Translations under genes and position numbers: made by a program
Shown here: positions 1 through 64,000 of the stretch, one piece after another
How positions within the stretch are numbered: position 1 is the stretch's first letter
How the letters are laid out: every line of letters starts with the position of its first letter
Source of the DNA: Trichormus variabilis 0441
Lineage (GTDB): Bacteria; Cyanobacteriota; Cyanobacteriia; Cyanobacteriales; Nostocaceae
DNA: 64,000 nt
NCBI RefSeq assembly: GCF_009856605.1
Contig: NZ_CP047242.1
Span: 4,408,001 to 4,472,000, forward strand
Direction: 5' to 3'
The notes under the pieces: generated by a model
The model's input: the letters and a program-made list of their open reading frames with translations, nothing else
What the model was told of the DNA's origin: nothing
Database searches by the model: none

Positions 1-815
1 CCAGTAGCAGCAATACCTTGGATAAACTGACGCTGACCGATAAGAAATAGCACCATTACAGGTACAGTTGCAATTGTGACTGCTGCCATCATCAAAGGCC
101 AATTATTGGTAAACTGCTCCTGAAACTCCGCCAATGCTAGCTGCACCGTTCTTAATTCTGGTCTGGTGGTGAAAACCAAAGGTTTAAATAAATCATTCCA
201 TTCAGCAATAAAGGTGAACAGAAACAGCGTCACCAAAGCGGGGCGAGCCAGAGGTAACATCACTTGCCACAAAATTTGTATCCGGTTCGCTCCATCGATG
301 GTTGCGGCTTCTTCCAACTCTACGGGAATTGTCTGGAAATATTGACGTAAAAGGAAAATGCCAAAGCCATTAACAGCAGTTGGTAAAATTAGCGCTCCGT
401 AGGTATTAATCAAGTGTCCCCACTTCAACACCAAGAAGATGGGAATCACTAGTAATTGAAAAGGGATAATTAAAGTCGCTAAAACAATCAAAAGTAGTAT
501 TTGCCTACCCCGGAATTTCAGTCTCGCTAGGGCGTAGCCAGCTAGCGCTGAAGTGACAATCTGAAATGCCGTCACTGCGATCGCTACCAAGGTAGAATTA
601 GCGAATGCCAACAAGAACTTACCTCGTTGCCAAGCATCGTGGTAATTAGCTAATGACCAATTATTTTTGGGCAAAAGTTCTAAATTTGAACCTGGAGGTG
701 CAAAAGAAGTGAGAAAAACCACAAACAGTGGCAACAGCACAATCAATGCCCCCAGCAGTAGCGCTGCTAGACTCCAAAAATCAGCAGATTTCCAATTCCA
801 GTTTAGTTTGGTCAT
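1..815 (-). CDS. Carbohydrate ABC transporter permease (MalG-like), 3' end cut by window
   Basis: Inner-membrane permease subunit of a sugar ABC importer. Reading leftward from the ATG at 813-815, the protein begins MTKLNWNWKS and has a first membrane segment rich in Leu/Val, several further hydrophobic segments, and the EAA loop that contacts the ATPase (EAATIDGANRIQILWQVMLP). The EAA loop plus the 'LANYHDAW' region is typical of the MalG/UgpE/LacG side of binding-protein-dependent sugar permeases. The frame stays open to base 1, so the last few residues are missing. The partner permease, binding protein and ATPase would be expected off the left edge. The substrate cannot be told from this subunit. 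Confidence 0.88.
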   Translation of the reverse strand, partial: MTKLNWNWKSADFWSLAALLLGALIVLLPLFVVFLTSFAPPGSNLELLPKNNWSLANYHDAWQRGKFLLAFANSTLVAIAVTAFQIVTSALAGYALARLKFRGRQILLLIVLATLIIPFQLLVIPIFLVLKWGHLINTYGALILPTAVNGFGIFLLRQYFQTIPVELEEAATIDGANRIQILWQVMLPLARPALVTLFLFTFIAEWNDLFKPLVFTTRPELRTVQLALAEFQEQFTNNWPLMMAAVTIATVPVMVLFLIGQRQFIQGIAAT

Positions 816-992
816 GAGTTAGATCGCCAAGCACTTGTTTCTTTGGTAATACAGTATCGAACTCAGCAACCGCTAATCTATAACATAGGCAATTGTTAAG
901 TAAAATTAAACCACAGTGAGCATTACCTTAAATTCATAGGGTAAATTAAAGTCTGGTATCAAATAATTCAGGTTTACAGGAGTAAACATATC

Positions 993-1688
993 ATGCAGCA
1001 GGTTGCAGCCGATTTAGAAATCGATTTCAAGAGCGAAAAATATAAAGATGCCTATAGTCGCATAAATGCGATCGTGATTGAAGGGGAACAAGAAGCATAT
1101 GAGAATTACATTCAACTATCCCAACTGCTGCCAGACGATAAAGAAGACCTAATTCGCCTCTCGAAAATGGAAAGTCGCCACAAAAAAGGATTTGAAGCTT
1201 GTGGACGGAACCTGCAAGTATCCCCAGACATAGAGTTCGCTAAAGAATTCTTTGCCGGGCTACACGGTAATTTCCAAAAAGCGGCAGCTGAAGGTAAAGT
1301 TGTCACTTGCCTATTGATTCAATCCCTGATTATTGAATGTTTTGCGATCGCCGCATACAATATCTACATCCCCGTGGCTGACGATTTCGCCCGTAAAATC
1401 ACTGAGGGTGTAGTTAAAGATGAATACAGTCACCTCAACTTCGGCGAAGTTTGGTTACAGAAAAATTTCGCTCAATCAAAAGCAGAACTAGAAGAAGCTA
1501 ATCGTCATAATCTTCCCATAGTCTGGAAAATGCTCAATCAAGTTGCCGATGATGCGGCAGTCTTAGCTATGGAAAAAGAAGCCCTAGTGGAAGATTTTAT
1601 GATTCAGTACGGCGAAGCACTAAGTAATATTGGCTTCACAACCAGAGATATTATGCGGATGTCAGCCTACGGACTCACAGCAGCTTAA
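993..1688 (+). CDS. ado: Aldehyde-deformylating oxygenase (alkane synthase)
   Basis: Ferritin-like di-iron enzyme that converts fatty aldehydes to alkanes plus formate, the last step of cyanobacterial hydrocarbon synthesis. The 231-residue length is normal. All six iron ligands expected from the family are visible at the usual positions: E32, E60, H63, E115, E144 and H147. The start ATG at 993 follows a purine-rich AGGAG at 978-982. The next gene on the same strand is the acyl-ACP reductase that supplies its substrate, 232 bases downstream; that gap allows separate promoters. The enzyme is cytosolic and its products go to thylakoid and plasma membranes. Confidence 0.97.
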
Positions 1689-1920
1689 ATAGTTCTGATT
1701 CCTGATTAAAGTAAGGCGGCCAGTTATCTATTTCAGACTGGTGATGGGTAATAGGTAATGGATAAAAATTTATTCCCAATTATCAATTACCAATTACCCA
1801 TGATCAAACTCAGGACTCAGCATTCATCACAGTTTGTATAGTATTTTTAAGAGTTAAGTATTATCTCTTATCCACATATCCCACGCATTCGCCAAGACAC
1901 AAGCCTAAATATATCACTCC

Positions 1921-2940
1921 ATGTTTGGTCTAATTGGACATCTGACAAGTTTAGAACACGCTCAAGCGGTAGCTCAAGAACTGGGATACCCAGAATACGC
2001 CGACCAAGGGCTAGATTTTTGGTGCAGCGCTCCACCGCAAATAGTTGACCACATTAAAGTTACTAGCATTACTGGTGAAATAATTGAAGGGAGGTATGTA
2101 GAATCTTGCTTTTTACCAGAAATGCTAGCCAGCCGTAGGATTAAAGCCGCAACCCGCAAAGTCCTCAATGCTATGGCTCATGCTCAAAAACATGGCATTG
2201 ACATCACCGCTTTGGGTGGTTTCTCCTCCATTATTTTTGAAAACTTCAAATTGGAACAGTTTAGCCAAGTTCGTAATGTCACACTAGAGTTTGAACGCTT
2301 CACTACAGGCAACACTCACACAGCTTATATCATTTGTCGGCAGGTAGAACAAGCATCACAACAACTCGGCATTGAACTCTCCCAAGCAACAGTAGCTATA
2401 TGTGGGGCTACTGGTGACATTGGTAGTGCAGTTACTCGCTGGCTGGATGCCAAAACAGACGTAAAAGAATTACTGTTAATCGCCCGTAATCAAGAACGTC
2501 TCCAAGAGTTGCAAAGCGAGTTGGGACGCGGTAAAATCATGAGCCTAGATGAAGCATTGCCTCAAGCTGATATTGTAGTTTGGGTAGCTAGTATGCCTAA
2601 AGGCGTGGAAATTAATCCTCAAGTTTTGAAACAACCCTGTTTATTGATTGATGGTGGTTATCCGAAAAACTTGGGTACAAAAGTTCAGTATCCTGGTGTT
2701 TATGTACTGAACGGAGGTATCGTCGAACATTCCCTAGATATTGACTGGAAAATCATGAAAATAGTCAATATGGATGTACCTGCACGCCAATTATTTGCTT
2801 GTTTTGCGGAATCTATGCTCTTGGAATTTGAGAAGTTGTACACGAACTTTTCTTGGGGGCGCAATCAGATTACCGTAGACAAAATGGAGCAGATTGGTCA
2901 AGCATCAGTGAAACATGGGTTTAGACCACTGCTGGTTTAG
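1921..2940 (+). CDS. aar: Long-chain acyl-ACP reductase
   Basis: Reduces long-chain acyl-ACP to fatty aldehyde with NADPH, feeding the deformylating oxygenase upstream. The 339-residue length is typical. The Rossmann nucleotide-binding loop [10 protein letters not shown] is at residues 161-170. The acylation cysteine is C294 in the segment [10 protein letters not shown], matching the catalytic Cys294 known in the Synechococcus enzyme. It is followed after a short repeat tract by accA, which makes malonyl-CoA for the same fatty-acid pool. The ado-aar-accA order is common in cyanobacteria, so this is a standard hydrocarbon locus. Confidence 0.97.
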
Positions 2941-3060
2941 GGACTGGGGACTGGGGACTGGGGATTAAGAAGAAAAATAGACCCTAGTCACAAGATTGTA
3001 CCCAATCCCCAATACCCAATTCCTAATACCCACTACCCGATCCCTAATATCTAATCCCTA
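2941..3060. repeat. Heptameric tandem repeats (STRR type) between aar and accA
   Basis: Runs of GGGGACT on the left (2941-2968) and degenerate CCCCAAT/CCTAATA heptads on the right (3001-3058). The two sides are roughly complementary and could fold together. Such short tandemly repeated sequences are characteristic of Nostoc/Anabaena intergenic DNA. No promoter is recognisable inside. Confidence 0.75.
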
Positions 3061-3063
3061 ACT

Positions 3064-4044
3064 ATGGCTACAACTGAGCGCAAACCACTACTGTTGGATT
3101 TTGAAAAGCCACTAGCAGAACTGGCAAACCGGATTGATCAAATTCGGCAACTGGCAGAGGAGAATGGCGTAGATGTGTCTGGTGAGATTCGCAAGCTAGA
3201 AACACGCGCTATGCAACTGCGTGAGGAAATTTTTAGTACTCTGTCTCCATCTCAACGACTACAAGTAGCACGTCATCCCCGCCGTCCTAGTACCCTCGAT
3301 TACATTCAGGCCATCAGTGATGAATGGATGGAGTTACATGGCGATCGCTGTGGTGGTGATGATCCGGCTCTTATTGGCGGCGTAGCGCGTTTGGGTGGTA
3401 AACCTGTGGTGATGTTAGGTCATCAAAAAGGACGAGATACCAAAGATAATATCGCTCGTAATTTTGGCATGGCGACTCCAGGCGGCTATCGCAAAGCTAT
3501 GCGGCTGATGGAACACGCCAACAAATTTAGTATGCCGATTTTGACATTTATCGATACTCCAGGCGCTTTACCCACAGTAGTAGCCGAACGTCAAGGTGCA
3601 GGGGAAGCGATCGCCTATAATTTGCGCGAGATGTTTTCTTTAGATGTACCAATTATCTGCACCGTTATCGGGGAAGGTGGTTCTGGTGGTGCTTTGGGTA
3701 TTGGTGTAGGCGATCGCCTATTAATGTTTGAACACTCTGTCTATACTGTGGCTACCCCCGAAGCCTGTGCGGCAATTCTTTGGAAAGATGCTAGCAAGTC
3801 TCCCCAAGCCGCCGTCGCCCTGAAAATCGTCTCCCATGACCTGAAAAATTTGGGCATCATTGACCAGATATTACCTGAACCCACAGGTGGCGCTCATTCC
3901 GACCCTTTAACAGCTGCTACAACTTTAAAACAAGCCCTGTTAGATAACTTAGATGAACTAGACCGCTTAACATCACAGGAACGCCGCCAACTGCGTTATG
4001 ATAAGTTCCGCAAAATTGGTGTATTTACAGAAGTTGCACATTAA
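3064..4044 (+). CDS. accA: Acetyl-CoA carboxylase carboxyltransferase subunit alpha
   Basis: Alpha subunit of the heteromeric acetyl-CoA carboxylase. With AccD it moves CO2 from biotin-BCCP to acetyl-CoA, giving malonyl-CoA for fatty-acid synthesis. The 326-residue length is normal. The N-terminal helix (about residues 1-60) precedes a crotonase-fold core. Glycine-rich substrate-binding segments are visible ([14 protein letters not shown] and [17 protein letters not shown]). It lies in the same direction as ado and aar and may share their control. Confidence 0.97.
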
Positions 4045-4403
4045 CAAACGCGCTTAATTGATTTATTACCCAAAACCAGTGTTATAATTACCTGTGGCTA
4101 CTTAAAGATTTTTAACAATCTCATCAGCCATAGGTATTTATATCTAAATAGCCACTAATGTAGATGGGTGGCTAGATCAAAGTATTTGCTAATTAACTGT
4201 AGTAACATGGGCTAGTCTCTAAACTAGCGTTTGTTATTTTTGTGTAAACTAAAATTGCAGAGAACACTAATTATAGCAAATAATCATAGCATTTGTCAGG
4301 GAATATCATCGAAATTTAAGGTTAATTTAATCTATTTGACTCTAAAAATTTCGATAATTGGGTGACAAGGGCTTGCAAAACTGCCAAAAAATTGGGAGAA
4401 AGC
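4045..4403. other. Intergenic region accA-SDR
   Basis: About 360 AT-rich bases without a convincing gene. An in-frame upstream GTG at 4362 could extend the following SDR by 14 residues, but it lacks a ribosome-binding site. Imperfect palindromic stretches occur around 4200-4235. No clear terminator or promoter was identified. Confidence 0.4.
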
Positions 4404-5129
4404 ATGAGTTTGGAGCAGAAACGACGCGCTCTGATTACTGGGGCAAGTAGTGGAATTGGCAAAGCAACGGCATTAGCCTTTGCAAAAGCAGGAATAGATG
4501 TGGCTTTGGTGAGCCGTTCTGGGGATAAATTGACACCTGTAGTAGAAGCAACAAAACAGACTGGAGTAGTAGCCAAAGCGTATACTGTAGACTTAGCAGA
4601 CGTATCGCAAGTAGAGGCGAAAATCCAGGCGATCGCCATTGACTTTGGAGACATAGATATTCTTGTAAATAATGCGGGTGTAGCATACACAGCTACCTTA
4701 AGTGAAACGCCCTTAGCAGACTGGCAACAAGTAATTAACTTGAACCTGACCAGCGTATTTGAATGTATTAAAGGAATTTTGCCAAGAATGCGCGCTCGGC
4801 ATACAGGCACAATCATCAATGTGTCTTCGATTGCAGCGAAACAATCTTTTCCGCACTGGGGAGTTTACAGCGTCAGTAAAGCAGGATTAATGGCACTTTC
4901 TCAAACCTTGGCACAAGAAGAACGTGTCCACGGCATTCGGGTAAGTGCGATTTGTCCAGGGGCTGTAAATACTGGACTTTGGGATACAGAGACGGTTAAA
5001 GCTGACTTTGACCGTTCCAAAATGCTCACCCCAGAAATTGTGGCTCAGTCAATTCTTTACACTGCACTATTACCACCACAAGCAGTCATTGATGAATTGA
5101 CGCTCATGCCCAGCGCAGGTGCGCTGTAA
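4404..5129 (+). CDS. Short-chain dehydrogenase/reductase (FabG-like)
   Basis: Classical SDR oxidoreductase of about 241 residues. It has the cofactor loop TGASSGIGKA near the N-terminus, the NNAG motif, the catalytic serine in INVSSIAAK and the Y-x-x-x-K pair in YSVSKAG. The start at 4404 is preferred because GGGAG at 4394-4398 lies 5 bases upstream and the protein then begins MSLEQKRRALITG. The substrate is unknown. Its place behind accA makes a 3-ketoacyl or related lipid reduction plausible but unproven. Confidence 0.88.
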   Translation: MSLEQKRRALITGASSGIGKATALAFAKAGIDVALVSRSGDKLTPVVEATKQTGVVAKAYTVDLADVSQVEAKIQAIAIDFGDIDILVNNAGVAYTATLSETPLADWQQVINLNLTSVFECIKGILPRMRARHTGTIINVSSIAAKQSFPHWGVYSVSKAGLMALSQTLAQEERVHGIRVSAICPGAVNTGLWDTETVKADFDRSKMLTPEIVAQSILYTALLPPQAVIDELTLMPSAGAL

Positions 5130-5292
5130 TTCGTAATTCGTAAATTCGTAATTCGTAATAGCCTACAGCTAGGCTTGCACTGATCCAGAGAAAGCTAACT
5201 CCTACGTAGTTTGTAGGATTATTTTGAATTCTGAATTTTGAATTCCCCTTATGGGGTTAACCATTGAATAAACCATAACCAAGACTGAAATT

Positions 5293-6000
5293 ATGACTAT
5301 TGCTAGTTCCAACGGTTCCAATCGCGCTCAATCGCCCCTAATTCCCGACTTGGCAGAAGCTATTAATACCAGACCTGACCGCAATACCCATAACGGCCGA
5401 GAACCAGAATTGCACCAACCTTCAGAACAAGACATGGATTCAATGATGGATGCAGTCAGGTCAATATTAGTGGGTGTTGGAGAAGACCCAGAAAGAGAAG
5501 GTCTATTAAAAACACCAAAGCGCGTGGCAGAAGCGATGCGGTTCCTGACCAGTGGCTACAACCAATCTTTAGAAGAATTACTCAACGGTGCTGTCTTTGA
5601 TGAAGGTCATAACGAGATGGTACTAGTGCGAGATATCAACTTCTTTAGCTTATGCGAACACCATATGTTACCCTTCATGGGTAGAGCGCACGTTGCTTAT
5701 ATCCCCAACCAGAAGGTAGTAGGACTAAGTAAGCTAGCCCGGATTGTTGAGATGTATTCCCGGCGCTTGCAAGTACAAGAAAGGCTAACCCGCCAAATAG
5801 CTGAAGCTGTGCAGACCATTTTAGAACCCCAAGGTGTAGCGGTTGTGATGGAAGCCAGCCATATGTGCATGGTGATGCGTGGTGTACAAAAACCAGGCTC
5901 TTGGACTGTAACTAGCGCCATGTTAGGCGTATTCCAAGAAGAACAAAAAACTAGAGAAGAATTCTTTAACTTGATTCGTCATCAACCATCATTCTTTTAG
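5293..6000 (+). CDS. folE: GTP cyclohydrolase I
   Basis: First enzyme of folate/pterin synthesis; converts GTP to 7,8-dihydroneopterin triphosphate. The 235-residue protein has a poorly conserved, probably flexible N-terminal 50 residues, then the catalytic core. Zinc-binding and active-site motifs are present: [23 protein letters not shown] and [13 protein letters not shown]. The ATG at 5293 has no strong Shine-Dalgarno sequence. It converges with trpF. Confidence 0.96.
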
Positions 6001-6043
6001 GGAATGGGGAGTGGGGAATGGGGAATATCCCTTCTTCCACTCC
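6001..6043. repeat. G-rich/C-rich inverted heptad repeat between convergent folE and trpF
   Basis: GGGGAGTGGGGAATGGGG on the left faces CCACTCCCTAATTCC and CTACTCCCC on the right (to 6060), which can fold into a hairpin serving both convergent genes. The right arm runs into trpF, where it supplies the last four residues (GSRN). Confidence 0.6.
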
Positions 6044-6676
6044 CTAATTCCTACTCCCCAATTTTTCAAAAAGTAGTGCAACTTTATCTAAATCTTTGTC
6101 CCCTGGTTTCCGTTCGACACCGCTAGATAAATCAATGCCATCAGGATTAAGTTGGCTTAAAGCTTCTAAAATATTGTCTGGTGTCAGTCCCCCCGCTAGT
6201 AACCAAGGGCAACTTGGGTGAAATTTGTGTAACATTTGCCAATCTAAAGTTTGACCAGTCCCACCCAATTGCTGGGGATGATAGGCATCAAGTAATAAAG
6301 TATTTATATATTGAGTATAAATAATTGCTTGCTCCAGATGCTCAAGACTGCGAACTCGCAAAGCTTTGAGGATTTCTACTTGGGGAAGCGATCGCCGTAA
6401 TTGGTCGCAAAACTCTGGGGTTTCGTCACCATGTAACTGCACACCAGTTAAGCCACAATCAATCACTGTTTGTTTAATTTCCGCAATACTGCTATTGGCG
6501 AAAACGCCGATTTTATCAATATTTTTGGGTAGTGGTGCTACTGCTGCCCAAATTTGTGCGGCTGTAACGTAACGCGGTGAAGAAGGTACACATATAAATC
6601 CTAGCGCTGTTGCACCCAAAGAGGCGATCGCTACTGACTGTTGTGGTTGAGTGATGCCGCAAATTTTCACACGCAT
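6044..6676 (-). CDS. trpF: Phosphoribosylanthranilate isomerase
   Basis: Third step of tryptophan synthesis from anthranilate. The TIM-barrel protein of 210 residues shows the family motifs KICGITQ at the N-terminus (catalytic Cys), GVQLHGDE in the middle, and [10 protein letters not shown] plus GIDLSSGVE near the C-terminus. The ATG is at 6674-6676. The final residues GSRN come from the adjacent repeat, so the C-terminus probably varies between strains. Gene is alone and convergent with folE. Confidence 0.95.
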
Positions 6677-6804
6677 AACAATTTCCCATATTGAGAACTA
6701 AAAAAAGTCGAATTTTGATTGATTAAGTTCGGTTGTGTCCTAACTAACTCTATAATTTTCTAGGTCTAGATTAACTTTGCCCTAGATATTTAGGAGACAA
6801 AAGC

Positions 6805-7059
6805 TTGATTTCATCAACCTTATTAGCAGTAGCTGCAACTGTACCTGCAACCCCTGAATGGTCGCCAACCGTAGGCATTATCATTAGTGCTAGCAGTGTG
6901 GTAGCTCTTTTGTTCGCTCTCAAAGTTGAATATCCCCAAGTAGGCCCCAAATTCCCTGGGTTGCCTATTAGCGTTCCCACCTTTATCGGTGCAATGGCTT
7001 TTGGTCATGTTCTTGGCATTGGTATCGTCTTGGGGTTGACTAATATTGGTCGTCTGTAG
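6805..7059 (+). CDS. psaK: Photosystem I subunit PsaK (first copy)
   Basis: Small peripheral thylakoid protein of photosystem I with two membrane helices joined by a short loop. The 84-residue sequence has helix 1 around residues 18-40 (IIISASSVVALLFALKV), the loop KVEYPQVGPKFPGLP, and helix 2 ending GHVLGIGIVLGLTNIGRL, which is the typical PsaK C-terminus. The start is TTG at 6805, supported by AGGAGA at 6792-6797. A second psaK follows 247 bases downstream. Confidence 0.93.
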   Translation: MISSTLLAVAATVPATPEWSPTVGIIISASSVVALLFALKVEYPQVGPKFPGLPISVPTFIGAMAFGHVLGIGIVLGLTNIGRL

Positions 7060-7306
7060 AATTGGATATCGCTAAGACTGGAAATTTCTGGTTTTAACGA
7101 ATTCAAGTTTACAAATAATTTCTGTTCTTTCTCCAGCGATTAAACTTGCCATTTGGGTGCAGTTAGCTTTTACATCATTACCCCAACTTTAGAAGGAGAG
7201 TTGAACCTTTCTTTTGAGAGAGGATTCTGCGGCTTCACCAAGCGGAGTATTGATGTTGCTGTTAACTAATCAGCTAAATCAATTTATTCATGCAGGAGAA
7301 AGAACT

Positions 7307-7585
7307 ATGCTCTCATCAATCCTCATAGCGGCTCAAGCCACCGTACCCAACACAGGTACAACCTGGAACTGGAATGGCACATTTATTATCATCGCTAGTT
7401 GTCTATTAGTGCTTTTAATTGCCGGCAGGTCGATTCGCTATCCCCATGTAGGGACAAAGATGCCTTTGCCCTTCCCTTCAATTTTCAATAATCCCAGCGT
7501 TGCCACATTTTTGGCATCTATGAGTTTTGGTCACATTATTGGCGTTGCTGCCGTGTTGGGATTGACTAATCTTGGTGTTATTTAA
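7307..7585 (+). CDS. psaK: Photosystem I subunit PsaK (second copy)
   Basis: Second PsaK, 92 residues, clearly diverged from the first but with the same two-helix plan and C-terminus ([20 protein letters not shown]). The loop differs ([15 protein letters not shown]). ATG at 7307 is chosen because AGGAG at 7294-7298 lies 8 bases before it. An upstream in-frame extension to 7214 lacks such a site. Two PsaK forms are known in cyanobacteria, one often induced by high light and linked to phycobilisome energy transfer. Which copy is which cannot be told here. Confidence 0.9.
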
Positions 7586-8122
7586 TTAACTTATCTGCAA
7601 TCTCACCCTCTCCTCTCAGGCTACGGTCTATAGGAAAACCAAAAAATAAGTTATCCAAAATTGATGGTTTGGTAGAGTGCGTCAGTGCGATAGAACCTAA
7701 CTACATTCAGAAATTATTCATACTGACGCACCCTTGTATATTTTTTATTTTTTGTGTGTAGCCCGTAAATATTTGGCAGAGAGAGAGTAATAATTCTCAC
7801 TTATTTGAAGTTGCTGGCAGAGAAGAATGATAGTTATGATAATTTTTCATTGATTTAAATAAAGAATACGTAAAAATACGGTCGTTAATCTTCAGTTAAC
7901 CTAAATTTATATTTACCTTAACTTTTGACCAATAAATTCTCGGATGTACCTGTAATTGACAGTCAACTCAATTTCATCTGAAAACTTCCGACTAATTTAG
8001 TCTACTCAGCAATGAGTAATAAAACTCCGCCAGCCTTCATTTCAGGCTTGTGGGGAAGTTTTCGTGCTACGAATTTGTGGCACAACATCAACAAATCAGG
8101 CATTAGTTATTATATCCAAACC
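7586..8122. other. Intergenic region with an interrupted palindrome
   Basis: About 540 bases with no gene I can defend, apart from a weak in-frame extension of the next gene from ATG 8012. It holds the inverted repeat at 7677-7731. No other structure was recognised. Confidence 0.4.
7677..7731. repeat. Inverted repeat GTGCGTCAGT...ACTGACGCAC
   Basis: Perfect 10-bp arms at 7677-7686 and 7722-7731 separated by 35 bases. It resembles the dispersed palindromic repeats of Nostoc genomes. It is about 90 bases after psaK, so it could also act as a 3' stabilising hairpin. Confidence 0.6.
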
Positions 8123-9790
8123 ATGACTATCCAAAAGCTTATCGCCATAATAGCTCCATCTTTTATTCTGTTAGGAGCAATGTTGGCTCCAGCAGAAGCA
8201 ACTACCCTCAAACCGATAGGTACTTATAGTACAGGTCTATTTGAGCAGGGTGGTGCAGAAATTCCAGCTTATGATCCTGTAAGTCAAAGGCTATTTGTGG
8301 TTAATGGGGGGACTAGTAGTATTGATGTCATCAGTATTAGTGATCCGACTAAACCCTCATTCTTGTTTAATATCGGTATTCAAGACTACGGTAGAGGGGT
8401 TAATAGCGTCGCTTTTAAGAATGGCTTACTGGCCGCAGCTATTGAAGATTTCACGCCCCAAAATCCGGGTAAAGCTGTATTTTTTGATGTTAATGGCAAC
8501 TTAATCAATTCTGTAAATGTTGGAGCATTGCCAGATATGCTCACTTTTACACCAGATGGCAAACGTGTCTTAGTAGCCAATGAAGGTGAACCGAATACCA
8601 ACTATACAGTTGATCCAGAAGGCTCAGTTAGCATTATTAATATAGCTGACTTTAGTGTCATCCATGCTGGTTTTAGTCAATTCAACAGTCAAATCGATCA
8701 GTTACGGGCAGGTGGAGTAAGAATTTTTGGCCCTAACGCTACTGTTGCTCAGGATTTAGAGCCAGAGTATATAACCGTTTCCCCTGATTCTACTAAGGCT
8801 TGGATATCGTTGCAAGAAAATAATGCGATCGCCACCTTAGACCTGATTACAAATGAGATTACCAATATCAACCCTTTGGGCTTTAAGGATCATAGCCTGC
8901 CAGGGAATGGTTTTGATGCTAGCGATCGCGATAATGCTATTAATATCTCTAATTGGCCTGTCTTGGGAATGTATCAACCCGATGGCATAGCTTCCTATAC
9001 AGTGAATGGCAAGACTTATATTGTCACCGCTAATGAAGGTGATGCCAGGGATTACGCTGGTTTCAGTGAAGTAGTGCGCCTGGGTAGTAATCAGTATCTG
9101 CTTGATCCTACAGTGTTTCCGAATGCTAGTGTTTTAAAAAACACTGCTAATTTAGGTCGTCTCAATGTCACTAGAACTTTAGGCGATGAAAACAAAAATG
9201 GTTCGTTTGAAAAGATTTACTCCTATGGTGCGCGTTCTTTCTCTATTTGGGAATCGGATCAGACTACGGGTAAGTTAAAGTTAGTGTTTGATAGTGGCGA
9301 CCAATTTGAACAAATTATTGCCCAACGTCTACCCGCGTTTTTCAACTCAAATAATACTGAGAATAGTTTTGATACCCGTAGCGATGACAAAGGGCCAGAA
9401 CCAGAAGACGTAAAGATTGCCAAAATTAACGGTCGCTTTTACGCCTTTGTTGGCTTGGAACGGGTGGGAGGTGTGATGGTATATGACATTACTAACCCAG
9501 CCAAACCTGTTTTTGTAGACTATGCTAACAATCGTGATTTTACAGTTCCTTTACAAAATCCAGGTGGTAAGACTAACCCATTAGCCGGAGATTTAGGCCC
9601 AGAAGGCTTACTATTTATCTCAGCTGCTGATAGTCCCAATCAGAAGCCTTTGTTAATTACCGCCAATGAGATCAGTGGAACAACTACCATCTACTCTCTG
9701 GATATAGAAACAGTCCCTGAACCCGGAACTATGCTTGCTTTAGGTGCTGTTGTTTCAACTACCATCCTGAGAGTAAAGCGCAAACGCTAA
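8123..9790 (+). CDS. Choice-of-anchor I family protein with PEP-CTERM anchor
   Basis: Secreted beta-propeller-like protein of about 555 residues. The ATG at 8123 puts a signal peptide at the N-terminus (KLIAIIAPSFILLGAMLAPAEA). An upstream ATG at 8012 in the same frame would bury it behind 37 residues, so the downstream start is preferred, although neither has a strong ribosome-binding site. The body carries repeated blade-like strings (RLFVVNGGTSSIDVISISD; KRVLVANEGEPN; YIVTANEGDARDY). The C-terminus is a PEP-CTERM sorting signal: VPEPGTM, a hydrophobic stretch and a basic tail RVKRKR. Enzymatic activity is unknown. Confidence 0.8.
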   Translation: MTIQKLIAIIAPSFILLGAMLAPAEATTLKPIGTYSTGLFEQGGAEIPAYDPVSQRLFVVNGGTSSIDVISISDPTKPSFLFNIGIQDYGRGVNSVAFKNGLLAAAIEDFTPQNPGKAVFFDVNGNLINSVNVGALPDMLTFTPDGKRVLVANEGEPNTNYTVDPEGSVSIINIADFSVIHAGFSQFNSQIDQLRAGGVRIFGPNATVAQDLEPEYITVSPDSTKAWISLQENNAIATLDLITNEITNINPLGFKDHSLPGNGFDASDRDNAINISNWPVLGMYQPDGIASYTVNGKTYIVTANEGDARDYAGFSEVVRLGSNQYLLDPTVFPNASVLKNTANLGRLNVTRTLGDENKNGSFEKIYSYGARSFSIWESDQTTGKLKLVFDSGDQFEQIIAQRLPAFFNSNNTENSFDTRSDDKGPEPEDVKIAKINGRFYAFVGLERVGGVMVYDITNPAKPVFVDYANNRDFTVPLQNPGGKTNPLAGDLGPEGLLFISAADSPNQKPLLITANEISGTTTIYSLDIETVPEPGTMLALGAVVSTTILRVKRKR

Positions 9791-9901
9791 GTTATACCAA
9801 TTAGCAATTCGGAAAGTAAGTATCTGTAGGGTGGGCAATGCCCACCAAAACCCGGATATGGTGGGCATTGCTACATATAATTCACCAATCAAATAGTAGT
9901 C

Positions 9902-10438
9902 CTATATTCTCTTTTCTATATACTGACCTATCATTAATTGCTCACCAGCACGAGAAATAATAGTTTGTCTGGTGCGATATTTGCTACCAATTAACTTTAA
10001 TTCTTCCTCAAATACTGAACCATTGTATTCGGTTCGCAAATATAAGGTTTTGGGGTTAGGAAAATTATACTGGGCTGTGACTGGTTTAGATGTGGCAAAA
10101 CCGCGATCGCGGTACAAGGTGTTTCCTAAAGCACCAAATAGTGTGGAACCTTGAGACTCACTCCTGTTTTTTAGAACATCTGTACTGCACCATGTCACCT
10201 CTGCACCACAGATCAAAAAAACTGACTCAGCTAATTCATGTATCTGAGCCAGTTCTTGTAATTCATCGCAACCTTGTTCCAAAAATCGGATAGTAATCAT
10301 ACTCACCATCTCCTTGGTTTCACCGTCAGGGAGAGTATAATAACGCCTTTGCGAACGCCACTGACCAACCGACTCTTGAAAAAACTCGATGATTTGGGAT
10401 TCATCAACGGTGTGTGCAAGTTTTGACAGCGATTTCAC
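9902..10438 (-). CDS. CpcS/CpeS-type phycobiliprotein lyase family protein
   Basis: Lipocalin-like protein of 178 residues in the family that attaches bilins to phycobiliproteins. Recognisable stretches are FFQESVGQWRSQRRYYTL near the N-terminus, the tryptophan/arginine segment typical of CpeS/CpcS proteins, and LYLRTEYNGSVFEEELKL with FATSKPVTAQYNF in the second half. The start is GTG at 10436-10438 with GGTGAGGA about 9 bases upstream on the minus strand. Strain 7120 has more than one such homologue. This one may be the less active paralogue, so activity should not be assumed. Confidence 0.82.
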   Translation of the reverse strand: MKSLSKLAHTVDESQIIEFFQESVGQWRSQRRYYTLPDGETKEMVSMITIRFLEQGCDELQELAQIHELAESVFLICGAEVTWCSTDVLKNRSESQGSTLFGALGNTLYRDRGFATSKPVTAQYNFPNPKTLYLRTEYNGSVFEEELKLIGSKYRTRQTIISRAGEQLMIGQYIEKRI

Positions 10439-10982
10439 TCGTGATTGTCCTCACCTAAAAGGCAGAAATAATTGATTTTGTCTATATAATATATCGTAGC
10501 TAAAAGCAATTTATGTTCAGAAAATTTAATATATTACCGAAATCTTTCAGAATTGCCTATAACATTGCTAGTGTTTTTGCTAATATTTGTGTATATTTAG
10601 TAAAGCTAAATATTTGCACCTGATATTTTTTAGGGAAAAAAGTTAGAGACTAATTTTAGTTTCTTAAAGTTCCCTAACGGAAATAACTTTCATACCGATA
10701 TAAAAAATTCATACACCTTACATAGCCAAATCAAATATCAAACACAATCCTGCAATTGCGTAAATAGAGTAGTAGCTAAATCTGTTTTGACTTTATCTCG
10801 TAAAAGTAGTAACGTTTGACACAAAAAAGTTCTTGGATAAACTTGGTTTATTCTCAATATTATTTTTCAGCCAGCATGATATGTACATGATTGCTAGGTA
10901 AAAAAGGCTGTTATTTTAAAAGCTTCCACAAACAAGGAAACAAACCATAAATGATTTTCAACCAAAATCCACAGCAAAAATC
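10439..10982. other. AT-rich divergent intergenic region
   Basis: About 540 bases between the leftward lyase gene and the rightward efflux operon. It must hold promoters for both. A TTGACA at 10816-10821 could be a -35 box, but no well-spaced -10 follows. No small gene or RNA was recognised. Confidence 0.4.
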
Positions 10983-12398
10983 ATGAAACAGCAAACTTAC
11001 CCAGCGACAAGCCAGTTAATAAATACAAAATTACAATTTAGCGGTGAAATATCTGCCCACAGACAGATATTTCCTGACTGGCAATGTGCAAAACATAGCT
11101 TATTTGTTGCTTGTTTGTTGAGTGTGGGTGTACTAACAGCAAGTTGCGGTTCTTTACCCAAAGAAACAGCCGAAGCCCAATCTCAGCAACGTAGAGGTGG
11201 AGAACGAGGTGGGGTAGCACCTGTAGATGTGGCGATCGCCCGTAGAGAGAGGCTAGAGACACAACCAGAGTATACAGGTACAACCACACCATTTAGAACA
11301 ATATCGTTGCGATCGCAGGTAGAAGCCAGACTCTTAGCTTTGAACTTAGATGTAGGTGACACAGTTAGACGAGGGCAGAACGTCGGACAACTAGATGACA
11401 TCATATTATCCACAGACCTCAAGCAAGCAGAAGCCGAACTCGCAGCTTTGGAATCAGAAGTAGCTAGAGCGACAACCCAGGTAAGTAATGCCCGCACCCA
11501 AGTGGAACGGGCAAGACTCGAAGTAGTACAGGCTGAAGCAGATGCCCAACGTCAAGAGAGATTATTTAAAGAAGGAGCTATATCCGAGCAAGCCGCCGAG
11601 CAAGCACGGACACAAGCAAAAACAGCTACTCAAGCACTCCGCGCAGCTACTGAGCAAGTCCGAACCGAAGAACAAGCAGTTGCGGCTGCCAAAGGTAGAG
11701 TATTTGCCCAAAAAGCCGTAGTTGCCCAAACAAAAGAACGCCGCTCATATACACGCCTCACATCCCCCCTTAATGGTGTGATCACCGAGAGAGTCACAGA
11801 GCCAGGTAATCTCTTACAAGCTGGAGGAGAAGTTTTAAAAATTGCTGACTTGAGCCAAATTAAAGTAGTAGTGCAAGTCTCCGAATTAGAACTAGGACAA
11901 ATTCAAGTCGGACAATCTGTACAAGTACGCTTAGATGCCTTCCCAGACCGAGAAATCACTGGTAGAGTCACCCGTATTTCCCCCACCGCCGATGCTACAG
12001 CTCGTTTAATACCAGTAGAAGTAGTAATTCCTAATAGTCAAGGCAATATTGGTAGTGGATTGCTAGCAAGAGTTAACTTTGCCAGTCAAACTCCAGAACG
12101 AGTGGTAGTCTCACAAACAGCCATTCAAAGGGAAGGCAGAAACCAGCAATCCGCCCCAAAAACCCCAAGACAATCACAAAATCAAAACGGCACACTGTAC
12201 GTAGTTACGGATAGCCAAGGCAAGCCAACTGTCACAGCCCGTACAGTCACTTTAGGAAAAAGTGCTGATGGCAAAGTAGAAATTTTATCTGGCTTACAAC
12301 CTGGAGAGCAATACGTCGCACGTAGTGGTAGACCCTTAAAAGATGGGGAAAATGTACGTCTTTCAATTCTTTCAGAGCGAAACCCTGCGAGGAATTAA
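10983..12398 (+). CDS. RND efflux periplasmic adaptor (membrane fusion protein)
   Basis: Adaptor linking an inner-membrane RND pump to an outer-membrane channel. The 471-residue protein has a long N-terminus, a hydrophobic segment and a lipobox-like site ending in C55 (VGVLTASC), so it is probably a lipoprotein. Then come an RRG-rich linker, a biotinyl-lipoyl half (EARLLALNLDVGDTVRRGQ), a long alpha-helical hairpin rich in Ala/Gln/Glu (about residues 135-255), the second lipoyl half (RLTSPLNGVITERVTEPGN) and a beta-barrel. The pump gene follows 118 bases downstream, surely the same operon. The upstream ribosome-binding site is weak. Confidence 0.9.
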   Translation: MKQQTYPATSQLINTKLQFSGEISAHRQIFPDWQCAKHSLFVACLLSVGVLTASCGSLPKETAEAQSQQRRGGERGGVAPVDVAIARRERLETQPEYTGTTTPFRTISLRSQVEARLLALNLDVGDTVRRGQNVGQLDDIILSTDLKQAEAELAALESEVARATTQVSNARTQVERARLEVVQAEADAQRQERLFKEGAISEQAAEQARTQAKTATQALRAATEQVRTEEQAVAAAKGRVFAQKAVVAQTKERRSYTRLTSPLNGVITERVTEPGNLLQAGGEVLKIADLSQIKVVVQVSELELGQIQVGQSVQVRLDAFPDREITGRVTRISPTADATARLIPVEVVIPNSQGNIGSGLLARVNFASQTPERVVVSQTAIQREGRNQQSAPKTPRQSQNQNGTLYVVTDSQGKPTVTARTVTLGKSADGKVEILSGLQPGEQYVARSGRPLKDGENVRLSILSERNPARN

Positions 12399-12516
12399 AA
12401 ATTCAAAGTAAAGATTTAGGTTGGGAATTTTTAATTTTGCGGAAAGTTGCGGTGCAGGGGTTCCCCCCGTTGAGCAAACTTTCCAAGACGAATTTTGAAT
12501 TGGAGCGCAGCGACTC

Positions 12517-15500
12517 ATGCAGCAAGTAAATAAAAGTGGCGGATTTAGTATTAGTACCGTATCAATTCGCCAACATATCGGTACACTCATGCTCACCTTA
12601 GCAGTTATGGTGCTGGGTGTATTTTTCATTATCAATTTGCCCGTAGATTTATTACCCTCAATTACCTATCCCCGCATTGGTGTACGCATAGAAGCACCTG
12701 GAGTTTCCCCGGAGGTAGCAATTGATGAAGTGACTAGACCTTTGGAAGAAGCCTTCTCGGCAACAGAAGGTGTGGTACAGATTTTTTCTCAAACTCGTGA
12801 GGGACAAGTCAGTTTGGATTTGTTCTTTCAACCAGGAGGTAATATTGACCAAGCTCTCAATGATGCTACTGCGGCTTTCAACAGAGCGAGAAACGGCTTA
12901 CCAGACACAATTGAAGAACCGCGTCTGTTCAAAATCGATCCTTCCCAGTTACCAGTATATGAATTCGCCTTAACATCCCCCTCCTTAGAAGGGCTAGATT
13001 TACGAGTGTTTGCAGAAGAAGAACTAGCCCGCGAATTGGGTGTTGTTCCTGGAGTAGCTGGGGTAGACGTATCGGGCGGAGTGCAAGAAGAAGTTAGAGT
13101 TAATATTGATTTAGACCGCTTGCAAGCTTTGGGTGTAGGTTTAAATGATGTTCTAGATGAACTCAGAAACCGCAACGTTGATATTTCTGGTGGTCGGATT
13201 TTAGGACAAAATTCCGAACCTTTAACCCGTACTGTTGGACGCTTTCAAAGTGCCGACGAACTCAGAAATTTGTCCTTTGAGGTCTCCTCAACAGCTTCCT
13301 CAAATCCCAGTCAACAGTCAACAGTCAACAGTCAACCATCAACCATTAACAACCGCCGCGTTTATCTCCGGGACTTTGCCCAAATTATAGATGGTTCAGA
13401 ACAACAACGGATATATGTCTCACTCAACGGTGAGCCGGCAGTCAAAGTCAGTGTTCAAAAGCAACCAGATGCTAACACTATTAATGTTGTTGATGCTGTA
13501 AAAAAACGTTTAGAAGAACTGCGACAATCTAGCGTAGTTCCTGAAGGTACCGTGATTACACCTACCTTAGATGAATCGAGATTTATCCGTAACTCTATCT
13601 CCAATGTTACCAGTTCTGGATTGATAGGAACAGCATTAGCGGCGATCGCTGTCCTTCTCTTCCTTGGTTCCTTACGACAGACCTTTATTATCGTTATCGC
13701 CATCCCTCTAGCCACCCTAGCCGCCATCATCTTGATGGGGTTATTCGGCTTATCCATCAACGTCTTTAGTTTAGGTGGTTTAGCCTTGGGCGTGGGTATA
13801 GTCGTAGACAACTCCATCGTCATGTTGGAGAGCATTGCCGAAGGCGTGGGCATGACTCCTGGTAAGGATAGTAAAAGCAGACTCAGTCACAAGCAACTAA
13901 TTGCTCAAGCAGAAACCAGCAGCCAAGAAGTCGAATCGGCTCTAGTTGCTTCTACGAGTACAAACTTAGTGGCAGTGTTGCCGTTTTTACTTATTGGTGG
14001 ATTTATAGCCTTATTATTTAACGAACTAATTCTCACCATCACCTTTTCTGTTGCCGCTTCTATCGTCATTGCTGTAACAGTTGTGCCAATGCTTGCTTCT
14101 CGTTTATTAGGCTGGAAATTTTCCAGTGGCTTGAGCAACTTTTGGCCATTACGAAAATTCAATGAGCGTTTTGAAGCAGCTACGAGAGGATATGGTAGAT
14201 TTTTAGCTGGCATCTTACGCTGGCGATTAGTCACAGTAGCGATCGCCATTCTCCTGTTTGGTGGTGGTAGTTTATGGATGGCTCCCCAAATTCCCCAACA
14301 AATCCTCCCCCGTATTAGTACAGGACAAGCCAGCTTATTCGCTCAGTTCCCACCCGGCACGCCCTTAGAGACTAATAGCAAAGTCATGAGCGCGGTGGAT
14401 GAAATCATTCGGCAACAGCCAGAAACAGAATATACTTTCACGACTGCCGGTGGTGCTTTATTTGGCACTAATACCAATGCTAACCCCTTACGAGGTACCA
14501 GCACCATCACCCTCAAACCAGGCACTAATGTAGATACTTATGTCGAACGAGTTACCCAAGAATTAAATAAACTAAATTTAGCAGGTATTCGTTTACGCTT
14601 GGCTCCTGGTCAAGTACGGGGTTTAATTACCAATAACTCTCCTGTACGCAATGCCGACGTTGATGTGATTCTCCAGGGTACTAATGCAGACACATTACAA
14701 CAAGCCAGCCGTCAGGTACTAGCAGCCTTAGAAGAACAAGCCACCCAAGTGAGATTTCGTCCCGATGCTGATGAACGACAACCAGAAATTCAAATCTTGC
14801 CCGACTGGGAAAGAGTTTCTGCATTAGGACTAACTACTAGAGATATCGGAGACACAATTCAGACCGCCCTAGAAGGCAGCGTACCCACACAACTGCAACG
14901 CGGCAACCGCTTGGTAGATGTGCGAGTACAGTTAAATGAGTCAGCAGTACAAACAGGTTCCCAACTACAAAGACTACCTTTATTTGTTGGCAACAATCGG
15001 CAAGTTCGCCTCAGTGATGTCGCCAAAATTGTCGAAGCCCAAGCACCGGGAGAGATTCAGCGTATTAACCAACGCCAAGTTATCATATTTGCCGGAAATT
15101 TAACTGAAGGAGCTAGTTTAAGTCGCGCCATCGAACAGGTAAATAACGTCATTAGTAACCTAGAATTACCGGAAGGCGTAAGTGTTTTACCAAGCGCCGC
15201 CGCAGAATCCAATCGGCAACTACAAAGTTCACTGCAACTATTAGGCGGATTAGCTAGCTTTCTCGTTTTCGTCGTCATGGCAGTGCAGTACAATTCCCTC
15301 ATTGACCCGCTAGTAATTATGTTTACCATTCCCCTAGCACTAGCAGGCGGGATTTTCGGACTTTACATTACCAATACTGCCATTGGTGCAACCGTCATCG
15401 TCGGTGCAGTTCTATTAGTGGGAATTGTCGTCAATAATGCCATCATCATGGTGGAATTGGCAAATCAAATCCGCGATCGCGACAAAGTTGATCGCCGCAC

Positions 15501-15780
15501 TGCCATTTTGCAAGCTGCACCCCAACGCTTACGTCCCATATTAATGACCACCATTACTACTGTTTTAGGGATGTTTCCCCTAGCATTAGGAATCGGTGAA
15601 GGCTCAGAATTTCTCCAACCATTGGGTGTAGTAGTGTTTTCCGGTTTATCCTTAGCAACATTACTCACACTATTCATCATCCCCTGCTTTTACACCCTAC
15701 TCCATGATTTATTGAGTGGAGCTTGGAGTAAGCCAGTATTTATTTGGTGGCGGGTTTGGAGGAAAAGGTTCACTTTGTAA
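12517..15780 (+). CDS. RND efflux pump, HAE1/AcrB-like permease
   Basis: Proton-driven trimeric efflux transporter of 1087 residues. The usual plan is visible: TM1 (IGTLMLTLAVMVLGVFFIINLPVDLLP), a large periplasmic loop, TM2-6 with the proton-relay GIVVDNSIVMLE in TM4, a second membrane block starting ILRWRLVTVAIAILLFGGG, a second periplasmic loop, and TM8-12 ending GLSLATLLTLFIIPCFYTLLHDLL. It exports hydrophobic compounds, but the substrate cannot be inferred. An in-frame heptameric DNA repeat in the first periplasmic loop (13308-13349) is unusual. GGAG at 12501-12504 is a distant ribosome-binding site. Confidence 0.94.
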   Translation: MQQVNKSGGFSISTVSIRQHIGTLMLTLAVMVLGVFFIINLPVDLLPSITYPRIGVRIEAPGVSPEVAIDEVTRPLEEAFSATEGVVQIFSQTREGQVSLDLFFQPGGNIDQALNDATAAFNRARNGLPDTIEEPRLFKIDPSQLPVYEFALTSPSLEGLDLRVFAEEELARELGVVPGVAGVDVSGGVQEEVRVNIDLDRLQALGVGLNDVLDELRNRNVDISGGRILGQNSEPLTRTVGRFQSADELRNLSFEVSSTASSNPSQQSTVNSQPSTINNRRVYLRDFAQIIDGSEQQRIYVSLNGEPAVKVSVQKQPDANTINVVDAVKKRLEELRQSSVVPEGTVITPTLDESRFIRNSISNVTSSGLIGTALAAIAVLLFLGSLRQTFIIVIAIPLATLAAIILMGLFGLSINVFSLGGLALGVGIVVDNSIVMLESIAEGVGMTPGKDSKSRLSHKQLIAQAETSSQEVESALVASTSTNLVAVLPFLLIGGFIALLFNELILTITFSVAASIVIAVTVVPMLASRLLGWKFSSGLSNFWPLRKFNERFEAATRGYGRFLAGILRWRLVTVAIAILLFGGGSLWMAPQIPQQILPRISTGQASLFAQFPPGTPLETNSKVMSAVDEIIRQQPETEYTFTTAGGALFGTNTNANPLRGTSTITLKPGTNVDTYVERVTQELNKLNLAGIRLRLAPGQVRGLITNNSPVRNADVDVILQGTNADTLQQASRQVLAALEEQATQVRFRPDADERQPEIQILPDWERVSALGLTTRDIGDTIQTALEGSVPTQLQRGNRLVDVRVQLNESAVQTGSQLQRLPLFVGNNRQVRLSDVAKIVEAQAPGEIQRINQRQVIIFAGNLTEGASLSRAIEQVNNVISNLELPEGVSVLPSAAAESNRQLQSSLQLLGGLASFLVFVVMAVQYNSLIDPLVIMFTIPLALAGGIFGLYITNTAIGATVIVGAVLLVGIVVNNAIIMVELANQIRDRDKVDRRTAILQAAPQRLRPILMTTITTVLGMFPLALGIGEGSEFLQPLGVVVFSGLSLATLLTLFIIPCFYTLLHDLLSGAWSKPVFIWWRVWRKRFTL
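13308..13349 (+). repeat. Heptameric repeat inside the RND pump coding sequence
   Basis: Six consecutive heptads: four CAGTCAA followed by CCATCAA and CCATTAA. The 42 bases equal 14 codons, so the reading frame is kept and the protein gains a Ser/Gln/Asn/Thr-rich stretch (QSTVNSQPSTIN). Repeats of this kind are normally intergenic in these cyanobacteria. Confidence 0.85.
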
Positions 15781-15797
15781 AAAATTAGCTGTAATCA

Positions 15798-15826
15798 CGT
15801 TGACGGTTGACTGTTCACCGTCAACG
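15798..15826 (+). terminator. Hairpin downstream of the RND pump
   Basis: Perfect 10-bp inverted repeat CGTTGACGGT / ACCGTCAACG with a 9-base loop, 18 bases after the stop codon of the pump. There is no T-run after it, so it may stabilise the 3' end rather than terminate. The arm resembles the GTTGACT heptad repeats. Confidence 0.5.
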
Positions 15827-16025
15827 AAACTCATATATGATTATGTGATTTAAAGCCGTCATAGCTTAAGGACAGGCGATCGCATTTATTGATTGAGCGT
15901 GCGACTGAACAACGTTACATTAAGTAAAGCACTGGAATACTATCCTAAGATATTTAGTCTGCAAAAGCTGACTTAGATTATTTAGTTATAATTCCCAGTC
16001 AGTCAATACTTTATTGGAGTTGGTC

Positions 16026-17285
16026 ATGCTTAAACAACTCATCCTTGAAAATTGGAAAAGTTTCCGTTATGCAGAACTTCCACTCGACCCGTTAACAGTT
16101 CTTATTGGTACAAACGCAAGTGGCAAATCTAATGTAGTTGAAGCTTTAGAATTTTTGCAAAGAATAGCTAGAGGCGAAAATGTTGAAGCAGCTTTAGCAG
16201 GAGACAAAACACTTGTATCCATTCGTGGCGGTGTTGAGTGGGCTGCTAGAAAACAAGAAACTGGATTTACATTACAAACTTTAATTCAGGGTGAGGATGA
16301 AACACAAGATTATTTATATACTGTACAAATACAAACCATACCTGAAGTCAGAGTAATACAAGAACAAATTACATTTGAAAATATAAATCAAGATAATGTA
16401 GTCTATAATAAAAAACATCTTACCGTAAAAAACCCTATTTTTCCTACAAAAAGTGGCTTAGAAAATTTAGAACTTCATGTAGATATTAATGATCTCATGC
16501 AATTTTTTCCACCAGATCAAAATATTCTATTAGGGGATAAAGATTTTCTAGAAACACTAAATAATGTTCTCTTGCCATTCAGAAATAAAGCTTGTAAGTT
16601 TGTTGTTGCCAGTCTAAAAAATATTTTTATCTTAAATCCTATAGCTTCTAATATGCGTAATTATTCCAGACTGGCTGATGATTTAGAAAGTGATGCTTCC
16701 AACATTGCAGGTGTTTTAGCAGCATTACCAGATGACCTAAAATTAGAAATTGAATTAACACTATCTACTTATATTAAAGATTTACCAGAAGGTGATATTA
16801 AAAAAGTATGGGCAGAGAAAGTTGGTAGATTTGGCACAGATGCCATGCTTTACTGTCAGGAAGAATGGAAACCCGGACATAGCACAGATATTGATGCGAG
16901 AAGTATGTCAGATGGAACTCTACGTTTCCTGGCAATTCTCACAGCTTTACTAACTCGACCAGAAGGTAGTCAAATTGTCATTGAGGAAATAGATAACGGT
17001 TTACATCCCTCCCGCGCCAAATTACTTGTCAAAATACTCAGAGAGATTGGCAGTAAAAGAAATATTGATATTTTACTTACCACACATAATCCTGCCTTAC
17101 TTGATGCTTTAGGCCCGGATACAGTTCCATTTGTAGTTGTAGCTCACCGTGATGCAGAAACAGGAGAGAGTAAGCTAACTTTGTTAGAAAATATTGATAA
17201 TTTTTCCAAGTTATTTGCATCCTATTCCTTAGGTGAAATGACAACTAAGGGGGCAATTGAAAGAAGCCTTTCTCATAGTGAATAA
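16026..17285 (+). CDS. AAA family ATPase (OLD/RecF-like, AAA_21 type)
   Basis: SMC/OLD-like ATPase of 419 residues. Starting at ATG 16026 (TGGAG at 16015-16019), the protein opens MLKQLILENWKSFRYAEL and has the Walker A GTNASGKS at residues 28-35. A signature-like segment (SMSDGTLRFLAIL), Walker B (IVIEEIDNGLHPS) and a switch histidine (LLTTHNPALLDAL) follow in the C-terminal third. An in-frame TTG at 16014 is less likely. Eight bases downstream is a PIN-like gene, so the two are probably translated together. ATPases of this shape often drive nuclease effectors in phage-defence systems. Confidence 0.85.
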   Translation: MLKQLILENWKSFRYAELPLDPLTVLIGTNASGKSNVVEALEFLQRIARGENVEAALAGDKTLVSIRGGVEWAARKQETGFTLQTLIQGEDETQDYLYTVQIQTIPEVRVIQEQITFENINQDNVVYNKKHLTVKNPIFPTKSGLENLELHVDINDLMQFFPPDQNILLGDKDFLETLNNVLLPFRNKACKFVVASLKNIFILNPIASNMRNYSRLADDLESDASNIAGVLAALPDDLKLEIELTLSTYIKDLPEGDIKKVWAEKVGRFGTDAMLYCQEEWKPGHSTDIDARSMSDGTLRFLAILTALLTRPEGSQIVIEEIDNGLHPSRAKLLVKILREIGSKRNIDILLTTHNPALLDALGPDTVPFVVVAHRDAETGESKLTLLENIDNFSKLFASYSLGEMTTKGAIERSLSHSE

Positions 17286-17293
17286 TTATTCCT

Positions 17294-17812
17294 ATGAGAA
17301 AGGTATTGCTCATCGATACATCCCTGCTATGTGTTTGGTTAAAAGTTCCAGGTAAGGAAACTGCTGGCAACAATAAATGGAATTTTGAACTTGTAAATCA
17401 GAAAATTCAGGAAGAAAGCGCCAAGTCCACTACCTTAGTGCTTCCTTTAGCTACGATTATCGAAACAGGTAACCATATCGCACAAGCGAAAACAAACGAT
17501 TCAGCAGCTAAACTCATAACTGCTAGACAATTTGCCAACATCATTACTTATGCGGCTGATGAAACAAGCCCTTGGGCTGCTTTCCGTGAGCAAATTGTCC
17601 TTTGGGAAGCAGATGAACTCAAAAAACTGGCGGAGCAATTTCCTAATCAAGCTGTAGAAAAAACTTCTATGGGTGATGCTAGTATCGTTCTCTTGGGCTG
17701 GCATTATCACCAAAAAGGCTACCATGTGGAGTTTCTGACTGATGACGACAAACTGAAATCTCAGGAACCACCCCCACCATCACCACCCACACGCCGTAGT
17801 AGTCGTCGGTAA
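17294..17812 (+). CDS. PIN-like nuclease-fold protein paired with the AAA ATPase
   Basis: Small protein of 172 residues that I read as a PIN-like domain. Acidic residues fall where PIN nucleases place their metal ligands: D8 in VLLIDTSLL, E57 in ATIIETGNH, D128 in SMGDASIV and D150-D152 in EFLTDDDKL. The C-terminus is a Pro-rich then Arg-rich tail (PPPPSPPTRRSSRR), probably disordered. It follows the ATPase gene by only 8 bases and lacks its own clear ribosome-binding site, which suggests coupling. Family assignment is by pattern only. No adjacent antitoxin was seen. Confidence 0.65.
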   Translation: MRKVLLIDTSLLCVWLKVPGKETAGNNKWNFELVNQKIQEESAKSTTLVLPLATIIETGNHIAQAKTNDSAAKLITARQFANIITYAADETSPWAAFREQIVLWEADELKKLAEQFPNQAVEKTSMGDASIVLLGWHYHQKGYHVEFLTDDDKLKSQEPPPPSPPTRRSSRR

Positions 17813-17857
17813 GTGTAGAAATAGTCTTAAGTCCTCTCTCTGGTTTGGGTAGAAGAA

Positions 17858-18862
17858 TTATACATAGCCTTGAGACTGATACCACAACACCGTATCTTTC
17901 AAAGTCTCCCTCAAAGGGCGGAAGGTTGCGCCTAAATCTCGTTCGGCTTTGGCTGAACTTAACTTTGCTTTCTCAAGTAAAGTCTGGATACCAGCTAGTG
18001 GCATGGGGTTAACTCCACCAGTTAAACCTGTGAACTTTTCCAAAAACCAAGCGATCGCGATCGCCATCCCATCAGGAATTTCCATTCTAGGTGCTTTGAC
18101 CCCGGAAATCGCTTCCAGTTCTAAGGCAATCTCTTTCATGGTTGTCAGTGGCCCCGCTACGATGTAACGCCCACCGCTTTCACCTTTTTCGGCAGCTTTT
18201 ACCATAACCGTAGCCACATCCCGTACATCAGTCAATGCAGCACCACCATTAATTACCCCAGGCAGTTTACCTGCCAATAGGTCTAACACCAGTTGTCCCG
18301 CAGAAGTTGGTGCAGCATCTCCAGGCCCCATCATCCAACCAGGCAGAATCATCACTACGTCTATTTGGCTGGTGTTGAGAAAGCGGTAAATTTCCTGTTC
18401 TGCCAAAATCTTAGTTTTGAAATAAAGATTCTGTTCGGCAAATTTATTGTAAGGTGCGGTTTCCGTGGCTGCCTGATGTGGGTCAGTTTGGATCACCCCA
18501 CTGGATGAGGTAAACACCACCTTTGCTACCCCCTGCGCCTCTGCTGCTTGCAGAAGTTCTATCGTGGTATCTACATTAATGCGCTTCATCTTCTGCCAAT
18601 CACTACCCGGTTGGTAATACTCCCGAAAAAAAGCTGCCGTGTGAAACACCACATCTACTCCCTTTAATGCCTGAGTAAAGGCGGGTACATCTTCAATATC
18701 ACCCTGAATCAGTTCAATGTTGCTATCTCCCAGGAAACGTTTGGCTTTATCAAGAGAACGAACCAAACCTTTTACTTGCCATCCCTGAGATACAAGCGCT
18801 CGGCAAAGATTACTACCCAGCAGACCTGTTGCTCCAGTCACAAAAGCTATTTTGCCGCTCAT
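17858..18862 (-). CDS. NAD(P)-dependent epimerase/dehydratase (dihydroflavonol reductase-like)
   Basis: Extended SDR of 334 residues. The N-terminus carries TGATGLLGSNLCRAL, the nucleotide-binding loop, and the middle has a VFTSSSGVI strand. A Y-x-x-x-K is present in LYFKTKILAEQE. The ATG is at 18860-18862. It is divergent from a TetR regulator with 88 bases between the start codons, and paired operators lie there, so it is the likely target gene. The substrate is unknown. Confidence 0.88.
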   Translation of the reverse strand: MSGKIAFVTGATGLLGSNLCRALVSQGWQVKGLVRSLDKAKRFLGDSNIELIQGDIEDVPAFTQALKGVDVVFHTAAFFREYYQPGSDWQKMKRINVDTTIELLQAAEAQGVAKVVFTSSSGVIQTDPHQAATETAPYNKFAEQNLYFKTKILAEQEIYRFLNTSQIDVVMILPGWMMGPGDAAPTSAGQLVLDLLAGKLPGVINGGAALTDVRDVATVMVKAAEKGESGGRYIVAGPLTTMKEIALELEAISGVKAPRMEIPDGMAIAIAWFLEKFTGLTGGVNPMPLAGIQTLLEKAKLSSAKAERDLGATFRPLRETLKDTVLWYQSQGYV

Positions 18863-18916
18863 GATATTTATTCCTGTTGACCTTATAGCTTGTAAGCCCA
18901 GTCTGAACCTTGCTAG

Positions 18917-18965
18917 TGTGAGTTATTACTCACATCATATCTTGCAGTATATGAGCAAAAACTCA
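18917..18965. promoter_or_regulatory. Two TGAG-N6-CTCA operators in the SDR/TetR divergent region
   Basis: The first site is a perfect palindrome with 7-bp arms (TGTGAGT TATT ACTCACA, 18917-18934). The second, TGAG-CAAAAA-CTCA at 18952-18965, has the same TGAG-N6-CTCA layout and overlaps the start codon of the TetR gene. The sites are 33 bases apart, about three helical turns. This fits autoregulation by the neighbouring TetR protein and control of the divergent SDR. Confidence 0.7.
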
Positions 18966-19661
18966 CATGGTCAATCCCCAGGTAATGAACAAGTGGAGTC
19001 ATCAGCTGTAAAAGATGACAATCTTCAGAAAAGCCGACGCAAACCATCAGGCGATCGCGGGCGGCAAAGACGTGATTTAATCCTCGATACGGCTGCCAAT
19101 TTGCTAGCAGAGGGAGGGACTGAAGCTATCAATACCAACGCCTTAGCCGATCGCGCCAATATTTCCATTGGGTCAGTGTATCAGTACTTTTCCAACAAGG
19201 AGTCCATCCTCACGGCCTTAGGGGAGCGATATATGCAGCAATTAAGCAGGAATACAGTAGCAGCCTTACAACAGGATGTCTCTGGTCTAGATTTTGCCGC
19301 TATGGTTGATCGAGTAATTGACCCCATGATTGCCTTTGAGCGCCAGCATCCCGCTTTTAGACATTTAAACGCCGGTCAAGAAGGGGAAGGTATCCTGGCT
19401 GAAGGAGCCAAACGAGTTGATCAAGAAATACTAGCAACCATCTATGATTTGCTGCTGAGAGTTTGCCCTCATCTCCACCCCACCCAGGGTTGGCAAATTG
19501 CGCGGGTGACAAAAGCCCTTTATAAAGGCATGAGCTATTTAATCCAGCAAGAAAAAGAGATTCAAAACGCCGGTGGAGATATTAACAACATGATTGCTGA
19601 TATGAAGCGGATGATGGTGACTTACTTAGAAGACCAGTTGGGACAATTAACTGTGGGATAG
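18951..19661 (+). CDS. TetR/AcrR family transcriptional regulator
   Basis: One-component repressor of 236 residues. After a hydrophilic N-terminus of about 35 residues comes the helix-turn-helix: RDLILDTAANLLAEGGTEAINTNALADRANIS, then IGSVYQYFSNKESIL. The C-terminal half is a ligand-binding helical domain (TetR_C-like). The ATG at 18951 is chosen over an upstream in-frame start at 18852 that would cross the operators. Its own start codon lies in the second operator, so it probably represses itself. Confidence 0.9.
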   Translation: MSKNSHGQSPGNEQVESSAVKDDNLQKSRRKPSGDRGRQRRDLILDTAANLLAEGGTEAINTNALADRANISIGSVYQYFSNKESILTALGERYMQQLSRNTVAALQQDVSGLDFAAMVDRVIDPMIAFERQHPAFRHLNAGQEGEGILAEGAKRVDQEILATIYDLLLRVCPHLHPTQGWQIARVTKALYKGMSYLIQQEKEIQNAGGDINNMIADMKRMMVTYLEDQLGQLTVG

Positions 19662-19852
19662 AGACAAGCGATCGCCCAATCAAAATACCCATAACCCGAC
19701 TGTTGCAAATTAGTTAAAGATTCTCTGCTGGTGTTGAGTGCCAGATTGCACTGTAACTTAAAATAGTGATGATTATTAAGTCAAAACCAGTGGACTGAAA
19801 CATAGCGATCCATTTATGATAGATGATCGTGAGTTTTTTAAACAAACAGACC

Positions 19853-20215
19853 ATGAGCGCTCAAGAAATCATCCGTTCCATAGAAGCGGAACAACTAAAA
19901 TCTAATCTGCCCGAAATTTACATCGGTGATACCGTCAGAGTCGGTGTGAAGATTAAAGAAGGTGATAAATATCGTGTGCAACCCTATGAAGGCGTTGTTA
20001 TCGCCAGACGCAACGGTGGTATTAACGAAACAATCACCGTCCGCCGCGTCTTCCAAGGCGTTGGTGTAGAACGGGTATTCCTACTGCACTCACCCCGGAT
20101 TGACAACATCAAAGTACTACGTCGTGGTAAAGTAAGACGTGCTAAACTGTATTATCTACGTGGTCGCGTAGGTAAAGCCACCCGGATCAAGCAACGGTTC
20201 GACCGTTCTCTATAA
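19853..20215 (+). CDS. rplS: 50S ribosomal protein L19
   Basis: Ribosomal protein at the 30S-50S interface, 120 residues from the ATG at 19853 ([15 protein letters not shown]), the usual L19 N-terminus. An in-frame ATG at 19823 would add ten residues. Conserved L19 stretches are present: [30 protein letters not shown] and the C-terminal [26 protein letters not shown]. It lies just before tRNA-Trp and the secE-nusG-L11 operon. Confidence 0.97.
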
Positions 20216-20356
20216 TTTTTGTTCAGGGTATGGGAGAAATCTCAGTGAATCGGCGGCATCTGCCGCTAGTTAACTCGACAAAACTATGGTAGAATGGTAA
20301 CCTAGTTATGTTAAACTAAAAAAAGTTTGACACAAACTAAAATCAAGCCAGCTTGT

Positions 20357-20429
20357 GCGCTCTTAGTTCAGTTGGTAGAACGCAGGTCTCCAAAACCTGA
20401 TGTCGGGGGTTCAAGTCCTCCAGGGCGCG
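20357..20429 (+). tRNA. trnW: tRNA-Trp (CCA anticodon)
   Basis: 73-base cloverleaf without encoded CCA end. The acceptor stem GCGCTCT pairs with AGGGCGC (one G-T pair), the D arm contains AGTTCAGTTGGTAGA, the anticodon loop is CTCCAAA with CCA as anticodon, and the T arm has GGTTCAAGTCC. Position before secE-nusG is common in cyanobacteria. Confidence 0.95.
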
Positions 20430-20626
20430 CTCGAAAGTAAAAAACACAGCCCGAACCAGTGGTACAACTGCTAAGATAGCAGGAAGTGCTATTGATTTCG
20501 GGTGTAGTTGTTTTATACTCGCAGCTTTTTTGCTTCCAGTTAATTTTGATGGAATTGAAGCTGTCAACCTGGATGAAAATTAGCAGAGTTATAGCTGTAT
20601 TGAGTAAAGACGGGGGATAAACGACC

Positions 20627-20848
20627 GTGGCCAAAAAAAATGAAGCAGAAATCGCAGAGACTTCTGGTGGGTTTAACTTTACCAACTTCTTCCAAGGAAC
20701 AAAAGAAGAATTAGAGAAAGTAGTTTGGCCCAGTCGCAAGCAACTAATAAGTGAATCAGCAGCCGTGTTGCTTATGGTGACACTCTCCGCTTCCCTAATC
20801 TACTTAGTCGATGGATTGTTTGCTTGGGTAGCAAAGCAGGTATTCTGA
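20627..20848 (+). CDS. secE: Preprotein translocase subunit SecE
   Basis: Small single-helix subunit of SecYEG, 73 residues. Start is GTG at 20627 with GGGGG at 20612-20616 upstream. The conserved segment is FFQGTKEELEKVVWPSRKQL, followed by the membrane helix. The stop overlaps the nusG start (TGATG), indicating translational coupling. Confidence 0.95.
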   Translation: MAKKNEAEIAETSGGFNFTNFFQGTKEELEKVVWPSRKQLISESAAVLLMVTLSASLIYLVDGLFAWVAKQVF

Positions 20849-21480
20849 TGACTTCTGCGACAGACGAACCAACAAACTCGGCGTTGCAGTCAGAGGAAAC
20901 AGCAGAAACAGCACTTACAGAAGCACGCTGGTATGCAGTACAAGTAGCCTCAGGCTGCGAAAAGCGGGTAAAAACAAATTTAGAGCAGCGCATTCAAACT
21001 TTTGATGTGGCGGAAAAAATTGTCCAGGTAGAAATTCCCCACACACCAGCAGTCAAAATCCGTAAGGATGGCAGCCGCCAACACACAGAAGAGAAAGTAT
21101 TTCCTGGCTATGTGTTAGTGCGGATGGTGATGGATGATGATACCTGGCAGGTGGTACGTAATACATCCCATGTAATTAACTTTGTGGGAGCAGAACAAAA
21201 ACGTGGTACAGGCAAAGGCCGCGGTCACGTTAAACCACTACCCCTAAGTCACTCAGAAGTAGAACGTATCTTTAAACAAACCACAGAACAAGAGCCAATT
21301 GTCAAAATTGACATGGCTAGTGGTGATAAGATAATCGTGCTTTCTGGCCCATTCAAGGACTTTGAAGGTGAGGTAATTGAGGTTAGTCCAGAACGGAGTA
21401 AACTAAAAGCCTTGCTATCGATCTTCGGGCGAGACACACCAGTAGAACTGGAATTTAATCAGGTAGAAAAACAGAGCTAA
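20848..21480 (+). CDS. nusG: Transcription termination/antitermination protein NusG
   Basis: Elongation factor of 210 residues from ATG 20848, which overlaps the secE stop. The NGN domain begins ARWYAVQVASGCEKRVKTNLEQR and contains VFPGYVLVRMVMDDDTWQVVRNT. The C-terminal KOW domain has GDKIIVLSGPFKDFEGEVIEV. An N-terminal acidic/Thr-rich tail of about 28 residues precedes the core. It is seven bases from rplK, same operon. Confidence 0.97.
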   Translation: MTSATDEPTNSALQSEETAETALTEARWYAVQVASGCEKRVKTNLEQRIQTFDVAEKIVQVEIPHTPAVKIRKDGSRQHTEEKVFPGYVLVRMVMDDDTWQVVRNTSHVINFVGAEQKRGTGKGRGHVKPLPLSHSEVERIFKQTTEQEPIVKIDMASGDKIIVLSGPFKDFEGEVIEVSPERSKLKALLSIFGRDTPVELEFNQVEKQS

Positions 21481-21487
21481 ATAAAAA

Positions 21488-21913
21488 ATGGCGAAGAAAG
21501 TAGTAGCGGTCATTAAATTGGCCCTGAATGCTGGAAAAGCCAACCCAGCACCCCCAGTTGGTCCCGCCTTGGGTCAACATGGTGTTAATATCATGATGTT
21601 CTGCAAAGAGTACAACGCCAAAACAGCCGACCAAGCTGGCATGGTGATTCCTGTAGAAATATCGGTTTATGAAGACCGGAGTTTCACATTTGTACTCAAA
21701 ACCCCACCAGCATCTGTATTAATCCGTAAAGCCGCGAAAATTGAAAGAGGTTCCAACGAACCGAATAAGAAAAAAGTTGGCACAATTACCACAGCACAAC
21801 TGCGAGAAATTGCCCAAACTAAACTACCTGACCTCAACGCTAACGACATAGATGCGGCAATGAAGATTGTGGCAGGAACCGCCAGAAATATGGGTGTTAC
21901 AGTCACCGATTAG
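21488..21913 (+). CDS. rplK: 50S ribosomal protein L11
   Basis: Ribosomal protein of the GTPase-associated centre, 141 residues, normal length. The N-terminal domain shows [19 protein letters not shown] and the C-terminal rRNA-binding domain shows [33 protein letters not shown]. It follows nusG by seven bases. Confidence 0.98.
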
Positions 21914-22037
21914 TTAAAAATTTCGAGTTAATAGTGATGGGTACAGTGACTAGCACTGATTACTCAAAACTTGCCACTCATAACTAAAATTTATCGGGGG
22001 AGAAGCCAAGCTTCGTAACCGACCCCAGGAGATAACA

Positions 22038-22754
22038 ATGACAAAGAAAGTATCACGGCGCTTGCGAGAGTTGCAAGCAAAAGTTGAAGATAGAGAATAC
22101 GGGCCTTTAGATGCTCTGAGCCTGTTGAAAGAGACAGCCACAGCAAAATTTGCCGAAGCTGCGGAAGCGCATATCCGCTTAGGTATTGATCCAAAATATA
22201 CAGACCAACAATTACGGACGACAGTTGCATTACCAAAAGGTACAGGGCAAATTGTGCGAGTAGCCGTAATTGCTCGTGGGGAAAAAGTTACAGAAGCCTC
22301 TAACGCTGGTGCTGATGTATTTGGTTCGGAAGAACTGATTGACGAAATCCAAAAAGGCCGCATGGATTTTGACAAGTTGATTGCCACACCAGATGTCATG
22401 CCACAGGTAGCAAAACTTGGTAAGATGTTAGGCCCTCGCGGTTTAATGCCCTCACCAAAAGGTGGTACGGTGACATTTGACATAGCAAGTGCGATCGCTG
22501 AATTTAAAGCAGGTAAGCTAGAATTCCGGGCTGACCGTACAGGCATTGTTCATGTTATGTTTGGTAAGGCATCCTTCTCGCCAGAAGATTTATTGGTAAA
22601 CCTGAAGGCGTTGCAAGAGACGATTGATCGTAACCGTCCTTCGGGAGCCAAAGGTCGCTACTGGCGCACATTTTATGTGTCTGCCACAATGGGGCCATCT
22701 ATTAGAGTCGATATTAACGCTCTGAGAGATTATAAACTGACTGAAGCTGCATAA
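22038..22754 (+). CDS. rplA: 50S ribosomal protein L1
   Basis: L1 stalk protein, 238 residues. Motifs [33 protein letters not shown] and [18 protein letters not shown] are all present. AGGAGA at 22027-22032 serves the ATG. The 124-base leader contains a small hairpin (GAAGC-CAA-GCTTC, about 22002-22014), possibly part of L1 autoregulation, which is inference only. Confidence 0.98.
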
Positions 22755-22828
22755 TCGAGGTAATGGGTGATGGGTAATAGGTAATGGATACAATACTATT
22801 ACCGATGACTAATAACCAAAACTAAATA

Positions 22829-22976
22829 TGCAAAGCCGGAGACAGCAGGTGCTAACAGCTTAAATACCCTGCCGAGGTGAAAGCTCTCTTACTCAATGTG
22901 ACGTGAAAAATAATGCGTCTCTTTAGTAATCAGAGTCTTGAGACTAAACCCCGGCTGAGATAGTCGGGGTTTATTG
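22829..22976 (+). promoter_or_regulatory. L10 ribosomal protein leader with attenuator hairpin
   Basis: Between rplA and rplJ. The leader has the conserved CCGGAGACAGCAGGTG with GCAGG (22845-22849) pairing CCTGC (22868-22872), then CCGAGGTG, all typical of the L10 binding leader. Downstream is a hairpin CCCCGGC / GTCGGGG (22949-22955 and 22963-22969, one G-T pair) followed by TTTATTGTT, which looks like an intrinsic attenuator. Excess L10(L12) binding should shut down rplJ-rplL. Confidence 0.8.
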
Positions 22977-23043
22977 TTATACCCTGGTCAGAAAAAATCA
23001 TCAAAAGAGCCATCGACGATTATTTTGAGGAGGTGAAACCGAC

Positions 23044-23589
23044 ATGGGTAGAACGTTAGAAAATAAAAAGGAAATTGTAGCTGACCTCAAAGAAACTTTG
23101 GGTGAGTCTACTTTGGCACTGGTAATTGAATACCAAGGGCTGACAGTTGCTGAAATTAGCGACTTACGGCGGCGGCTGCGTCCTAGTGGTACTGTCTGCA
23201 AAGTAACTAAAAATACTTTGATGGGTATTGCCATTCAAGATGATGAAAAATGGCAGCCTCTGTCGGAGTTGCTCAAAGGTTCTTCCGCATTTTTGCTAGT
23301 TAAAGAAGACTTTTCTTCTGCGATTAAAGCATACCAAGACTTCCAAAAAGTTACCAAGAAGACAGAACTTCGCGGTGGCGTAATGGAAGGGCGCTTGCTC
23401 AAAGAACCAGATGTCAAAGCTTTAGGAGACTTGCCATCCAAGGAACAACTCATGGGTCAAATTGCTGGAGCTATCAACGCTTTGGCTACCAAGATTGCTG
23501 TGGGTATCAACGAAGTTCCTGGTGGCTTGGCGCGGGCTTTGCAAGCTGTCGCTGACAAAGAAAATGGCGGCGATGATAGTGCTGCCTAA
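23044..23589 (+). CDS. rplJ: 50S ribosomal protein L10
   Basis: Stalk base protein, 181 residues. The N-terminal rRNA-binding domain contains [39 protein letters not shown] and [11 protein letters not shown]. The C-terminal helix ([33 protein letters not shown]) binds L7/L12. The ATG at 23044 has GGAGGTG at 23029-23035. It is probably feedback-regulated through the leader in front. Confidence 0.97.
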
Positions 23590-23626
23590 TTAGTAGTTAG
23601 CTGTTGTTAGCAGTTAATAAAAATTA

Positions 23627-23650
23627 CAACTGACAACTGACAACTGACAA
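23627..23650 (+). repeat. CAACTGA heptad repeats between rplJ and rplL
   Basis: Three tandem CAACTGA units and a partial fourth, preceded by the complementary string AGTTAGCTGTTGTTAGCAGTT (23593-23613), so a hairpin can form between the two genes. Confidence 0.65.
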
Positions 23651-23689
23651 CGAACAAATAAATAAATCAACATTACGGGAGTTATATCA

Positions 23690-24076
23690 ATGTCTGCTGC
23701 AACCGATCAAATTTTAGACCAATTAAAATCTCTGTCTCTGTTAGAAGCTGCTGAGTTAGTTAAGCAAATTGAAGAAGCTTTTGGCGTAAGTGCTGCTGCA
23801 CCCGTTGGCGTAGCTGTGGCTGCTCCTGCGGCGGCGGCTGCTGCTGAACCAGTAGAAGAACAAACCGAGTTTGATGTCATTCTCGAATCTGTTCCTGCTG
23901 ATAAGAAGATTGCAGTTCTGAAGATTGTCCGCGAAATCACTGGTCTAGGCTTGAAAGAAGCTAAAGACTTAGTAGAGGCTGCACCTAAAGCAGTTAAGGA
24001 AGCGATCGCTAAAGATGCGGCTGAAGATGCTAAGAAGCGGATTGAAGAAGCTGGCGGTAAGGTAACAATTAAGTAA
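23690..24076 (+). CDS. rplL: 50S ribosomal protein L7/L12
   Basis: Stalk protein, 128 residues. N-terminal dimerisation helix, an Ala-rich hinge (about residues 37-58) and the C-terminal factor-binding domain with [19 protein letters not shown] and [17 protein letters not shown]. It ends the L11-L12 cluster and is followed by a strong terminator. Confidence 0.98.
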
Positions 24077-24117
24077 TTAAGCCATCAGGCATCCATTGCT
24101 TAAATATTCTTACTATA

Positions 24118-24147
24118 AAAAAAGGAGTCTAATTGGACTCCTTTTTT
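24118..24147 (+). terminator. Intrinsic terminator of the L11-L12 cluster
   Basis: Twelve-base arms AAAAAAGGAGTC / GACTCCTTTTTT with a six-base loop TAATTG, giving a stem of six mixed plus six A-T pairs and a T-run. It lies 42 bases after the rplL stop codon. Confidence 0.92.
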
Positions 24148-24164
24148 GTTGGCAATATAACAAC

Positions 24165-24320
24165 ATTAATAGGACTTACGCACTGAACCAAAAAACCCTT
24201 CTGAGGGTGGTCAACAGTCAACCCTCCGGGTACTATTCCCTTCGGGACGCTCCACGAACGAGAACTCCTTCGGAGAACGGCAGTTCGCATACCTATTCTG
24301 AAGGTGCGTTAGCTTGCGGC
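24165..24320. repeat. Dispersed mosaic repeat next to the IS element
   Basis: A patch of short palindromes common in Nostoc intergenic DNA: GGACTTACGCAC near the left, CAACAGTCAACC, CCCTTCGGGACGCTCC, and CTCCTTCGGAG, then GGTGCGTTAG near the right. No coding function. It abuts the left end of the IS630 element. Confidence 0.5.
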
Positions 24321-24326
24321 ATAATA

Positions 24327-25487
24327 CTAAATTGGGAAAGGAAGTATTAATTGAATAACTGAGGTCAAATTTGGCAAATCCAATCAAACCCAACCTTGCC
24401 ATGAACAATTTGAGGGTGAGACATTAACCATTGACAACGAGAAATTAACACAGTTTCTAGTTCATCGAGAGTAGAAAACATCTGATTAGCAACAGCTTCA
24501 CGTAGAAGCGACCAAACACACTCAGTCGGTTGGAGTTGAGGTGTATAAGCAGGCAGAGGAAACAGAATGATACCAGCTGGCAACATTAATTGTTTACTGG
24601 TATGCCAACCAGCTTGATCAACAAGCAAAACAATGATTTTGTGATGATGAGGATTGACTTCAGCGGCAAAAGCATCTAAAGCCATTTGCATGACAGCAAT
24701 GTTGACTCTGGGTAAAATCAAGAAAAAACTCTCGCCAGTAGCTGGATGGACAAATCCATAAGTATAAAGCCATTGGTAACGAGTGCGATGCACAGCATTG
24801 GGACGATGACCTACTGGTGTCCAAACTCGACGGACGATGGGTTTGAGGCCTAATCGAGCTTCATCTTCTGCCCAAACTTCAACTGATTTGTGCGGATGGA
24901 GGAAACGTAACAATCGCACAAACTCCGTTAACTCAGTTTTAAACATCTGTCTTTGAACAAAAGTTGCCGCCTCAGTATGCAGAGGTCGTGGTTGTTGCAG
25001 ACTAAATCCTAGCCTTTTGAGGTAATCCCAAGCTGTAGTGACATGGAGTGTAATTCCAAACTGTACTCGGATCAATTCCCCTACTTTTGGCGCACTCCAT
25101 AACCCCCCATCTTCTGGTGGTGAAGCTAACCTTTGGCGCAACCACTGTTGTTGCTCGTTTGTGAGTGCAAGTTTTTTTCCTCCTGGTTTCAGTTTCTGTT
25201 GATTGATGATTCCGTTTGCTCCTAGCTTGTTGTATCGCCGCACGATTTTTCTCACCCAGTCCCCTGAGAATCCCACAATCTCTGCTACCTTTTGCGCTGA
25301 CAACTGTGGTTGTTGATTGAGCAATTTAATCACTAACCATCGGGTTTTCTCTTGTGCATCTTCACATCGGCGATAACTTTGTTCTATTTCTTCTGTTGAT
25401 AGATGCTCTGTTAGTTTTATCCTGGGACGTACCATTTTTCTAGCCTTTTTCCCTCTGCTTCAAATGATACTACCTTTCCCTATTCAG
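24327..25487 (-). mobile_element. IS630-family insertion sequence, apparently intact
   Basis: Element of 1161 bp with imperfect 27-bp terminal inverted repeats at 24327-24353 and 25461-25487 (22 of 27 identical; both share GGGAAAGG and AGTAT). Each end is flanked by TA (24325-24326 and 25488-25489), the target dinucleotide duplicated by IS630/Tc1-type elements. One transposase gene fills the inside. It sits between the rplL terminator and the HlyD gene, ending 11 bases from the latter's stop codon. Confidence 0.88.
24365..25435 (-). CDS. IS630 family transposase
   Basis: DDE transposase of 356 residues, full length. The N-terminus carries two helix-turn-helix segments (AQKVAEIVGFSGDWVRKIVRRYN and the winged part with KVGELIRVQFGITLHVTTAWDYLKRLG). 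The catalytic acids are in VWAEDEARLG (D), IIVLLVDQAGWHTSK (D) and PQLQPTECVWSLLRE (E), the IS630 D-D-E pattern. No frameshift was seen. Confidence 0.95.
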   Translation of the reverse strand: MVRPRIKLTEHLSTEEIEQSYRRCEDAQEKTRWLVIKLLNQQPQLSAQKVAEIVGFSGDWVRKIVRRYNKLGANGIINQQKLKPGGKKLALTNEQQQWLRQRLASPPEDGGLWSAPKVGELIRVQFGITLHVTTAWDYLKRLGFSLQQPRPLHTEAATFVQRQMFKTELTEFVRLLRFLHPHKSVEVWAEDEARLGLKPIVRRVWTPVGHRPNAVHRTRYQWLYTYGFVHPATGESFFLILPRVNIAVMQMALDAFAAEVNPHHHKIIVLLVDQAGWHTSKQLMLPAGIILFPLPAYTPQLQPTECVWSLLREAVANQMFSTLDELETVLISRCQWLMSHPQIVHGKVGFDWICQI

Positions 25488-25498
25488 TATAAGACACC

Positions 25499-26995
25499 CT
25501 ATCTGACAGAAAATGCTTCACTGAATCGGCGGGTTACTGGTTCCATAATGAAGGTCAAAATTGATTTTTTCCGAGTGACAATTTCACCACTTGCAGCCAT
25601 TCCTGGTGTAAATGTCACATTTTGACCGCGAACGCTGACGAAGTGCTGATTTAATTTAATTCTGGTGGGAAAAACTAAGCCTAATTCTTTGTCTATGGTG
25701 GCGTTAGGACTGACTTGTGCAACTTCACCCTCAATTGTGCCGAATTCTTGGAAGGGGAAAGTTGCCATTTTTACTTTAGCTCTCATTCCTTTGCGAATAA
25801 ACCCAATATCACGGTTGAGAACTTTCACTTCTAGGAGCATCTCTTCGCCTTCTGGCAAGATTGATAATAACTCTTCGCCTGACTGTACTGGCCCTTTGGT
25901 GGCTTTGATTTTATAAATTGTGCCAGCAACGGGAGCTTTGATGGTTTCACCGTCTGTTTGTTTTTTGGCTTGCTCCAATTGTCCAGAAACGTTGGTTAGT
26001 TCTTCTTTGCGCTTGTTCATTTCTGTCAGGATTTCACTTTGGCGCTCTGATACTACGCGTTGCGCTTGATTACGAGCAGCTTGATACGCTTGTTCGGCTT
26101 GGCGAATTTCTTGGTCTTGTGCAGAAATATCTTTTTCTAAAGATGTAACTTTATCTTCAGCCTCTGTTAAGCGATTTTGGGCGTTGATGACTTCATCTTT
26201 AGCCCTAGTAATATCTGTTTGAGCGCGAGTTAATCTTTCTCTCGCTTCTAGATAATCAACTCGCGGAACAGCCCCAGGAGTGATGAGGATACGTAGATTT
26301 TTCTCTCTACTTTGAGCAATTTCGAGGTTTTCTTCTACTTTGCTGCTGATGCTTCTAGCATTAAACAGGTTCGTTTTGGCATTGGCAACACTAGTTCTAG
26401 CATTGACTAAATTATCTTGTAACCGAATGAGACGAACTCTGGCTTGGTCAATGAGCGATCGCTGACGGCTGGCTTCTGCTTCGGCTGCGGCTTGGCGTGC
26501 TTGGTAGTCGCGGAGGCGAGATTTTAAAAGTTCATCTTGGATTGGTGTACCAGTGGTTTGTCCACCAATACGTTCTGCTTGCAAACGCTGGATGTCTTGT
26601 TGAATCAGTTTAGTTGATTGGGCTAGTCGGGTGACATCAGTTTGTTTGAGGTCTGGGTCGCGTTGAATTAAAACTTGATCTTTCGTGACGCGATCGCCTT
26701 CTTGAACTTTAATGGCTTTAATTGTGCCATCACCAAGGGATGTTACGGGTCTGACCTGGGCGGAGGCGATTAATTCCCCTTGTGCAACAGCTACTTCGTC
26801 TATTTCTGAGAGAGCAGCCCAAGCGATCGTCCCAAATACTACTAAACTAATGGTTCCTGCTAATAATCTAGTATAAAGTGGCGGTAATTCTTTAACTGCC
26901 TTACCTAGTTCATAAGATAGTTGGTCTTCTGGTCTAGCAAACTGTTGTTTTGTTTGACGAGCTTGAGGAGCATTAGCTAATAGAGAATATTTCAT
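25499..26995 (-). CDS. HlyD family secretion adaptor (type I secretion membrane fusion protein)
   Basis: Adaptor of 498 residues joining an ABC exporter to an outer-membrane channel. After a cytoplasmic tail there is one membrane helix (LLAGTISLVVFGTIAWAAL, about 43-61). The lipoyl half EIDEVAVAQGELIASAQVRPV follows, then a very long coiled coil (about 115-345) and the return lipoyl half (TIKAPVAGTIYKIKATKGPVQSGE). The C-terminus SEAFSVR ends just before the IS element and appears intact. No ABC transporter gene is adjacent. Confidence 0.93.
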   Translation of the reverse strand: MKYSLLANAPQARQTKQQFARPEDQLSYELGKAVKELPPLYTRLLAGTISLVVFGTIAWAALSEIDEVAVAQGELIASAQVRPVTSLGDGTIKAIKVQEGDRVTKDQVLIQRDPDLKQTDVTRLAQSTKLIQQDIQRLQAERIGGQTTGTPIQDELLKSRLRDYQARQAAAEAEASRQRSLIDQARVRLIRLQDNLVNARTSVANAKTNLFNARSISSKVEENLEIAQSREKNLRILITPGAVPRVDYLEARERLTRAQTDITRAKDEVINAQNRLTEAEDKVTSLEKDISAQDQEIRQAEQAYQAARNQAQRVVSERQSEILTEMNKRKEELTNVSGQLEQAKKQTDGETIKAPVAGTIYKIKATKGPVQSGEELLSILPEGEEMLLEVKVLNRDIGFIRKGMRAKVKMATFPFQEFGTIEGEVAQVSPNATIDKELGLVFPTRIKLNQHFVSVRGQNVTFTPGMAASGEIVTRKKSILTFIMEPVTRRFSEAFSVR

Positions 26996-27009
26996 AAAGT
27001 TTTTGATTT

Positions 27010-27090
27010 GGGCTTGGTCAGTTGTCAGTTGTCAGTAGTTAGTGGTTGGTATGCAGTGACAATTAGCCACTGACCACTAACAACCGACTT
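27010..27090. repeat. GTCAGTT heptads with complementary arm
   Basis: GTCAGTT repeats at 27016-27035 and TAGTTAGTGGTTGG face CCACTGACCACTAACAACCGAC at 27068-27089. The whole tract can fold as a long hairpin between two leftward genes. Confidence 0.6.
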
Positions 27091-27092
27091 AT

Positions 27093-27968
27093 TCAAACAG
27101 CTAAATAACGCCTTAAGAAACTTTCCAAAGTTTCCAAGGGAAAGCTAAAGGTCTGCTCTAATTTAGCTATCTCATCTTTTCTACAGAAAAATTCATTGGA
27201 CAGTAATGTGCGGAAAGTTCCTAAAGCCTGTTGTGCTTCGGGATTAATTAAACCCAAGACACTCCGCAATCCATCAATTACCAATAATGGTGAGTTAACC
27301 ACTATTGGTTCTTTCTTAAAGATATGACTGAAAATTTGGGGAATGTCTTCACGTAATAGAATCTCAGGCCCCCCGACGGAAAAGATTTGATTACGAGCGT
27401 CTGGAACAGTCACTGAATCCACTACTATCCTTGCTAAATCATCTGTACTCACAATGGAGGTACGGTTTTTGGGGTCGCCAATTAGCAAATATAACCCTGT
27501 TTCCCGAAACCTTTCTGCTAAAGGTAGCAAGTTAGATGCTAATCCAGCCGGACGTAAAATGGTGTAGTTCAAGCCACTAGCTGCCAAATAATTTTCTACA
27601 GCTCGTTTGGCTTTAAATACGGGAGCGTCTTCATACCCCCGTTCGGCTCCTAATACGGAAATAAAAACAAAGTGCTGCACTCCGTTAGCTTTCGCTTGGT
27701 CGATCAATGTGATGTTAGCACGATAGTCGAGGGTGAGTGCATCGTTATCAGAGCCGTGGGCGCTGATAATATATTGAACACCTTGGCAAGCTTTTTCTAT
27801 ATCTTGTTCGCGCCGCAAATCACCGATAAAGATGTCGGCTCCTCGGTGTTCCAGTTCACCGTAACGCGAGGTAAGACGGACAAAACCTCGCACAGAATGA
27901 TCGTGTTCGCGCAGGAGTCTTATCACTCTGCGGCCAATGTCTCCTGTTGCTCCAGTTACCAAAAACAT
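27093..27968 (-). CDS. NmrA-like NAD(P)-binding protein (atypical SDR)
   Basis: Atypical SDR of 291 residues with [17 protein letters not shown] at the N-terminus and [26 protein letters not shown] in the middle. The start ATG at 27966-27968 is chosen because everything upstream in frame is translated from heptad repeats (SPQSPIPNP strings). Proteins of this type in cyanobacteria include chaperone-like or reductase functions such as Ycf39-like proteins. No specific role can be assigned. The C-terminal half ([13 protein letters not shown]) is not recognised. Confidence 0.85.
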
Positions 27969-28130
27969 AGTGATTAGGGATTGGGGATTGGGGATTGGGG
28001 ACTGGGGACTGGGGATTGGGGATTGGGGGTTGGGGATTGGGGACTGGGGACTGGGGAAATTTTTCTCCCTACTCCCCCTGCTTCCCCTGCTTCCCCTGCT
28101 TCCCCTGCTTCCCCTACTCCCCCTGCTGTC
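27969..28130. repeat. Two adjoining tandem-repeat tracts
   Basis: 27971-28060 is made of about twelve heptads of GGGGATT/GGGGACT. 28066-28130 is made of a CCCCTGCTT nine-base unit repeated about five to six times. The tracts separate the NmrA-like gene from exonuclease III and make long spurious reading frames on both strands. Equal spacing without unique spacers rules out a CRISPR array. Confidence 0.85.
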
Positions 28131-28172
28131 TTCTTTCACCAGTCCCCCAGTATCTAATCTAAATTCTCAACT

Positions 28173-28955
28173 TTAAATTTCGACAATGACGGGAGTATGG
28201 TCGCTTGGTTGAGTTAATTTTCTGGGGGAGACATCAATAATGCAACTTTTTGCCTGTTCGTATAGTACTGGTGTGAGGTAGTGATGATCTATGCGCCAAC
28301 CTTGGTTGCGGCGGAAAGAGGCTGCGCGATAATCCCACCAACTAAAGTGTCCGCCTTCGGTGGTGAATTTGCGAAAAGCATCAGCAAAGCCTAGTTCTAA
28401 AACATCTCGTAAAGCTTGGCGCTCGGCTGGGGATGCCATGATGTGATTTTCCGCTTTGACTTTTTCGTGAATGTCTTTGTCTTCTAAGGCAATATTAAAG
28501 TCACCACAGATGCAGATGGAGGGCTGTAATAGCAGAAGCGATCGCAGATACTCTTTCAATACAGTCAACCACCGTAGCTTATACTCATACTTTTCGCTGG
28601 CGATCGCTGAACCATTGGGAACATAAAGGTTAACAATCCGGACACCATCGATCACACCTGTGATTACTCGTTTCTGCTCGTCCCATATTGGTTCTATATC
28701 TGGCAAAATCGGTGTGAATCCCGTGGTCACATCTGTAAGCTGTTGCTGGCTAATTAAAGCTACGCCATTGTAAGCTTTCTGTCCTGATATATATGAGTGA
28801 TAGCCCAAATTTTCAAAAGGCGATCGTGGAAAATCATGATCTATAACCTTTGTCTCTTGCAAACACAGAACATCAACGGGATTTTGTTTTAACCAATCCA
28901 CAACTTGCTCTAGACGAGTGCGAATCGAGTTAACATTCCAAGTAGCGATTTTCAT
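28173..28955 (-). CDS. xth: Exodeoxyribonuclease III (AP endonuclease)
   Basis: Base-excision repair enzyme of 260 residues that cuts at abasic sites and degrades 3' ends. Motifs of the exonuclease III fold are present: [15 protein letters not shown] at the start, LCLQETKV with the metal-binding Glu, [15 protein letters not shown], and the C-terminal [24 protein letters not shown] and [11 protein letters not shown] with the catalytic His. Confidence 0.96.
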
Positions 28956-29405
28956 CAGTTAATTAACAGTATGTAAATGAATAATGACTATGACATCGAT
29001 TTTTTTTATGATTATTTAATATTTATCAGATTCCTTCATTTTTTTGCCTTTTCTTGCAAGAGAAGTCTTTTAGAATTGATCCCAAACTATATTTTTAGTA
29101 GTTTTCGCTACAAAATCCTCCTTTTTGTCAGCTAGGCTACAAAATATTTTACTTGCTTATGATTCTTCAGACAGATGAACTCGGAAAATATAAGCTATAT
29201 TCTAAAAGTAGTAGCCTAGTGCCTATGATTCAGGGTTTAAAATATATTCCTTAAGTTGTTACAGTATGCTCAACCTAATATTCTCCTTGAAAGTGTTCAT
29301 TAGGTTAATTTAAATGTCAAAACAGGAAGTAATAATTTTATTCCTCATAAAATGATGTAAGTCTTAATTGTGGGGAGCATCTTACCGACTGAACCGAAAC
29401 AATTT
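28956..29405. other. Divergent intergenic region
   Basis: About 450 AT-rich bases between exonuclease III (leftward) and the glycosyltransferase (rightward). An in-frame upstream start for the glycosyltransferase at 29370 is possible but poorly supported. I see no RNA gene, repeat or clear promoter. Confidence 0.4.
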
Positions 29406-30473
29406 ATGAAAATCGCTCAAGTTGCCCCCTTATGGGAACGAGTTCCACCTCCCAGTTATGGAGGTATTGAACTAGTAGTAAGTCACTTGACAAACGAACT
29501 AGTTCGTCGTGGTCATGAGGTAACATTATTTGCCTCTGGCGATTCTCAAACCTTGGCACATTTAGAAACAGTTTGTCCGCGTGCATTGCGCTTAGACAAA
29601 AATGTTCAAGACTATGCCGCTTATGAAACTTTAGAACTGAGCCAAGTTTACCAGAACGCGACGGAATTCGATATTATCCATTCTCATTTAGGGATTTCGG
29701 CTTTACCTTTAGCGAACTTGGTAAAAACCCCTACAGTACATACGCTGCATGGACATTTTACCAAAGATAACCAAAACGTCTTTAGTCATCATCATCAACA
29801 ACCATACGTTAGTATTAGCAACGCCCAGCGTCAAATTCATCTCAACTATATAAAAACCGTTTATAACGGTATTGAGCCAAAAGATTATCCGTTCATTTCT
29901 CAACCAAAAGAGCCGCCATATCTAGCATTTTTAGGACGCTTTTCTCCAGAAAAAGGCCCACATCAGGCGATCGCGATCGCTAAGCAGAGTGGTTGGCGTT
30001 TAAAGATGGCAGGAAAAGTTGATATAGTAGATGCCAAGTTTTTTGAACAAGAGATTCTTCCTCATATAGATGGTCAGCAAATTGAATATTTAGGCGAAAT
30101 TAACCATACAGAAAAAGCTGAACTACTAGGCAATGCTGCTGCTACTCTTTTTCCGATCAATTGGCAAGAACCTTTTGGTTTAGTGATGATTGAATCAATG
30201 GCAACTGGTACGCCAGTCATAGGGATGAATTTAGGTTCTGTACCTGAGGTGATCGACCAAGGCAAAACAGGTTTTATCTGCCGAACTTATGAAGAAATGA
30301 TTCAGATGATAGCTGTTACCTTGGAATTAGATCGTCGAGATTGTAGAGAATCCGTAGTCAACAAATTTAGCGTTAGCCACATGGTTGATGGGTATGAAGC
30401 GGTATATCAACAAATTATCAAAGACCGCGTTAACTTAAACGGTTATATCCACACAGCTAAAATCCGATTTTAA
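29406..30473 (+). CDS. Glycosyltransferase family 4
   Basis: GT-B fold transferase of 355 residues. The N-terminal domain starts MKIAQVAPLWERVPPPSYGGIELVVSHL, the usual nucleotide-sugar transferase opening with a Gly-Gly loop. The C-terminal domain shows FLGRFSPEKGPHQAIAIAK and the E-x7-E-like motif EPFGLVMIESMATGTPVI. Start ATG at 29406 fits the family opening better than 29370. A role in polysaccharide or glycolipid synthesis is likely, but acceptor and donor are unknown. Confidence 0.92.
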   Translation: MKIAQVAPLWERVPPPSYGGIELVVSHLTNELVRRGHEVTLFASGDSQTLAHLETVCPRALRLDKNVQDYAAYETLELSQVYQNATEFDIIHSHLGISALPLANLVKTPTVHTLHGHFTKDNQNVFSHHHQQPYVSISNAQRQIHLNYIKTVYNGIEPKDYPFISQPKEPPYLAFLGRFSPEKGPHQAIAIAKQSGWRLKMAGKVDIVDAKFFEQEILPHIDGQQIEYLGEINHTEKAELLGNAAATLFPINWQEPFGLVMIESMATGTPVIGMNLGSVPEVIDQGKTGFICRTYEEMIQMIAVTLELDRRDCRESVVNKFSVSHMVDGYEAVYQQIIKDRVNLNGYIHTAKIRF

Positions 30474-30524
30474 ACAACTTTTTTTACATTTTCAACAACA
30501 TTTTTCTTTTAGGAGGACATTGGT

Positions 30525-30716
30525 ATGAGTCTGCGAGCCAATAATTGCCCATGTTGCGGTGGTTCTCTCCTCCGCCATGTCCGTCACGGGGAACTATATT
30601 GGTTCTGCCTATCTTGCCGCCAAGAAGTCCCACTACTAACTAACAATAGTCGTTTACCGAATGTGGATACTCGCAATAATGGAGGAGTTGTCCAAACAAC
30701 TGTGAGCGTCGAATAG
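30525..30716 (+). CDS. Small zinc-ribbon protein
   Basis: 63-residue protein with two CxxC knuckles, CPCCGG and CLSCRQE, making a four-cysteine zinc ribbon, followed by a Thr/Asn-rich tail. AGGAGG at 30511-30516 gives an excellent ribosome-binding site. Similar short proteins occur in many cyanobacteria without known function. It could be cotranscribed with the glycosyltransferase 51 bases upstream. Confidence 0.78.
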   Translation: MSLRANNCPCCGGSLLRHVRHGELYWFCLSCRQEVPLLTNNSRLPNVDTRNNGGVVQTTVSVE

Positions 30717-31069
30717 GGAATAGGGAGGAGCCACTGCGTTGCAGGATTGATGACGACAGTCTGCTTAAGAGAGAAAACCTTTCTAGGCGACTGTCTTCCT
30801 GTTCATGCCTACTTAGTAAAAGGTATAGCTGGAGACTGGGGACTGGGTGAAAAATCCTGTTGTGTCTAGGTCGTATAATCTATCGATGTCCTAACACTAC
30901 TGGCAACAGCTATATAACTGTTGATGGTTGAATGTTGACAGACTTGAAAGCCTTTTATTGTCAGGGTTTTATCTTAGCTTGATTTCCTAATCTATCTGGC
31001 TACAGCTATAAGATCACTGTAAAGCTAGTTTATTTTTTATATTATTGAATACAGGCAATTCATTCTGAC
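30717..31069. other. Intergenic region with hairpins and the left inverted-repeat copy
   Basis: Contains a six-base-pair hairpin CAACAG-N8-CTGTTG at 30904-30923 and the 34-bp repeat at 30977-31010. No gene was recognised. Since the zinc-ribbon gene and the histidine kinase converge here, it also holds their 3' ends. Confidence 0.5.
30977..31010 (+). repeat. 34-bp inverted repeat, left copy
   Basis: Matches the reverse complement of 39474-39507 at 33 of 34 positions (one A/G difference, at base 31004). Together the copies bracket the kinase/DUF928/CHAT cluster. Core: GATTTCCTAATCTATC. Confidence 0.85.
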
Positions 31070-32383
31070 TTACTGACTAGAGATTGGCAAAGTAATAATA
31101 AATTTTGTTCCCTTACCCAAAGTTGACAAGCACTTAATTTGTCCGTTGTGCTTATCGACAATAATTTGCTGGGTGATGGCTAATCCTAGTCCAGTTCCCT
31201 TACCTACGGCCTTAGTTGTAAAAGATGGCTCAAAAATTCTGTCTTGCACCTCAGGAGGTATACCAAGAGCATTATCTTCAATGCAAATTGTTACACTTGC
31301 TTGCTCCTGATCAACCGATGTATTAATTGTAATTGTATGAGGTTCAGAAGCCTTTATTTCTTGATCTGAAAATTTCTGATGGAGATCATCAAAGGCATCA
31401 ATAGCGTTGGCAATAATGTTCATAAATACCTGGTTAAGCTGTCCAGGATAGCAAGTGATTGGTGGCAAAGTACCATATTCTTTGATCACCTCTATTTTTG
31501 GGCGATCGCTTTGGTCTTTCAGCCGATGTTTCAGTAACATTAAGGTGCTATTCATACCTTCATGAATTTGAAACTCTACTTTAGAGGAGATATCAGATCG
31601 GGCAAAGGTTCGCAGAGAAAGGCTGATATCCTTTAGCCGATCAATCCCTTGGTGCATGGATCCCAAAATTTTTGGTAAATCTTCTGCTAAATACTCTAAG
31701 TCAATTTCTTCAACTAGTTCTTCAATTTCCGGGTCCGAGTGTGATAATTTTTGCTGTTGGAGATGAACTAAACGAAGAATATCCTTGACATATTCCTCAA
31801 TATGAGAGCAATTTCCACTAATAAAACCAATCGGGTTATTAATCTCATGACCTATACCAGCAACAAGTTGTCCAAGGGTGGACATTTTTTCACTTTGGAT
31901 GAGTTGTATTTGGGTTTGCTTTAACTGTTGTAGAGATTGAGTCAATTCTGCTGTACGTTCTTGGACTTTTTGTTCCAGGGTGCGGGTGAGATGGGATATT
32001 TTCAGGTGTAACTTTAATCGAGCAATAACTTCTTCGTGTTGGAAGGGTTTGGTAATGTAGTCAACTGCACCAATTTCTAGTCCTTTGACTTTATCTGTAG
32101 CATCAGACAACGCTGTCATGAAAATGACCGGAGTATTCTGAGTGATGGGATTGGCTTTCAATCTACGGCAAGTTTCAAATCCATCAATACCCGGCATCAT
32201 GACATCAAGGAGAATCAAATCAGGATGAGCATATTCTGTTTGTTCTAGCGCCGACTCTCCATCCGTCGCCATGAGTGCTTTCCAACCACATCCCTGAACT
32301 GCTTCTGATAAAACTTTCAGATTATTGGGGTTGTCATCTACTAAAAGGACATATGTTGGCTGTACAAGAGGTTCTGCGATCAT
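31070..32383 (-). CDS. Response regulator-histidine kinase hybrid
   Basis: 437-residue signalling protein with an N-terminal receiver (phospho-acceptor D60 in [11 protein letters not shown]112 in TKPF), a coiled-coil linker, and a kinase core with H179 in [11 protein letters not shown]. The ATPase boxes [22 protein letters not shown], and [10 protein letters not shown] follow. The start overlaps the stop of the upstream CHASE2 kinase (ATGA), so the two are translationally coupled and the receiver may take phosphate from that partner. Output is unknown. Confidence 0.93.
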
Positions 32384-35187
32384 GGATGCGACTCCGTTAT
32401 AACGAATGATTTCAGGAACTGGCGAATTTTTGCGGTTTGGAAGTTGGTAGTGAGTTTACTCAACTCAGTGGCGAAGGGAGCTAGCTGACTATTATGCTGA
32501 ATTAGCTCTCTAAGAATTCCCTCAATCGCTGGTATATCCCCCATCATGGCCAGATGATAGAGTTCTTGCAAAACATCCTGTGATGGCAAAACCAATTCAG
32601 TATGAGTTGTATGTTCTGGTTGAGGAGATAAAGACAAAGATGCAGATGGGGTATAAATCCACTCGACTTGGAGTACCGATCGCAGCGCATTGAATAGTTC
32701 ATCAATTTGTAAAGGTTTCGGCAAAAACGCTGTTGCTCCAGCCTGCAAACTCCGTTGGCGATTTTCCTCGAATACGCTGGCACTAGAGACAATGATGGGG
32801 ATAGAACTAGTTTGTGGATTCTCTTGTAGCTGAACCATTAGCTCAAAGCCATCCATATTAGGCATAGCTAAATCAAGCAGAATCAAATCCGGATGATGTT
32901 CATGTGCCATCTGTAGTCCTTGTTTGCCGTCGCTTGCTTCTAGGGTTTGACAGCCAATTTCTTGTAGCAGACTGTTCAACATAGAACGGTGGTTGTCATC
33001 ATCATCGACAATCAAAATTTGCGGCGCGTTACCCTGAATACCAATGATTTTCTGGTGCGTTGGGGCGTAGGTCTGCCAATCATGGGCAATTGGCACTGGA
33101 AGTGTCAAATCCAACCAGAAGATACTTCCTTCACCCAGGCGACTCTGTACCTGAATTTGGCTACCCATTAATTCGGCAATTCTTTGACTGATGGCTAATC
33201 CTAAACCAGTACCTTCAGATTGCCGTCTGTAATCACCTACTTGCTCAAAAGCCAAGAAGATTTTCTCTAGCTGCTCTGGGGACATACCCACGCCTGTATC
33301 TTCAATCTGGAAACGAAGTTTGGCAACAGAGGATTGTTGATTATCCTGATCTTGAGTGTCTAGTAACTCTACTTTAAAAGCCACCTCGCCGCTATCCGTA
33401 AATTTGACAGCATTACCTAGTAAATTGATCAACACTTGCCTTAGGCGTTTTTCATCCACCTCTATGACTGTTGGTAGGCGATCGCCCACGGAGACTTTAA
33501 ATGCAATCCCCTTTTGCGCTGCTCGGATACTACAAATCTCGCTCACACCATGTAAGAAAGTTAGCAGATGTACATTAGCCTCCACCAACTCTAATTTACG
33601 AGCTTCAATTTTTGACAAGTCAAGAATGTCATTAATCAGTAGCAAAAGATGTGAGCCACATTGGTGAATAATGTTCACTCCCTCTAAGTCTTTCTCTTTC
33701 AGATTCGGTGATACCTCTAGCACCTGAGCAAAACCAAGGATGCCATTCAGTGGTGTGCGTAGTTCGTGGCTCATATTTGCCAGAAACTCACTTTTAGCTT
33801 GGTTAGCAGCGTCGGCAGCTTGCTTGGCTTCCAGTAGTTCATGAGTCCGTTCTTGGACTTTTAACTCTAGGGTTTTGGAATAATCTAAAAGTTGGCTATT
33901 GGCAATTTCTAATTGCTGATTTGCTTCTTCTAACTTCTGCTGTTTATAGGCATTAGTTGTGGCAATCACACTAACGATGAAAGCGGCTAAGGGGGGTGTG
34001 ACCGGAATCAAAACACCATGCAGAAACATTCCATAGCCACCTCCCAGAAATGCCCCACTGATGGATGTGGTTGTCCAAAGAATTTTTCCGCCTGGAATCC
34101 TTCGTCCACTGCGTGCGCTAGCTAACAACCAACTACCGCTAGAACCGATCACAGACCATAAAATAATCCAGCCCGCCATAGACAATCCAGAAACACCACG
34201 TAGATTCGCTTTCCCTGTTCTTGCCCCTCGTACCAGTTGATGAGCAATATTGGCATGGATCACAACACCTGGTGTAGGTTTTTGAGCAGACATCAAGGAG
34301 GAGCTAAAAGGTGTACTAAAGAAATCGTTGGTACTGGCAGCAGTTGAACCGATAAAAACCATGCGATCGCGCATCAGTTCTGGAGGAATTTTCCCTGCCA
34401 ACACATGGCGCATGGTAACTGTGCGAAAGGCTGCTTCTGAGCCGTACCAGTTAAGTAAAATTTGATACCCACCTAAGTCAGAATCCGTATAACCCGCACT
34501 TAAATTTTGTAGTGGTAAGTGTATTTGCTTACCCAAGCGAAACTTCTGCTGTTTGGCATCAACTGATTCTAAGGTGATTTTTTCGGCTTCTAGGTATTTG
34601 AGCGCTACAAGAGTTGCTAGTCCGGCTTTGATTTTACCTTCTTCTTGGGTATCGACCGCAGTCAAGAGGGCGCGACGCACATGGCGATCGCCATCCAACA
34701 CCAAATCAGCTAATCCTATTTGGTCATTTTTTTTCAGTGCAGGTGGCGGATTGACACGCTCACCAGTGATTTTCTCAACTCCAATCAAATTGGGCGTAGT
34801 ATGGAAAACTTCCACGAGTTGTTCATGGCCTTTACCTTCTGGTAAATCCCGATACAGATCCAAGCCAATGGCACGGGGTTGTTGCGATCGGATTTTTTCT
34901 AGTAACTCTGCCAGTGAGCTATCTGGAATCGGCCATTTACCAACTGATTGGATATCCCGCTCATCAATTGTGACAATGATGATTTCGTCAGCTATTGTAT
35001 TGTGGGAACACACCAGAAGGGTATTTGCTTCACACGAACGCAGTCGCACCCATTCATCACGAAGTTTCCACTCAAGCAAATTGAAAATTCCTAACGATTG
35101 TCCGACAATAATCGTTAAGGCAACACTAGGCGTAATAATCAAGACAGTGCGAGTGCGCTGGATGAAAGCTTGGAATTTGCGCCACAT
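32380..35187 (-). CDS. CHASE2-domain hybrid histidine kinase
   Basis: Sensor kinase of about 935 residues. The ATG at 35185-35187 is chosen because the upstream in-frame part is repeat-derived. Order: one membrane helix (about 14-35), an extracellular CHASE2 sensor (about 45-325), two or three membrane helices (about 335-410), coiled coil, HisKA with H474 in [13 protein letters not shown], HATPase, a receiver (about 745-865, with [15 protein letters not shown]), and a helical tail that may be an Hpt-like or other phosphotransfer region. The downstream kinase overlaps by four bases. Confidence 0.93.
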
Positions 35188-35284
35188 AGTTCCGTCACAC
35201 GCTTTAATTAAAATTGATGAGCATTGGGGATTAGGGATTGGGTTTGAGGAATAAATTTTTCTGGTTCCCAATCCCTAATCTTGA

Positions 35285-36337
35285 TTAATTAGCAGATGCT
35301 AATAACGGAGCTTTAACAATCTCCTTCAAGCTAACTGAAGAAAGGAGTTCTTCCCATTGCTTGACGATAGTTGCATTATTGGGTTGAGATGTGTGCAGGG
35401 TAGCCAGTGTTTCTACACAGTCATACCAAACGCCAGATTTACCGAAAGCAGTTGCCAACTTCAACGCATCCCTCTGCTGCATTGCTGTTGCCAGTTCAGC
35501 AGTGGGTTGGATGCGCTGAATCCAACCATCAACGTAAGGTGTACTAGGATTGAGTTTTCCATCTACCTTCAGTGCCAGAAACCACTGATAGTTCTTCCCT
35601 ACGGCTAAAGCTGGTGCGTCTGCTGGTAATCTTACTCCCATAACCCCAGCTTTCCCAGAAACAGGAATGGTTGTTTGATACTGCGTATTGCCGGCTTCAT
35701 CCTTGAGACTGAAGACAGCCTCTTCTGCATTAGTAGTAGGTATATACACCATAATGGTGGGACGCTCAGATACCGTGGTGCCGTAGAAGCTTTGGGGTAA
35801 GAGTGCAATTAGGGCTGCTGGACCTGCCGCTCCCACAATTGAAGGATTCAAGTAGTAAGTACCAACGCGAGAAGCTCCTCCACTTGCCTCTTGAGGTGCG
35901 CCTTTGTCAGAAGCGGGAGTAAAGAGGTTGCCTCTGGAAGCTCCTCCACTTGCTTGTCTAGGAGCAGCATTGCGAGAATTGGGAGTAAAGAGATTACCTC
36001 TGGAAGCTCCTCCACTTGCGTGCCTGGGAGCGGCATTGCGAGAATTGGGAGTAAAGAGATTACCTCTGGAAGCTCCTCCAGTTGCTTGTCTAGGAGCGGC
36101 ATTGCGAGAATTGGGAGTAAAGAGATTACCTCTGGAAGCTCCTCCAGTTGCTTGTCTAGGAGCGGCATTGCGAGAATTGGGAGTAAAGAGGTTGCCTCTG
36201 GAAGCTCCTCCAGTTGCTTGTCTAGGAGCGCCGCTATCGATTGGTGGGGTAAAGGTTATACCGTAGGCACTATTCCACATACCGCTAGTCATTAGAGCAA
36301 TCAAGCCTAATGTACTAGCTAAATATCCAAGTCTCAT
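35285..36337 (-). CDS. DUF928 family protein with six 22-residue repeats
   Basis: Exported protein of 350 residues. A signal peptide (MRLGYLASTLGLIALMTSG...AYG) is followed by 22-residue repeats of the type APRQATGGASR-GNLFTPNSRNA (residues 37-157), then the DUF928 domain (AALIALLPQSFYGTTVSERPTIMVYIP onward). The repeat region is flexible and probably surface-exposed. It lies between the CHASE2 kinase and the CHAT protein on the same strand. DUF928, CHASE2 and CHAT genes are often neighbours in cyanobacteria, as far as I recall. Confidence 0.85.
   Translation of the reverse strand: MRLGYLASTLGLIALMTSGMWNSAYGITFTPPIDSGAPRQATGGASRGNLFTPNSRNAAPRQATGGASRGNLFTPNSRNAAPRQATGGASRGNLFTPNSRNAAPRHASGGASRGNLFTPNSRNAAPRQASGGASRGNLFTPASDKGAPQEASGGASRVGTYYLNPSIVGAAGPAALIALLPQSFYGTTVSERPTIMVYIPTTNAEEAVFSLKDEAGNTQYQTTIPVSGKAGVMGVRLPADAPALAVGKNYQWFLALKVDGKLNPSTPYVDGWIQRIQPTAELATAMQQRDALKLATAFGKSGVWYDCVETLATLHTSQPNNATIVKQWEELLSSVSLKEIVKAPLLASAN
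35867..36229 (-). repeat. 66-bp tandem repeat in the DUF928 gene
   Basis: Five full 66-bp units and a sixth half unit encode the 22-residue repeat. Units 2-4 are almost identical at the DNA level, a sign of recent expansion, while the last two are diverged (HASGG, QASGG, PQEASGG). Confidence 0.9.
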
Positions 36338-36525
36338 GATTCTATCCCTTGTTTGATGAAAGGTAATACTAAGTAGATTTATTCTGATTGCGGGAAGAAG
36401 CGTGTAAGGTCTCTTTGGCTACTGATCAAAGTGAAGAATAGCTGATACCAATATAAACCAACTCTGGCTAAATATAGGTAAAAGATATTGCGAAGATTTT
36501 AATTTATAACCGTATTATTACTGAA

Positions 36526-39081
36526 TTAAAGCCAGTTACCAACCAGAACGAAAGCAGACCAAAAGAAAGGATCTTGGAAATCAGTTTGATGAATCAGGTT
36601 GATTTGGGCTTGCCTCAATGCTTCGGCTTTGGTGATTTTTGGCTTTCGTAGTTGGTCATAGAAGCGCGTCATCAGCATTTCAGCAGCTTTATCTTTGACA
36701 GGCCAGAGGGTGGCAATAGTTGAGCGAGCGCCGGATTTGACCGCTAAGCCTGCCAGTCCCAGAACGGCGCGATCATCTCCAGTTGCAGTATCGCAGGCAC
36801 TTAGTACCAATAATTCGATCGCTTTTGATGAATCACCACTACGATTCTTGAGTAGTTCAGACAACTCTTTGACATTTACTTGTCCATCCCAAGTCAATAA
36901 AAAAGTATCTTCGATACGGGAGCTGAACTGTCCGTGGGTAGCGAGGTGAACGACATCGGCATAGCTAGACTTGATACGATCTGCTAGGGCTTGACTGGTG
37001 AATTTCTGGTTCAATAGCATAGAAGAAGCTATTGTCTGAGAGATTTGCTTCACTTCTGATTCCACGGCAGGTAAGGCAGCAAAACCAGAGCGGGATTCGC
37101 TAATACCACCGATGATTGCCTTAATTTTGTTTTGCTCCAGGGATTGAGCAGCTATTAATTGCAACCCTGGTGAGAGAGCCACTGCATATTTCTCGATCAG
37201 ATATTGGTGTCCATCGAACAGAGCAGCTATTGGTATATTCCGCAACTTGCCATCTAAAACAAATACTAGTGTTTTAGTATTTTTAAATGCTTGTTCTGCT
37301 TCTGCCGGACGAATCAGCCAATCATACACTTGTTGAGACAATCGCACCCTGTCTTGGGAATTGGAAACAGGGTTGAGGGCTACTAACAAATTATCAAGAG
37401 TTTGTTCGATATCAGCTTGAGATTTACGGGTTACATAGTAACGCAGAGGCTGTCCAGCTTGGGAGAGAATCACCGCTAGGCGATCGCTGAGAATAATCGG
37501 ATAAATAACCGTCGCGGTTGGGTCAACTTTGTCAATTTGCTGGGCTTTATCTAAGCAAGCTTCGCGGAAAAAGTTATCAAGTTCAGCAATTTGTAACGAT
37601 TCGATCAATTCACGAGCCTGCATTAAAGCAGTCTGGGTTGGTTGTTCTTCTAGAAGTAGACCTACTAACTCCCGATAGACAGGCTCTACACTTTCGCGGA
37701 AAGAAAATTGAACCTCCGGGTTCACTGCAACCATATCTCCCCGCAATGCTTTTAATGACTTAACTGCTTCCGTATAAGCTGTAATCGCTTTTGGGCGATC
37801 GCCCTGTTGCTTAAACAACTGTCCTACTTGCCATGCTGATTGAGCGATGATGTCGTCAGCTTGGAGTTGACGGGCAATATTGAGGGATTGTTGGGCTACT
37901 TCCTTGGCTTCCGTCCACTGCTTTGTCCGACGGTAGAGTTGCCCCCACTGATACAGTGCATAAGCTTGGGCTGGAGAATCTTCAATCTGTTGTGCAGACT
38001 TAACAGTCAATGCCATCAGTTGTGCCAAATCTTTAATTGGTAAAACTTGGTCAGGTTTTTCCAAGCGATTCAATGTAGCCACAAAATTAATGGCTGCGTA
38101 GAGTGAGCTATGGCTGGGTGGTAGTTCTGATAACTGTTGTTGTAATTGAGGTGCTAGGGGAACTGCATATTCTAGTTTGTCGTAATCTATCAATAATTTG
38201 AACCGAGCTAAACGCGCTTGCAAGGATTCATTTGGATTGGTGGCTACTTTTTCTGCGTCTTCAAAGTAATTTAATGCCACTTCTGGATCTTGGAAGTCAG
38301 AGGCAACTTTCCCCAGACTCGCAAGAATAGAACTTAAATGAGTTTTAGCGTCGATTTTATTGGCGGTGGCTAAACTTTGTTCTAAAATTAGCTGACTTTT
38401 ATTATCACCGATCGCGTGCAACGTTAAACCTAGCGATCGCAACCCACTCACTTTAACTTCCGAATCTGGCATTTCTTGTAGCTTTTGCGTTAATATCTCC
38501 AATTGTTGTTTCGAGCGGCGATAAAATCCCAAGCTTTGTAAGGCTTGTGCTTGATTGATTTGACTACCCAAGCTGCCCACATTGTCGCCTGCTTGTTCAT
38601 AATATTTTTGAGCTTGTTGCCAAATTTCCAGCGCGTTTTCCGCTTTGCCAGTACGTAATTGTAAATTTGCCTGAGTATTTAATATCTGCGCCCAGATAAT
38701 CGCATCAACAGAAGGTTGAGCCGTTTGCAGAATTTTCACACTTTGCTCGATAGATTGTCTGGCGATGTCCCACTGATTGAGTTCCTGTTGTGCTAATGAT
38801 AAGTAACTCAAGCTGAGAGCTTCATTAGTGCGATCGCCTTGGATATGATATCTCTGTGCAGCCGTTTGCCATGTTGTAGCAGCTTCCGCAAAACGTCCTG
38901 CATGGTAGAGGTTTCGTCCTTGTTCTAACCCGTTGGTAGTTTGAGGAGTGGATAATGACACATTGAGAGTTGTCTGTAACGGTATGGATGCTTTTGCAGG
39001 AGTGATGGTTACCGCTAAACAAAAGCTCAGAATACTTAAGCACAGATAAAGCCAAGGATTTTTTTTGATGGGAAAAATCAT
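36526..39081 (-). CDS. TPR-CHAT protein (caspase-like protease domain)
   Basis: 851-residue protein with a signal peptide (PWLYLCLSILSFCLAVTITPAKA), about a dozen tetratricopeptide repeats (residues 50-430), and a C-terminal CHAT domain. The catalytic dyad is visible: H716 in VVHLATHGQ and C763 in VLSACDTATG. CHAT domains are caspase-like cysteine proteases, some of which act in programmed cell death or cleavage of partners. Export to the periplasm is inferred from the signal sequence. Being next to two kinases and an exported DUF928 protein suggests regulated envelope signalling. Confidence 0.92.
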   Translation of the reverse strand: MIFPIKKNPWLYLCLSILSFCLAVTITPAKASIPLQTTLNVSLSTPQTTNGLEQGRNLYHAGRFAEAATTWQTAAQRYHIQGDRTNEALSLSYLSLAQQELNQWDIARQSIEQSVKILQTAQPSVDAIIWAQILNTQANLQLRTGKAENALEIWQQAQKYYEQAGDNVGSLGSQINQAQALQSLGFYRRSKQQLEILTQKLQEMPDSEVKVSGLRSLGLTLHAIGDNKSQLILEQSLATANKIDAKTHLSSILASLGKVASDFQDPEVALNYFEDAEKVATNPNESLQARLARFKLLIDYDKLEYAVPLAPQLQQQLSELPPSHSSLYAAINFVATLNRLEKPDQVLPIKDLAQLMALTVKSAQQIEDSPAQAYALYQWGQLYRRTKQWTEAKEVAQQSLNIARQLQADDIIAQSAWQVGQLFKQQGDRPKAITAYTEAVKSLKALRGDMVAVNPEVQFSFRESVEPVYRELVGLLLEEQPTQTALMQARELIESLQIAELDNFFREACLDKAQQIDKVDPTATVIYPIILSDRLAVILSQAGQPLRYYVTRKSQADIEQTLDNLLVALNPVSNSQDRVRLSQQVYDWLIRPAEAEQAFKNTKTLVFVLDGKLRNIPIAALFDGHQYLIEKYAVALSPGLQLIAAQSLEQNKIKAIIGGISESRSGFAALPAVESEVKQISQTIASSMLLNQKFTSQALADRIKSSYADVVHLATHGQFSSRIEDTFLLTWDGQVNVKELSELLKNRSGDSSKAIELLVLSACDTATGDDRAVLGLAGLAVKSGARSTIATLWPVKDKAAEMLMTRFYDQLRKPKITKAEALRQAQINLIHQTDFQDPFFWSAFVLVGNWL

Positions 39082-39878
39082 AAAAATTACTGATAAATTT
39101 GCTGTTTAGAGGTTTCCATAAAACGATTCATCTTGCATACTTATATTGCCCAGGTATAGCTGTGAACTATCAATGGAGACCTGATTTTACCTTTGTGTAT
39201 CTATTCAAATCCTTGTGGGGAGTACAAAATTCAAAATTAATCACCCCATGAATCAATCTGGAGTCTTGCATCCTACTTTATTTTTGGTCAATTACTTCCA
39301 TTTTGAGAAACAACACTACAGGTTAATGGTTGGTGTGAATAGGCAAAATACTCATCTGCGATCAACTCAATTTTGCTGTCAGCCTTACGATGTCGAGAAT
39401 TAGCCTGGATAAAGATGTCTGGTCATGCTAGGTGCTTGAGTCGTTAGCTCATCGGTGTTCCGGTATGCAGAGATATAGCCGTAGCCAGATAGATTAGGAA
39501 ATCAAGCAATGACTTTTTGATAACTCCTTAAATGATTGACATCTATCTATTGGATTAAATCTCTATAAAAATGTAAACAAGCGAAATATTGAACGCTTTT
39601 ATACTCATAAGTTAACCCTTCTTTCTACTAACAAAGTGGTAATAAATGATAAAGCTAAACATCGGTTTTTATTATTCTATTTAAATTAGAAAAAGATTGA
39701 CAAATATAATTTCTCGGTTTTCATATAAGGTATTGATAATTACAATGTAACTTTATGTTAGATAATACTTCAGTAGAAACAAATGTTCAATCAAAGTAAT
39801 TCTTAAGAATGATGAACAGATGAGTTGAAATTTGGAATTATGGCAACAGCATCGCCACAAAATATGAGGTAAAAATAT
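39082..39878. other. Long intergenic region with the right inverted-repeat copy
   Basis: About 800 bases between the leftward CHAT gene and the rightward small membrane protein. It holds the 34-bp repeat at 39474-39507. A 62-codon frame at 39215-39403 has no ribosome-binding site and is rejected. The right half (39600-39870) is very AT-rich and should contain the promoter of the next gene. Confidence 0.5.
39474..39507 (-). repeat. 34-bp inverted repeat, right copy
   Basis: Reverse complement of the copy at 30977-31010, 33 of 34 identical. It lies about 390 bases upstream of the CHAT start codon and about 370 bases upstream of the small gene before psaB2. Confidence 0.85.
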
Positions 39879-40094
39879 ATGCGATTACCAGAAATTCAAA
39901 CGATAGAAAATACACTCGATGATATTAATCGTCAAATTCCCGACAAAGCTGAATCTATCACTTCGGTAGGAAGAGATAATAAAATCAATGATCCAGATTT
40001 ATCATATAAGCGATTGCTTTACGGCTTGGCTTTGGTAATATTAGCGGCTTTCCTATTTGTTGCTGCCATTTACTACGGAGTTATCAACCCTTAA
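39879..40094 (+). CDS. Small single-helix membrane protein upstream of psaB2 (PsaX-like tail?)
   Basis: 71 residues: a hydrophilic N-terminal 45 residues, then one membrane helix (LLYGLALVILAAFLFVAAIYYGVI). The segment FLFVAAIYYGVI resembles the helix end FLVAAYYF of PsaX, the small photosystem I subunit of cyanobacteria, though it is longer at the N-terminus. I recall that comparison from memory, not from an alignment. GAGGTAA at 39865-39871 could be its ribosome-binding site. It is the only gene close to the second psaB. Confidence 0.6.
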   Translation: MRLPEIQTIENTLDDINRQIPDKAESITSVGRDNKINDPDLSYKRLLYGLALVILAAFLFVAAIYYGVINP

Positions 40095-40609
40095 GCTATT
40101 TTCACCTGGAACCAATTAGTTAGTTTGCACAGCAGACTTTGTTGAGAATAGTGCAATATATTTAGTTAACCAGTCTCATCAATAAGGCAGTATTTAAGCA
40201 TGATATCTGATGGAATCATCTGTAATTTGCAGCGTAATATTTTTTATCAAAAAGTACAGATTTTGCTAAATACCAAGCTCATCCTATAAGAGAAATTATA
40301 TGGACTAAATCGAGCATCAGAGATGTGTAGAAGACTACAAACTCATTTAATAATGAGAATCCATCTTTAGTTAGATGGTAGCAGTGGTAATTAATTGGTT
40401 GATTAATTCTAGGTTCATGAATTGCACCATTCTGCCTCAGAATGTAAGTTCAAAAATTAGCGTGTTTAATCCTAATAATTGCTGGCTTTGGCTATTAGTA
40501 TTGACCATCATCTGTAGGCTGAAAGGATGTTGATTCAATTGAAAAAATTTGCTGGCTCATGAGAACTAGCAACTTGGATTAGCGTTTCAGGAGGATATGA
40601 CTAGAATAC
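40095..40609. other. Leader region of psaB2
   Basis: 515 AT-rich bases. The only clear signal is AGGAGGA at 40589-40595. A ten-codon frame starting ATG 40597 overlaps the psaB2 start. Promoter elements are not recognisable by eye. Confidence 0.4.
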
Positions 40610-42838
40610 ATGGCTACAAAATATCCTAAATTTAGCCGGGATCTGGCTCAAGATCCGACTACGCGTCGAATTTGGTATGCGATCGCCACGGGAAATGATT
40701 TTGAAAGTCATGATGGCATAACTGAGGAAAATCTCTACCAAAAGATTTTCGCTACTCACTTCGGTCATGTCGCCATCATTTTCTTGTGGGCATCAAGTCT
40801 TCTGTTCCACGTCGCCTGGCAAGGTAACTTTGAACAGTGGATAAAAGATCCACTCCATATTCGCCCCATTGCCCATGCCATTTGGGACCCCCATTTTGGT
40901 GAACCAGCCATAGAGGCTTTTAGCCAAGGTGGTGCTAACTATCCCGTAAATATTGCTTACTCTGGTGTTTATCACTGGTGGTATACCATCGGGATGCGGA
41001 CGAATAACGACCTTTACCAAGGTTCTATTTTCCTGTTGCTTTTAGCAGCCTTATTTTTATTCGCAGGTTGGCTACACTTGCAACCCAAATTTCGTCCTAG
41101 CTTGACTTGGTTTAAGAGTGCTGAACCTCGTCTGAATCACCACTTAGCTGGTTTGTTTGGTGTTAGTTCCTTGGCTTGGGCCGGTCACTTGATTCACGTC
41201 GCCATCCCCGAATCTCGTGGGGTTCATGTGGGTTGGAGAAACTTTCTGACTACTTTGCCTCACCCAGCAGGTTTAACACCATTCTGGATGGGTAACTGGG
41301 GTGTGTATGCCGAAAATGCAGATACGACCGGGCATATTTTCGGCACATCCCAAGGTGCAGGAACCGCTATTTTGACTTTTTTGGGTGGTTTCCATCCCCA
41401 AACTGAATCGCTGTGGTTGACTGATATGGCGCATCACCATCTAGCGATCGCTGTTATCTTTATCATTGCCGGGCATATGTACCGGACTAACTTTGGCATT
41501 GGTCACAGCATCAAAGAGATGCTGAACGCCAGACAATTCTTTGGTATCCGTACTGAAGGACAGTTCAACTTACCCCATCAAGGGTTATACGACACTTATA
41601 ACAACTCCTTGCACTTCCAATTATCCATACACTTGGCAGCGTTAGGGACTGCGTTGTCGTTAGTGGCGCAACATATGTACTCGCTGCCGCCTTACGCCTT
41701 TATAGCAAAGGACTTTACAACACAGGCGGCGCTATATACCCATCACCAGTACATTGCTGGGTTCTTGATGGTTGGCGCGTTTGCCCATGCTGGTATTTTC
41801 TGGGTACGAGACTACGACCCAGAACAAAATCAAGGTAACGTCCTTGACCGTGTACTGAAGCATAAAGAAGCGATTATCTCTCACCTAAGTTGGGTGTCGC
41901 TTTTCTTAGGCTTCCATACTCTAGGACTATACGTTCACAACGATGTTGTAGTTGCCTTTGGCACTCCAGAAAAGCAAATTTTGATTGAGCCGGTGTTTGC
42001 TCAATTCATCCAAGCTGCTCATGGCAAACTGCTTTATGGGATGGATACTTTATTATCTAACCCAGATAGTATTGCTTATACAGCTTGGCCAAACCACGCT
42101 AACGTCTGGTTGCCAAACTGGCTAGAGGCGATTAACTCCGGCACTAACTCTTTATTCTTGACCATTGGCCCTGGTGATTTCTTGGTACACCATGCGATCG
42201 CTCTCGGTTTGCATACCACCACCTTGATTTGTGTTAAGGGTGCGTTGGATGCCCGTGGTACTAAGCTGATGCCCGATAAGAAAGACTTCGGCTTCACCTT
42301 CCCCTGTGATGGGCCTGGCCGTGGTGGTACTTGCCAAACCTCCTCTTGGGAACAGTCTTTCTATCTGGCTCTCTTCTGGATGTTGAATCTCCTGGGCTGG
42401 GTAACTTTCTACTGGCATTGGAAGCATCTTGGGGTTTGGCAAGGTAACGTTGCTCAGTTCAACGAAAACTCCACATACCTGATGGGTTGGTTCCGTGATT
42501 ACCTCTGGGCTAATTCGGCTCAGTTAATTAACGGTTACAATCCCTACGGCACAAATAATTTGTCTGTCTGGGCTTGGATGTTCCTGTTTGGACATTTAGT
42601 TTGGGCTACCGGTTTCATGTTCCTGATTAGCTGGCGTGGGTACTGGCAAGAGTTAATTGAAACTCTAGTTTGGGCGCACGAGCGCACGCCCCTAGCTAAC
42701 TTAGTTCGTTGGAAAGATAAGCCAGTGGCTCTATCTATTGTGCAAGGTTGGTTAGTCGGTTTAGCTCACTTTACCGTTGGTTACATCCTTACCTATGCAG
42801 CATTCCTTATAGCCTCAACGGCTGGTAAATTTGGTTAA
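40610..42838 (+). CDS. psaB: Photosystem I P700 apoprotein B, alternative copy (PsaB2-like)
   Basis: 742-residue reaction-centre protein with the eleven membrane helices of PsaB. It opens [16 protein letters not shown] and keeps the iron-sulfur FX loop with both cysteines ([10 protein letters not shown]) and many chlorophyll-binding histidines. It differs from ordinary PsaB at several places: [26 protein letters not shown] where the usual sequence is QLGWHLACLG, and TCQTSSWEQ after the FX loop. Compared from memory, not by alignment. No psaA is adjacent, unlike the usual psaAB operon, so this is a paralogue of the PsaB2 type described in heterocystous strains. It would replace PsaB in a subset of photosystem I. 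Confidence 0.9.
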
Positions 42839-42871
42839 AAAATTTTGATATCCTTTGACCTTAGCCATTGT

Positions 42872-42900
42872 CCCCCTTGATACCGTTAGGTGAAAGGGGG
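42872..42900 (+). terminator. Terminator after psaB2
   Basis: CCCCCTT (42872-42878) pairs with AAGGGGG (42894-42900), followed by A then seven T at 42902-42908. It lies 33 bases after the psaB2 stop codon. Confidence 0.9.
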
Positions 42901-42929
42901 ATTTTTTTCTAAAATTTGGCTTCAATTTC

Positions 42930-43106
42930 TCAAGGCACTAGACGCAATCTTCCTTGCACTTCAACACTGGGAAAATTCGGATCAAAAGTCAGGTTTTCTA
43001 GCTTTCCGTCCTTGAGAATGACAAAAGTATCCTCGACGTTAGCGCCTGTTAGACTGGGGTTCCAGGCGATCGCATCTTCATCCTGATATATCAATCTCTC
43101 GTTGAA
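42930..43106 (-). pseudogene. Remnant of an unknown gene before the att site
   Basis: Minus-strand frame of 58 residues ending at a stop, reading FNERLIYQDEDAIAWN... to ...VEVQGRLRLVP. It has no start codon; a stop (TGA at 43107-43109) breaks the upstream frame. The amino-acid composition looks protein-like (DTFVILKDGKLENLTFDP), so a decayed gene is likely. The family is not recognised. Confidence 0.4.
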
Positions 43107-43215
43107 TCAAATTTTGGCAATTGGGTAGCGACTATATAAAGTCAACTGCTGCTGAAAGCGCCAGCGCTTGGCTATCCCAGTCCAGAGAGTAGGGGTAGGA
43201 GATTGTTACTTGTAA

Positions 43216-43260
43216 AGGCGGCACCCGGATTTGAACCGGGGGATGGAGGTTTTGCAGACC
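43216..43260 (-). other. 3' fragment of tRNA-Cys(GCA): prophage attachment site
   Basis: On the minus strand this is the second half of a tRNA: anticodon loop CTGCAAA with GCA, then ACCTCC, variable region, T arm CCCCGGTTCAAATCCGGG and acceptor strand TGCCGCC plus discriminator T. The 5' half (D arm) is absent; the expected bases stop at 43260. This is the displaced half-tRNA left when a phage integrates into a tRNA and restores the intact copy at its other end. The intact gene is not in this window. Confidence 0.85.
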
Positions 43261-43334
43261 AAAAGGAATTGAATTAAACGCTTGCAGTATATGAATTGTG
43301 GCGATTAAGTTTTTCAGCGTAACTAAAATTGTGA

Positions 43335-43802
43335 CTAACTTAATACTAGCTTGCCGTTAGTATCAAAACTGAAGGGCATATTGTTCTGGAGCGCGATCGC
43401 GTTCCATGAAGCGATTTCTGTTGCTGTCGGTTTTCCTAATAATGGGAGTCCTGTTGTTGCTTCATCCCAGAGTGCCTTGAGTATAGGATAATCTGATGCG
43501 CTTAGTCCCCCCATGTAGCCTGTGGGTGAAAGCAGGGTTTCCAGCCTGGTTACAGCCCTTTGGTTTATAGTTTGCGCGGATATGCGATTGTACCCGGTAT
43601 TAAGGAGCATTTCTCTATTGAATGCCCCCCAGTCTGGAGGCGGGGGTATAGGTACGGCAGTGATAAAGTTTACGCCATCCCAGGTATCGCCAATATTTGC
43701 TGTATTTGAAGGAATTAGCAAATCATCGGTAGTGTATTCTTCTGGATTTTCCAAAAGGATGATATTGGCGACTAAATTATTTTGAATAACTGCATATCTC
43801 AT
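43335..43802 (-). CDS. Phage tail fibre/assembly-like protein
   Basis: 155 residues from ATG 43802, which overlaps the stop of the glycine-rich gene (ATGA). The opening MRYAVIQNNLVANIILLENPEEY and GDTWDGVNF resemble the small proteins that accompany tail fibres in phages. It is the last gene of the late module, next to the attachment site. The precise role is unknown. A GTG at 43808 would add two residues. Confidence 0.55.
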   Translation of the reverse strand: MRYAVIQNNLVANIILLENPEEYTTDDLLIPSNTANIGDTWDGVNFITAVPIPPPPDWGAFNREMLLNTGYNRISAQTINQRAVTRLETLLSPTGYMGGLSASDYPILKALWDEATTGLPLLGKPTATEIASWNAIALQNNMPFSFDTNGKLVLS

Positions 43803-44620
43803 GACCACCAGATCCTTACTTCACCACGTCCACCGTTGCCACCGTTACCACCTGTAGTTCCACCTGCTGCACCACTACCGCCGCCGGCCCCTGGTGCGCC
43901 ACCGTTGCCACCATTTCCGCCTGTGGTTGTACCGTATCCGCCGCCGCCGCCACCAGTGCCAGCGCCTGTAGTTAAATCTGTGCCATTGTTTCCGTTATTC
44001 CCGCCAGCACCCCCACCGGTTCCCCCAATGCCCCCGGATGCTGGTAAGGTGCTACTTCCTCCTGTCCCTCCTGTGGTTGTGGTAGAGGTTCCGCCAGCAC
44101 CCCCACCAGGTGCGCCGTAAACACTCGCATTTCCACTGTTGCCATTATTCCTGCCACCACCACCGCCCCCAAAAAGCCCTGGAGAAGTATCGCTTGTTCC
44201 GTCTGGAGCAGAAGCAACTCCAGTTCCGAGTCCTGGTTGAAGGCTGCTTGCTCCGCCTCCACCATTACTGGATGGACTAGCGCCACCATAAGCGATAAGA
44301 AAATTTCCAAAAGAAGAACTACCACCGGAAGCCCCGGTGCTTCCTATGGAAGATGTGGAGCCATTGCCACCTACGCCACCAGCCCCAATAGTAATAGCAA
44401 CGGTGCTAGGCAATTCTCCAGCACTAAAAATTCTTCTTGTGCAGCTACCACCACCACCACCTCCACCAGCATTTGTGTTTCCACCACCGCGACCACCACC
44501 ACCGCCGCCGTAACATTCCACAATCACGGTGGTAATGCCACTAGGTTTTGCCCAGGTTCCTGATGACGTAAACGCCTGATATCCGCCACTACCCCTTGTT
44601 ATGGCAATACTTACACCCAC
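43799..44620 (-). CDS. Glycine-rich phage tail fibre protein
   Basis: 273 residues, about half glycine, with short blocks such as GGNGGNGG, GGGGGGRGGGN and GGTGGSS. The N-terminus AITRGSGGYQAFTSSGTWAKPSG is the GTW-type lead-in found before glycine-rich tips of phage receptor-binding proteins. The glycine domain probably forms a polyglycine-II-like bundle at the fibre tip. Its start touches the stop of the next gene upstream. Confidence 0.75.
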   Translation of the reverse strand: MGVSIAITRGSGGYQAFTSSGTWAKPSGITTVIVECYGGGGGGRGGGNTNAGGGGGGGSCTRRIFSAGELPSTVAITIGAGGVGGNGSTSSIGSTGASGGSSSFGNFLIAYGGASPSSNGGGGASSLQPGLGTGVASAPDGTSDTSPGLFGGGGGGRNNGNSGNASVYGAPGGGAGGTSTTTTGGTGGSSTLPASGGIGGTGGGAGGNNGNNGTDLTTGAGTGGGGGGYGTTTGGNGGNGGAPGAGGGSGAAGGTTGGNGGNGGRGEVRIWWS

Positions 44621-44946
44621 TATTCCAGCACTCCTATTAAAAAGGTGGTTCCTGTGGCGTTGTAGGCGATCGCGGCTAGGGTTTTTCCCGTGGGTGCTTC
44701 AAAAGCGATACTCGCCCCAGTAGGGAAAGAAGTACCAAGCAATGTCCCAGCAGCAGCACCAATATTGGCGATGCTCACTGATATTTTCCCGGCTGTAACT
44801 GTTCCAGAGGTAGAAGTATTGACAAGTGTGGGTGTTGCAGTGCCACCACCACCAGTACCTACACCTAAGCCCTTTTCTATAAAAGCATCTGCGATCGCTT
44901 CGGCTTGGTTCGCCTGCGTTTGGTTGTATGTCACACCTTTAGGCAT
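44620..44946 (-). CDS. Small phage structural protein
   Basis: 108 residues starting MPKGVTYNQTQANQAEAIADAFIEK, then a Gly-rich hinge and beta-rich tail. A strong GGAGGGGG precedes the ATG at 44944-44946 on the minus strand, so the in-frame upstream start at 44985 is not used. It overlaps the upstream gene by eight bases. Function unknown; place in the module suggests a tail or fibre component. Confidence 0.65.
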   Translation of the reverse strand: MPKGVTYNQTQANQAEAIADAFIEKGLGVGTGGGGTATPTLVNTSTSGTVTAGKISVSIANIGAAAGTLLGTSFPTGASIAFEAPTGKTLAAIAYNATGTTFLIGVLE

Positions 44947-46903
44947 TCTTCCCCCTCCTTCTTTTGCCTGGATTCCATCCATCAAATCCTATTCCACCAT
45001 TTCCCCCAATGACTTTGGGGTTAGTACTGTTCCCGTTACCATTTGGGAAATTTTCACTAATGGGCATATCTGTAGGAATTTCCTCTGGCGCTACATCATT
45101 CAGCACGATCCTCACAGCCCAGATGTGCTTACACTGCCCATCTTGTGCGCCAGCATCGGTATTACTCCAGTCTTCTTCTATTCCGTCATCTGATGTGCTG
45201 TTGGGGTTGGGGGATTTTTTCTTGGTTGCGTCAGGGCAGTTGCATTGCCAATCACCGTCGCCATCACCGTCACTATCACCGTCGCCGTCACCGTCACCGT
45301 CACCGTCACCGTCAGCATTACCACATTCCCATTTACTACCATCAGCAAATTCAATTTCAAATATTCTTACTTGCTGAGTTAAGAATGCTGAAAACTGCCC
45401 CCCTCCTTCTAGGTATTTAAAATTTACACTAAATTCATGTTGATAAGTTAAATTGTTTTGTTCCAATGAAACAAGACTTCCATTGCTATAAGATTCTTTG
45501 TCATCTTCTGTAAAATTCTCACCAGAAAATTCTACATATTGTTGAGTAAAGAGTGCATCAATAGGGTCATTTGGATATATTTCTGCACCGCTATAGCTTA
45601 GTGATATTGTCCAAGAAAGAACGCCACTTATTTTATTAATATTAAGTTCAGAATTAAAATCTATAGCCCCACTAGACCTAAGAGTAAAACCAGATACATT
45701 GGTTGCTTGATTGCAAGTTTTTTCTATTTTTACACTACTAGTTACTATATTGCTTTTATCAAAATTAGATTGCCAAGTATAAATAGAGCTAACATTTGCA
45801 CCATCTATTACACCTGTTGCCGTGTTTTCTCCGTTCGGAAAATATTCAATTTCTCCAGTTTCTTCATTAAAAACTATTCCTGGTCGATAGTTATTAAGTA
45901 GCTCATCATCAAAGTATGGTTCAAATGTAAACTCTAATCCACCAGGAAATAGATAAATTTCTACTGTTACTTCAAAAGTTACTTCCCATTCTGGAAATGT
46001 TTCAGAGGCAAAACCACCAGCAACAGTAGTTTCTAATGTAAAGCCTACGTAATCTTCTCTGTTTGTTCCAGTAGTAAATTCGGAATTATTTATAAATTCT
46101 AACTCTGTTTGTTCTTCATTGCTAAAGGTATCAAACACCCATTCTTTTAATTCAAATCCACTTTCCGGGTCTGGAACTCTACCGCCAAAAGGTGGTACAA
46201 GTGTTCCTTTGTATATAGAATTGCCAATACTAATGCCACCACCGGGATGAGTTGTAATAACCTTTGAGGTGATTTTTACAGGTGAACCATCATTAAAAGC
46301 GCCACCTGTTGAATTAATAATTATCAAAGCATCGTTATTAACTATACCTTCACTATCGGCTGTAATACTAATAGTTTCAATAATAGTGGCTGTATACAAT
46401 CCTGTCTGATTATCATAACTTTGAGCTACTACATTTGCTGGAGTGTTTATAGTTTCAAAATCTCCATCAAATCTTATATCCCCAACAAACCATTTAGGAA
46501 GATTTAAAAGCAAAGGCAATTCACAAGTAATATTATTTTGAGGTTTCTTGCTGACTTCCCAGTATCCCTTGGGTGCATTCGGGGAAGGTATTTTATATTT
46601 ATCATCACCGTCTTTCAATACTTTATCTTCTTGGGCTATCTCCATACCTTTTTGGTATCTCTTCCACGCAGATTTATAATTATATTCTTGCTCTGGACTA
46701 AAGACTCTCGGCGCTCCAGTAACAGTAAGTTCAAAATCTTCTATAAAATCTAGTCGTGGTGCGATCGCATCGTCATCAAGATAATTGCCATCGGGTAATC
46801 TGCGACGATTTGATTTTTTACCGGGAACCTTAAAAGATACTTTGCTACTTTGTGGTAGGTCAAAAAATCTAGGAATACCACCATTATTTTTCCTTTTTCC
46901 CAT
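44939..46903 (-). CDS. Large phage structural protein with Asp-Gly repeats and SWIM-like zinc motif
   Basis: 654 residues. The front two thirds is beta-rich with no recognised family. Near the C-terminus, a run of GDGDGDGDGDSDGDGDGD is followed by CNCPDATKKK...GQCKHIWAVRIVL, matching the CxC...CxH pattern of SWIM zinc fingers. ATG 46903 overlaps the upstream stop (TGATG). A tail spike or neck protein is likely from its position, but this is inference. Confidence 0.6.
   Translation of the reverse strand: MGKRKNNGGIPRFFDLPQSSKVSFKVPGKKSNRRRLPDGNYLDDDAIAPRLDFIEDFELTVTGAPRVFSPEQEYNYKSAWKRYQKGMEIAQEDKVLKDGDDKYKIPSPNAPKGYWEVSKKPQNNITCELPLLLNLPKWFVGDIRFDGDFETINTPANVVAQSYDNQTGLYTATIIETISITADSEGIVNNDALIIINSTGGAFNDGSPVKITSKVITTHPGGGISIGNSIYKGTLVPPFGGRVPDPESGFELKEWVFDTFSNEEQTELEFINNSEFTTGTNREDYVGFTLETTVAGGFASETFPEWEVTFEVTVEIYLFPGGLEFTFEPYFDDELLNNYRPGIVFNEETGEIEYFPNGENTATGVIDGANVSSIYTWQSNFDKSNIVTSSVKIEKTCNQATNVSGFTLRSSGAIDFNSELNINKISGVLSWTISLSYSGAEIYPNDPIDALFTQQYVEFSGENFTEDDKESYSNGSLVSLEQNNLTYQHEFSVNFKYLEGGGQFSAFLTQQVRIFEIEFADGSKWECGNADGDGDGDGDGDGDSDGDGDGDWQCNCPDATKKKSPNPNSTSDDGIEEDWSNTDAGAQDGQCKHIWAVRIVLNDVAPEEIPTDMPISENFPNGNGNSTNPKVIGGNGGIGFDGWNPGKRRRGKNA
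45235..45317 (-). repeat. GGTGAC hexamer repeat encoding Gly-Asp
   Basis: About ten near-perfect six-base units (GGTGAC/GGCGAC on the coding strand) within the structural gene. Such Asp-Gly strings may bind calcium or act as a flexible spacer. Confidence 0.8.
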
Positions 46904-47352
46904 CAATAATCACCACCTGTTGCAGTTACAATCACGCCAGCAGTAGCAGTGCCTAATGCAGCGTACAGTGCATATCCAGTAGGTAGCCGTAAACCTCTGT
47001 TGGGTGTTGCTGGCGTTTGGGAAGCTGGGAAAAGGATTCTTGGTAAGGTTACTTCAATTGGGTAGTTTGCGATCGCGGTCGTATTCCCGCTACCACTTAC
47101 AGACGTGAGTGAAGTCTCAGCCAACAAAACATAATCACTACTACTGGGAGCTTTGAGAAAAATTCTCAGTGGGGAAGCAACAATGTCACCCAATGGATAA
47201 GCCTGAATCGCTTCAATCAGTGTTCCGTTAGTCCCGGCTGTCCCCAACAGTTTCGGCACAGCAGCGCCTGGCGAACGGTTAACAACTTCATTGGTAAGTG
47301 TAACCGTCCAAATGATGGGATTCTTAATGAAAATTGGCTGGGTATTAACCAT
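46903..47352 (-). CDS. Phage structural protein, unknown family
   Basis: 149 residues, mostly beta-strand-like with no charged clusters; opens MVNTQPIFIKNPIIWTVTLTNEVVN and ends VIVTATGGDY. Overlaps both neighbours by a few bases, so it belongs to the late operon. Possibly a tail or head-completion protein. Confidence 0.55.
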   Translation of the reverse strand: MVNTQPIFIKNPIIWTVTLTNEVVNRSPGAAVPKLLGTAGTNGTLIEAIQAYPLGDIVASPLRIFLKAPSSSDYVLLAETSLTSVSGSGNTTAIANYPIEVTLPRILFPASQTPATPNRGLRLPTGYALYAALGTATAGVIVTATGGDY

Positions 47353-47812
47353 AATTTGTACTCATACTAATTCTGTCACCGGTGCAAGTATCGGCAACGC
47401 CAGGGACAGCCATGATAAATTCTGCACCAGTCCGAGCAAAGCGATACCTGAGATTTGCCTCCTGGCGGTAGTTGGGAACCCAAAGGGGATGAGCCGCCAA
47501 CAGGTCAGTTTCTTTAAGGTAGTTTTCCCACCAAACGCGGGAATCTCTAGCGGACTCCCGCAGAATTGCCCGGTTAATATCCCCGGTGTAGAGTTCTTTG
47601 GTGTTGAATCGGCTGGAGTCTCCCAGTAATTCAGAAGCTTCAAAAGCGCGATCGCACCTCTCCAAAATCTGCTGGATGCGCTGCACTTCGTAGTCATCTT
47701 GTAAGAGATTCATGGCTTCTTCCAGTCGGGCGCGATCGCCTGCGGGAACTCCAGCGCCGTAGCCAAGATGAAATCTACACCGGGATTTGTCCAGTTCAGA
47801 GAGGGCTGGCAT
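47345..47812 (-). CDS. Phage protein, possible head-tail connector
   Basis: 155 residues, helical N-terminal half (RLEEAMNLLQDDYEVQRIQQILERCDRAFEASELLGDS). It resembles the small head-completion proteins encoded after the capsid in other phages by size and place, not by recognised sequence. Confidence 0.5.
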   Translation of the reverse strand: MPALSELDKSRCRFHLGYGAGVPAGDRARLEEAMNLLQDDYEVQRIQQILERCDRAFEASELLGDSSRFNTKELYTGDINRAILRESARDSRVWWENYLKETDLLAAHPLWVPNYRQEANLRYRFARTGAEFIMAVPGVADTCTGDRISMSTNYG

Positions 47813-47815
47813 ATT

Positions 47816-48202
47816 TTAGAACTCAACATGAGGTAGGACGGCTTCCCAGTTAATGTTTAAGTCAGCGTTGAGCGTCTTCAATTGCTCAAGCCCGACGTAA
47901 CCACCTTCTGGTTTGCGTTCCATGATTTTCCTGGCGGACAACTGCCCAACTCCGCGCAGTGCCTTACCAAGGCTGGAAGCAGAGACTTGATTGATGTTAA
48001 TTTTCTCAATCGTCTCCCCTTCCTTCCCGCCGTCCAATACTTCAAAGGTGCGGGGTTGGATCAAATCCACCCCCTCGACTTTTGAAGCATTAATTACAGT
48101 CCCGCCATCCTTGCATTGGTAATGGGTGGAGAATTCGCCGGTAATTAGTATTTCCCGCCCCAGCCCTTTGTGAAAAGCGTTTTCACCTACTTTTAGTGTC
48201 AT
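47816..48202 (-). CDS. Phage protein with helix-hairpin-helix motif
   Basis: 128 residues. The C-terminal half contains INQVSASSLGKALRGVGQLSARKIMERKPEGGYVGLEQLKTL, a helix-hairpin-helix pair like that of ComEA, which binds DNA without sequence preference. The N-terminal half is beta-rich (EILITGEFSTHYQCKDGG). A DNA-binding head-completion role near the portal is possible. Confidence 0.55.
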   Translation of the reverse strand: MTLKVGENAFHKGLGREILITGEFSTHYQCKDGGTVINASKVEGVDLIQPRTFEVLDGGKEGETIEKININQVSASSLGKALRGVGQLSARKIMERKPEGGYVGLEQLKTLNADLNINWEAVLPHVEF

Positions 48203-48214
48203 GGGAAAATTTCC

Positions 48215-48784
48215 TTAATAAGTGCTGGGGTAGCCGACTTGCTCTAGTCGGGAAGGATCAGCCGCTAACAAATAGCACACATCGCAAATTACCCTTTGCG
48301 TACCAGAAGCCACCCGTACACCAGTACCCGCCACCGTATTACCAGCGTTGGAATTGAGTAGTCTGTACTGAGTAGCGCCCCCCAGCGTTCCCAATGGAGC
48401 CGCCAAGGTATCGTAAGGGGTGGCGACAGAACGAGCGCTGCTGTTGGCTGCGATCGCACTACTCGCCACTGTCAACACCGGGGCTGTATCTGTATGAGCT
48501 GCTGCCACCTTTAGTCTTTCGCCGGTTGTCCCAATCAAAGCTACATTAGGAGTCCGCAACCCGATGTAGTAAACCTGTGCGCCAGCCGGGACAATAAGCG
48601 GGGTATCATTTCTATCCCTTTGATGGCTAGGAACAAAAATATCAATTTGGGTTTGCAAGCTGCTGGTGATGGTGGCGTAACCCAAAGCATGGTAAGCCAA
48701 AATCTTTGGGTAACATTCCAACCGCTCACCGTTATACCAGTTGAGTAATTGGGTTTGGTTGCCTGGGAAAAGTGGTTGAGTCAT
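48215..48784 (-). CDS. Phage structural protein, possible decoration or accessory capsid protein
   Basis: 189 residues from ATG 48784, chosen because GGAG lies seven bases upstream. Begins MTQPLFPGNQTQLLNWYNGERLECYPKIL. Rich in Ala/Thr/Val, like capsid decoration proteins. Placed immediately after the probable major capsid gene. Family not recognised. Confidence 0.5.
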   Translation of the reverse strand: MTQPLFPGNQTQLLNWYNGERLECYPKILAYHALGYATITSSLQTQIDIFVPSHQRDRNDTPLIVPAGAQVYYIGLRTPNVALIGTTGERLKVAAAHTDTAPVLTVASSAIAANSSARSVATPYDTLAAPLGTLGGATQYRLLNSNAGNTVAGTGVRVASGTQRVICDVCYLLAADPSRLEQVGYPSTY

Positions 48785-48785
48785 G

Positions 48786-49955
48786 TTAATCTCCGTAGGT
48801 TCTAGCAACCGTCACAAAGCGGTCATTGGTGAGTGACCAACCGCCGTACATAGCCCAAATCGCAATTACAAATCTTTGGTAATCGTCATTGTTGTTCAAG
48901 CGAACACTCACCGGGACTTCAGTTGCGATCGCTTCTCCCACCGCCTGCTGACCTAAGAAAATTCCCAGATGTCCAGTTCTGTTGGCTGCACCGGTGGGAT
49001 GTAGTCCAGCATTAGTAGACGCGGTGTAATTTAAATTCACCGTCGCCGTGGGCATATTGTTGGATTCAAAAAATCTCACACCCTCAAACACAAACCCTGT
49101 AGGCATCGCCTCACCCATGAAGCTGGCTTGCCCATATTGAGAGCCACCGAAAATCAATTGGTTGGGGCCAGAGATATAACCCTGGTTGGGTGGTGGCATC
49201 ATGGGAGCCGAGAACGGTGTAATGCCCGGCTGGAGGTAATTGGTAGGACAGAAAGAAGGATACTGAGCAACAGCGCGGAAATCTGGATCTTGCCGCAGGT
49301 GTTTGATAAACCGAGGGGCAGCCAAACAGTAGTAATACCCATCACTGAAGGTAGGAACGTTACGTGTCCGCATCCCTTCCACGATGGTTAACAGGTCATT
49401 TTTGACATCAATCTTTGGTGGGCCGGAAGCGTAAGTACCGCCATCCGCTACACCTTGGGGGTTGTAAGTAAACGGTGACTGCAAAAGTGTATTGATGTAG
49501 ACCCTATCCAACCATTTCCGATAGTCCCGGAATAGAGTCAGCGCACCGATACTCTGGTGAAAGGCTTGTATCTGTTGCGGGTTGTACTGCCACAAAGCCC
49601 GTTGAGCCAGCAATATGGTCTCCATCGGAATCTTGAAATTCCCTGGAGCATTGGGGTTATTCGCATCACCACCACTAGGGCCTGTGTACTCATCAATGGT
49701 GACAATGATTTTGGATTTCAAAATGTCACGGGAATTAGCAGTACCAATTGTCTGAGTAGGAGCGCGGCGGCGGGATTCTAAAGTAAAGCTGTCGTCTTCC
49801 CAGTATTCGTATCTATCGAGCTGTACCGTCTTACCGCGAGTTGCCGAAGCATCCCAAACAACTTGAGGTTGACAGACGAACTTAGATATAAACTGGGCAT
49901 CCGGTCTTAATAGTTCTGCTCCCAGAATCCTGGGAAAATCATCATCTATCCACAC
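48786..49955 (-). CDS. Probable major capsid protein
   Basis: 389 residues, starting GTG at 49953-49955. It lies in the usual capsid slot, downstream of the portal and before small connector-sized genes, and its size fits. Features seen: FVCQPQVVWDASATRGKTVQLDRYEYWED, DIVE-type long helices, and PTFSDGYYYCLAAPRFIKHLRQDPDF. I do not recognise a named capsid family with certainty. No prohead protease gene is next to it. Confidence 0.65.
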   Translation of the reverse strand: MWIDDDFPRILGAELLRPDAQFISKFVCQPQVVWDASATRGKTVQLDRYEYWEDDSFTLESRRRAPTQTIGTANSRDILKSKIIVTIDEYTGPSGGDANNPNAPGNFKIPMETILLAQRALWQYNPQQIQAFHQSIGALTLFRDYRKWLDRVYINTLLQSPFTYNPQGVADGGTYASGPPKIDVKNDLLTIVEGMRTRNVPTFSDGYYYCLAAPRFIKHLRQDPDFRAVAQYPSFCPTNYLQPGITPFSAPMMPPPNQGYISGPNQLIFGGSQYGQASFMGEAMPTGFVFEGVRFFESNNMPTATVNLNYTASTNAGLHPTGAANRTGHLGIFLGQQAVGEAIATEVPVSVRLNNNDDYQRFVIAIWAMYGGWSLTNDRFVTVARTYGD

Positions 49956-50012
49956 TGGGGTTCTGACCTTCTATGAAGTGGGCAACTTAGGTCAGAACTG
50001 AGAACGCGATCG

Positions 50013-50040
50013 CCCTGGACTAAACCCTCCAGGGTTTTTT
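50013..50040 (+). terminator. Rightward terminator hairpin between capsid and upstream gene
   Basis: CCCTGGA (50013-50019) pairs with TCCAGGG (50028-50034), followed by TTTTTT at 50035-50040. It points rightward, against the direction of all surrounding genes. Confidence 0.7.
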
Positions 50041-50060
50041 ATTGGTTGGCAAAAAACAAA

Positions 50061-50474
50061 TTAGAAACGCAAGGTATTTGCCATCAGGTTGGCATTGGTA
50101 TTGCGCGCCTGGTTGTAGGCATCCACCAAACCTTGAGCCGCATTGAAGCGGTTTTGCTGCTCGTTTATCGCCATATTGTTGTAGGTGTTTTGGCGCATTT
50201 GGTCAGCATTCAATCCCCGTGCAAAGGCTTGGTTTTCCATGCCAACGCCTTGCTGAAATCTCATGTCTGTTTGAGCGCGGGCGGTGGCGGCGTTGGCAAG
50301 TTCGTTCATGTCAAAGCCCAAGGCCTTGGCTTGGTCTAAAACATCGTCGTAATTGCGTCCGGCGGTAGCTGCCCGACCTGCTGCATTACCTATGGCAGCA
50401 CCAGCAATATTTGAAGCTGCACTACCAGCAGCACGTAGTAAGGAAGGAGCAACGGCTCCGATAACAGCCTGCAT
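50061..50474 (-). CDS. Small Ala/Asn/Gln-rich phage protein, possible internal virion protein
   Basis: 137 residues. The N-terminus (AVIGAVAPSLLRAAGSAASNIAGAAIGNAAGRAAT) is Gly/Ala-rich and hydrophobic, the rest is a coiled helix rich in Gln/Asn. Such proteins in short-tailed phages can be ejected with the DNA. That role is inferred. TAGGAG lies just before the ATG on the minus strand. Confidence 0.5.
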   Translation of the reverse strand: MQAVIGAVAPSLLRAAGSAASNIAGAAIGNAAGRAATAGRNYDDVLDQAKALGFDMNELANAATARAQTDMRFQQGVGMENQAFARGLNADQMRQNTYNNMAINEQQNRFNAAQGLVDAYNQARNTNANLMANTLRF

Positions 50475-50512
50475 ATTTTTTCTCCTAATGACTAATGACC
50501 ATTGACCATTGA

Positions 50513-51397
50513 CTACTGACCAAACAGCGAAACGATATCCTGGCTGGCGAGTTGGTCAATCACCTGCCAAGCCATACCTGGGTTATGTTGCCAAGCGGAT
50601 CTGAACTTGTCCCGGTTGTTGGTTGCACCGCCAACACCAGGGGCGGGGGGTGCGGGGAAAGATGGACGACTAAAGGCACTGGGGACAGAAGCTGTAGGTG
50701 TGACCAACTGCTTTTGTTGTGGTGGATCTAATTGCAAATACCACTCAGCACACTGCACCGGGTCAGAGAGAATTTCCCAGAACTTTTGGATCATCAAGTC
50801 CTGTGTTGCACTGAACTCTCCCAATACCACGGCATTAACCGCCAAGGGGCCAAGAGCATCCAGAGCTTGATCGGCGATCGCCAGATTTTGCTCTTGCTGT
50901 CCAATCAACTGGGAAAATTGCTCAATCACTTGAGTTGCGATCGCAATCTGTTGTTGTTGTTGAGCAAAAAGTCCAACAATCTGATCAGCAATGTTTAGTG
51001 CGTTAGTTTGACTCCGCACCACATTCTCCAGCCAGCCCACATACTCAGCAGTTTGGTTAGCGCTTACCCCTAGAGCGTTGGCTGTTGCCTGTCTGTTGCT
51101 GTTGGGCGAAGATACCCCAAAGTTCTGGGGAGACTGCGATGTCTGCTGGAAGCCCTGGGGGATAGAAATTGCTTGGCTGCTGTCCTGTTGGTAGACGTGG
51201 GACGGAATTGGTGACTGTACCGCCGGGGGTGGGGAGGGGATTGCCCCAATCCGCCCTTGAACGATATCCAACAGGCGGTTGGTAACTTGTCCCCACTCCT
51301 GGGAACTGTGTTGGGAGTCCTGCGGCGGCTGTGGAGCCGCGCTCGTCCCTTGGGGTATAAATGCCGGGGTTGGTGTCGCTTGGGGGGCTGCTACCAT
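50513..51397 (-). CDS. Gln/Pro-rich phage protein overlapping the portal gene
   Basis: 294 residues. The first 100 are Pro/Ser/Gln-rich and disordered, then a helical part (WLENVVRSQTNALNIADQIVGLFAQQQQQIAIATQ). The first ATG at 51395-51397 lies 341 bases inside the portal gene, in the +1 frame, and has no clear ribosome-binding site. A scaffold or ejection protein is possible. The true start may be further in. Confidence 0.55.
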   Translation of the reverse strand: MVAAPQATPTPAFIPQGTSAAPQPPQDSQHSSQEWGQVTNRLLDIVQGRIGAIPSPPPAVQSPIPSHVYQQDSSQAISIPQGFQQTSQSPQNFGVSSPNSNRQATANALGVSANQTAEYVGWLENVVRSQTNALNIADQIVGLFAQQQQQIAIATQVIEQFSQLIGQQEQNLAIADQALDALGPLAVNAVVLGEFSATQDLMIQKFWEILSDPVQCAEWYLQLDPPQQKQLVTPTASVPSAFSRPSFPAPPAPGVGGATNNRDKFRSAWQHNPGMAWQVIDQLASQDIVSLFGQ

Positions 51398-53183
51398 TTG
51401 TTGTTACATCGTTATATGAGTTAGAGCCATTGCCATTAGTTGTGGTAGGGCTATTGAGTTTGTCGGGTTCGTCGTAAGTCTCACCGTAAGAAAACTCTTG
51501 GGCAACTAACGACAAAGCTTTTTCGATTAGTGGGGTGATATCCAATCGCCACCCCAAGGGCATCGCCGGATCAAGCGGGTCAGGGAGACTCAAAAAGTTT
51601 TGATATAAACCTATGAGTTGATTAATCGCTTGAACTTTGTTTTGAGTGGTTCTATAGCTAAAATTCCCACTCTGCATCGCGGCGATTTCTTTATCGGTTT
51701 TGTCGGGAAAAAGAAAGCGTAAAACGTACTCAGTATTAATCCCCGCCTCTGCCAAGTTCCGTCCCACAATCGACTTATCCAAAATTTCCCGTGAAGTGTC
51801 TGGGAAAATTTCACTGGTGAACCTCCATTCAATTACTCTGTCCCCCATCGGTGGCATCCCAATCACACCGCGAGGGATAACGCCAAACTCCAACAGCATC
51901 TGACAGATATCGTCTGTGATGTCGTTGGGTGACTCTAGTTGAATGTCTTTGGGCTTGAGCTTGGCTCCCTGTTGTTTGTAGATGTCAGCCAGTAAGCCTT
52001 TAAATTCTTTTTCTTGCTCAATTGCTACTGCAAATAGAGATTGTTTAAACAGATTCTCCTCAGCCAAGAGAATCATCTCAAACAGTTTGCACAGTCCATA
52101 GTCATACAAAGCCAAACATTTTTTCCTAGCAGTCGCCGCAGTTGAACCACTTCTTACTTTGATTTCATATGCCGTCGCACCAGAACGAATCCCCAACGGA
52201 TCAACACCACCCAAAGCTGTGTGTAGTTGCTCACGGTATTCCCGTTGATATAAATTCTGATCACCACTCACCGGGTCAACCTGAATATATCCCACCCGTT
52301 CATCAGGCCCAATACCACCAATCACACTGGCGACTTTTTCACCACCATCAAACTGACTGCGCTCCCTGGGGTCTGACCTGTTCGTGCTGGGATAGTACCC
52401 AGACTGAGATGCAACTGTGGGAACAAAACCTGATACAGCAGCAGCTTCCAAAACCTCAGAGCGCGATCGCGTCGTCACCAATGTAGGATTGGCAAACAGC
52501 GACAAGTTTCTATTGATAGTCGTCAGCATCTTGTCATGACGCTCAATCGGCTGACGCAACCAATGAAACTCACTTGACCCTGGTTGACCGGGACGGCTGG
52601 GATGATTGGGGATAGCCACACAGGGAATAAACCCCAAGGTGTTCTCTACAGTTTGTACATTAGGGTCTTGCAGATCGATATCACCCGTAATCCCATTGAG
52701 ATTAGGCTTTTGTGTTAAATCATGCTGGCGGATTGTCTCTTTAGTAATTTCCAGTTTCACCCAGCGTTCTTCTTCCGTCCCCAGCAGCGAAAGCCGCTTG
52801 TAGGGATAGGCAATCACTACCCTTTCTAGTTCCCTACCCCCTGGCTTGTAGTAGGCTTTATACTCTGGGTTGGGGTCGGTTGTCCCCCCATGAAACCATG
52901 AGATTTCATAACTATCACCAGTGGGACGCAGGTAGAAAAGAATCTCGCCACAAGTCAGGTACAAGTCCCAGATGTAGTCCAAATAAAGATCCATCCGGTT
53001 GTACTTCCAGATACTGGAGATAAATTTCTTTCTCTCTCCAGTGGGGTCTTGCACCGGGTAAAGTTCGATTCCCCTGGCACCGAACAATTTCAACTGAGCA
53101 AGATGATTGGCAACAATCAGCGATTCGCCGCCGCCATTGCCGTCACGATTTACAACTGCCTGAATGATGTTCTCTAGGGTCAT
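51057..53183 (-). CDS. Phage portal protein
   Basis: 708 residues. The opening is helical (TLENIIQAVVNRDGNGGGESLIVANHLAQL). The central helices RSGATAYEIKVRSGSTAATARKKCLALYDYGLCKLFEMILLAEE and the surrounding beta segments resemble the crown and stem of portal proteins. The last 110 residues are low-complexity (Pro/Ser/Gln-rich) and share DNA with the next gene. Lies between terminase and capsid, the usual order. An exact copy of the GGGCAACTTAG motif lies 82 bases before its start. Confidence 0.78.
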   Translation of the reverse strand: MTLENIIQAVVNRDGNGGGESLIVANHLAQLKLFGARGIELYPVQDPTGERKKFISSIWKYNRMDLYLDYIWDLYLTCGEILFYLRPTGDSYEISWFHGGTTDPNPEYKAYYKPGGRELERVVIAYPYKRLSLLGTEEERWVKLEITKETIRQHDLTQKPNLNGITGDIDLQDPNVQTVENTLGFIPCVAIPNHPSRPGQPGSSEFHWLRQPIERHDKMLTTINRNLSLFANPTLVTTRSRSEVLEAAAVSGFVPTVASQSGYYPSTNRSDPRERSQFDGGEKVASVIGGIGPDERVGYIQVDPVSGDQNLYQREYREQLHTALGGVDPLGIRSGATAYEIKVRSGSTAATARKKCLALYDYGLCKLFEMILLAEENLFKQSLFAVAIEQEKEFKGLLADIYKQQGAKLKPKDIQLESPNDITDDICQMLLEFGVIPRGVIGMPPMGDRVIEWRFTSEIFPDTSREILDKSIVGRNLAEAGINTEYVLRFLFPDKTDKEIAAMQSGNFSYRTTQNKVQAINQLIGLYQNFLSLPDPLDPAMPLGWRLDITPLIEKALSLVAQEFSYGETYDEPDKLNSPTTTNGNGSNSYNDVTTNGSSPPSDTNPGIYTPRDERGSTAAAGLPTQFPGVGTSYQPPVGYRSRADWGNPLPTPGGTVTNSVPRLPTGQQPSNFYPPGLPADIAVSPELWGIFAQQQQTGNSQRSRGKR

Positions 53184-53264
53184 TAATTAGGAAATCCGGC
53201 TTACCTTCCGAGGGGTAAGCCGCGTAACAAAGGATACACTCTATAGAAAGACAACCTTCCTACC

Positions 53265-53441
53265 CTAAGTTGCCCACTTATCTATCTTGTGTCTGTGTCT
53301 CCAAAAAAGCTTAGACCAGCCTAATTGCGCTGGATATATTTCTATTAACCAGCGATCACACAAATAAGGACTATCAACTATTTGTTCGTAGTATTTCAAG
53401 TATTCTTCGTGGAAACTGCGATCCGCATCATTTAGGTTCAT
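53265..53441 (-). CDS. Small phage protein, 58 residues
   Basis: Begins MNLNDADRSFHEEYLKYYEQIVDSPYLCDRW with many aromatic residues. The ATG at 53439-53441 is preferred to an upstream TTG at 53480. Its last codons lie within the GGGCAACTTAG motif, so the motif and gene overlap. Function unknown. Confidence 0.5.
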   Translation of the reverse strand: MNLNDADRSFHEEYLKYYEQIVDSPYLCDRWLIEIYPAQLGWSKLFWRHRHKIDKWAT

Positions 53442-53476
53442 TTCACTTTTTCTCACGCAACCATAGGGAAAATTTC

Positions 53477-53617
53477 TCAAGGATTGGGTGATAGACTCTC
53501 TAAGTTGCGTAGAACAATCGTGAGGTTTACTAGCGTCACCGATTCATCCTGTCCGATAGCGTCTTTGGCTAAAATTTTTCTGATTTGAGTTTTCGTTAGG
53601 TTAGCGAGTTCTTCCAT
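53477..53617 (-). CDS. Short phage reading frame, 46 residues
   Basis: Opens MEELANLTKTQIRKILAKDA and ends ESLSPNP. Charged helix at the start, plausible small protein. No strong ribosome-binding site. It contains a weaker motif copy, CGCAACTTAG, at 53500-53509 on the minus strand. Confidence 0.4.
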   Translation of the reverse strand: MEELANLTKTQIRKILAKDAIGQDESVTLVNLTIVLRNLESLSPNP

Positions 53618-53682
53618 TTTTTTTGCCTGGTAAGTGGGGGATATCTGCGACAACAATGTTAGGTGTAGGAAAAATTTTTAGC

Positions 53683-53940
53683 CTAACAACAACGTGTCAC
53701 ACCTAATCGACCTGCAAAACCTCCCATTGTTGCTTTTCCTTCGGCAATGTGATCAAGTAAATGGGCGGTGCTACATAGTGAGTTATTTAACTCGCCAAGA
53801 AGCGTCATACCGATTTCGGGGCATTGAGCAGCTAAAGCAATAAGTTGTCGGCATTCAAGTTGCACTTTTTTTGCCTGCGCCTCAACACTTTCTGGTGTTG
53901 TTGTAACCTTTGTCATTTCGTTATCGGGTGTATAGTCCAT
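53683..53940 (-). CDS. Small phage protein, 85 residues
   Basis: Helical throughout (EAQAKKVQLECRQLIALAAQCPEIGMTLLGELNNSL), C-terminus VTRCC. A methionine at residue 9 is another possible start. It lies between terminase and portal. Function unknown. Confidence 0.5.
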   Translation of the reverse strand: MDYTPDNEMTKVTTTPESVEAQAKKVQLECRQLIALAAQCPEIGMTLLGELNNSLCSTAHLLDHIAEGKATMGGFAGRLGVTRCC

Positions 53941-53994
53941 AGCTAAGTTCGTAATCTCCAGTAAAGTTTGTTGATGAACAGACCTATTGTTCCC

Positions 53995-55449
53995 TCACGC
54001 AACCTCAAGCTTACGTCTACCCATCAACCCAACTAAGCAATAAACCAAAGCATCCACACAATCATCCTTATCCATCGCGCCAAAGTTAATGAGTTCATCA
54101 ACCAACCGCCCCATCATCCGGTATTGGTTAAAGGTAACTAGCCCATTTTGAAATAACCCCGACACCCCGCGCAGTCGCTGCAACTTATCCCCTTTAGTCG
54201 TCGGCTGCTGGTATTGAATATTAAAAATCTGCTTCTCATTCACCAAGTAGTGAGTAAAGTCACCCTTCAAGGAACTTTGATAAGCCACAGCCTCAGCGCA
54301 CAGTGTTATTGGCAACTCTCCCCAGTCTGCCCACAGTTCAATAATCTGGTCGAGCTTTTCAATATTCCCACTCCACCGACCCCGCCGGATGTCGAGAATG
54401 TAAAACTTGTTGCCAACTCGACCACCCAAAACAAACACCGTGTAATCAGCCCGTTCTCTGAGTGATGCTGACAAATCCCCACCGATACACAGCGAGTCAA
54501 AATGATCGGGGAATTCACCATGCTTGATCCACAGTGGGTCAATGGAGGTTTCAGAACTCCGCATTACCCGGTTTTGATACTGGAAGCTAAACGCGACCGG
54601 GCTATCTTCCCTCAGTGCTTGCAATTCTTCCAGGGTGAAGCGTTCCGGCCAGTAACTTACTTCCTTACCGTCATCATCATCAACAATTGCCTGCTGTACA
54701 ATTTGCTTCCATCCCTTCGCCGGAATGAAATCAGTACAGTGGATGTCATCGGCACGGAAGCGAGTCCCAATATTGACCTGTCTCCCCCCTGGCTTGAGAG
54801 TAGGCCTGATTACCTCTGAATAGTTGGTGGTAATTTTCTCGCGTACTTCTGGATTCTCAATTGATTCAGAAGACTTAATAATGTCGTCGTAGACCACCAA
54901 ATCACTACGGCGGCTGGTGATACTTCCAGTGATACCTGTGGCGTAAAAGGTGTAGTCAGAATCCAGGCTGTCAACACCTGCAAAATCCTTTCTAATTTCC
55001 CAGTCGGTATCACTCCACCTTTTACCCGGTAATACATTTGGGAAAACTTCCCTATACTTGGGACTCTCAATAATTCGCTTGATGATGCGGCTACGAGATA
55101 AGGCGACAGATTCAGAGTAAGAAACATAAATAATCTGAATACTGGGATTGTGACCAATCACCCACGCCACCCACATAGCAATCCAGGTACTCTTGGCACT
55201 ACCTCTAGGTGCAAGAATACTCAGATTGTCCCCCGCGACTAATTCAAGAGTCTGGGAAGAAATCCCTGTAACTAGTTCAGTAATCCATTCCAGGTGATGC
55301 TCTGCTGCCGTTTTTCCCGTTACATACTCAGCAAAGTAAGCAAAGTCATTCCAAGCCCTAAGAGCATTGGGCGATCGCGCTGCAATAGTCGCTGATCTGG
55401 CGGCTTCCCTGGCTTTCTCTCTATACTGCTTATAGATTCGTGTCGCCAT
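53995..55449 (-). CDS. Phage terminase large subunit
   Basis: DNA-packaging motor and nuclease, 484 residues. Walker A is LAPRGSAKST (residues 79-88), the Walker B region is RSDLVVYDDII, and the coupling strand is GTRFRADDIH. The nuclease half begins CIGGDLSASLRERADYTVFVLG, with the metal-binding Asp, and includes AEAVAYQSSLK. The C-terminus is typical of the family (DKDDCVDALVYCLVGLM). The start codon is 11 bases from that of the oppositely directed HU gene. Confidence 0.93.
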   Translation of the reverse strand: MATRIYKQYREKAREAARSATIAARSPNALRAWNDFAYFAEYVTGKTAAEHHLEWITELVTGISSQTLELVAGDNLSILAPRGSAKSTWIAMWVAWVIGHNPSIQIIYVSYSESVALSRSRIIKRIIESPKYREVFPNVLPGKRWSDTDWEIRKDFAGVDSLDSDYTFYATGITGSITSRRSDLVVYDDIIKSSESIENPEVREKITTNYSEVIRPTLKPGGRQVNIGTRFRADDIHCTDFIPAKGWKQIVQQAIVDDDDGKEVSYWPERFTLEELQALREDSPVAFSFQYQNRVMRSSETSIDPLWIKHGEFPDHFDSLCIGGDLSASLRERADYTVFVLGGRVGNKFYILDIRRGRWSGNIEKLDQIIELWADWGELPITLCAEAVAYQSSLKGDFTHYLVNEKQIFNIQYQQPTTKGDKLQRLRGVSGLFQNGLVTFNQYRMMGRLVDELINFGAMDKDDCVDALVYCLVGLMGRRKLEVA

Positions 55450-55460
55450 TGTTTTTACTT

Positions 55461-55754
55461 ATGAACAAAGCAGAATTGATACAAGCAGTTGCCGCCAAAG
55501 CAAACGTCAGCCAAAAGCAAGCTGAGACAGTCCTTAACGCCACAACAGACACCATCGTTGAGACAGTCGCCAACGGTGGGAAAGTGATACTCGTTGGGTT
55601 CGGTTCGTTTGAAGCTAGGGCTAGAAAGGAGCGTGAAGGACGTAACCCCAAGACAAACGAAAAGATGATTATCCCAGCTACCACTGTCCCCGCCTTTAGC
55701 CCTGGTAAGCACTTTAAAACTGAAGTCACAGCTACTCTTCCTCAAGCCGGCTGA
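55461..55754 (+). CDS. HU family DNA-binding protein (phage-borne)
   Basis: Histone-like DNA-bending protein, 97 residues from ATG 55461. Complete family signature: MNKAELIQAVAAKANVSQKQAETVLNATTDTIVETVANGGKVILVGFGSFEARARKEREGRNPKT and IIPATTVPAFSPGKHFK. It is coded rightward inside an otherwise leftward packaging module, and its 3' end overlaps the next gene by 23 bases. It could help in packaging, replication or integrative recombination. Confidence 0.95.
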   Translation: MNKAELIQAVAAKANVSQKQAETVLNATTDTIVETVANGGKVILVGFGSFEARARKEREGRNPKTNEKMIIPATTVPAFSPGKHFKTEVTATLPQAG

Positions 55755-56298
55755 GGACACCTTTGGTAGCTTCCACCAATGCCGATTCAAAAGGCGTATC
55801 AGCGAAAATCAAGCGCAACTCTTGAATTGCCCGATACGCCCCTGCCATTTCCAAAGCCTTGCGATCGCGGATGTACTTTTGCCCGTTCACCGCCTCGGCA
55901 CAAGCCCTCACTTCTCTGGATAAGTGAGAAACTACTGGCAGTAATTTTTCAGGGTCTATCGCCCCAACCCCTCCCTTGAGCTTCAGCACCTCCATTACGC
56001 TGTCAATTAGGTCAGCGTTTAGCACCAATACTTTCTGTAAAGCATCTCCAGTATCTACACCAGAGAAGGCTGATGTTAGGATGTTGAACCGTTTGGCCTC
56101 CTCACCTACTGGGAAAAATGCCCGATACCAATTCTGTACCGCAGTCTGAGAAACCTTATACCCCCAATCCTCAAGTAGTTGACGAATAGCCGTGGTGTTA
56201 CGGTTGTGCTTACAAAATTCGTCAAACTCCTGTAACCGCTCGGCACTCATGAGCGAGCGAATCTGGTCTACCCTATGTTGAGGGGCTTTTCTAGTCAC
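55732..56298 (-). CDS. Putative terminase small subunit (DUF3486-like)
   Basis: 188 residues starting GTG at 56296-56298. The N-terminus (RVDQIRSLMSAERLQEFDEFCKHNRNTTAIRQLLEDWGYKVSQTAVQNWYRAFF) looks like the helix-turn-helix of small terminase subunits of the Mu gp27/DUF3486 kind. The rest is helical. It lies upstream of the large subunit with only the HU gene between. Assignment is by pattern and position. Confidence 0.6.
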   Translation of the reverse strand: MTRKAPQHRVDQIRSLMSAERLQEFDEFCKHNRNTTAIRQLLEDWGYKVSQTAVQNWYRAFFPVGEEAKRFNILTSAFSGVDTGDALQKVLVLNADLIDSVMEVLKLKGGVGAIDPEKLLPVVSHLSREVRACAEAVNGQKYIRDRKALEMAGAYRAIQELRLIFADTPFESALVEATKGVLSRLEEE

Positions 56299-56320
56299 AG
56301 ATGTTTACACTTGTTGATAG

Positions 56321-56782
56321 TTACCGTCTATTTCGGAAGGATGCGATCGCAGCAGAGCGATCCTCAGACTTTTCACGCTGCTTTATTTGGCTACGAAGTC
56401 CTGCCATATCGCGCTCCTGACCAAAGCCAGATTCCTGCATCCTCTCCCGCGCCGCAATTTGAGCCGCATCCCGGCGCTCAATAGATTGCAGGTTGTCACC
56501 TTGTAGAGTGCGGTTATTCTGGAAATTCTGATCAGTTTCTTTCGCTCTGTAACCAAAAGCCCTAGAAGCATTGGCTTCTGCCTCCCTTTGTCGCAAGTCA
56601 AAGCCTACGTTCCAGGTGTCTCTAAGTTGGTTTAGGCGGTCTTGAGCTTGTTGCTGGGCGGCCGTTCGATTCTTGTCTGCTAAGTACTGTCCATACTCAG
56701 CCCAGTCCATTTGCTTCCCGTCAACATTAAAAGTTAGATTTTGAGTCGAGACGGAAGATCCGCCGATGGCTGACATTACCAT
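56321..56782 (-). CDS. Phage protein, Arg/Gln/Glu-rich, 153 residues
   Basis: ATG 56782 overlaps the stop of the upstream gene (TAATG) and has GGAGGTGG upstream. Contains long charged helices (AAQQQAQDRLNQLRDTW; RDAAQIAARERMQESGF). Composition is like internal virion or scaffold proteins; no family recognised. Confidence 0.5.
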   Translation of the reverse strand: MVMSAIGGSSVSTQNLTFNVDGKQMDWAEYGQYLADKNRTAAQQQAQDRLNQLRDTWNVGFDLRQREAEANASRAFGYRAKETDQNFQNNRTLQGDNLQSIERRDAAQIAARERMQESGFGQERDMAGLRSQIKQREKSEDRSAAIASFRNRR

Positions 56783-57423
56783 TAGAACCACCTCCAGGTC
56801 GATTCACCAGTATTGCCACTTAAAATGGCGGTATCCTGTTGTATCTGTGCTAACCTTTGTTGCGCCGCCAGTTGCGCCCCCTGCATAGTGCGTTCATTAG
56901 CTTGGCGTTGTTGCTCCAATATTTGTTGATTGTAGCGATCGCGGTCAGCTTGTGCTAATTGTCTTTTAAGGTCTCTTGTTGCGGACTCATCCCGAAGCCT
57001 CGACTCCTCCCGCATCATTGCCACCCTGGGGTTCAGTCCTGCTTCATACTCCACCCTGGGATTGTAGATATTTCCCTTGAATACTGGGCGATATACATTG
57101 AGTCCTTCTTCATAACCGGAATAACTGCCACCAGATCGGTTGGCTTCTCGCCTCGCCTCCGTTTGGCGCTCAAAATCCCTTTGCTTTGAATACTCCTCCC
57201 TCTGCGCCGCCTCAATACTGGCATTGCGTTGGCGATTGTAGGCATCCTGCTGATTTTGTCCCGCAAAAAACCTTTGCTGAAAAGCGTCGTCAGTTGCAGC
57301 CTGTTGCGACTGCCTCAATAGCCGTGCTGGATCGTTTGGCTGCAAGAATCGCTCCGGCGTTTCATTGCGCCTCGCCAAGTTCGTGTTCCTATTCCCTGTC
57401 CTGGTATTGGTTCCCGAAGTCAT
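56782..57423 (-). CDS. Phage protein with long Gln/Arg coiled coil
   Basis: 213 residues from ATG 57423. Almost entirely charged and polar helix (EAAQREEYSKQRDFERQTEARREANRS; QADRDRYNQQILEQQRQANERTMQGAQLAAQQRLAQ). A similar style to the next gene downstream. The ATG is 20 bases after an exact GGGCAACTTAG on the minus strand. It begins the leftward late module. An upstream in-frame ATG at 57471 is less likely. Confidence 0.55.
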   Translation of the reverse strand: MTSGTNTRTGNRNTNLARRNETPERFLQPNDPARLLRQSQQAATDDAFQQRFFAGQNQQDAYNRQRNASIEAAQREEYSKQRDFERQTEARREANRSGGSYSGYEEGLNVYRPVFKGNIYNPRVEYEAGLNPRVAMMREESRLRDESATRDLKRQLAQADRDRYNQQILEQQRQANERTMQGAQLAAQQRLAQIQQDTAILSGNTGESTWRWF

Positions 57424-57479
57424 AGTAAGTTCGTAGCTCTGACCTAAGTTGCCCTCAACCGTCGTAACCAAGATTACAA

Positions 57480-57499
57480 TTGAGAACTACGGTTCTCAA
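57480..57499. promoter_or_regulatory. Perfect 20-bp palindrome in the divergent phage control region
   Basis: TTGAGAACTACGGTTCTCAA: 8-bp arms with centre TACG. It lies 9 bases before the ATG at 57509 and 56 bases upstream of the leftward start at 57423. Size and symmetry fit an operator for a dimeric repressor, though a 5' hairpin in the rightward mRNA is also possible. Confidence 0.6.
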
Positions 57500-57508
57500 A
57501 AGTAATTT

Positions 57509-58165
57509 ATGAGTGAAGAATTAGCTAAAAAAGCATATCGAGCATACGGTCAAACAACCGATTTCAAAAACTATCAAGGCTTATCCATGCCTGATTGGGA
57601 AAATCTCCCAGAGACTATTCAAAAGGCTTGGACGAGTGCTGCTGTTGCAGTGACTTCACCAGAGGAAAAGCCGCAAGACCTTAAGGAAAAATGGTACTGC
57701 TTTGATATGTATCCAGAGGACATAGACCCTCGGTTTGTTTACTGGTTATTAAAAAATGGCATTGAAATCAGGTTGAATGGGCTGGGCAAAAGAGGGGTGA
57801 TAGCTAATTTGCGATCGCATCTGCCAGAGAGGTGTTGCACCCAGTTCTTCGCAGATGAGATGGAACCAGCACATATCTTTCCTGGATTGGGAGAAATACT
57901 AGACGTAACTAGCGCTTTAGATAAGCACGACGAAACTCTTGGTAAGCCGGAAAGAAGATACAGAAACCCTCTCACCGAAGATTTCGGCAGAATCAACCAT
58001 AAAAATATCGCTGACCATCTGCTCGACGAGATTGAGAAGATATCTGTTAGACAGCACAGACTAAAGGGTTTTTTGATGATGTACAGGATGTCATTCAATC
58101 CAGGGGAGATTTTTCCTATTTCCTACAATGTGGACACAGAAGAAGGCAATGAGGATGATGAGTAG
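57509..58165 (+). CDS. Phage protein of unknown function, 218 residues
   Basis: Opens MSEELAKKAYRAYGQTTDFKNYQGLSMPDWENLPETIQKAW, an N-terminal module I recall from phage proteins of similar size that begin with a helical 'AYRAYGQ.TDFKN..G..MP.W..LP' string. The middle has EMEPAHIFPGLG. Acidic C-terminus (EEGNEDDE). First gene of the rightward early module. No function can be given. Confidence 0.65.
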   Translation: MSEELAKKAYRAYGQTTDFKNYQGLSMPDWENLPETIQKAWTSAAVAVTSPEEKPQDLKEKWYCFDMYPEDIDPRFVYWLLKNGIEIRLNGLGKRGVIANLRSHLPERCCTQFFADEMEPAHIFPGLGEILDVTSALDKHDETLGKPERRYRNPLTEDFGRINHKNIADHLLDEIEKISVRQHRLKGFLMMYRMSFNPGEIFPISYNVDTEEGNEDDE

Positions 58166-58166
58166 C

Positions 58167-58751
58167 ATGAAATATTTTATTGACACAGAGTTCATTGAAG
58201 ACGGTCAAACTATCGACTTAATCAGTATTGGTATAGTTTGCGAAGACGGGCGGGAATTTTACGGTATCAACTGGGATTGCGACTTCAAACACGCGAGTAA
58301 ATGGGTCCAAGAGAACGTTCTGATTCATTTGCCATTTCGCCCGGTCAACGAACCAACCCCCAACACCCAAAACTGGTACACAAAAAAAGACTTGAAATTG
58401 GCTGTATTGGATTTTTTGGGATGCACTTACGGCACACCTGGGAGCTTATGCCCTGGCAAATATTACTTGTCAAATCACATCTCCAAGCCAGAGTTTTGGG
58501 GGTACTACGCTGATTATGACTGGGTTGTGTTTTGCCAACTATTCGGCAGGATGATTGACTTACCCCAAGGCTTCCCGATGTATTGTCGAGACATCAAGCA
58601 ATGGTGCGACCAATTAGGCAACCCCAAGTTGCCCGAACAAGGCAAGGGTGAGCATAGCGCGATCGCGGATGCCAAATGGAACAAAACAGCGTGGGAATTT
58701 CTGCAAAAGTGGCAAGATGGGTTACTCAATGCTAGTGACTGGAGTGCCTAA
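58167..58751 (+). CDS. DEDDh-type 3'-5' exonuclease (RNase AS-like)
   Basis: 194 residues starting MKYFIDTEFIEDGQTIDLISIGIVCEDGREFYGIN, with the DxE pair of DEDD nucleases at residues 6-8 (DTE). The other acids are in YADYDWVVFCQLFGR (D) and EHSAIADAKWN (H and D). Family resembles the Rv2179c/DUF5051 exoribonucleases. ATG 58167 is preferred. Phage-borne members probably degrade host RNA or recycle nucleotides. Confidence 0.8.
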   Translation: MKYFIDTEFIEDGQTIDLISIGIVCEDGREFYGINWDCDFKHASKWVQENVLIHLPFRPVNEPTPNTQNWYTKKDLKLAVLDFLGCTYGTPGSLCPGKYYLSNHISKPEFWGYYADYDWVVFCQLFGRMIDLPQGFPMYCRDIKQWCDQLGNPKLPEQGKGEHSAIADAKWNKTAWEFLQKWQDGLLNASDWSA

Positions 58752-58973
58752 ATGGCTAAAGACAACATAATTCCCATATTGAAGAATGTTGAAGTTACTT
58801 GTACTACTTGCAAACAAAATCGAGTGACATCTTTTCCTGCTCCCAATCACTTTTTATGTGAGGTATGTAGAGCGAGGATATTTCAGTTAAGCGATTTGCT
58901 TTCTGCGGTTATGAGTGAAGATTTTGATTGTGCGCGATCAGTTGCCCAATCTATTTTGAATTTGGAATTGTAG
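58752..58973 (+). CDS. Small zinc-finger phage protein
   Basis: 73 residues with two CxxC knuckles, CTTCKQN and CEVCRAR, suggesting one zinc. It starts directly after the exonuclease stop codon. The remainder is helical and acidic. Function unknown. Confidence 0.6.
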   Translation: MAKDNIIPILKNVEVTCTTCKQNRVTSFPAPNHFLCEVCRARIFQLSDLLSAVMSEDFDCARSVAQSILNLEL

Positions 58974-58975
58974 CT

Positions 58976-59455
58976 ATGCAAGACCTAGTGGTTTTAAAAT
59001 TTGACTCTTACCCCAATGCGATCGCATGGCTGAACGAGAATCCTGGGGTTGCGGTAAAAGGAGAAGACGCACCTTTTGGATTTGGTATAGGAAAAAGTCT
59101 GATGTCATTGCATATTATTTTTTCTAGGTGCATGAATGAGGGCGATAGACTAAGAATTCTAGAATTTTTCCCAAGTGCCAAAGACGTAAATAATATGCGT
59201 CAAGAGATTGGGTATCCTCCCTTGGGACATTCTCATTCCATGTACCTGATTCACGGTTTTACCAGGAAACAGGTAATCGAAATACTAAAACACAATTTTG
59301 GTGTAACCGTTAAAAAATCTGAGTGTTGTGCAGAAATGGTTGACTTAGGTGAATGCTTTGATAGATTGAAAGAACTAGAAATAAGAATTGGTGGCCCGTT
59401 GAGCCGGGAAGATATAAATAAAATTGGTGACTTGTATAGAAAGTTATATCCTTGA
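58976..59455 (+). CDS. Phage protein of unknown function, 159 residues
   Basis: ATG 58976 follows the previous stop by two bases. The first third is alpha/beta (DLVVLKFDSYPNAIAWLNENPGVAV); the middle, LRILEFFPSAKDVNNMRQEIGYPPLGHSHSMYLIHGFT, is not recognised. The stop overlaps the start of the next small zinc gene. Confidence 0.55.
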   Translation: MQDLVVLKFDSYPNAIAWLNENPGVAVKGEDAPFGFGIGKSLMSLHIIFSRCMNEGDRLRILEFFPSAKDVNNMRQEIGYPPLGHSHSMYLIHGFTRKQVIEILKHNFGVTVKKSECCAEMVDLGECFDRLKELEIRIGGPLSREDINKIGDLYRKLYP

Positions 59456-59604
59456 ACGAGCAATCAATCACCTGTCCCCAATGTGGGAAAATTTCCTACA
59501 ACCAAAACGATATAATTCACAAATACTGTGGACAATGTCATCAGTATCATAAAGACATGAAACCCAAGTTTTCACGCCCAAAAAAGGGTTCAAAAAATTT
59601 GTGA
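59452..59604 (+). CDS. Small zinc-ribbon phage protein, 50 residues
   Basis: Starts TTG at 59452, overlapping the upstream stop (TTGA). Sequence contains CPQCGKISYNQND and HKYCGQCHQYH: CxxC plus CxxC with a following His, a motif frequently seen in short phage zinc proteins (type CPxCGxxSxNxND...YCGxCHxFH). The tail is basic (KPKFSRPKKGSKN). Confidence 0.7.
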   Translation: MNEQSITCPQCGKISYNQNDIIHKYCGQCHQYHKDMKPKFSRPKKGSKNL

Positions 59605-59718
59605 CACTTGGTGTTACTTTCAAAGTGGGTTTTCCCCAGCTAAAAATAAACCCTGCCGATGCCCTGCATCCAGCCTGTGGTGGGAATCATAGGGGTATGC
59701 ACACCTGGGGAGGGGCTT

Positions 59719-60441
59719 ATGACCACTGAATTATTTAGAGAGTACCGAAACAATCCCACACGGCAACTGCGCGATCGCATTTTCAACCACCATTACAAAC
59801 TGGCCTGCGAGATTGCCCATCAATATAGAATCTGTTGTGATGAACCACTAGAAGATTTAATTCAGTTGGCGGGGGTAGGAATGTTGACAGCCATTGAGCG
59901 CTTTGACCCAAGCCGAAGCAATGCTTTTAGTTCATTTGCTTGCCCGTACATCAAAGGGGAGATCCGGCATTACCTGAGAGACAAAGCCAGTACTGTGAAG
60001 ATTCCGCGATCGCTTCAGAGTTTGTACCAGCGAGGCAAGAAGCTGCATGGAACCGATGAGCAAATTGCAAAAGCTCTAGGCTGCACCCAACAGCAATGGA
60101 AAGAAGCCAAAGCCATAGGGGTTAATCGCAATTTGTTTAACATCGATAACTTGCTTACTCTCACACTGGAATGGAGCGAAGGGTGCGGAGGTTCTGACAC
60201 AGTAAGTATGAAACGGTTTTTGTCGGCATTATCATTTCAAGAACAACCGGTTAAACCTATTGCCACCACCATAGAACCGTCTTCGTTAAGCCAGTTAGAT
60301 GAAGCTAATCAACAGTTGATCGAGATGTTCTTCTTCCAGAATGAACCGCTTAAAGAAGTGAAGAGGACAGCGATCGCATCTGGTAAAGGCAAAGATGTTA
60401 AAACCTTATTGGTAAATGCAGTCTTAATGATCAACGGGTAG
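59719..60441 (+). CDS. Phage-encoded sigma-70 family RNA polymerase sigma factor
   Basis: 240 residues from ATG 59719 (GGGAGGGG just upstream). Region 2 is clear: IFNHHYKLACEIAHQYRICCDEPLEDLIQLAGVGMLTAIERFDPSRSNAFSSFACPYIKGEIRHYLRD, covering core-binding and -10 recognition parts. Region 3 follows with TVKIPRSLQSLYQRGKKLHGTDEQIAKALGCTQQQWKEA. Region 4 is weak or replaced by a divergent tail (LIEMFFFQNEPLKEVKRTAI). It is group-3-like (SigF/SigB style). A phage gene of this sort could redirect host polymerase to late phage promoters. Confidence 0.88.
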   Translation: MTTELFREYRNNPTRQLRDRIFNHHYKLACEIAHQYRICCDEPLEDLIQLAGVGMLTAIERFDPSRSNAFSSFACPYIKGEIRHYLRDKASTVKIPRSLQSLYQRGKKLHGTDEQIAKALGCTQQQWKEAKAIGVNRNLFNIDNLLTLTLEWSEGCGGSDTVSMKRFLSALSFQEQPVKPIATTIEPSSLSQLDEANQQLIEMFFFQNEPLKEVKRTAIASGKGKDVKTLLVNAVLMING

Positions 60442-61029
60442 GATTGTGCAAGCCTTAATACTGTGGCGAGGGTTGCTCAATTCCTGCCTGATTTTTTCCT
60501 CCAGTAATCCCAGCCAATTGAGTCTATCAACCTGGGAAAGCCAAGTCATGTCTGGTGTTTTACTGGAATTAGTTATCTGCAAGGGACGCAGCGCAACTCC
60601 GAGTATTGCTCGTTTGGGTGCAAGTTCTCGGAGTGACCAGTTTCCGGTTGCACCTTGTAAATCAACATCCCACACACCAATAGCCCGGTTACTGCTATTA
60701 GGGTAAATTTCCCAAACTGCAAAGCGATGTGTAAGCGCAGCATTATGTGGATAAGGTAATGGTCGAAGCCGGAAAGCTGTCCCGCCGAACTCCCCAACCA
60801 TCTCCGCTTGCAGTTCGGGGAGGTAATCAAGTGTGAGTAAATAGTCAGGGCTGCTTTGTTTGGGAATGATCCTATAGGTTGCGACAGCCCCTTGGGTGTT
60901 GCGTTCAAGTCGCAGTACAGCACAGTTGGCTCCATACCATCTCTTGATGATGGTTGGGCTAGTGCGCTGCTTTGATGCAGGTCGAAATAGTTTTCTAATC
61001 CATCTTCGTAATCGGGTGAGCCATGCCAC
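60424..61029 (-). CDS. Phage protein of unknown function, 201 residues
   Basis: GTG start at 61027-61029. Basic opening MAWLTRLRRWIRKLFRP, then beta-rich body (NCAVLRLERNTQGAVATYRIIPK). It overlaps the sigma gene's 3' end by 18 bases. A competing frame starting at 61031 (152 residues) is rejected because its composition is less protein-like. Confidence 0.55.
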   Translation of the reverse strand: MAWLTRLRRWIRKLFRPASKQRTSPTIIKRWYGANCAVLRLERNTQGAVATYRIIPKQSSPDYLLTLDYLPELQAEMVGEFGGTAFRLRPLPYPHNAALTHRFAVWEIYPNSSNRAIGVWDVDLQGATGNWSLRELAPKRAILGVALRPLQITNSSKTPDMTWLSQVDRLNWLGLLEEKIRQELSNPRHSIKACTILPVDH

Positions 61030-61030
61030 A

Positions 61031-61306
61031 TTATTTTTTCCCGATGTCGAAGCTGGACAAAAGATTGCTCACTCGGTCGGTGGGAGACAAACGAATGAAC
61101 CCACCCAAGCCAGATATAAGAGCTATTCGCTCAATAGATTCTCGAAACGGTAATTGCCCCAGCCAAGCATCTCTGACGGTAATTCCTACTGGCATCATCA
61201 GCAGTAGCCACAGCAGCAACTCAAATGGGTCTAAATGAATTTTTTTGTCTTTTTGAAATACCAGCGTCAACCCACTGGATGGACGGTCATTGTCAATGGA
61301 CTCCAT
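61031..61306 (-). CDS. Small membrane-associated phage protein
   Basis: 91 residues with one hydrophobic segment (DPFELLLWLLLMMPVGITV). The ATG is at 61304-61306. An exact GGGCAACTTAG lies 24 bases upstream on the minus strand. Could be a lysis or superinfection-exclusion protein; only the membrane segment supports that. Confidence 0.5.
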   Translation of the reverse strand: MESIDNDRPSSGLTLVFQKDKKIHLDPFELLLWLLLMMPVGITVRDAWLGQLPFRESIERIALISGLGGFIRLSPTDRVSNLLSSFDIGKK

Positions 61307-61340
61307 AAGAGCATAGGTCAAGACTATACTCTAAGTTGCC

Positions 61341-61574
61341 CTAGCTTGCTAATTGCAGTTGGGATAGTTCCGTCAAGGTGGTTTCTAGCCAGGTGATATC
61401 TTCCTGGGTTAGTAGTAGTTTTACTTTCTTCCAAATAGCTTGAATTTCTTTGTCGTCGTACAAAGCTGTCAGCTTTTGGCTTAGTTCTGATACCTTCTGG
61501 CTATCTCGTCTACATACTGCGGCTGTGAGTTGGATTGATGCCCAGCCTTTGGCTTCGTCAATTACTAATGGCAT
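61341..61574 (-). CDS. Small phage protein, 77 residues
   Basis: Helical, opens MPLVIDEAKGWASIQLTAAVCRRD and continues with ELSQKLTALYDDKEIQAIWKKVKLLL. Transcribed away from the integrase. No family recognised. Confidence 0.5.
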   Translation of the reverse strand: MPLVIDEAKGWASIQLTAAVCRRDSQKVSELSQKLTALYDDKEIQAIWKKVKLLLTQEDITWLETTLTELSQLQLAS

Positions 61575-61624
61575 AATTTATCTTTTATTAATATTTAATC
61601 TTGCGCCGTAAAGTTATTTTTTTA

Positions 61625-61644
61625 ACTCAGAATTATCACTGAGT
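61625..61644. promoter_or_regulatory. Inverted repeat ACTCAG-N8-CTGAGT before the integrase
   Basis: Six-base arms at 61625-61630 and 61639-61644 in the 105-base region between the leftward 77-residue gene and the integrase. Candidate operator controlling integrase expression. Confidence 0.45.
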
Positions 61645-61679
61645 AAATTAAATACTTTGTACATTGGGCAGCTTAGGAT

Positions 61680-62609
61680 ATGGAAGAAGCTGCTTTAGTT
61701 TTAGAAACTGGGGATAGGTTAGCCTCACTTAATCCGGCTGCTGTTTACCTCGCCTCACTGGGTAAAGGTAGCCGCCGGACGATGAAGCAGGCATTGGATG
61801 CGATCGCACTCCTTGCCACTAATCAAACTTGTGATGCTATGAACTGCCCGTGGGGGCTACTACGGTATCAGCACACAATGGCAATTCGGGCTGAGTTGAT
61901 GGAGAAGTACGCACCTGCGACGGCAAACAAGATGCTGGCTGCACTGCGGCGGGTACTCAAGGAAGCCCAACGCCTGGGGCAAATGACACCGGAAGATTAC
62001 GCCAAGGCTGCTGATATTAAGCGAGTTAAGTCTAGTGGGTTGCCTAAAGGTAGGGCGTTGTCTTCTGATGAGCTGGGAAAATTGCTCAATGTCTGCGTTG
62101 AAGATGAATCAATATTTGGTGTTCGGGATGCGGCGATGTTGATGATACTCCGGGTGGGGTTGCGCCGGGGTGAAGTGGTGAACCTGGATTTAGCTGACCT
62201 TGACTTGAATGAAGGGAGTGTGAAGGTCAGAGGGGGGAAGGGACGTAAGGATAGGGTGGTGTTTTTTCCTGAAAGTGCGATCGCATACTTGCAGAAATGG
62301 GTGAAAATCAGGGGTGATGACTCTAGTCCGTTGCTACTCCCGATTAGCAAATCTGGTAATTTGGTGTGGCGACGGCTTTCTGATCAAGCTGTATTGTCAA
62401 TCATGCTGGGACGGGGTGAAGAAGCAGGTATTGAGAATTTTACGCCCCACGATTTTAGAAGGACTTTTGCAGGTGACTTGCTGGATGCTGGGGTTGATAT
62501 TGTGACTGTACAAAAGCTCATGGGTCATGCTGACCCGGCGACTACGGCGAAGTATGACAGGCGTGGGGATGCGGCGAAGAAACGGGCAGTTAACCTACTA
62601 AAGCTGTGA
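61680..62609 (+). CDS. Tyrosine integrase/recombinase
   Basis: Site-specific recombinase of 309 residues. N-terminal SAM-like core-binding domain (about 20-115), then the catalytic domain with R162 (RVGLRRGE), K185-K187 region, H257 and R260 (HDFRRTF), H283 (LMGHADP) and Y292 (TAKYDRRG). The GGGCAGCTTAG near-motif ends three bases before the ATG. Presumably acts on the tRNA-Cys attachment site identified at 43216-43260. Confidence 0.95.
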   Translation: MEEAALVLETGDRLASLNPAAVYLASLGKGSRRTMKQALDAIALLATNQTCDAMNCPWGLLRYQHTMAIRAELMEKYAPATANKMLAALRRVLKEAQRLGQMTPEDYAKAADIKRVKSSGLPKGRALSSDELGKLLNVCVEDESIFGVRDAAMLMILRVGLRRGEVVNLDLADLDLNEGSVKVRGGKGRKDRVVFFPESAIAYLQKWVKIRGDDSSPLLLPISKSGNLVWRRLSDQAVLSIMLGRGEEAGIENFTPHDFRRTFAGDLLDAGVDIVTVQKLMGHADPATTAKYDRRGDAAKKRAVNLLKL

Positions 62610-62760
62610 CATCCACTTCATAGTGAACACCTTTGATACGCACCCGGATGTAATACGGCGGCTTAACTCCATTTTGTTGCAATAGATTAATCTGTGCTTT
62701 AACAGAGGCTTCATGCTTGTTTAGCCAGCTTTTTAAGGCTGATGGTAAGTGGGATTTCAT
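62590..62760 (-). CDS. Small phage protein, 56 residues
   Basis: Starts MKSHLPSALKSWLNKHEASV and ends HYEVDVTALVG. The ATG overlaps the stop of the next gene upstream (ATGA) and its 3' end overlaps the integrase by 20 bases. A beta segment PPYYIRVRIKGVHYEVDV suggests a folded domain. Unknown function. Confidence 0.55.
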   Translation of the reverse strand: MKSHLPSALKSWLNKHEASVKAQINLLQQNGVKPPYYIRVRIKGVHYEVDVTALVG

Positions 62761-63068
62761 TGCTCATCTTCTAAACTTTTCTTCCCCAATCTAGCCGCGA
62801 TCGCATCCGCTAAATATTCTTCCGGCTCCTTATCAACCGCCGCCGCTTGAATTTTGATTTCATCTAAATGCTTCTCGGCGTTTCGCATAGTGTAGGTTTC
62901 CAGCGCAGTACTGATGCAGGCGCTGATATCTTTTCTGGTGGCTAGTGATGCAATAACCAATCTCAAATACAACTGCGCTGGGAGCTTTGGCACCCCTGGG
63001 CGTTTGTCGATGATTTCGGTGATAATACCGCGCTGCTTGAGAACTTCAATTAGTTTATCTATATCCAC
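62757..63068 (-). CDS. Small phage protein, possible regulator
   Basis: 103 residues, GTG start at 63066-63068. Helical, with a middle part LYLRLVIASLATRKDISACISTALETYTMRN that could be DNA-binding or dimerising. Overlaps the following 56-residue gene by ATGA, so the two form a pair. Family not recognised. Confidence 0.5.
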   Translation of the reverse strand: MDIDKLIEVLKQRGIITEIIDKRPGVPKLPAQLYLRLVIASLATRKDISACISTALETYTMRNAEKHLDEIKIQAAAVDKEPEEYLADAIAARLGKKSLEDEQ

Positions 63069-63096
63069 CTGCGATACCCTTACTATGCTTACCCTT

Positions 63097-63112
63097 GCTA
63101 CTGCTTAGTAGC
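63097..63112. promoter_or_regulatory. Palindrome GCTACTGCTTAGTAGC in the divergent control region
   Basis: Perfect six-base arms around GCTT, 29 bases upstream of the leftward start at 63068 and about 105 bases upstream of the rightward gene at 63216. A TATGGTATCAT-like -10 follows at about 63119-63129. Candidate lysogeny operator. Confidence 0.5.
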
Positions 63113-63215
63113 TGAGACTATGGTATCATGCGTTTATTAAGGTATCGCCCCCAGTGCTGACACACCAGGGACTTCCCCTCAAGTAGTCGTAACCTACTAA
63201 AGGAGCAATTTTAGT

Positions 63216-63428
63216 ATGCACCCAAGAGAGCTTCGAGAAAAGTACAATCTTTCATTAACACAGTTAGCTTTTTATATGACCTGCGATCGCAGAACAGCTG
63301 AAAGATATTGTTCGCACGCATCAGACGACCCGCGACCCCAGGTTTTTTTAACCTGCCAACTGCTTGATTTTTATTGGCAGACTATAGGTAGAGTGCAGCC
63401 CCCGCCTTTTCTTGTACCGGCAATTTGA
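63216..63428 (+). CDS. Small helix-turn-helix phage protein
   Basis: 70 residues. MHPRELREKYNLSLTQLAFYMTCDRRTAERYC reads as a helix-turn-helix. AGGAG at 63201-63205 gives a good ribosome-binding site, and a terminator follows. It could be the Cro-like or other regulator of the phage. Confidence 0.7.
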   Translation: MHPRELREKYNLSLTQLAFYMTCDRRTAERYCSHASDDPRPQVFLTCQLLDFYWQTIGRVQPPPFLVPAI

Positions 63429-63456
63429 CGGACGTAACTACGAAATTCAACCGCTA

Positions 63457-63481
63457 CCCCACACCTGGCTGTGGGGTTTTT
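63457..63481 (+). terminator. Terminator after the small HTH gene
   Basis: CCCCACA (63457-63463) pairs with TGTGGGG (63470-63476), followed by five T. It lies 28 bases after the stop codon at 63428. Confidence 0.85.
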
Positions 63482-63519
63482 AATTGGGAGTTGTTGACGA
63501 AATTTTGACGGAATTATGA

Positions 63520-63825
63520 ATGGTTGTTCTGGAATGCCCCAAAATTCTTTCACTGGATGATGTAGCGCCAGGGGTTGACTTCTTCCCCACCAAGACGATG
63601 TGTGCTGTATGCGGTGTTTCGCTCTCCACCTTAGAGAGATACCGCGATGACTTAATTAACTTGAAAGTGCCGAAGTTTGATTGGTACTTCTACAGCACAG
63701 GATTTGAACGCACCAGTGCAGAAATTATTTACCAATATGCCCAACTGGTAAAAATACAACGCAAAGACAGGGCAAAGAACTCAATTAAACAACACATGGA
63801 GGTTTTTTGGCGTGACAAATCGTAG
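63520..63825 (+). CDS. Small phage protein with a helix-turn-helix segment
   Basis: 101 residues. The segment PTKTMCAVCGVSLSTLERYRDDLINLKVPKFDWYFYSTGFERTSAEIIYQYAQLV contains a HTH-like CGVSLSTLERY and is followed by helical residues. The stop overlaps the start of the next gene. It may be a replication or regulatory protein. Confidence 0.6.
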   Translation: MVVLECPKILSLDDVAPGVDFFPTKTMCAVCGVSLSTLERYRDDLINLKVPKFDWYFYSTGFERTSAEIIYQYAQLVKIQRKDRAKNSIKQHMEVFWRDKS

Positions 63826-64000
63826 AACAGGTAGAGCCAACAGCGACAAACCAACAGACTCGCAGTCCCCAGAACAACCTAACGGCAGCGTTGACGACAC
63901 GATCATGTCGATGTCGCTGGACATGAAACGGACGATTAAAAAGGTTGTTGTCCATAATGCGATCGCAATGGCAATGCAGGATTTCGCCCTTGGTGACTAC
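63812..64000 (+). CDS. Phage gene running off the right edge (partial)
   Basis: Starts GTG at 63812, with GGAGGTT at 63798-63804. Opens (V/M)TNRRTGRANSDKPTDSQSPEQPN and continues DMKRTIKKVVVHNAIAMAMQDFALGDY to the last base. Ser/Asp/Gln-rich head then a helix. The frame is open at 64000, so the length is unknown. Confidence 0.6.
   Translation, partial: MTNRRTGRANSDKPTDSQSPEQPNGSVDDTIMSMSLDMKRTIKKVVVHNAIAMAMQDFALGDY

Follow-up and report, generated by a model that had tools for sequence, protein, structure and literature searches.

The element described here invites comparison with the late promoters of bacteriophage T4, with promoters read by SigB- and SigF-type sigma factors, and with the stoperators of mycobacteriophage L5. 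T4 late promoters, which depend on gp55, are built on a short conserved -10-type element (TATAAATA, at -13 to -6) without a -35 box, and the available portion of one report describes a diverged gp55 together with a diverged late box in the T4-like phage Aeh1 (PMC1524935). According to excerpts of two further sources, the -10 box of the SigB family has three near-invariant G residues and an A at position 5, its other positions and the -35 region being less conserved (PMC8346170), and cyanobacterial SigF, which groups with SigB, is associated with GGTAA near -12 and TAGGC near -32 (PMC2758279). The L5 repressor sites, which belong to a temperate phage, are asymmetric 13-mers located in short gaps between genes, and the part of the source at hand counts more than twenty, distributed genome-wide and oriented with transcription (PMC9283540). 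For cyanophage Ma-LMM01, phage-specific motifs are reported absent in the portion of that study available (PMC5780444). Open-licence papers yielded nothing on the element itself, which is weak evidence of its absence from print.

The window, the whole 64-kb stretch of Trichormus variabilis 0441 DNA that was analyzed, contains the left part of a prophage of ~37 kb. Its left end is a 48-bp stretch (43213..43260) that matches part of an intact tRNA-Cys gene with 91.7% identity; this gene is at the right end of the prophage and lies outside the window (80367-80438). On the minus strand are the genes for the major head (capsid) protein (48786..49955; phrog_1357), the portal protein (51057..53183; phrog_20475, a relative of which is named portal) and the terminase large subunit (53995..55449; phrog_38), the first gene of the leftward late module (56782..57423, ATG at 57423) and a gene for a small, partly hydrophobic protein, referred to below as the membrane gene (61031..61306, ATG at 61306); the last two matched no family. 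The plus strand encodes a SigB/SigF-type sigma factor (59659..60441; likely start at the ATG of MTTELF, 240 aa), which is the presumed reader of the elements, and a tyrosine integrase (61680..62609; PF00589), and the gene set also includes HU. Close relatives of these genes come from Nostoc-type cyanobacteria. The nearest annotated phage in the collection is Synechococcus phage S-EIV1, with a portal protein 33% and a capsid protein 41-42% identical.

The original prediction placed four exact copies of the 11-base motif GGGCAACTTAG and one copy with a single mismatch in the window, and its five coordinates, strands and sequences all proved exact. Its chance expectation of ~0.03 copies of an 11-mer in 64 kb is arithmetically right, though the word was picked after it had been seen. 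The genome of 7.1 Mb (7,096,012 bases in five contigs) holds five exact copies, four of them in the prophage and inside 11.4 kb and the fifth (C1:1017339) inside a gene that its context marks as a putative peptide synthetase; the reversed pattern, used as a control, has seven copies against these five. An extended 16-base pattern, GGGCARSTTARRNYAK, which was fixed on ten sites from the window and the related prophage G113, the five window sites among them, has five genome matches, all in the prophage, and its reversed control has none. When up to two mismatches are allowed, the window contains 16 matches against 17.6 expected, so near-perfect copies alone stand out. With a weight matrix built on 13 sites, the five in the window score 24.1-27.6 bits; the next-best prophage site, which is inside a gene, reaches 16.4 bits, and no site in the examined host flank (67 kb) scores above 11.1 bits. 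One-mismatch copies at 6207, in the host half, and at 58624, in a prophage gene, both fall outside the 16-base pattern; the statement that none was seen in the host half is correct for exact copies. The elements span 49980-61681, ~12 kb of the 37-kb prophage, with no site of comparable score elsewhere in it, so the proposal of a phage-wide control element is supported as to control and too broad as to 'phage-wide'. Use of the motif as an integrase binding site was rejected because no copy lies close to the prophage ends.

Recurrence of the motif was also assessed against shuffled sequence. Among 60 pairs of first-order shuffles of the window prophage region and the G113 prophage, none had any 11-mer with at least three copies in both regions; the 11-mers that reach this level in the real pair are GCGATCGC words, CCA repeats, GAAATTTTCCC and the GGGCAACTTAG motif. 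In an unguided search the motif was the top-ranked word of the window region (present in 6 of 18 gaps; uncorrected P = 7e-5), and a variant of it came first in G113 (5 of 23 gaps, P = 3.5e-4), there barely above other words; the same search covered L033, L034-L037, G033, G772, G801 and S-EIV1. A second phage-enriched word, the near-palindromic GGGAAAATTTC, has 20 genome copies, eight of them in the prophage (48203, 51802, 53466, 59485 and four more up to C1:4482964) and partly in genes; the G113 prophage also has eight, at least three at matching places.

A motif search of the genome and of related prophages, as had been suggested with the original prediction, found the 16-mer at five of five places in the prophage, five of five in G113 and three of three in G160. 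The portal protein was matched in 3 of 217 family genomes, the host genome (G000) counted. In G113 the sites stand at orthologous places beside the capsid gene (21533, plus strand), portal gene (24868, minus), late module (29666, minus), membrane gene (32691, minus) and integrase gene (33016, plus), and 53 of the 55 positions in the 11-mers are identical to the window, against 4-21 of 30 bases in the upstream flanks and 11-22 of 30 in the downstream flanks in an ungapped comparison that overstates divergence where indels occur. One more exact 11-mer in G113, at 32475, lies in a gene and does not match the 16-mer; an IMG/VR contig carries the same copies at the same offsets as G113. G160, previously noticed through its sigma gene, was inspected after the 16-mer had been fixed, and the three places present on its two contigs (integrase C88:4955, minus; membrane gene C88:5272, plus; late module C18:419, plus) account for three of its four matches, the fourth being on C57. 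Across the 217 genomes the 16-mer matches at 107 places in 72 genomes, or ~0.4 per genome outside the three prophages, and matches no more than 15 kb apart on the same contig are confined to G000, G113, G160 and G179, where the pair is 58 bases apart. The motif is real, phage-specific and conserved in place.

Two further observations concern these genomes. In G160 (L137:2398-4439) a terminase ORF is followed by a putative transposase-like ORF on the opposite strand and then by host-like genes, and as we read these ORFs the locus is a broken relative of the window prophage. The sequence GGGCAACTTAGGTCAG occurs once each in G127, G148 and G159 (L138, L139 and L140), after a shared stretch with AGGAGGTGGTnATACTC; this is a different intergenic element with its own shared context.

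The shape of the element was derived from 13 sites, which come from five places in three phages related to one another and do not amount to 13 independent events; the in-gene copies at G113:32475 and window position 58624 and the matches in other genomes are left out of this table. No variation occurs in columns 1-5 (GGGCA), 8-10 (TTA) and 15 (A), and every site has C or T in column 14 and G or T in column 16. In the surrounding 30 bases, all columns other than -1 to 16 stay at or below 0.76 bits. GGGCAA and GGGCAG match the SigB-family -10 box GGGNAN, with columns 1-3 and 5 invariant at 13 of 13 sites; CTTAG is strongly conserved, more than a SigB box requires. An invariant pyrimidine-A stands eight bases past the box at all 13 sites. 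Pyrimidine-A is a common context for transcript starts, and the invariant A of column 15 is probably such a start, although the assignments of columns 1-6 as box and column 15 as start were made after the sites were seen, the box having been shifted to columns 1-6 with the data in view, once the G160 sites and the literature were known. An alternative -10 box, GGGTAT, which lies downstream of the 11-mer, was abandoned because it would place starts within the integrase gene. Searches for a -35 box placed TAGGC, GTTT and GTTTAA no nearer to the element than in shuffles (P = 0.25, 0.23 and 0.47, respectively), and for this reason the element is not classed as a canonical SigB/SigF promoter.

The element has features of two known promoter types. 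It shares with SigB/SigF promoters the GGGNAN box (compare GGTAA at -12 for SigF) and a sigma factor of the same class, as far as the excerpts of PMC8346170 and PMC2758279 describe them, but no GTTTAA or TAGGC -35 sequence was found for it and its conservation runs through CTTAG to the start. With T4 late promoters it shares a short conserved -10-type element without a -35 box, and with column 15 taken as +1 it would span -14 to +2; unlike them it has other letters, has a SigB/SigF-type sigma rather than gp55 as its presumed reader, and belongs to a temperate cyanobacterial phage in which the integrase gene is among those that bear the element.

Four of the five elements follow the direction of transcription and the fifth, beside the capsid gene, is reversed. 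The late-module element (GGGCAACTTAGGTCAG, 57439..57454, minus strand) has a predicted start at 57440, and it occupies the same place in G113 and G160; the distance from the A of column 15 to the start codon is 17, 18 and 18 nt in the window, G113 and G160. At the membrane gene (GGGCAACTTAGAGTAT, 61326..61341, minus strand; predicted start 61327), where position is also shared by the three phages, this distance is 21 nt (ATG) in the window, 14 (ATG) or 20 (GTG) nt in G113 and 21 nt (GTG) in G160. The portal element (GGGCAACTTAGGGTAG, 53260..53275, minus strand; predicted start 53261) would give leaders of 78 nt in the window and 63 nt in G113, which also has a TTG at 18 nt, and it is kept in G113 within flanks that are otherwise unlike. 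In the variant element at the integrase gene (GGGCAGCTTAGGATAT, 61666..61681, plus strand), column 15 is the first base of the ATG (61680), with the same zero offset in all three phages, so a leaderless mRNA is implied. Zero-length leaders would be unusual for the integrase, and this counts against a promoter.

Other sequences lie near the late-module element. Upstream of it are the palindrome GAGAACCGTAGTTCTC (57482-57497), of the form GAGAAC-CGTA-GTTCTC, and a GTA-N8-TAC sequence (57464-57477). The palindrome stands at a fixed distance before the element in the window, G113 and G160, and has one change in L033; GTA-N8-TAC is kept in the same three phages while its middle changes, and presumably resembles an NtcA box. 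The palindrome GAGAACNNNNGTTCTC, upstream of the late module, had the look of an operator but was rejected as one, with 11 genome sites, 10 more copies being in the host; two of the four host sites inspected lie between convergent ORFs, suggesting that these copies may be a hairpin family.

The window sigma factor is SigF/SigB-like by profiles, by PDB sequence search and by predicted fold, and a Foldseek search with its model gave Staphylococcus aureus SigB as the best match. Full-length superposition on most complexes gave an rmsd of 21-24 Å, reflecting different domain placement, and region 2 alone gave 1.2-1.7 Å over 78-91 residues. Pfam recognizes only region 2 in this protein, and region 4 in 14 of 26 aligned sigma factors; the model has a C-terminal helical domain. 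All four phages compared encode a SigB/SigF-type sigma. Upstream of the rightward sigma operon the element is absent from that strand at up to two mismatches.

The reversed element (GGGCAACTTAGGTCAG, 49980..49995, plus strand; predicted start 49994) lies between the capsid gene and the gene preceding it, against late transcription, and has the same place and orientation in G113. It points into an intrinsic terminator (50012..50040, plus strand; 8-bp stem and T6), and terminators end 47, 54 and 58 nt past column 15 in the window, G113 and L033, although their sequences differ. A promoter that faces a terminator predicts a very short RNA, here ~50 nt, so a capsid-side RNA of this size may be produced. 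The copy is enclosed by an inverted repeat (GTTCTGACCT ... AGGTCAGAAC, 49960..49998) in both the window and G113, which differ by one paired change. Pairing of the capsid-leader RNA with other leaders was considered and set aside, as was a mini-hairpin AAGT-GGGCA-ACTT that is found at the capsid and portal sites only.

A more diverged relative, L033, is 67% identical to the window prophage in portal, 87% in capsid, 66% in integrase and 35% in sigma factor, and lacks the 11-mer at up to one mismatch. In place of GGGCAA it has GGGTAG at three orthologous places and in one further leader: at the late module, where GGGTAG lies 43 bases after the palindrome start as GGGCAA does in the other three phages, upstream of the portal gene (9968, plus strand), reversed at the capsid gene (13176, minus) and before the gene at 3980-4822 (4853, minus). 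TGGGTAG is common to the three orthologous leaders, and a shared 7-mer of any kind turns up in 20 of 3000 triples of shuffled sequence and in 25 of 3000 real triples drawn at random; TGGGTAG occurs nine times in L033, five of them in genes. Pyrimidine-A occupies columns 14-15 in just two of the four leader sites, and GGGTAG was not among the top six words of the unguided search in L033, coming first only in nine hand-chosen gaps. These data are suggestive of a diverged sigma factor that goes with a diverged element, perhaps a parallel to gp55 and the late box of Aeh1 as far as the accessible text describes them (PMC1524935). In more distant relatives, several of them partial contigs, tblastn found no relative of the window sigma and the motif did not recur, G033 having a single one-mismatch copy; the 41.6 of 79 kb of S-EIV1 that was searched has neither a copy at up to one mismatch nor a relative of the sigma.

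Of the three roles that had been offered for the motif, the best fit is a promoter read by the phage sigma factor; a repressor operator is possible, and nothing was found in favor of antitermination. We consider it likely, though well short of certain, that the 16-bp element is a phage-specific promoter for host RNA polymerase carrying the phage SigB/SigF-class sigma. The main rival, which we regard as rather unlikely, is an operator or stoperator, an asymmetric site at which a phage repressor or activator silences or switches units in the lysogen. Such a protein would account more easily than a -10 box for the conservation of CTTAG, and the copy at the integrase gene ends on the start codon. 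The site is contiguous, asymmetric and strongly conserved, occupies short intergenic gaps and overlaps stop or start codons. In these respects and in belonging to a temperate phage the sites resemble the 13-mers of L5, but five sites in 12 kb, one of them reversed at the capsid gene and none elsewhere in the 37-kb prophage, differ from the more than twenty spread-out, transcription-oriented sites in the portion of PMC9283540 available. A two-domain monomeric immunity repressor is a feature of the L5-type system, and no repressor candidate was identified at the sequence level; an operator also leaves the invariant pyrimidine-A at the expected start unexplained.

Action at the RNA level, in mRNA leaders and in the capsid short RNA, through protein binding or pairing, appears improbable. 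Four of the five elements are near start codons, the capsid copy with its paired change in G113 sits between inverted-repeat arms, and at the integrase gene GCAGCTT is complementary to AAGCTGC around the ATG (61670-61699) in the window and G113, so that the two can pair; against this, no other site shares the hairpin, predicted folds are about as stable as those of shuffled sequence (z -1.4 to 0.6), Rfam gave no match at E up to 1 across 43000-64000, and the G160 integrase copy has A rather than G at column 6, so this pairing is not kept there. More improbable still is a role in antitermination or pausing, by which polymerase would pass late-region terminators: terminator-like hairpins do lie downstream at the capsid gene in three phages and at the portal gene in the window and G113, but the remaining places have none, the one at the capsid gene acts as an intrinsic terminator along the motif's own direction, with no gene beyond, and the analysis identified no antiterminator gene. 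Chance or a host repeat could draw on the two-mismatch counts, which equal expectation, and on the single 16-mer matches scattered through many family genomes, yet we give it almost no credence, as grouped, near-perfect copies occupy orthologous phage places in three prophages, the third of which already contradicts it.

If the element is a promoter, GGGCAA would serve as the -10 box, followed by the conserved CTTAG and by a start at the A of column 15. The sigma gene, in a rightward operon that lacks the element, would presumably be transcribed first from other promoters, and its product would then switch on the leftward packaging module, the portal gene and those that follow it, the operon of the small membrane protein and an integrase mRNA without a leader; the same promoter, reversed at the capsid gene, would run into the terminator to yield the short RNA. 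The element with its positions and conservation, the sigma gene and its predicted fold, the leader spacings and the terminators are observed; we infer the reading of the element by this sigma, the positions of the transcript starts, the timing and the short RNA itself. A bolder proposal, which we offer with considerable doubt, is that this is a new promoter class, with no -35 box and a 16-bp element that extends from the -10 box over the start, that drives late genes and a leaderless integrase while an antisense RNA of ~50 nt meters capsid output. A single sigma would in that case activate both virion genes and a brake.

A phage sigma factor with its own promoter signal would probably be a further example of a strategy already known from viruses. 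If this is correct, temperate phages of Nostoc-type cyanobacteria would run their late genes by a stress-type sigma of their own, and the promoter and sigma would form a pair separate from those of the host, as the confinement of all five 16-mer matches in 7.1 Mb to the phage suggests. The starts are predicted exactly and would be testable by 5'-end mapping. In addition, the element would provide a marker for such prophages, and the capsid-side RNA would be a product to seek in the bacteria that carry them.
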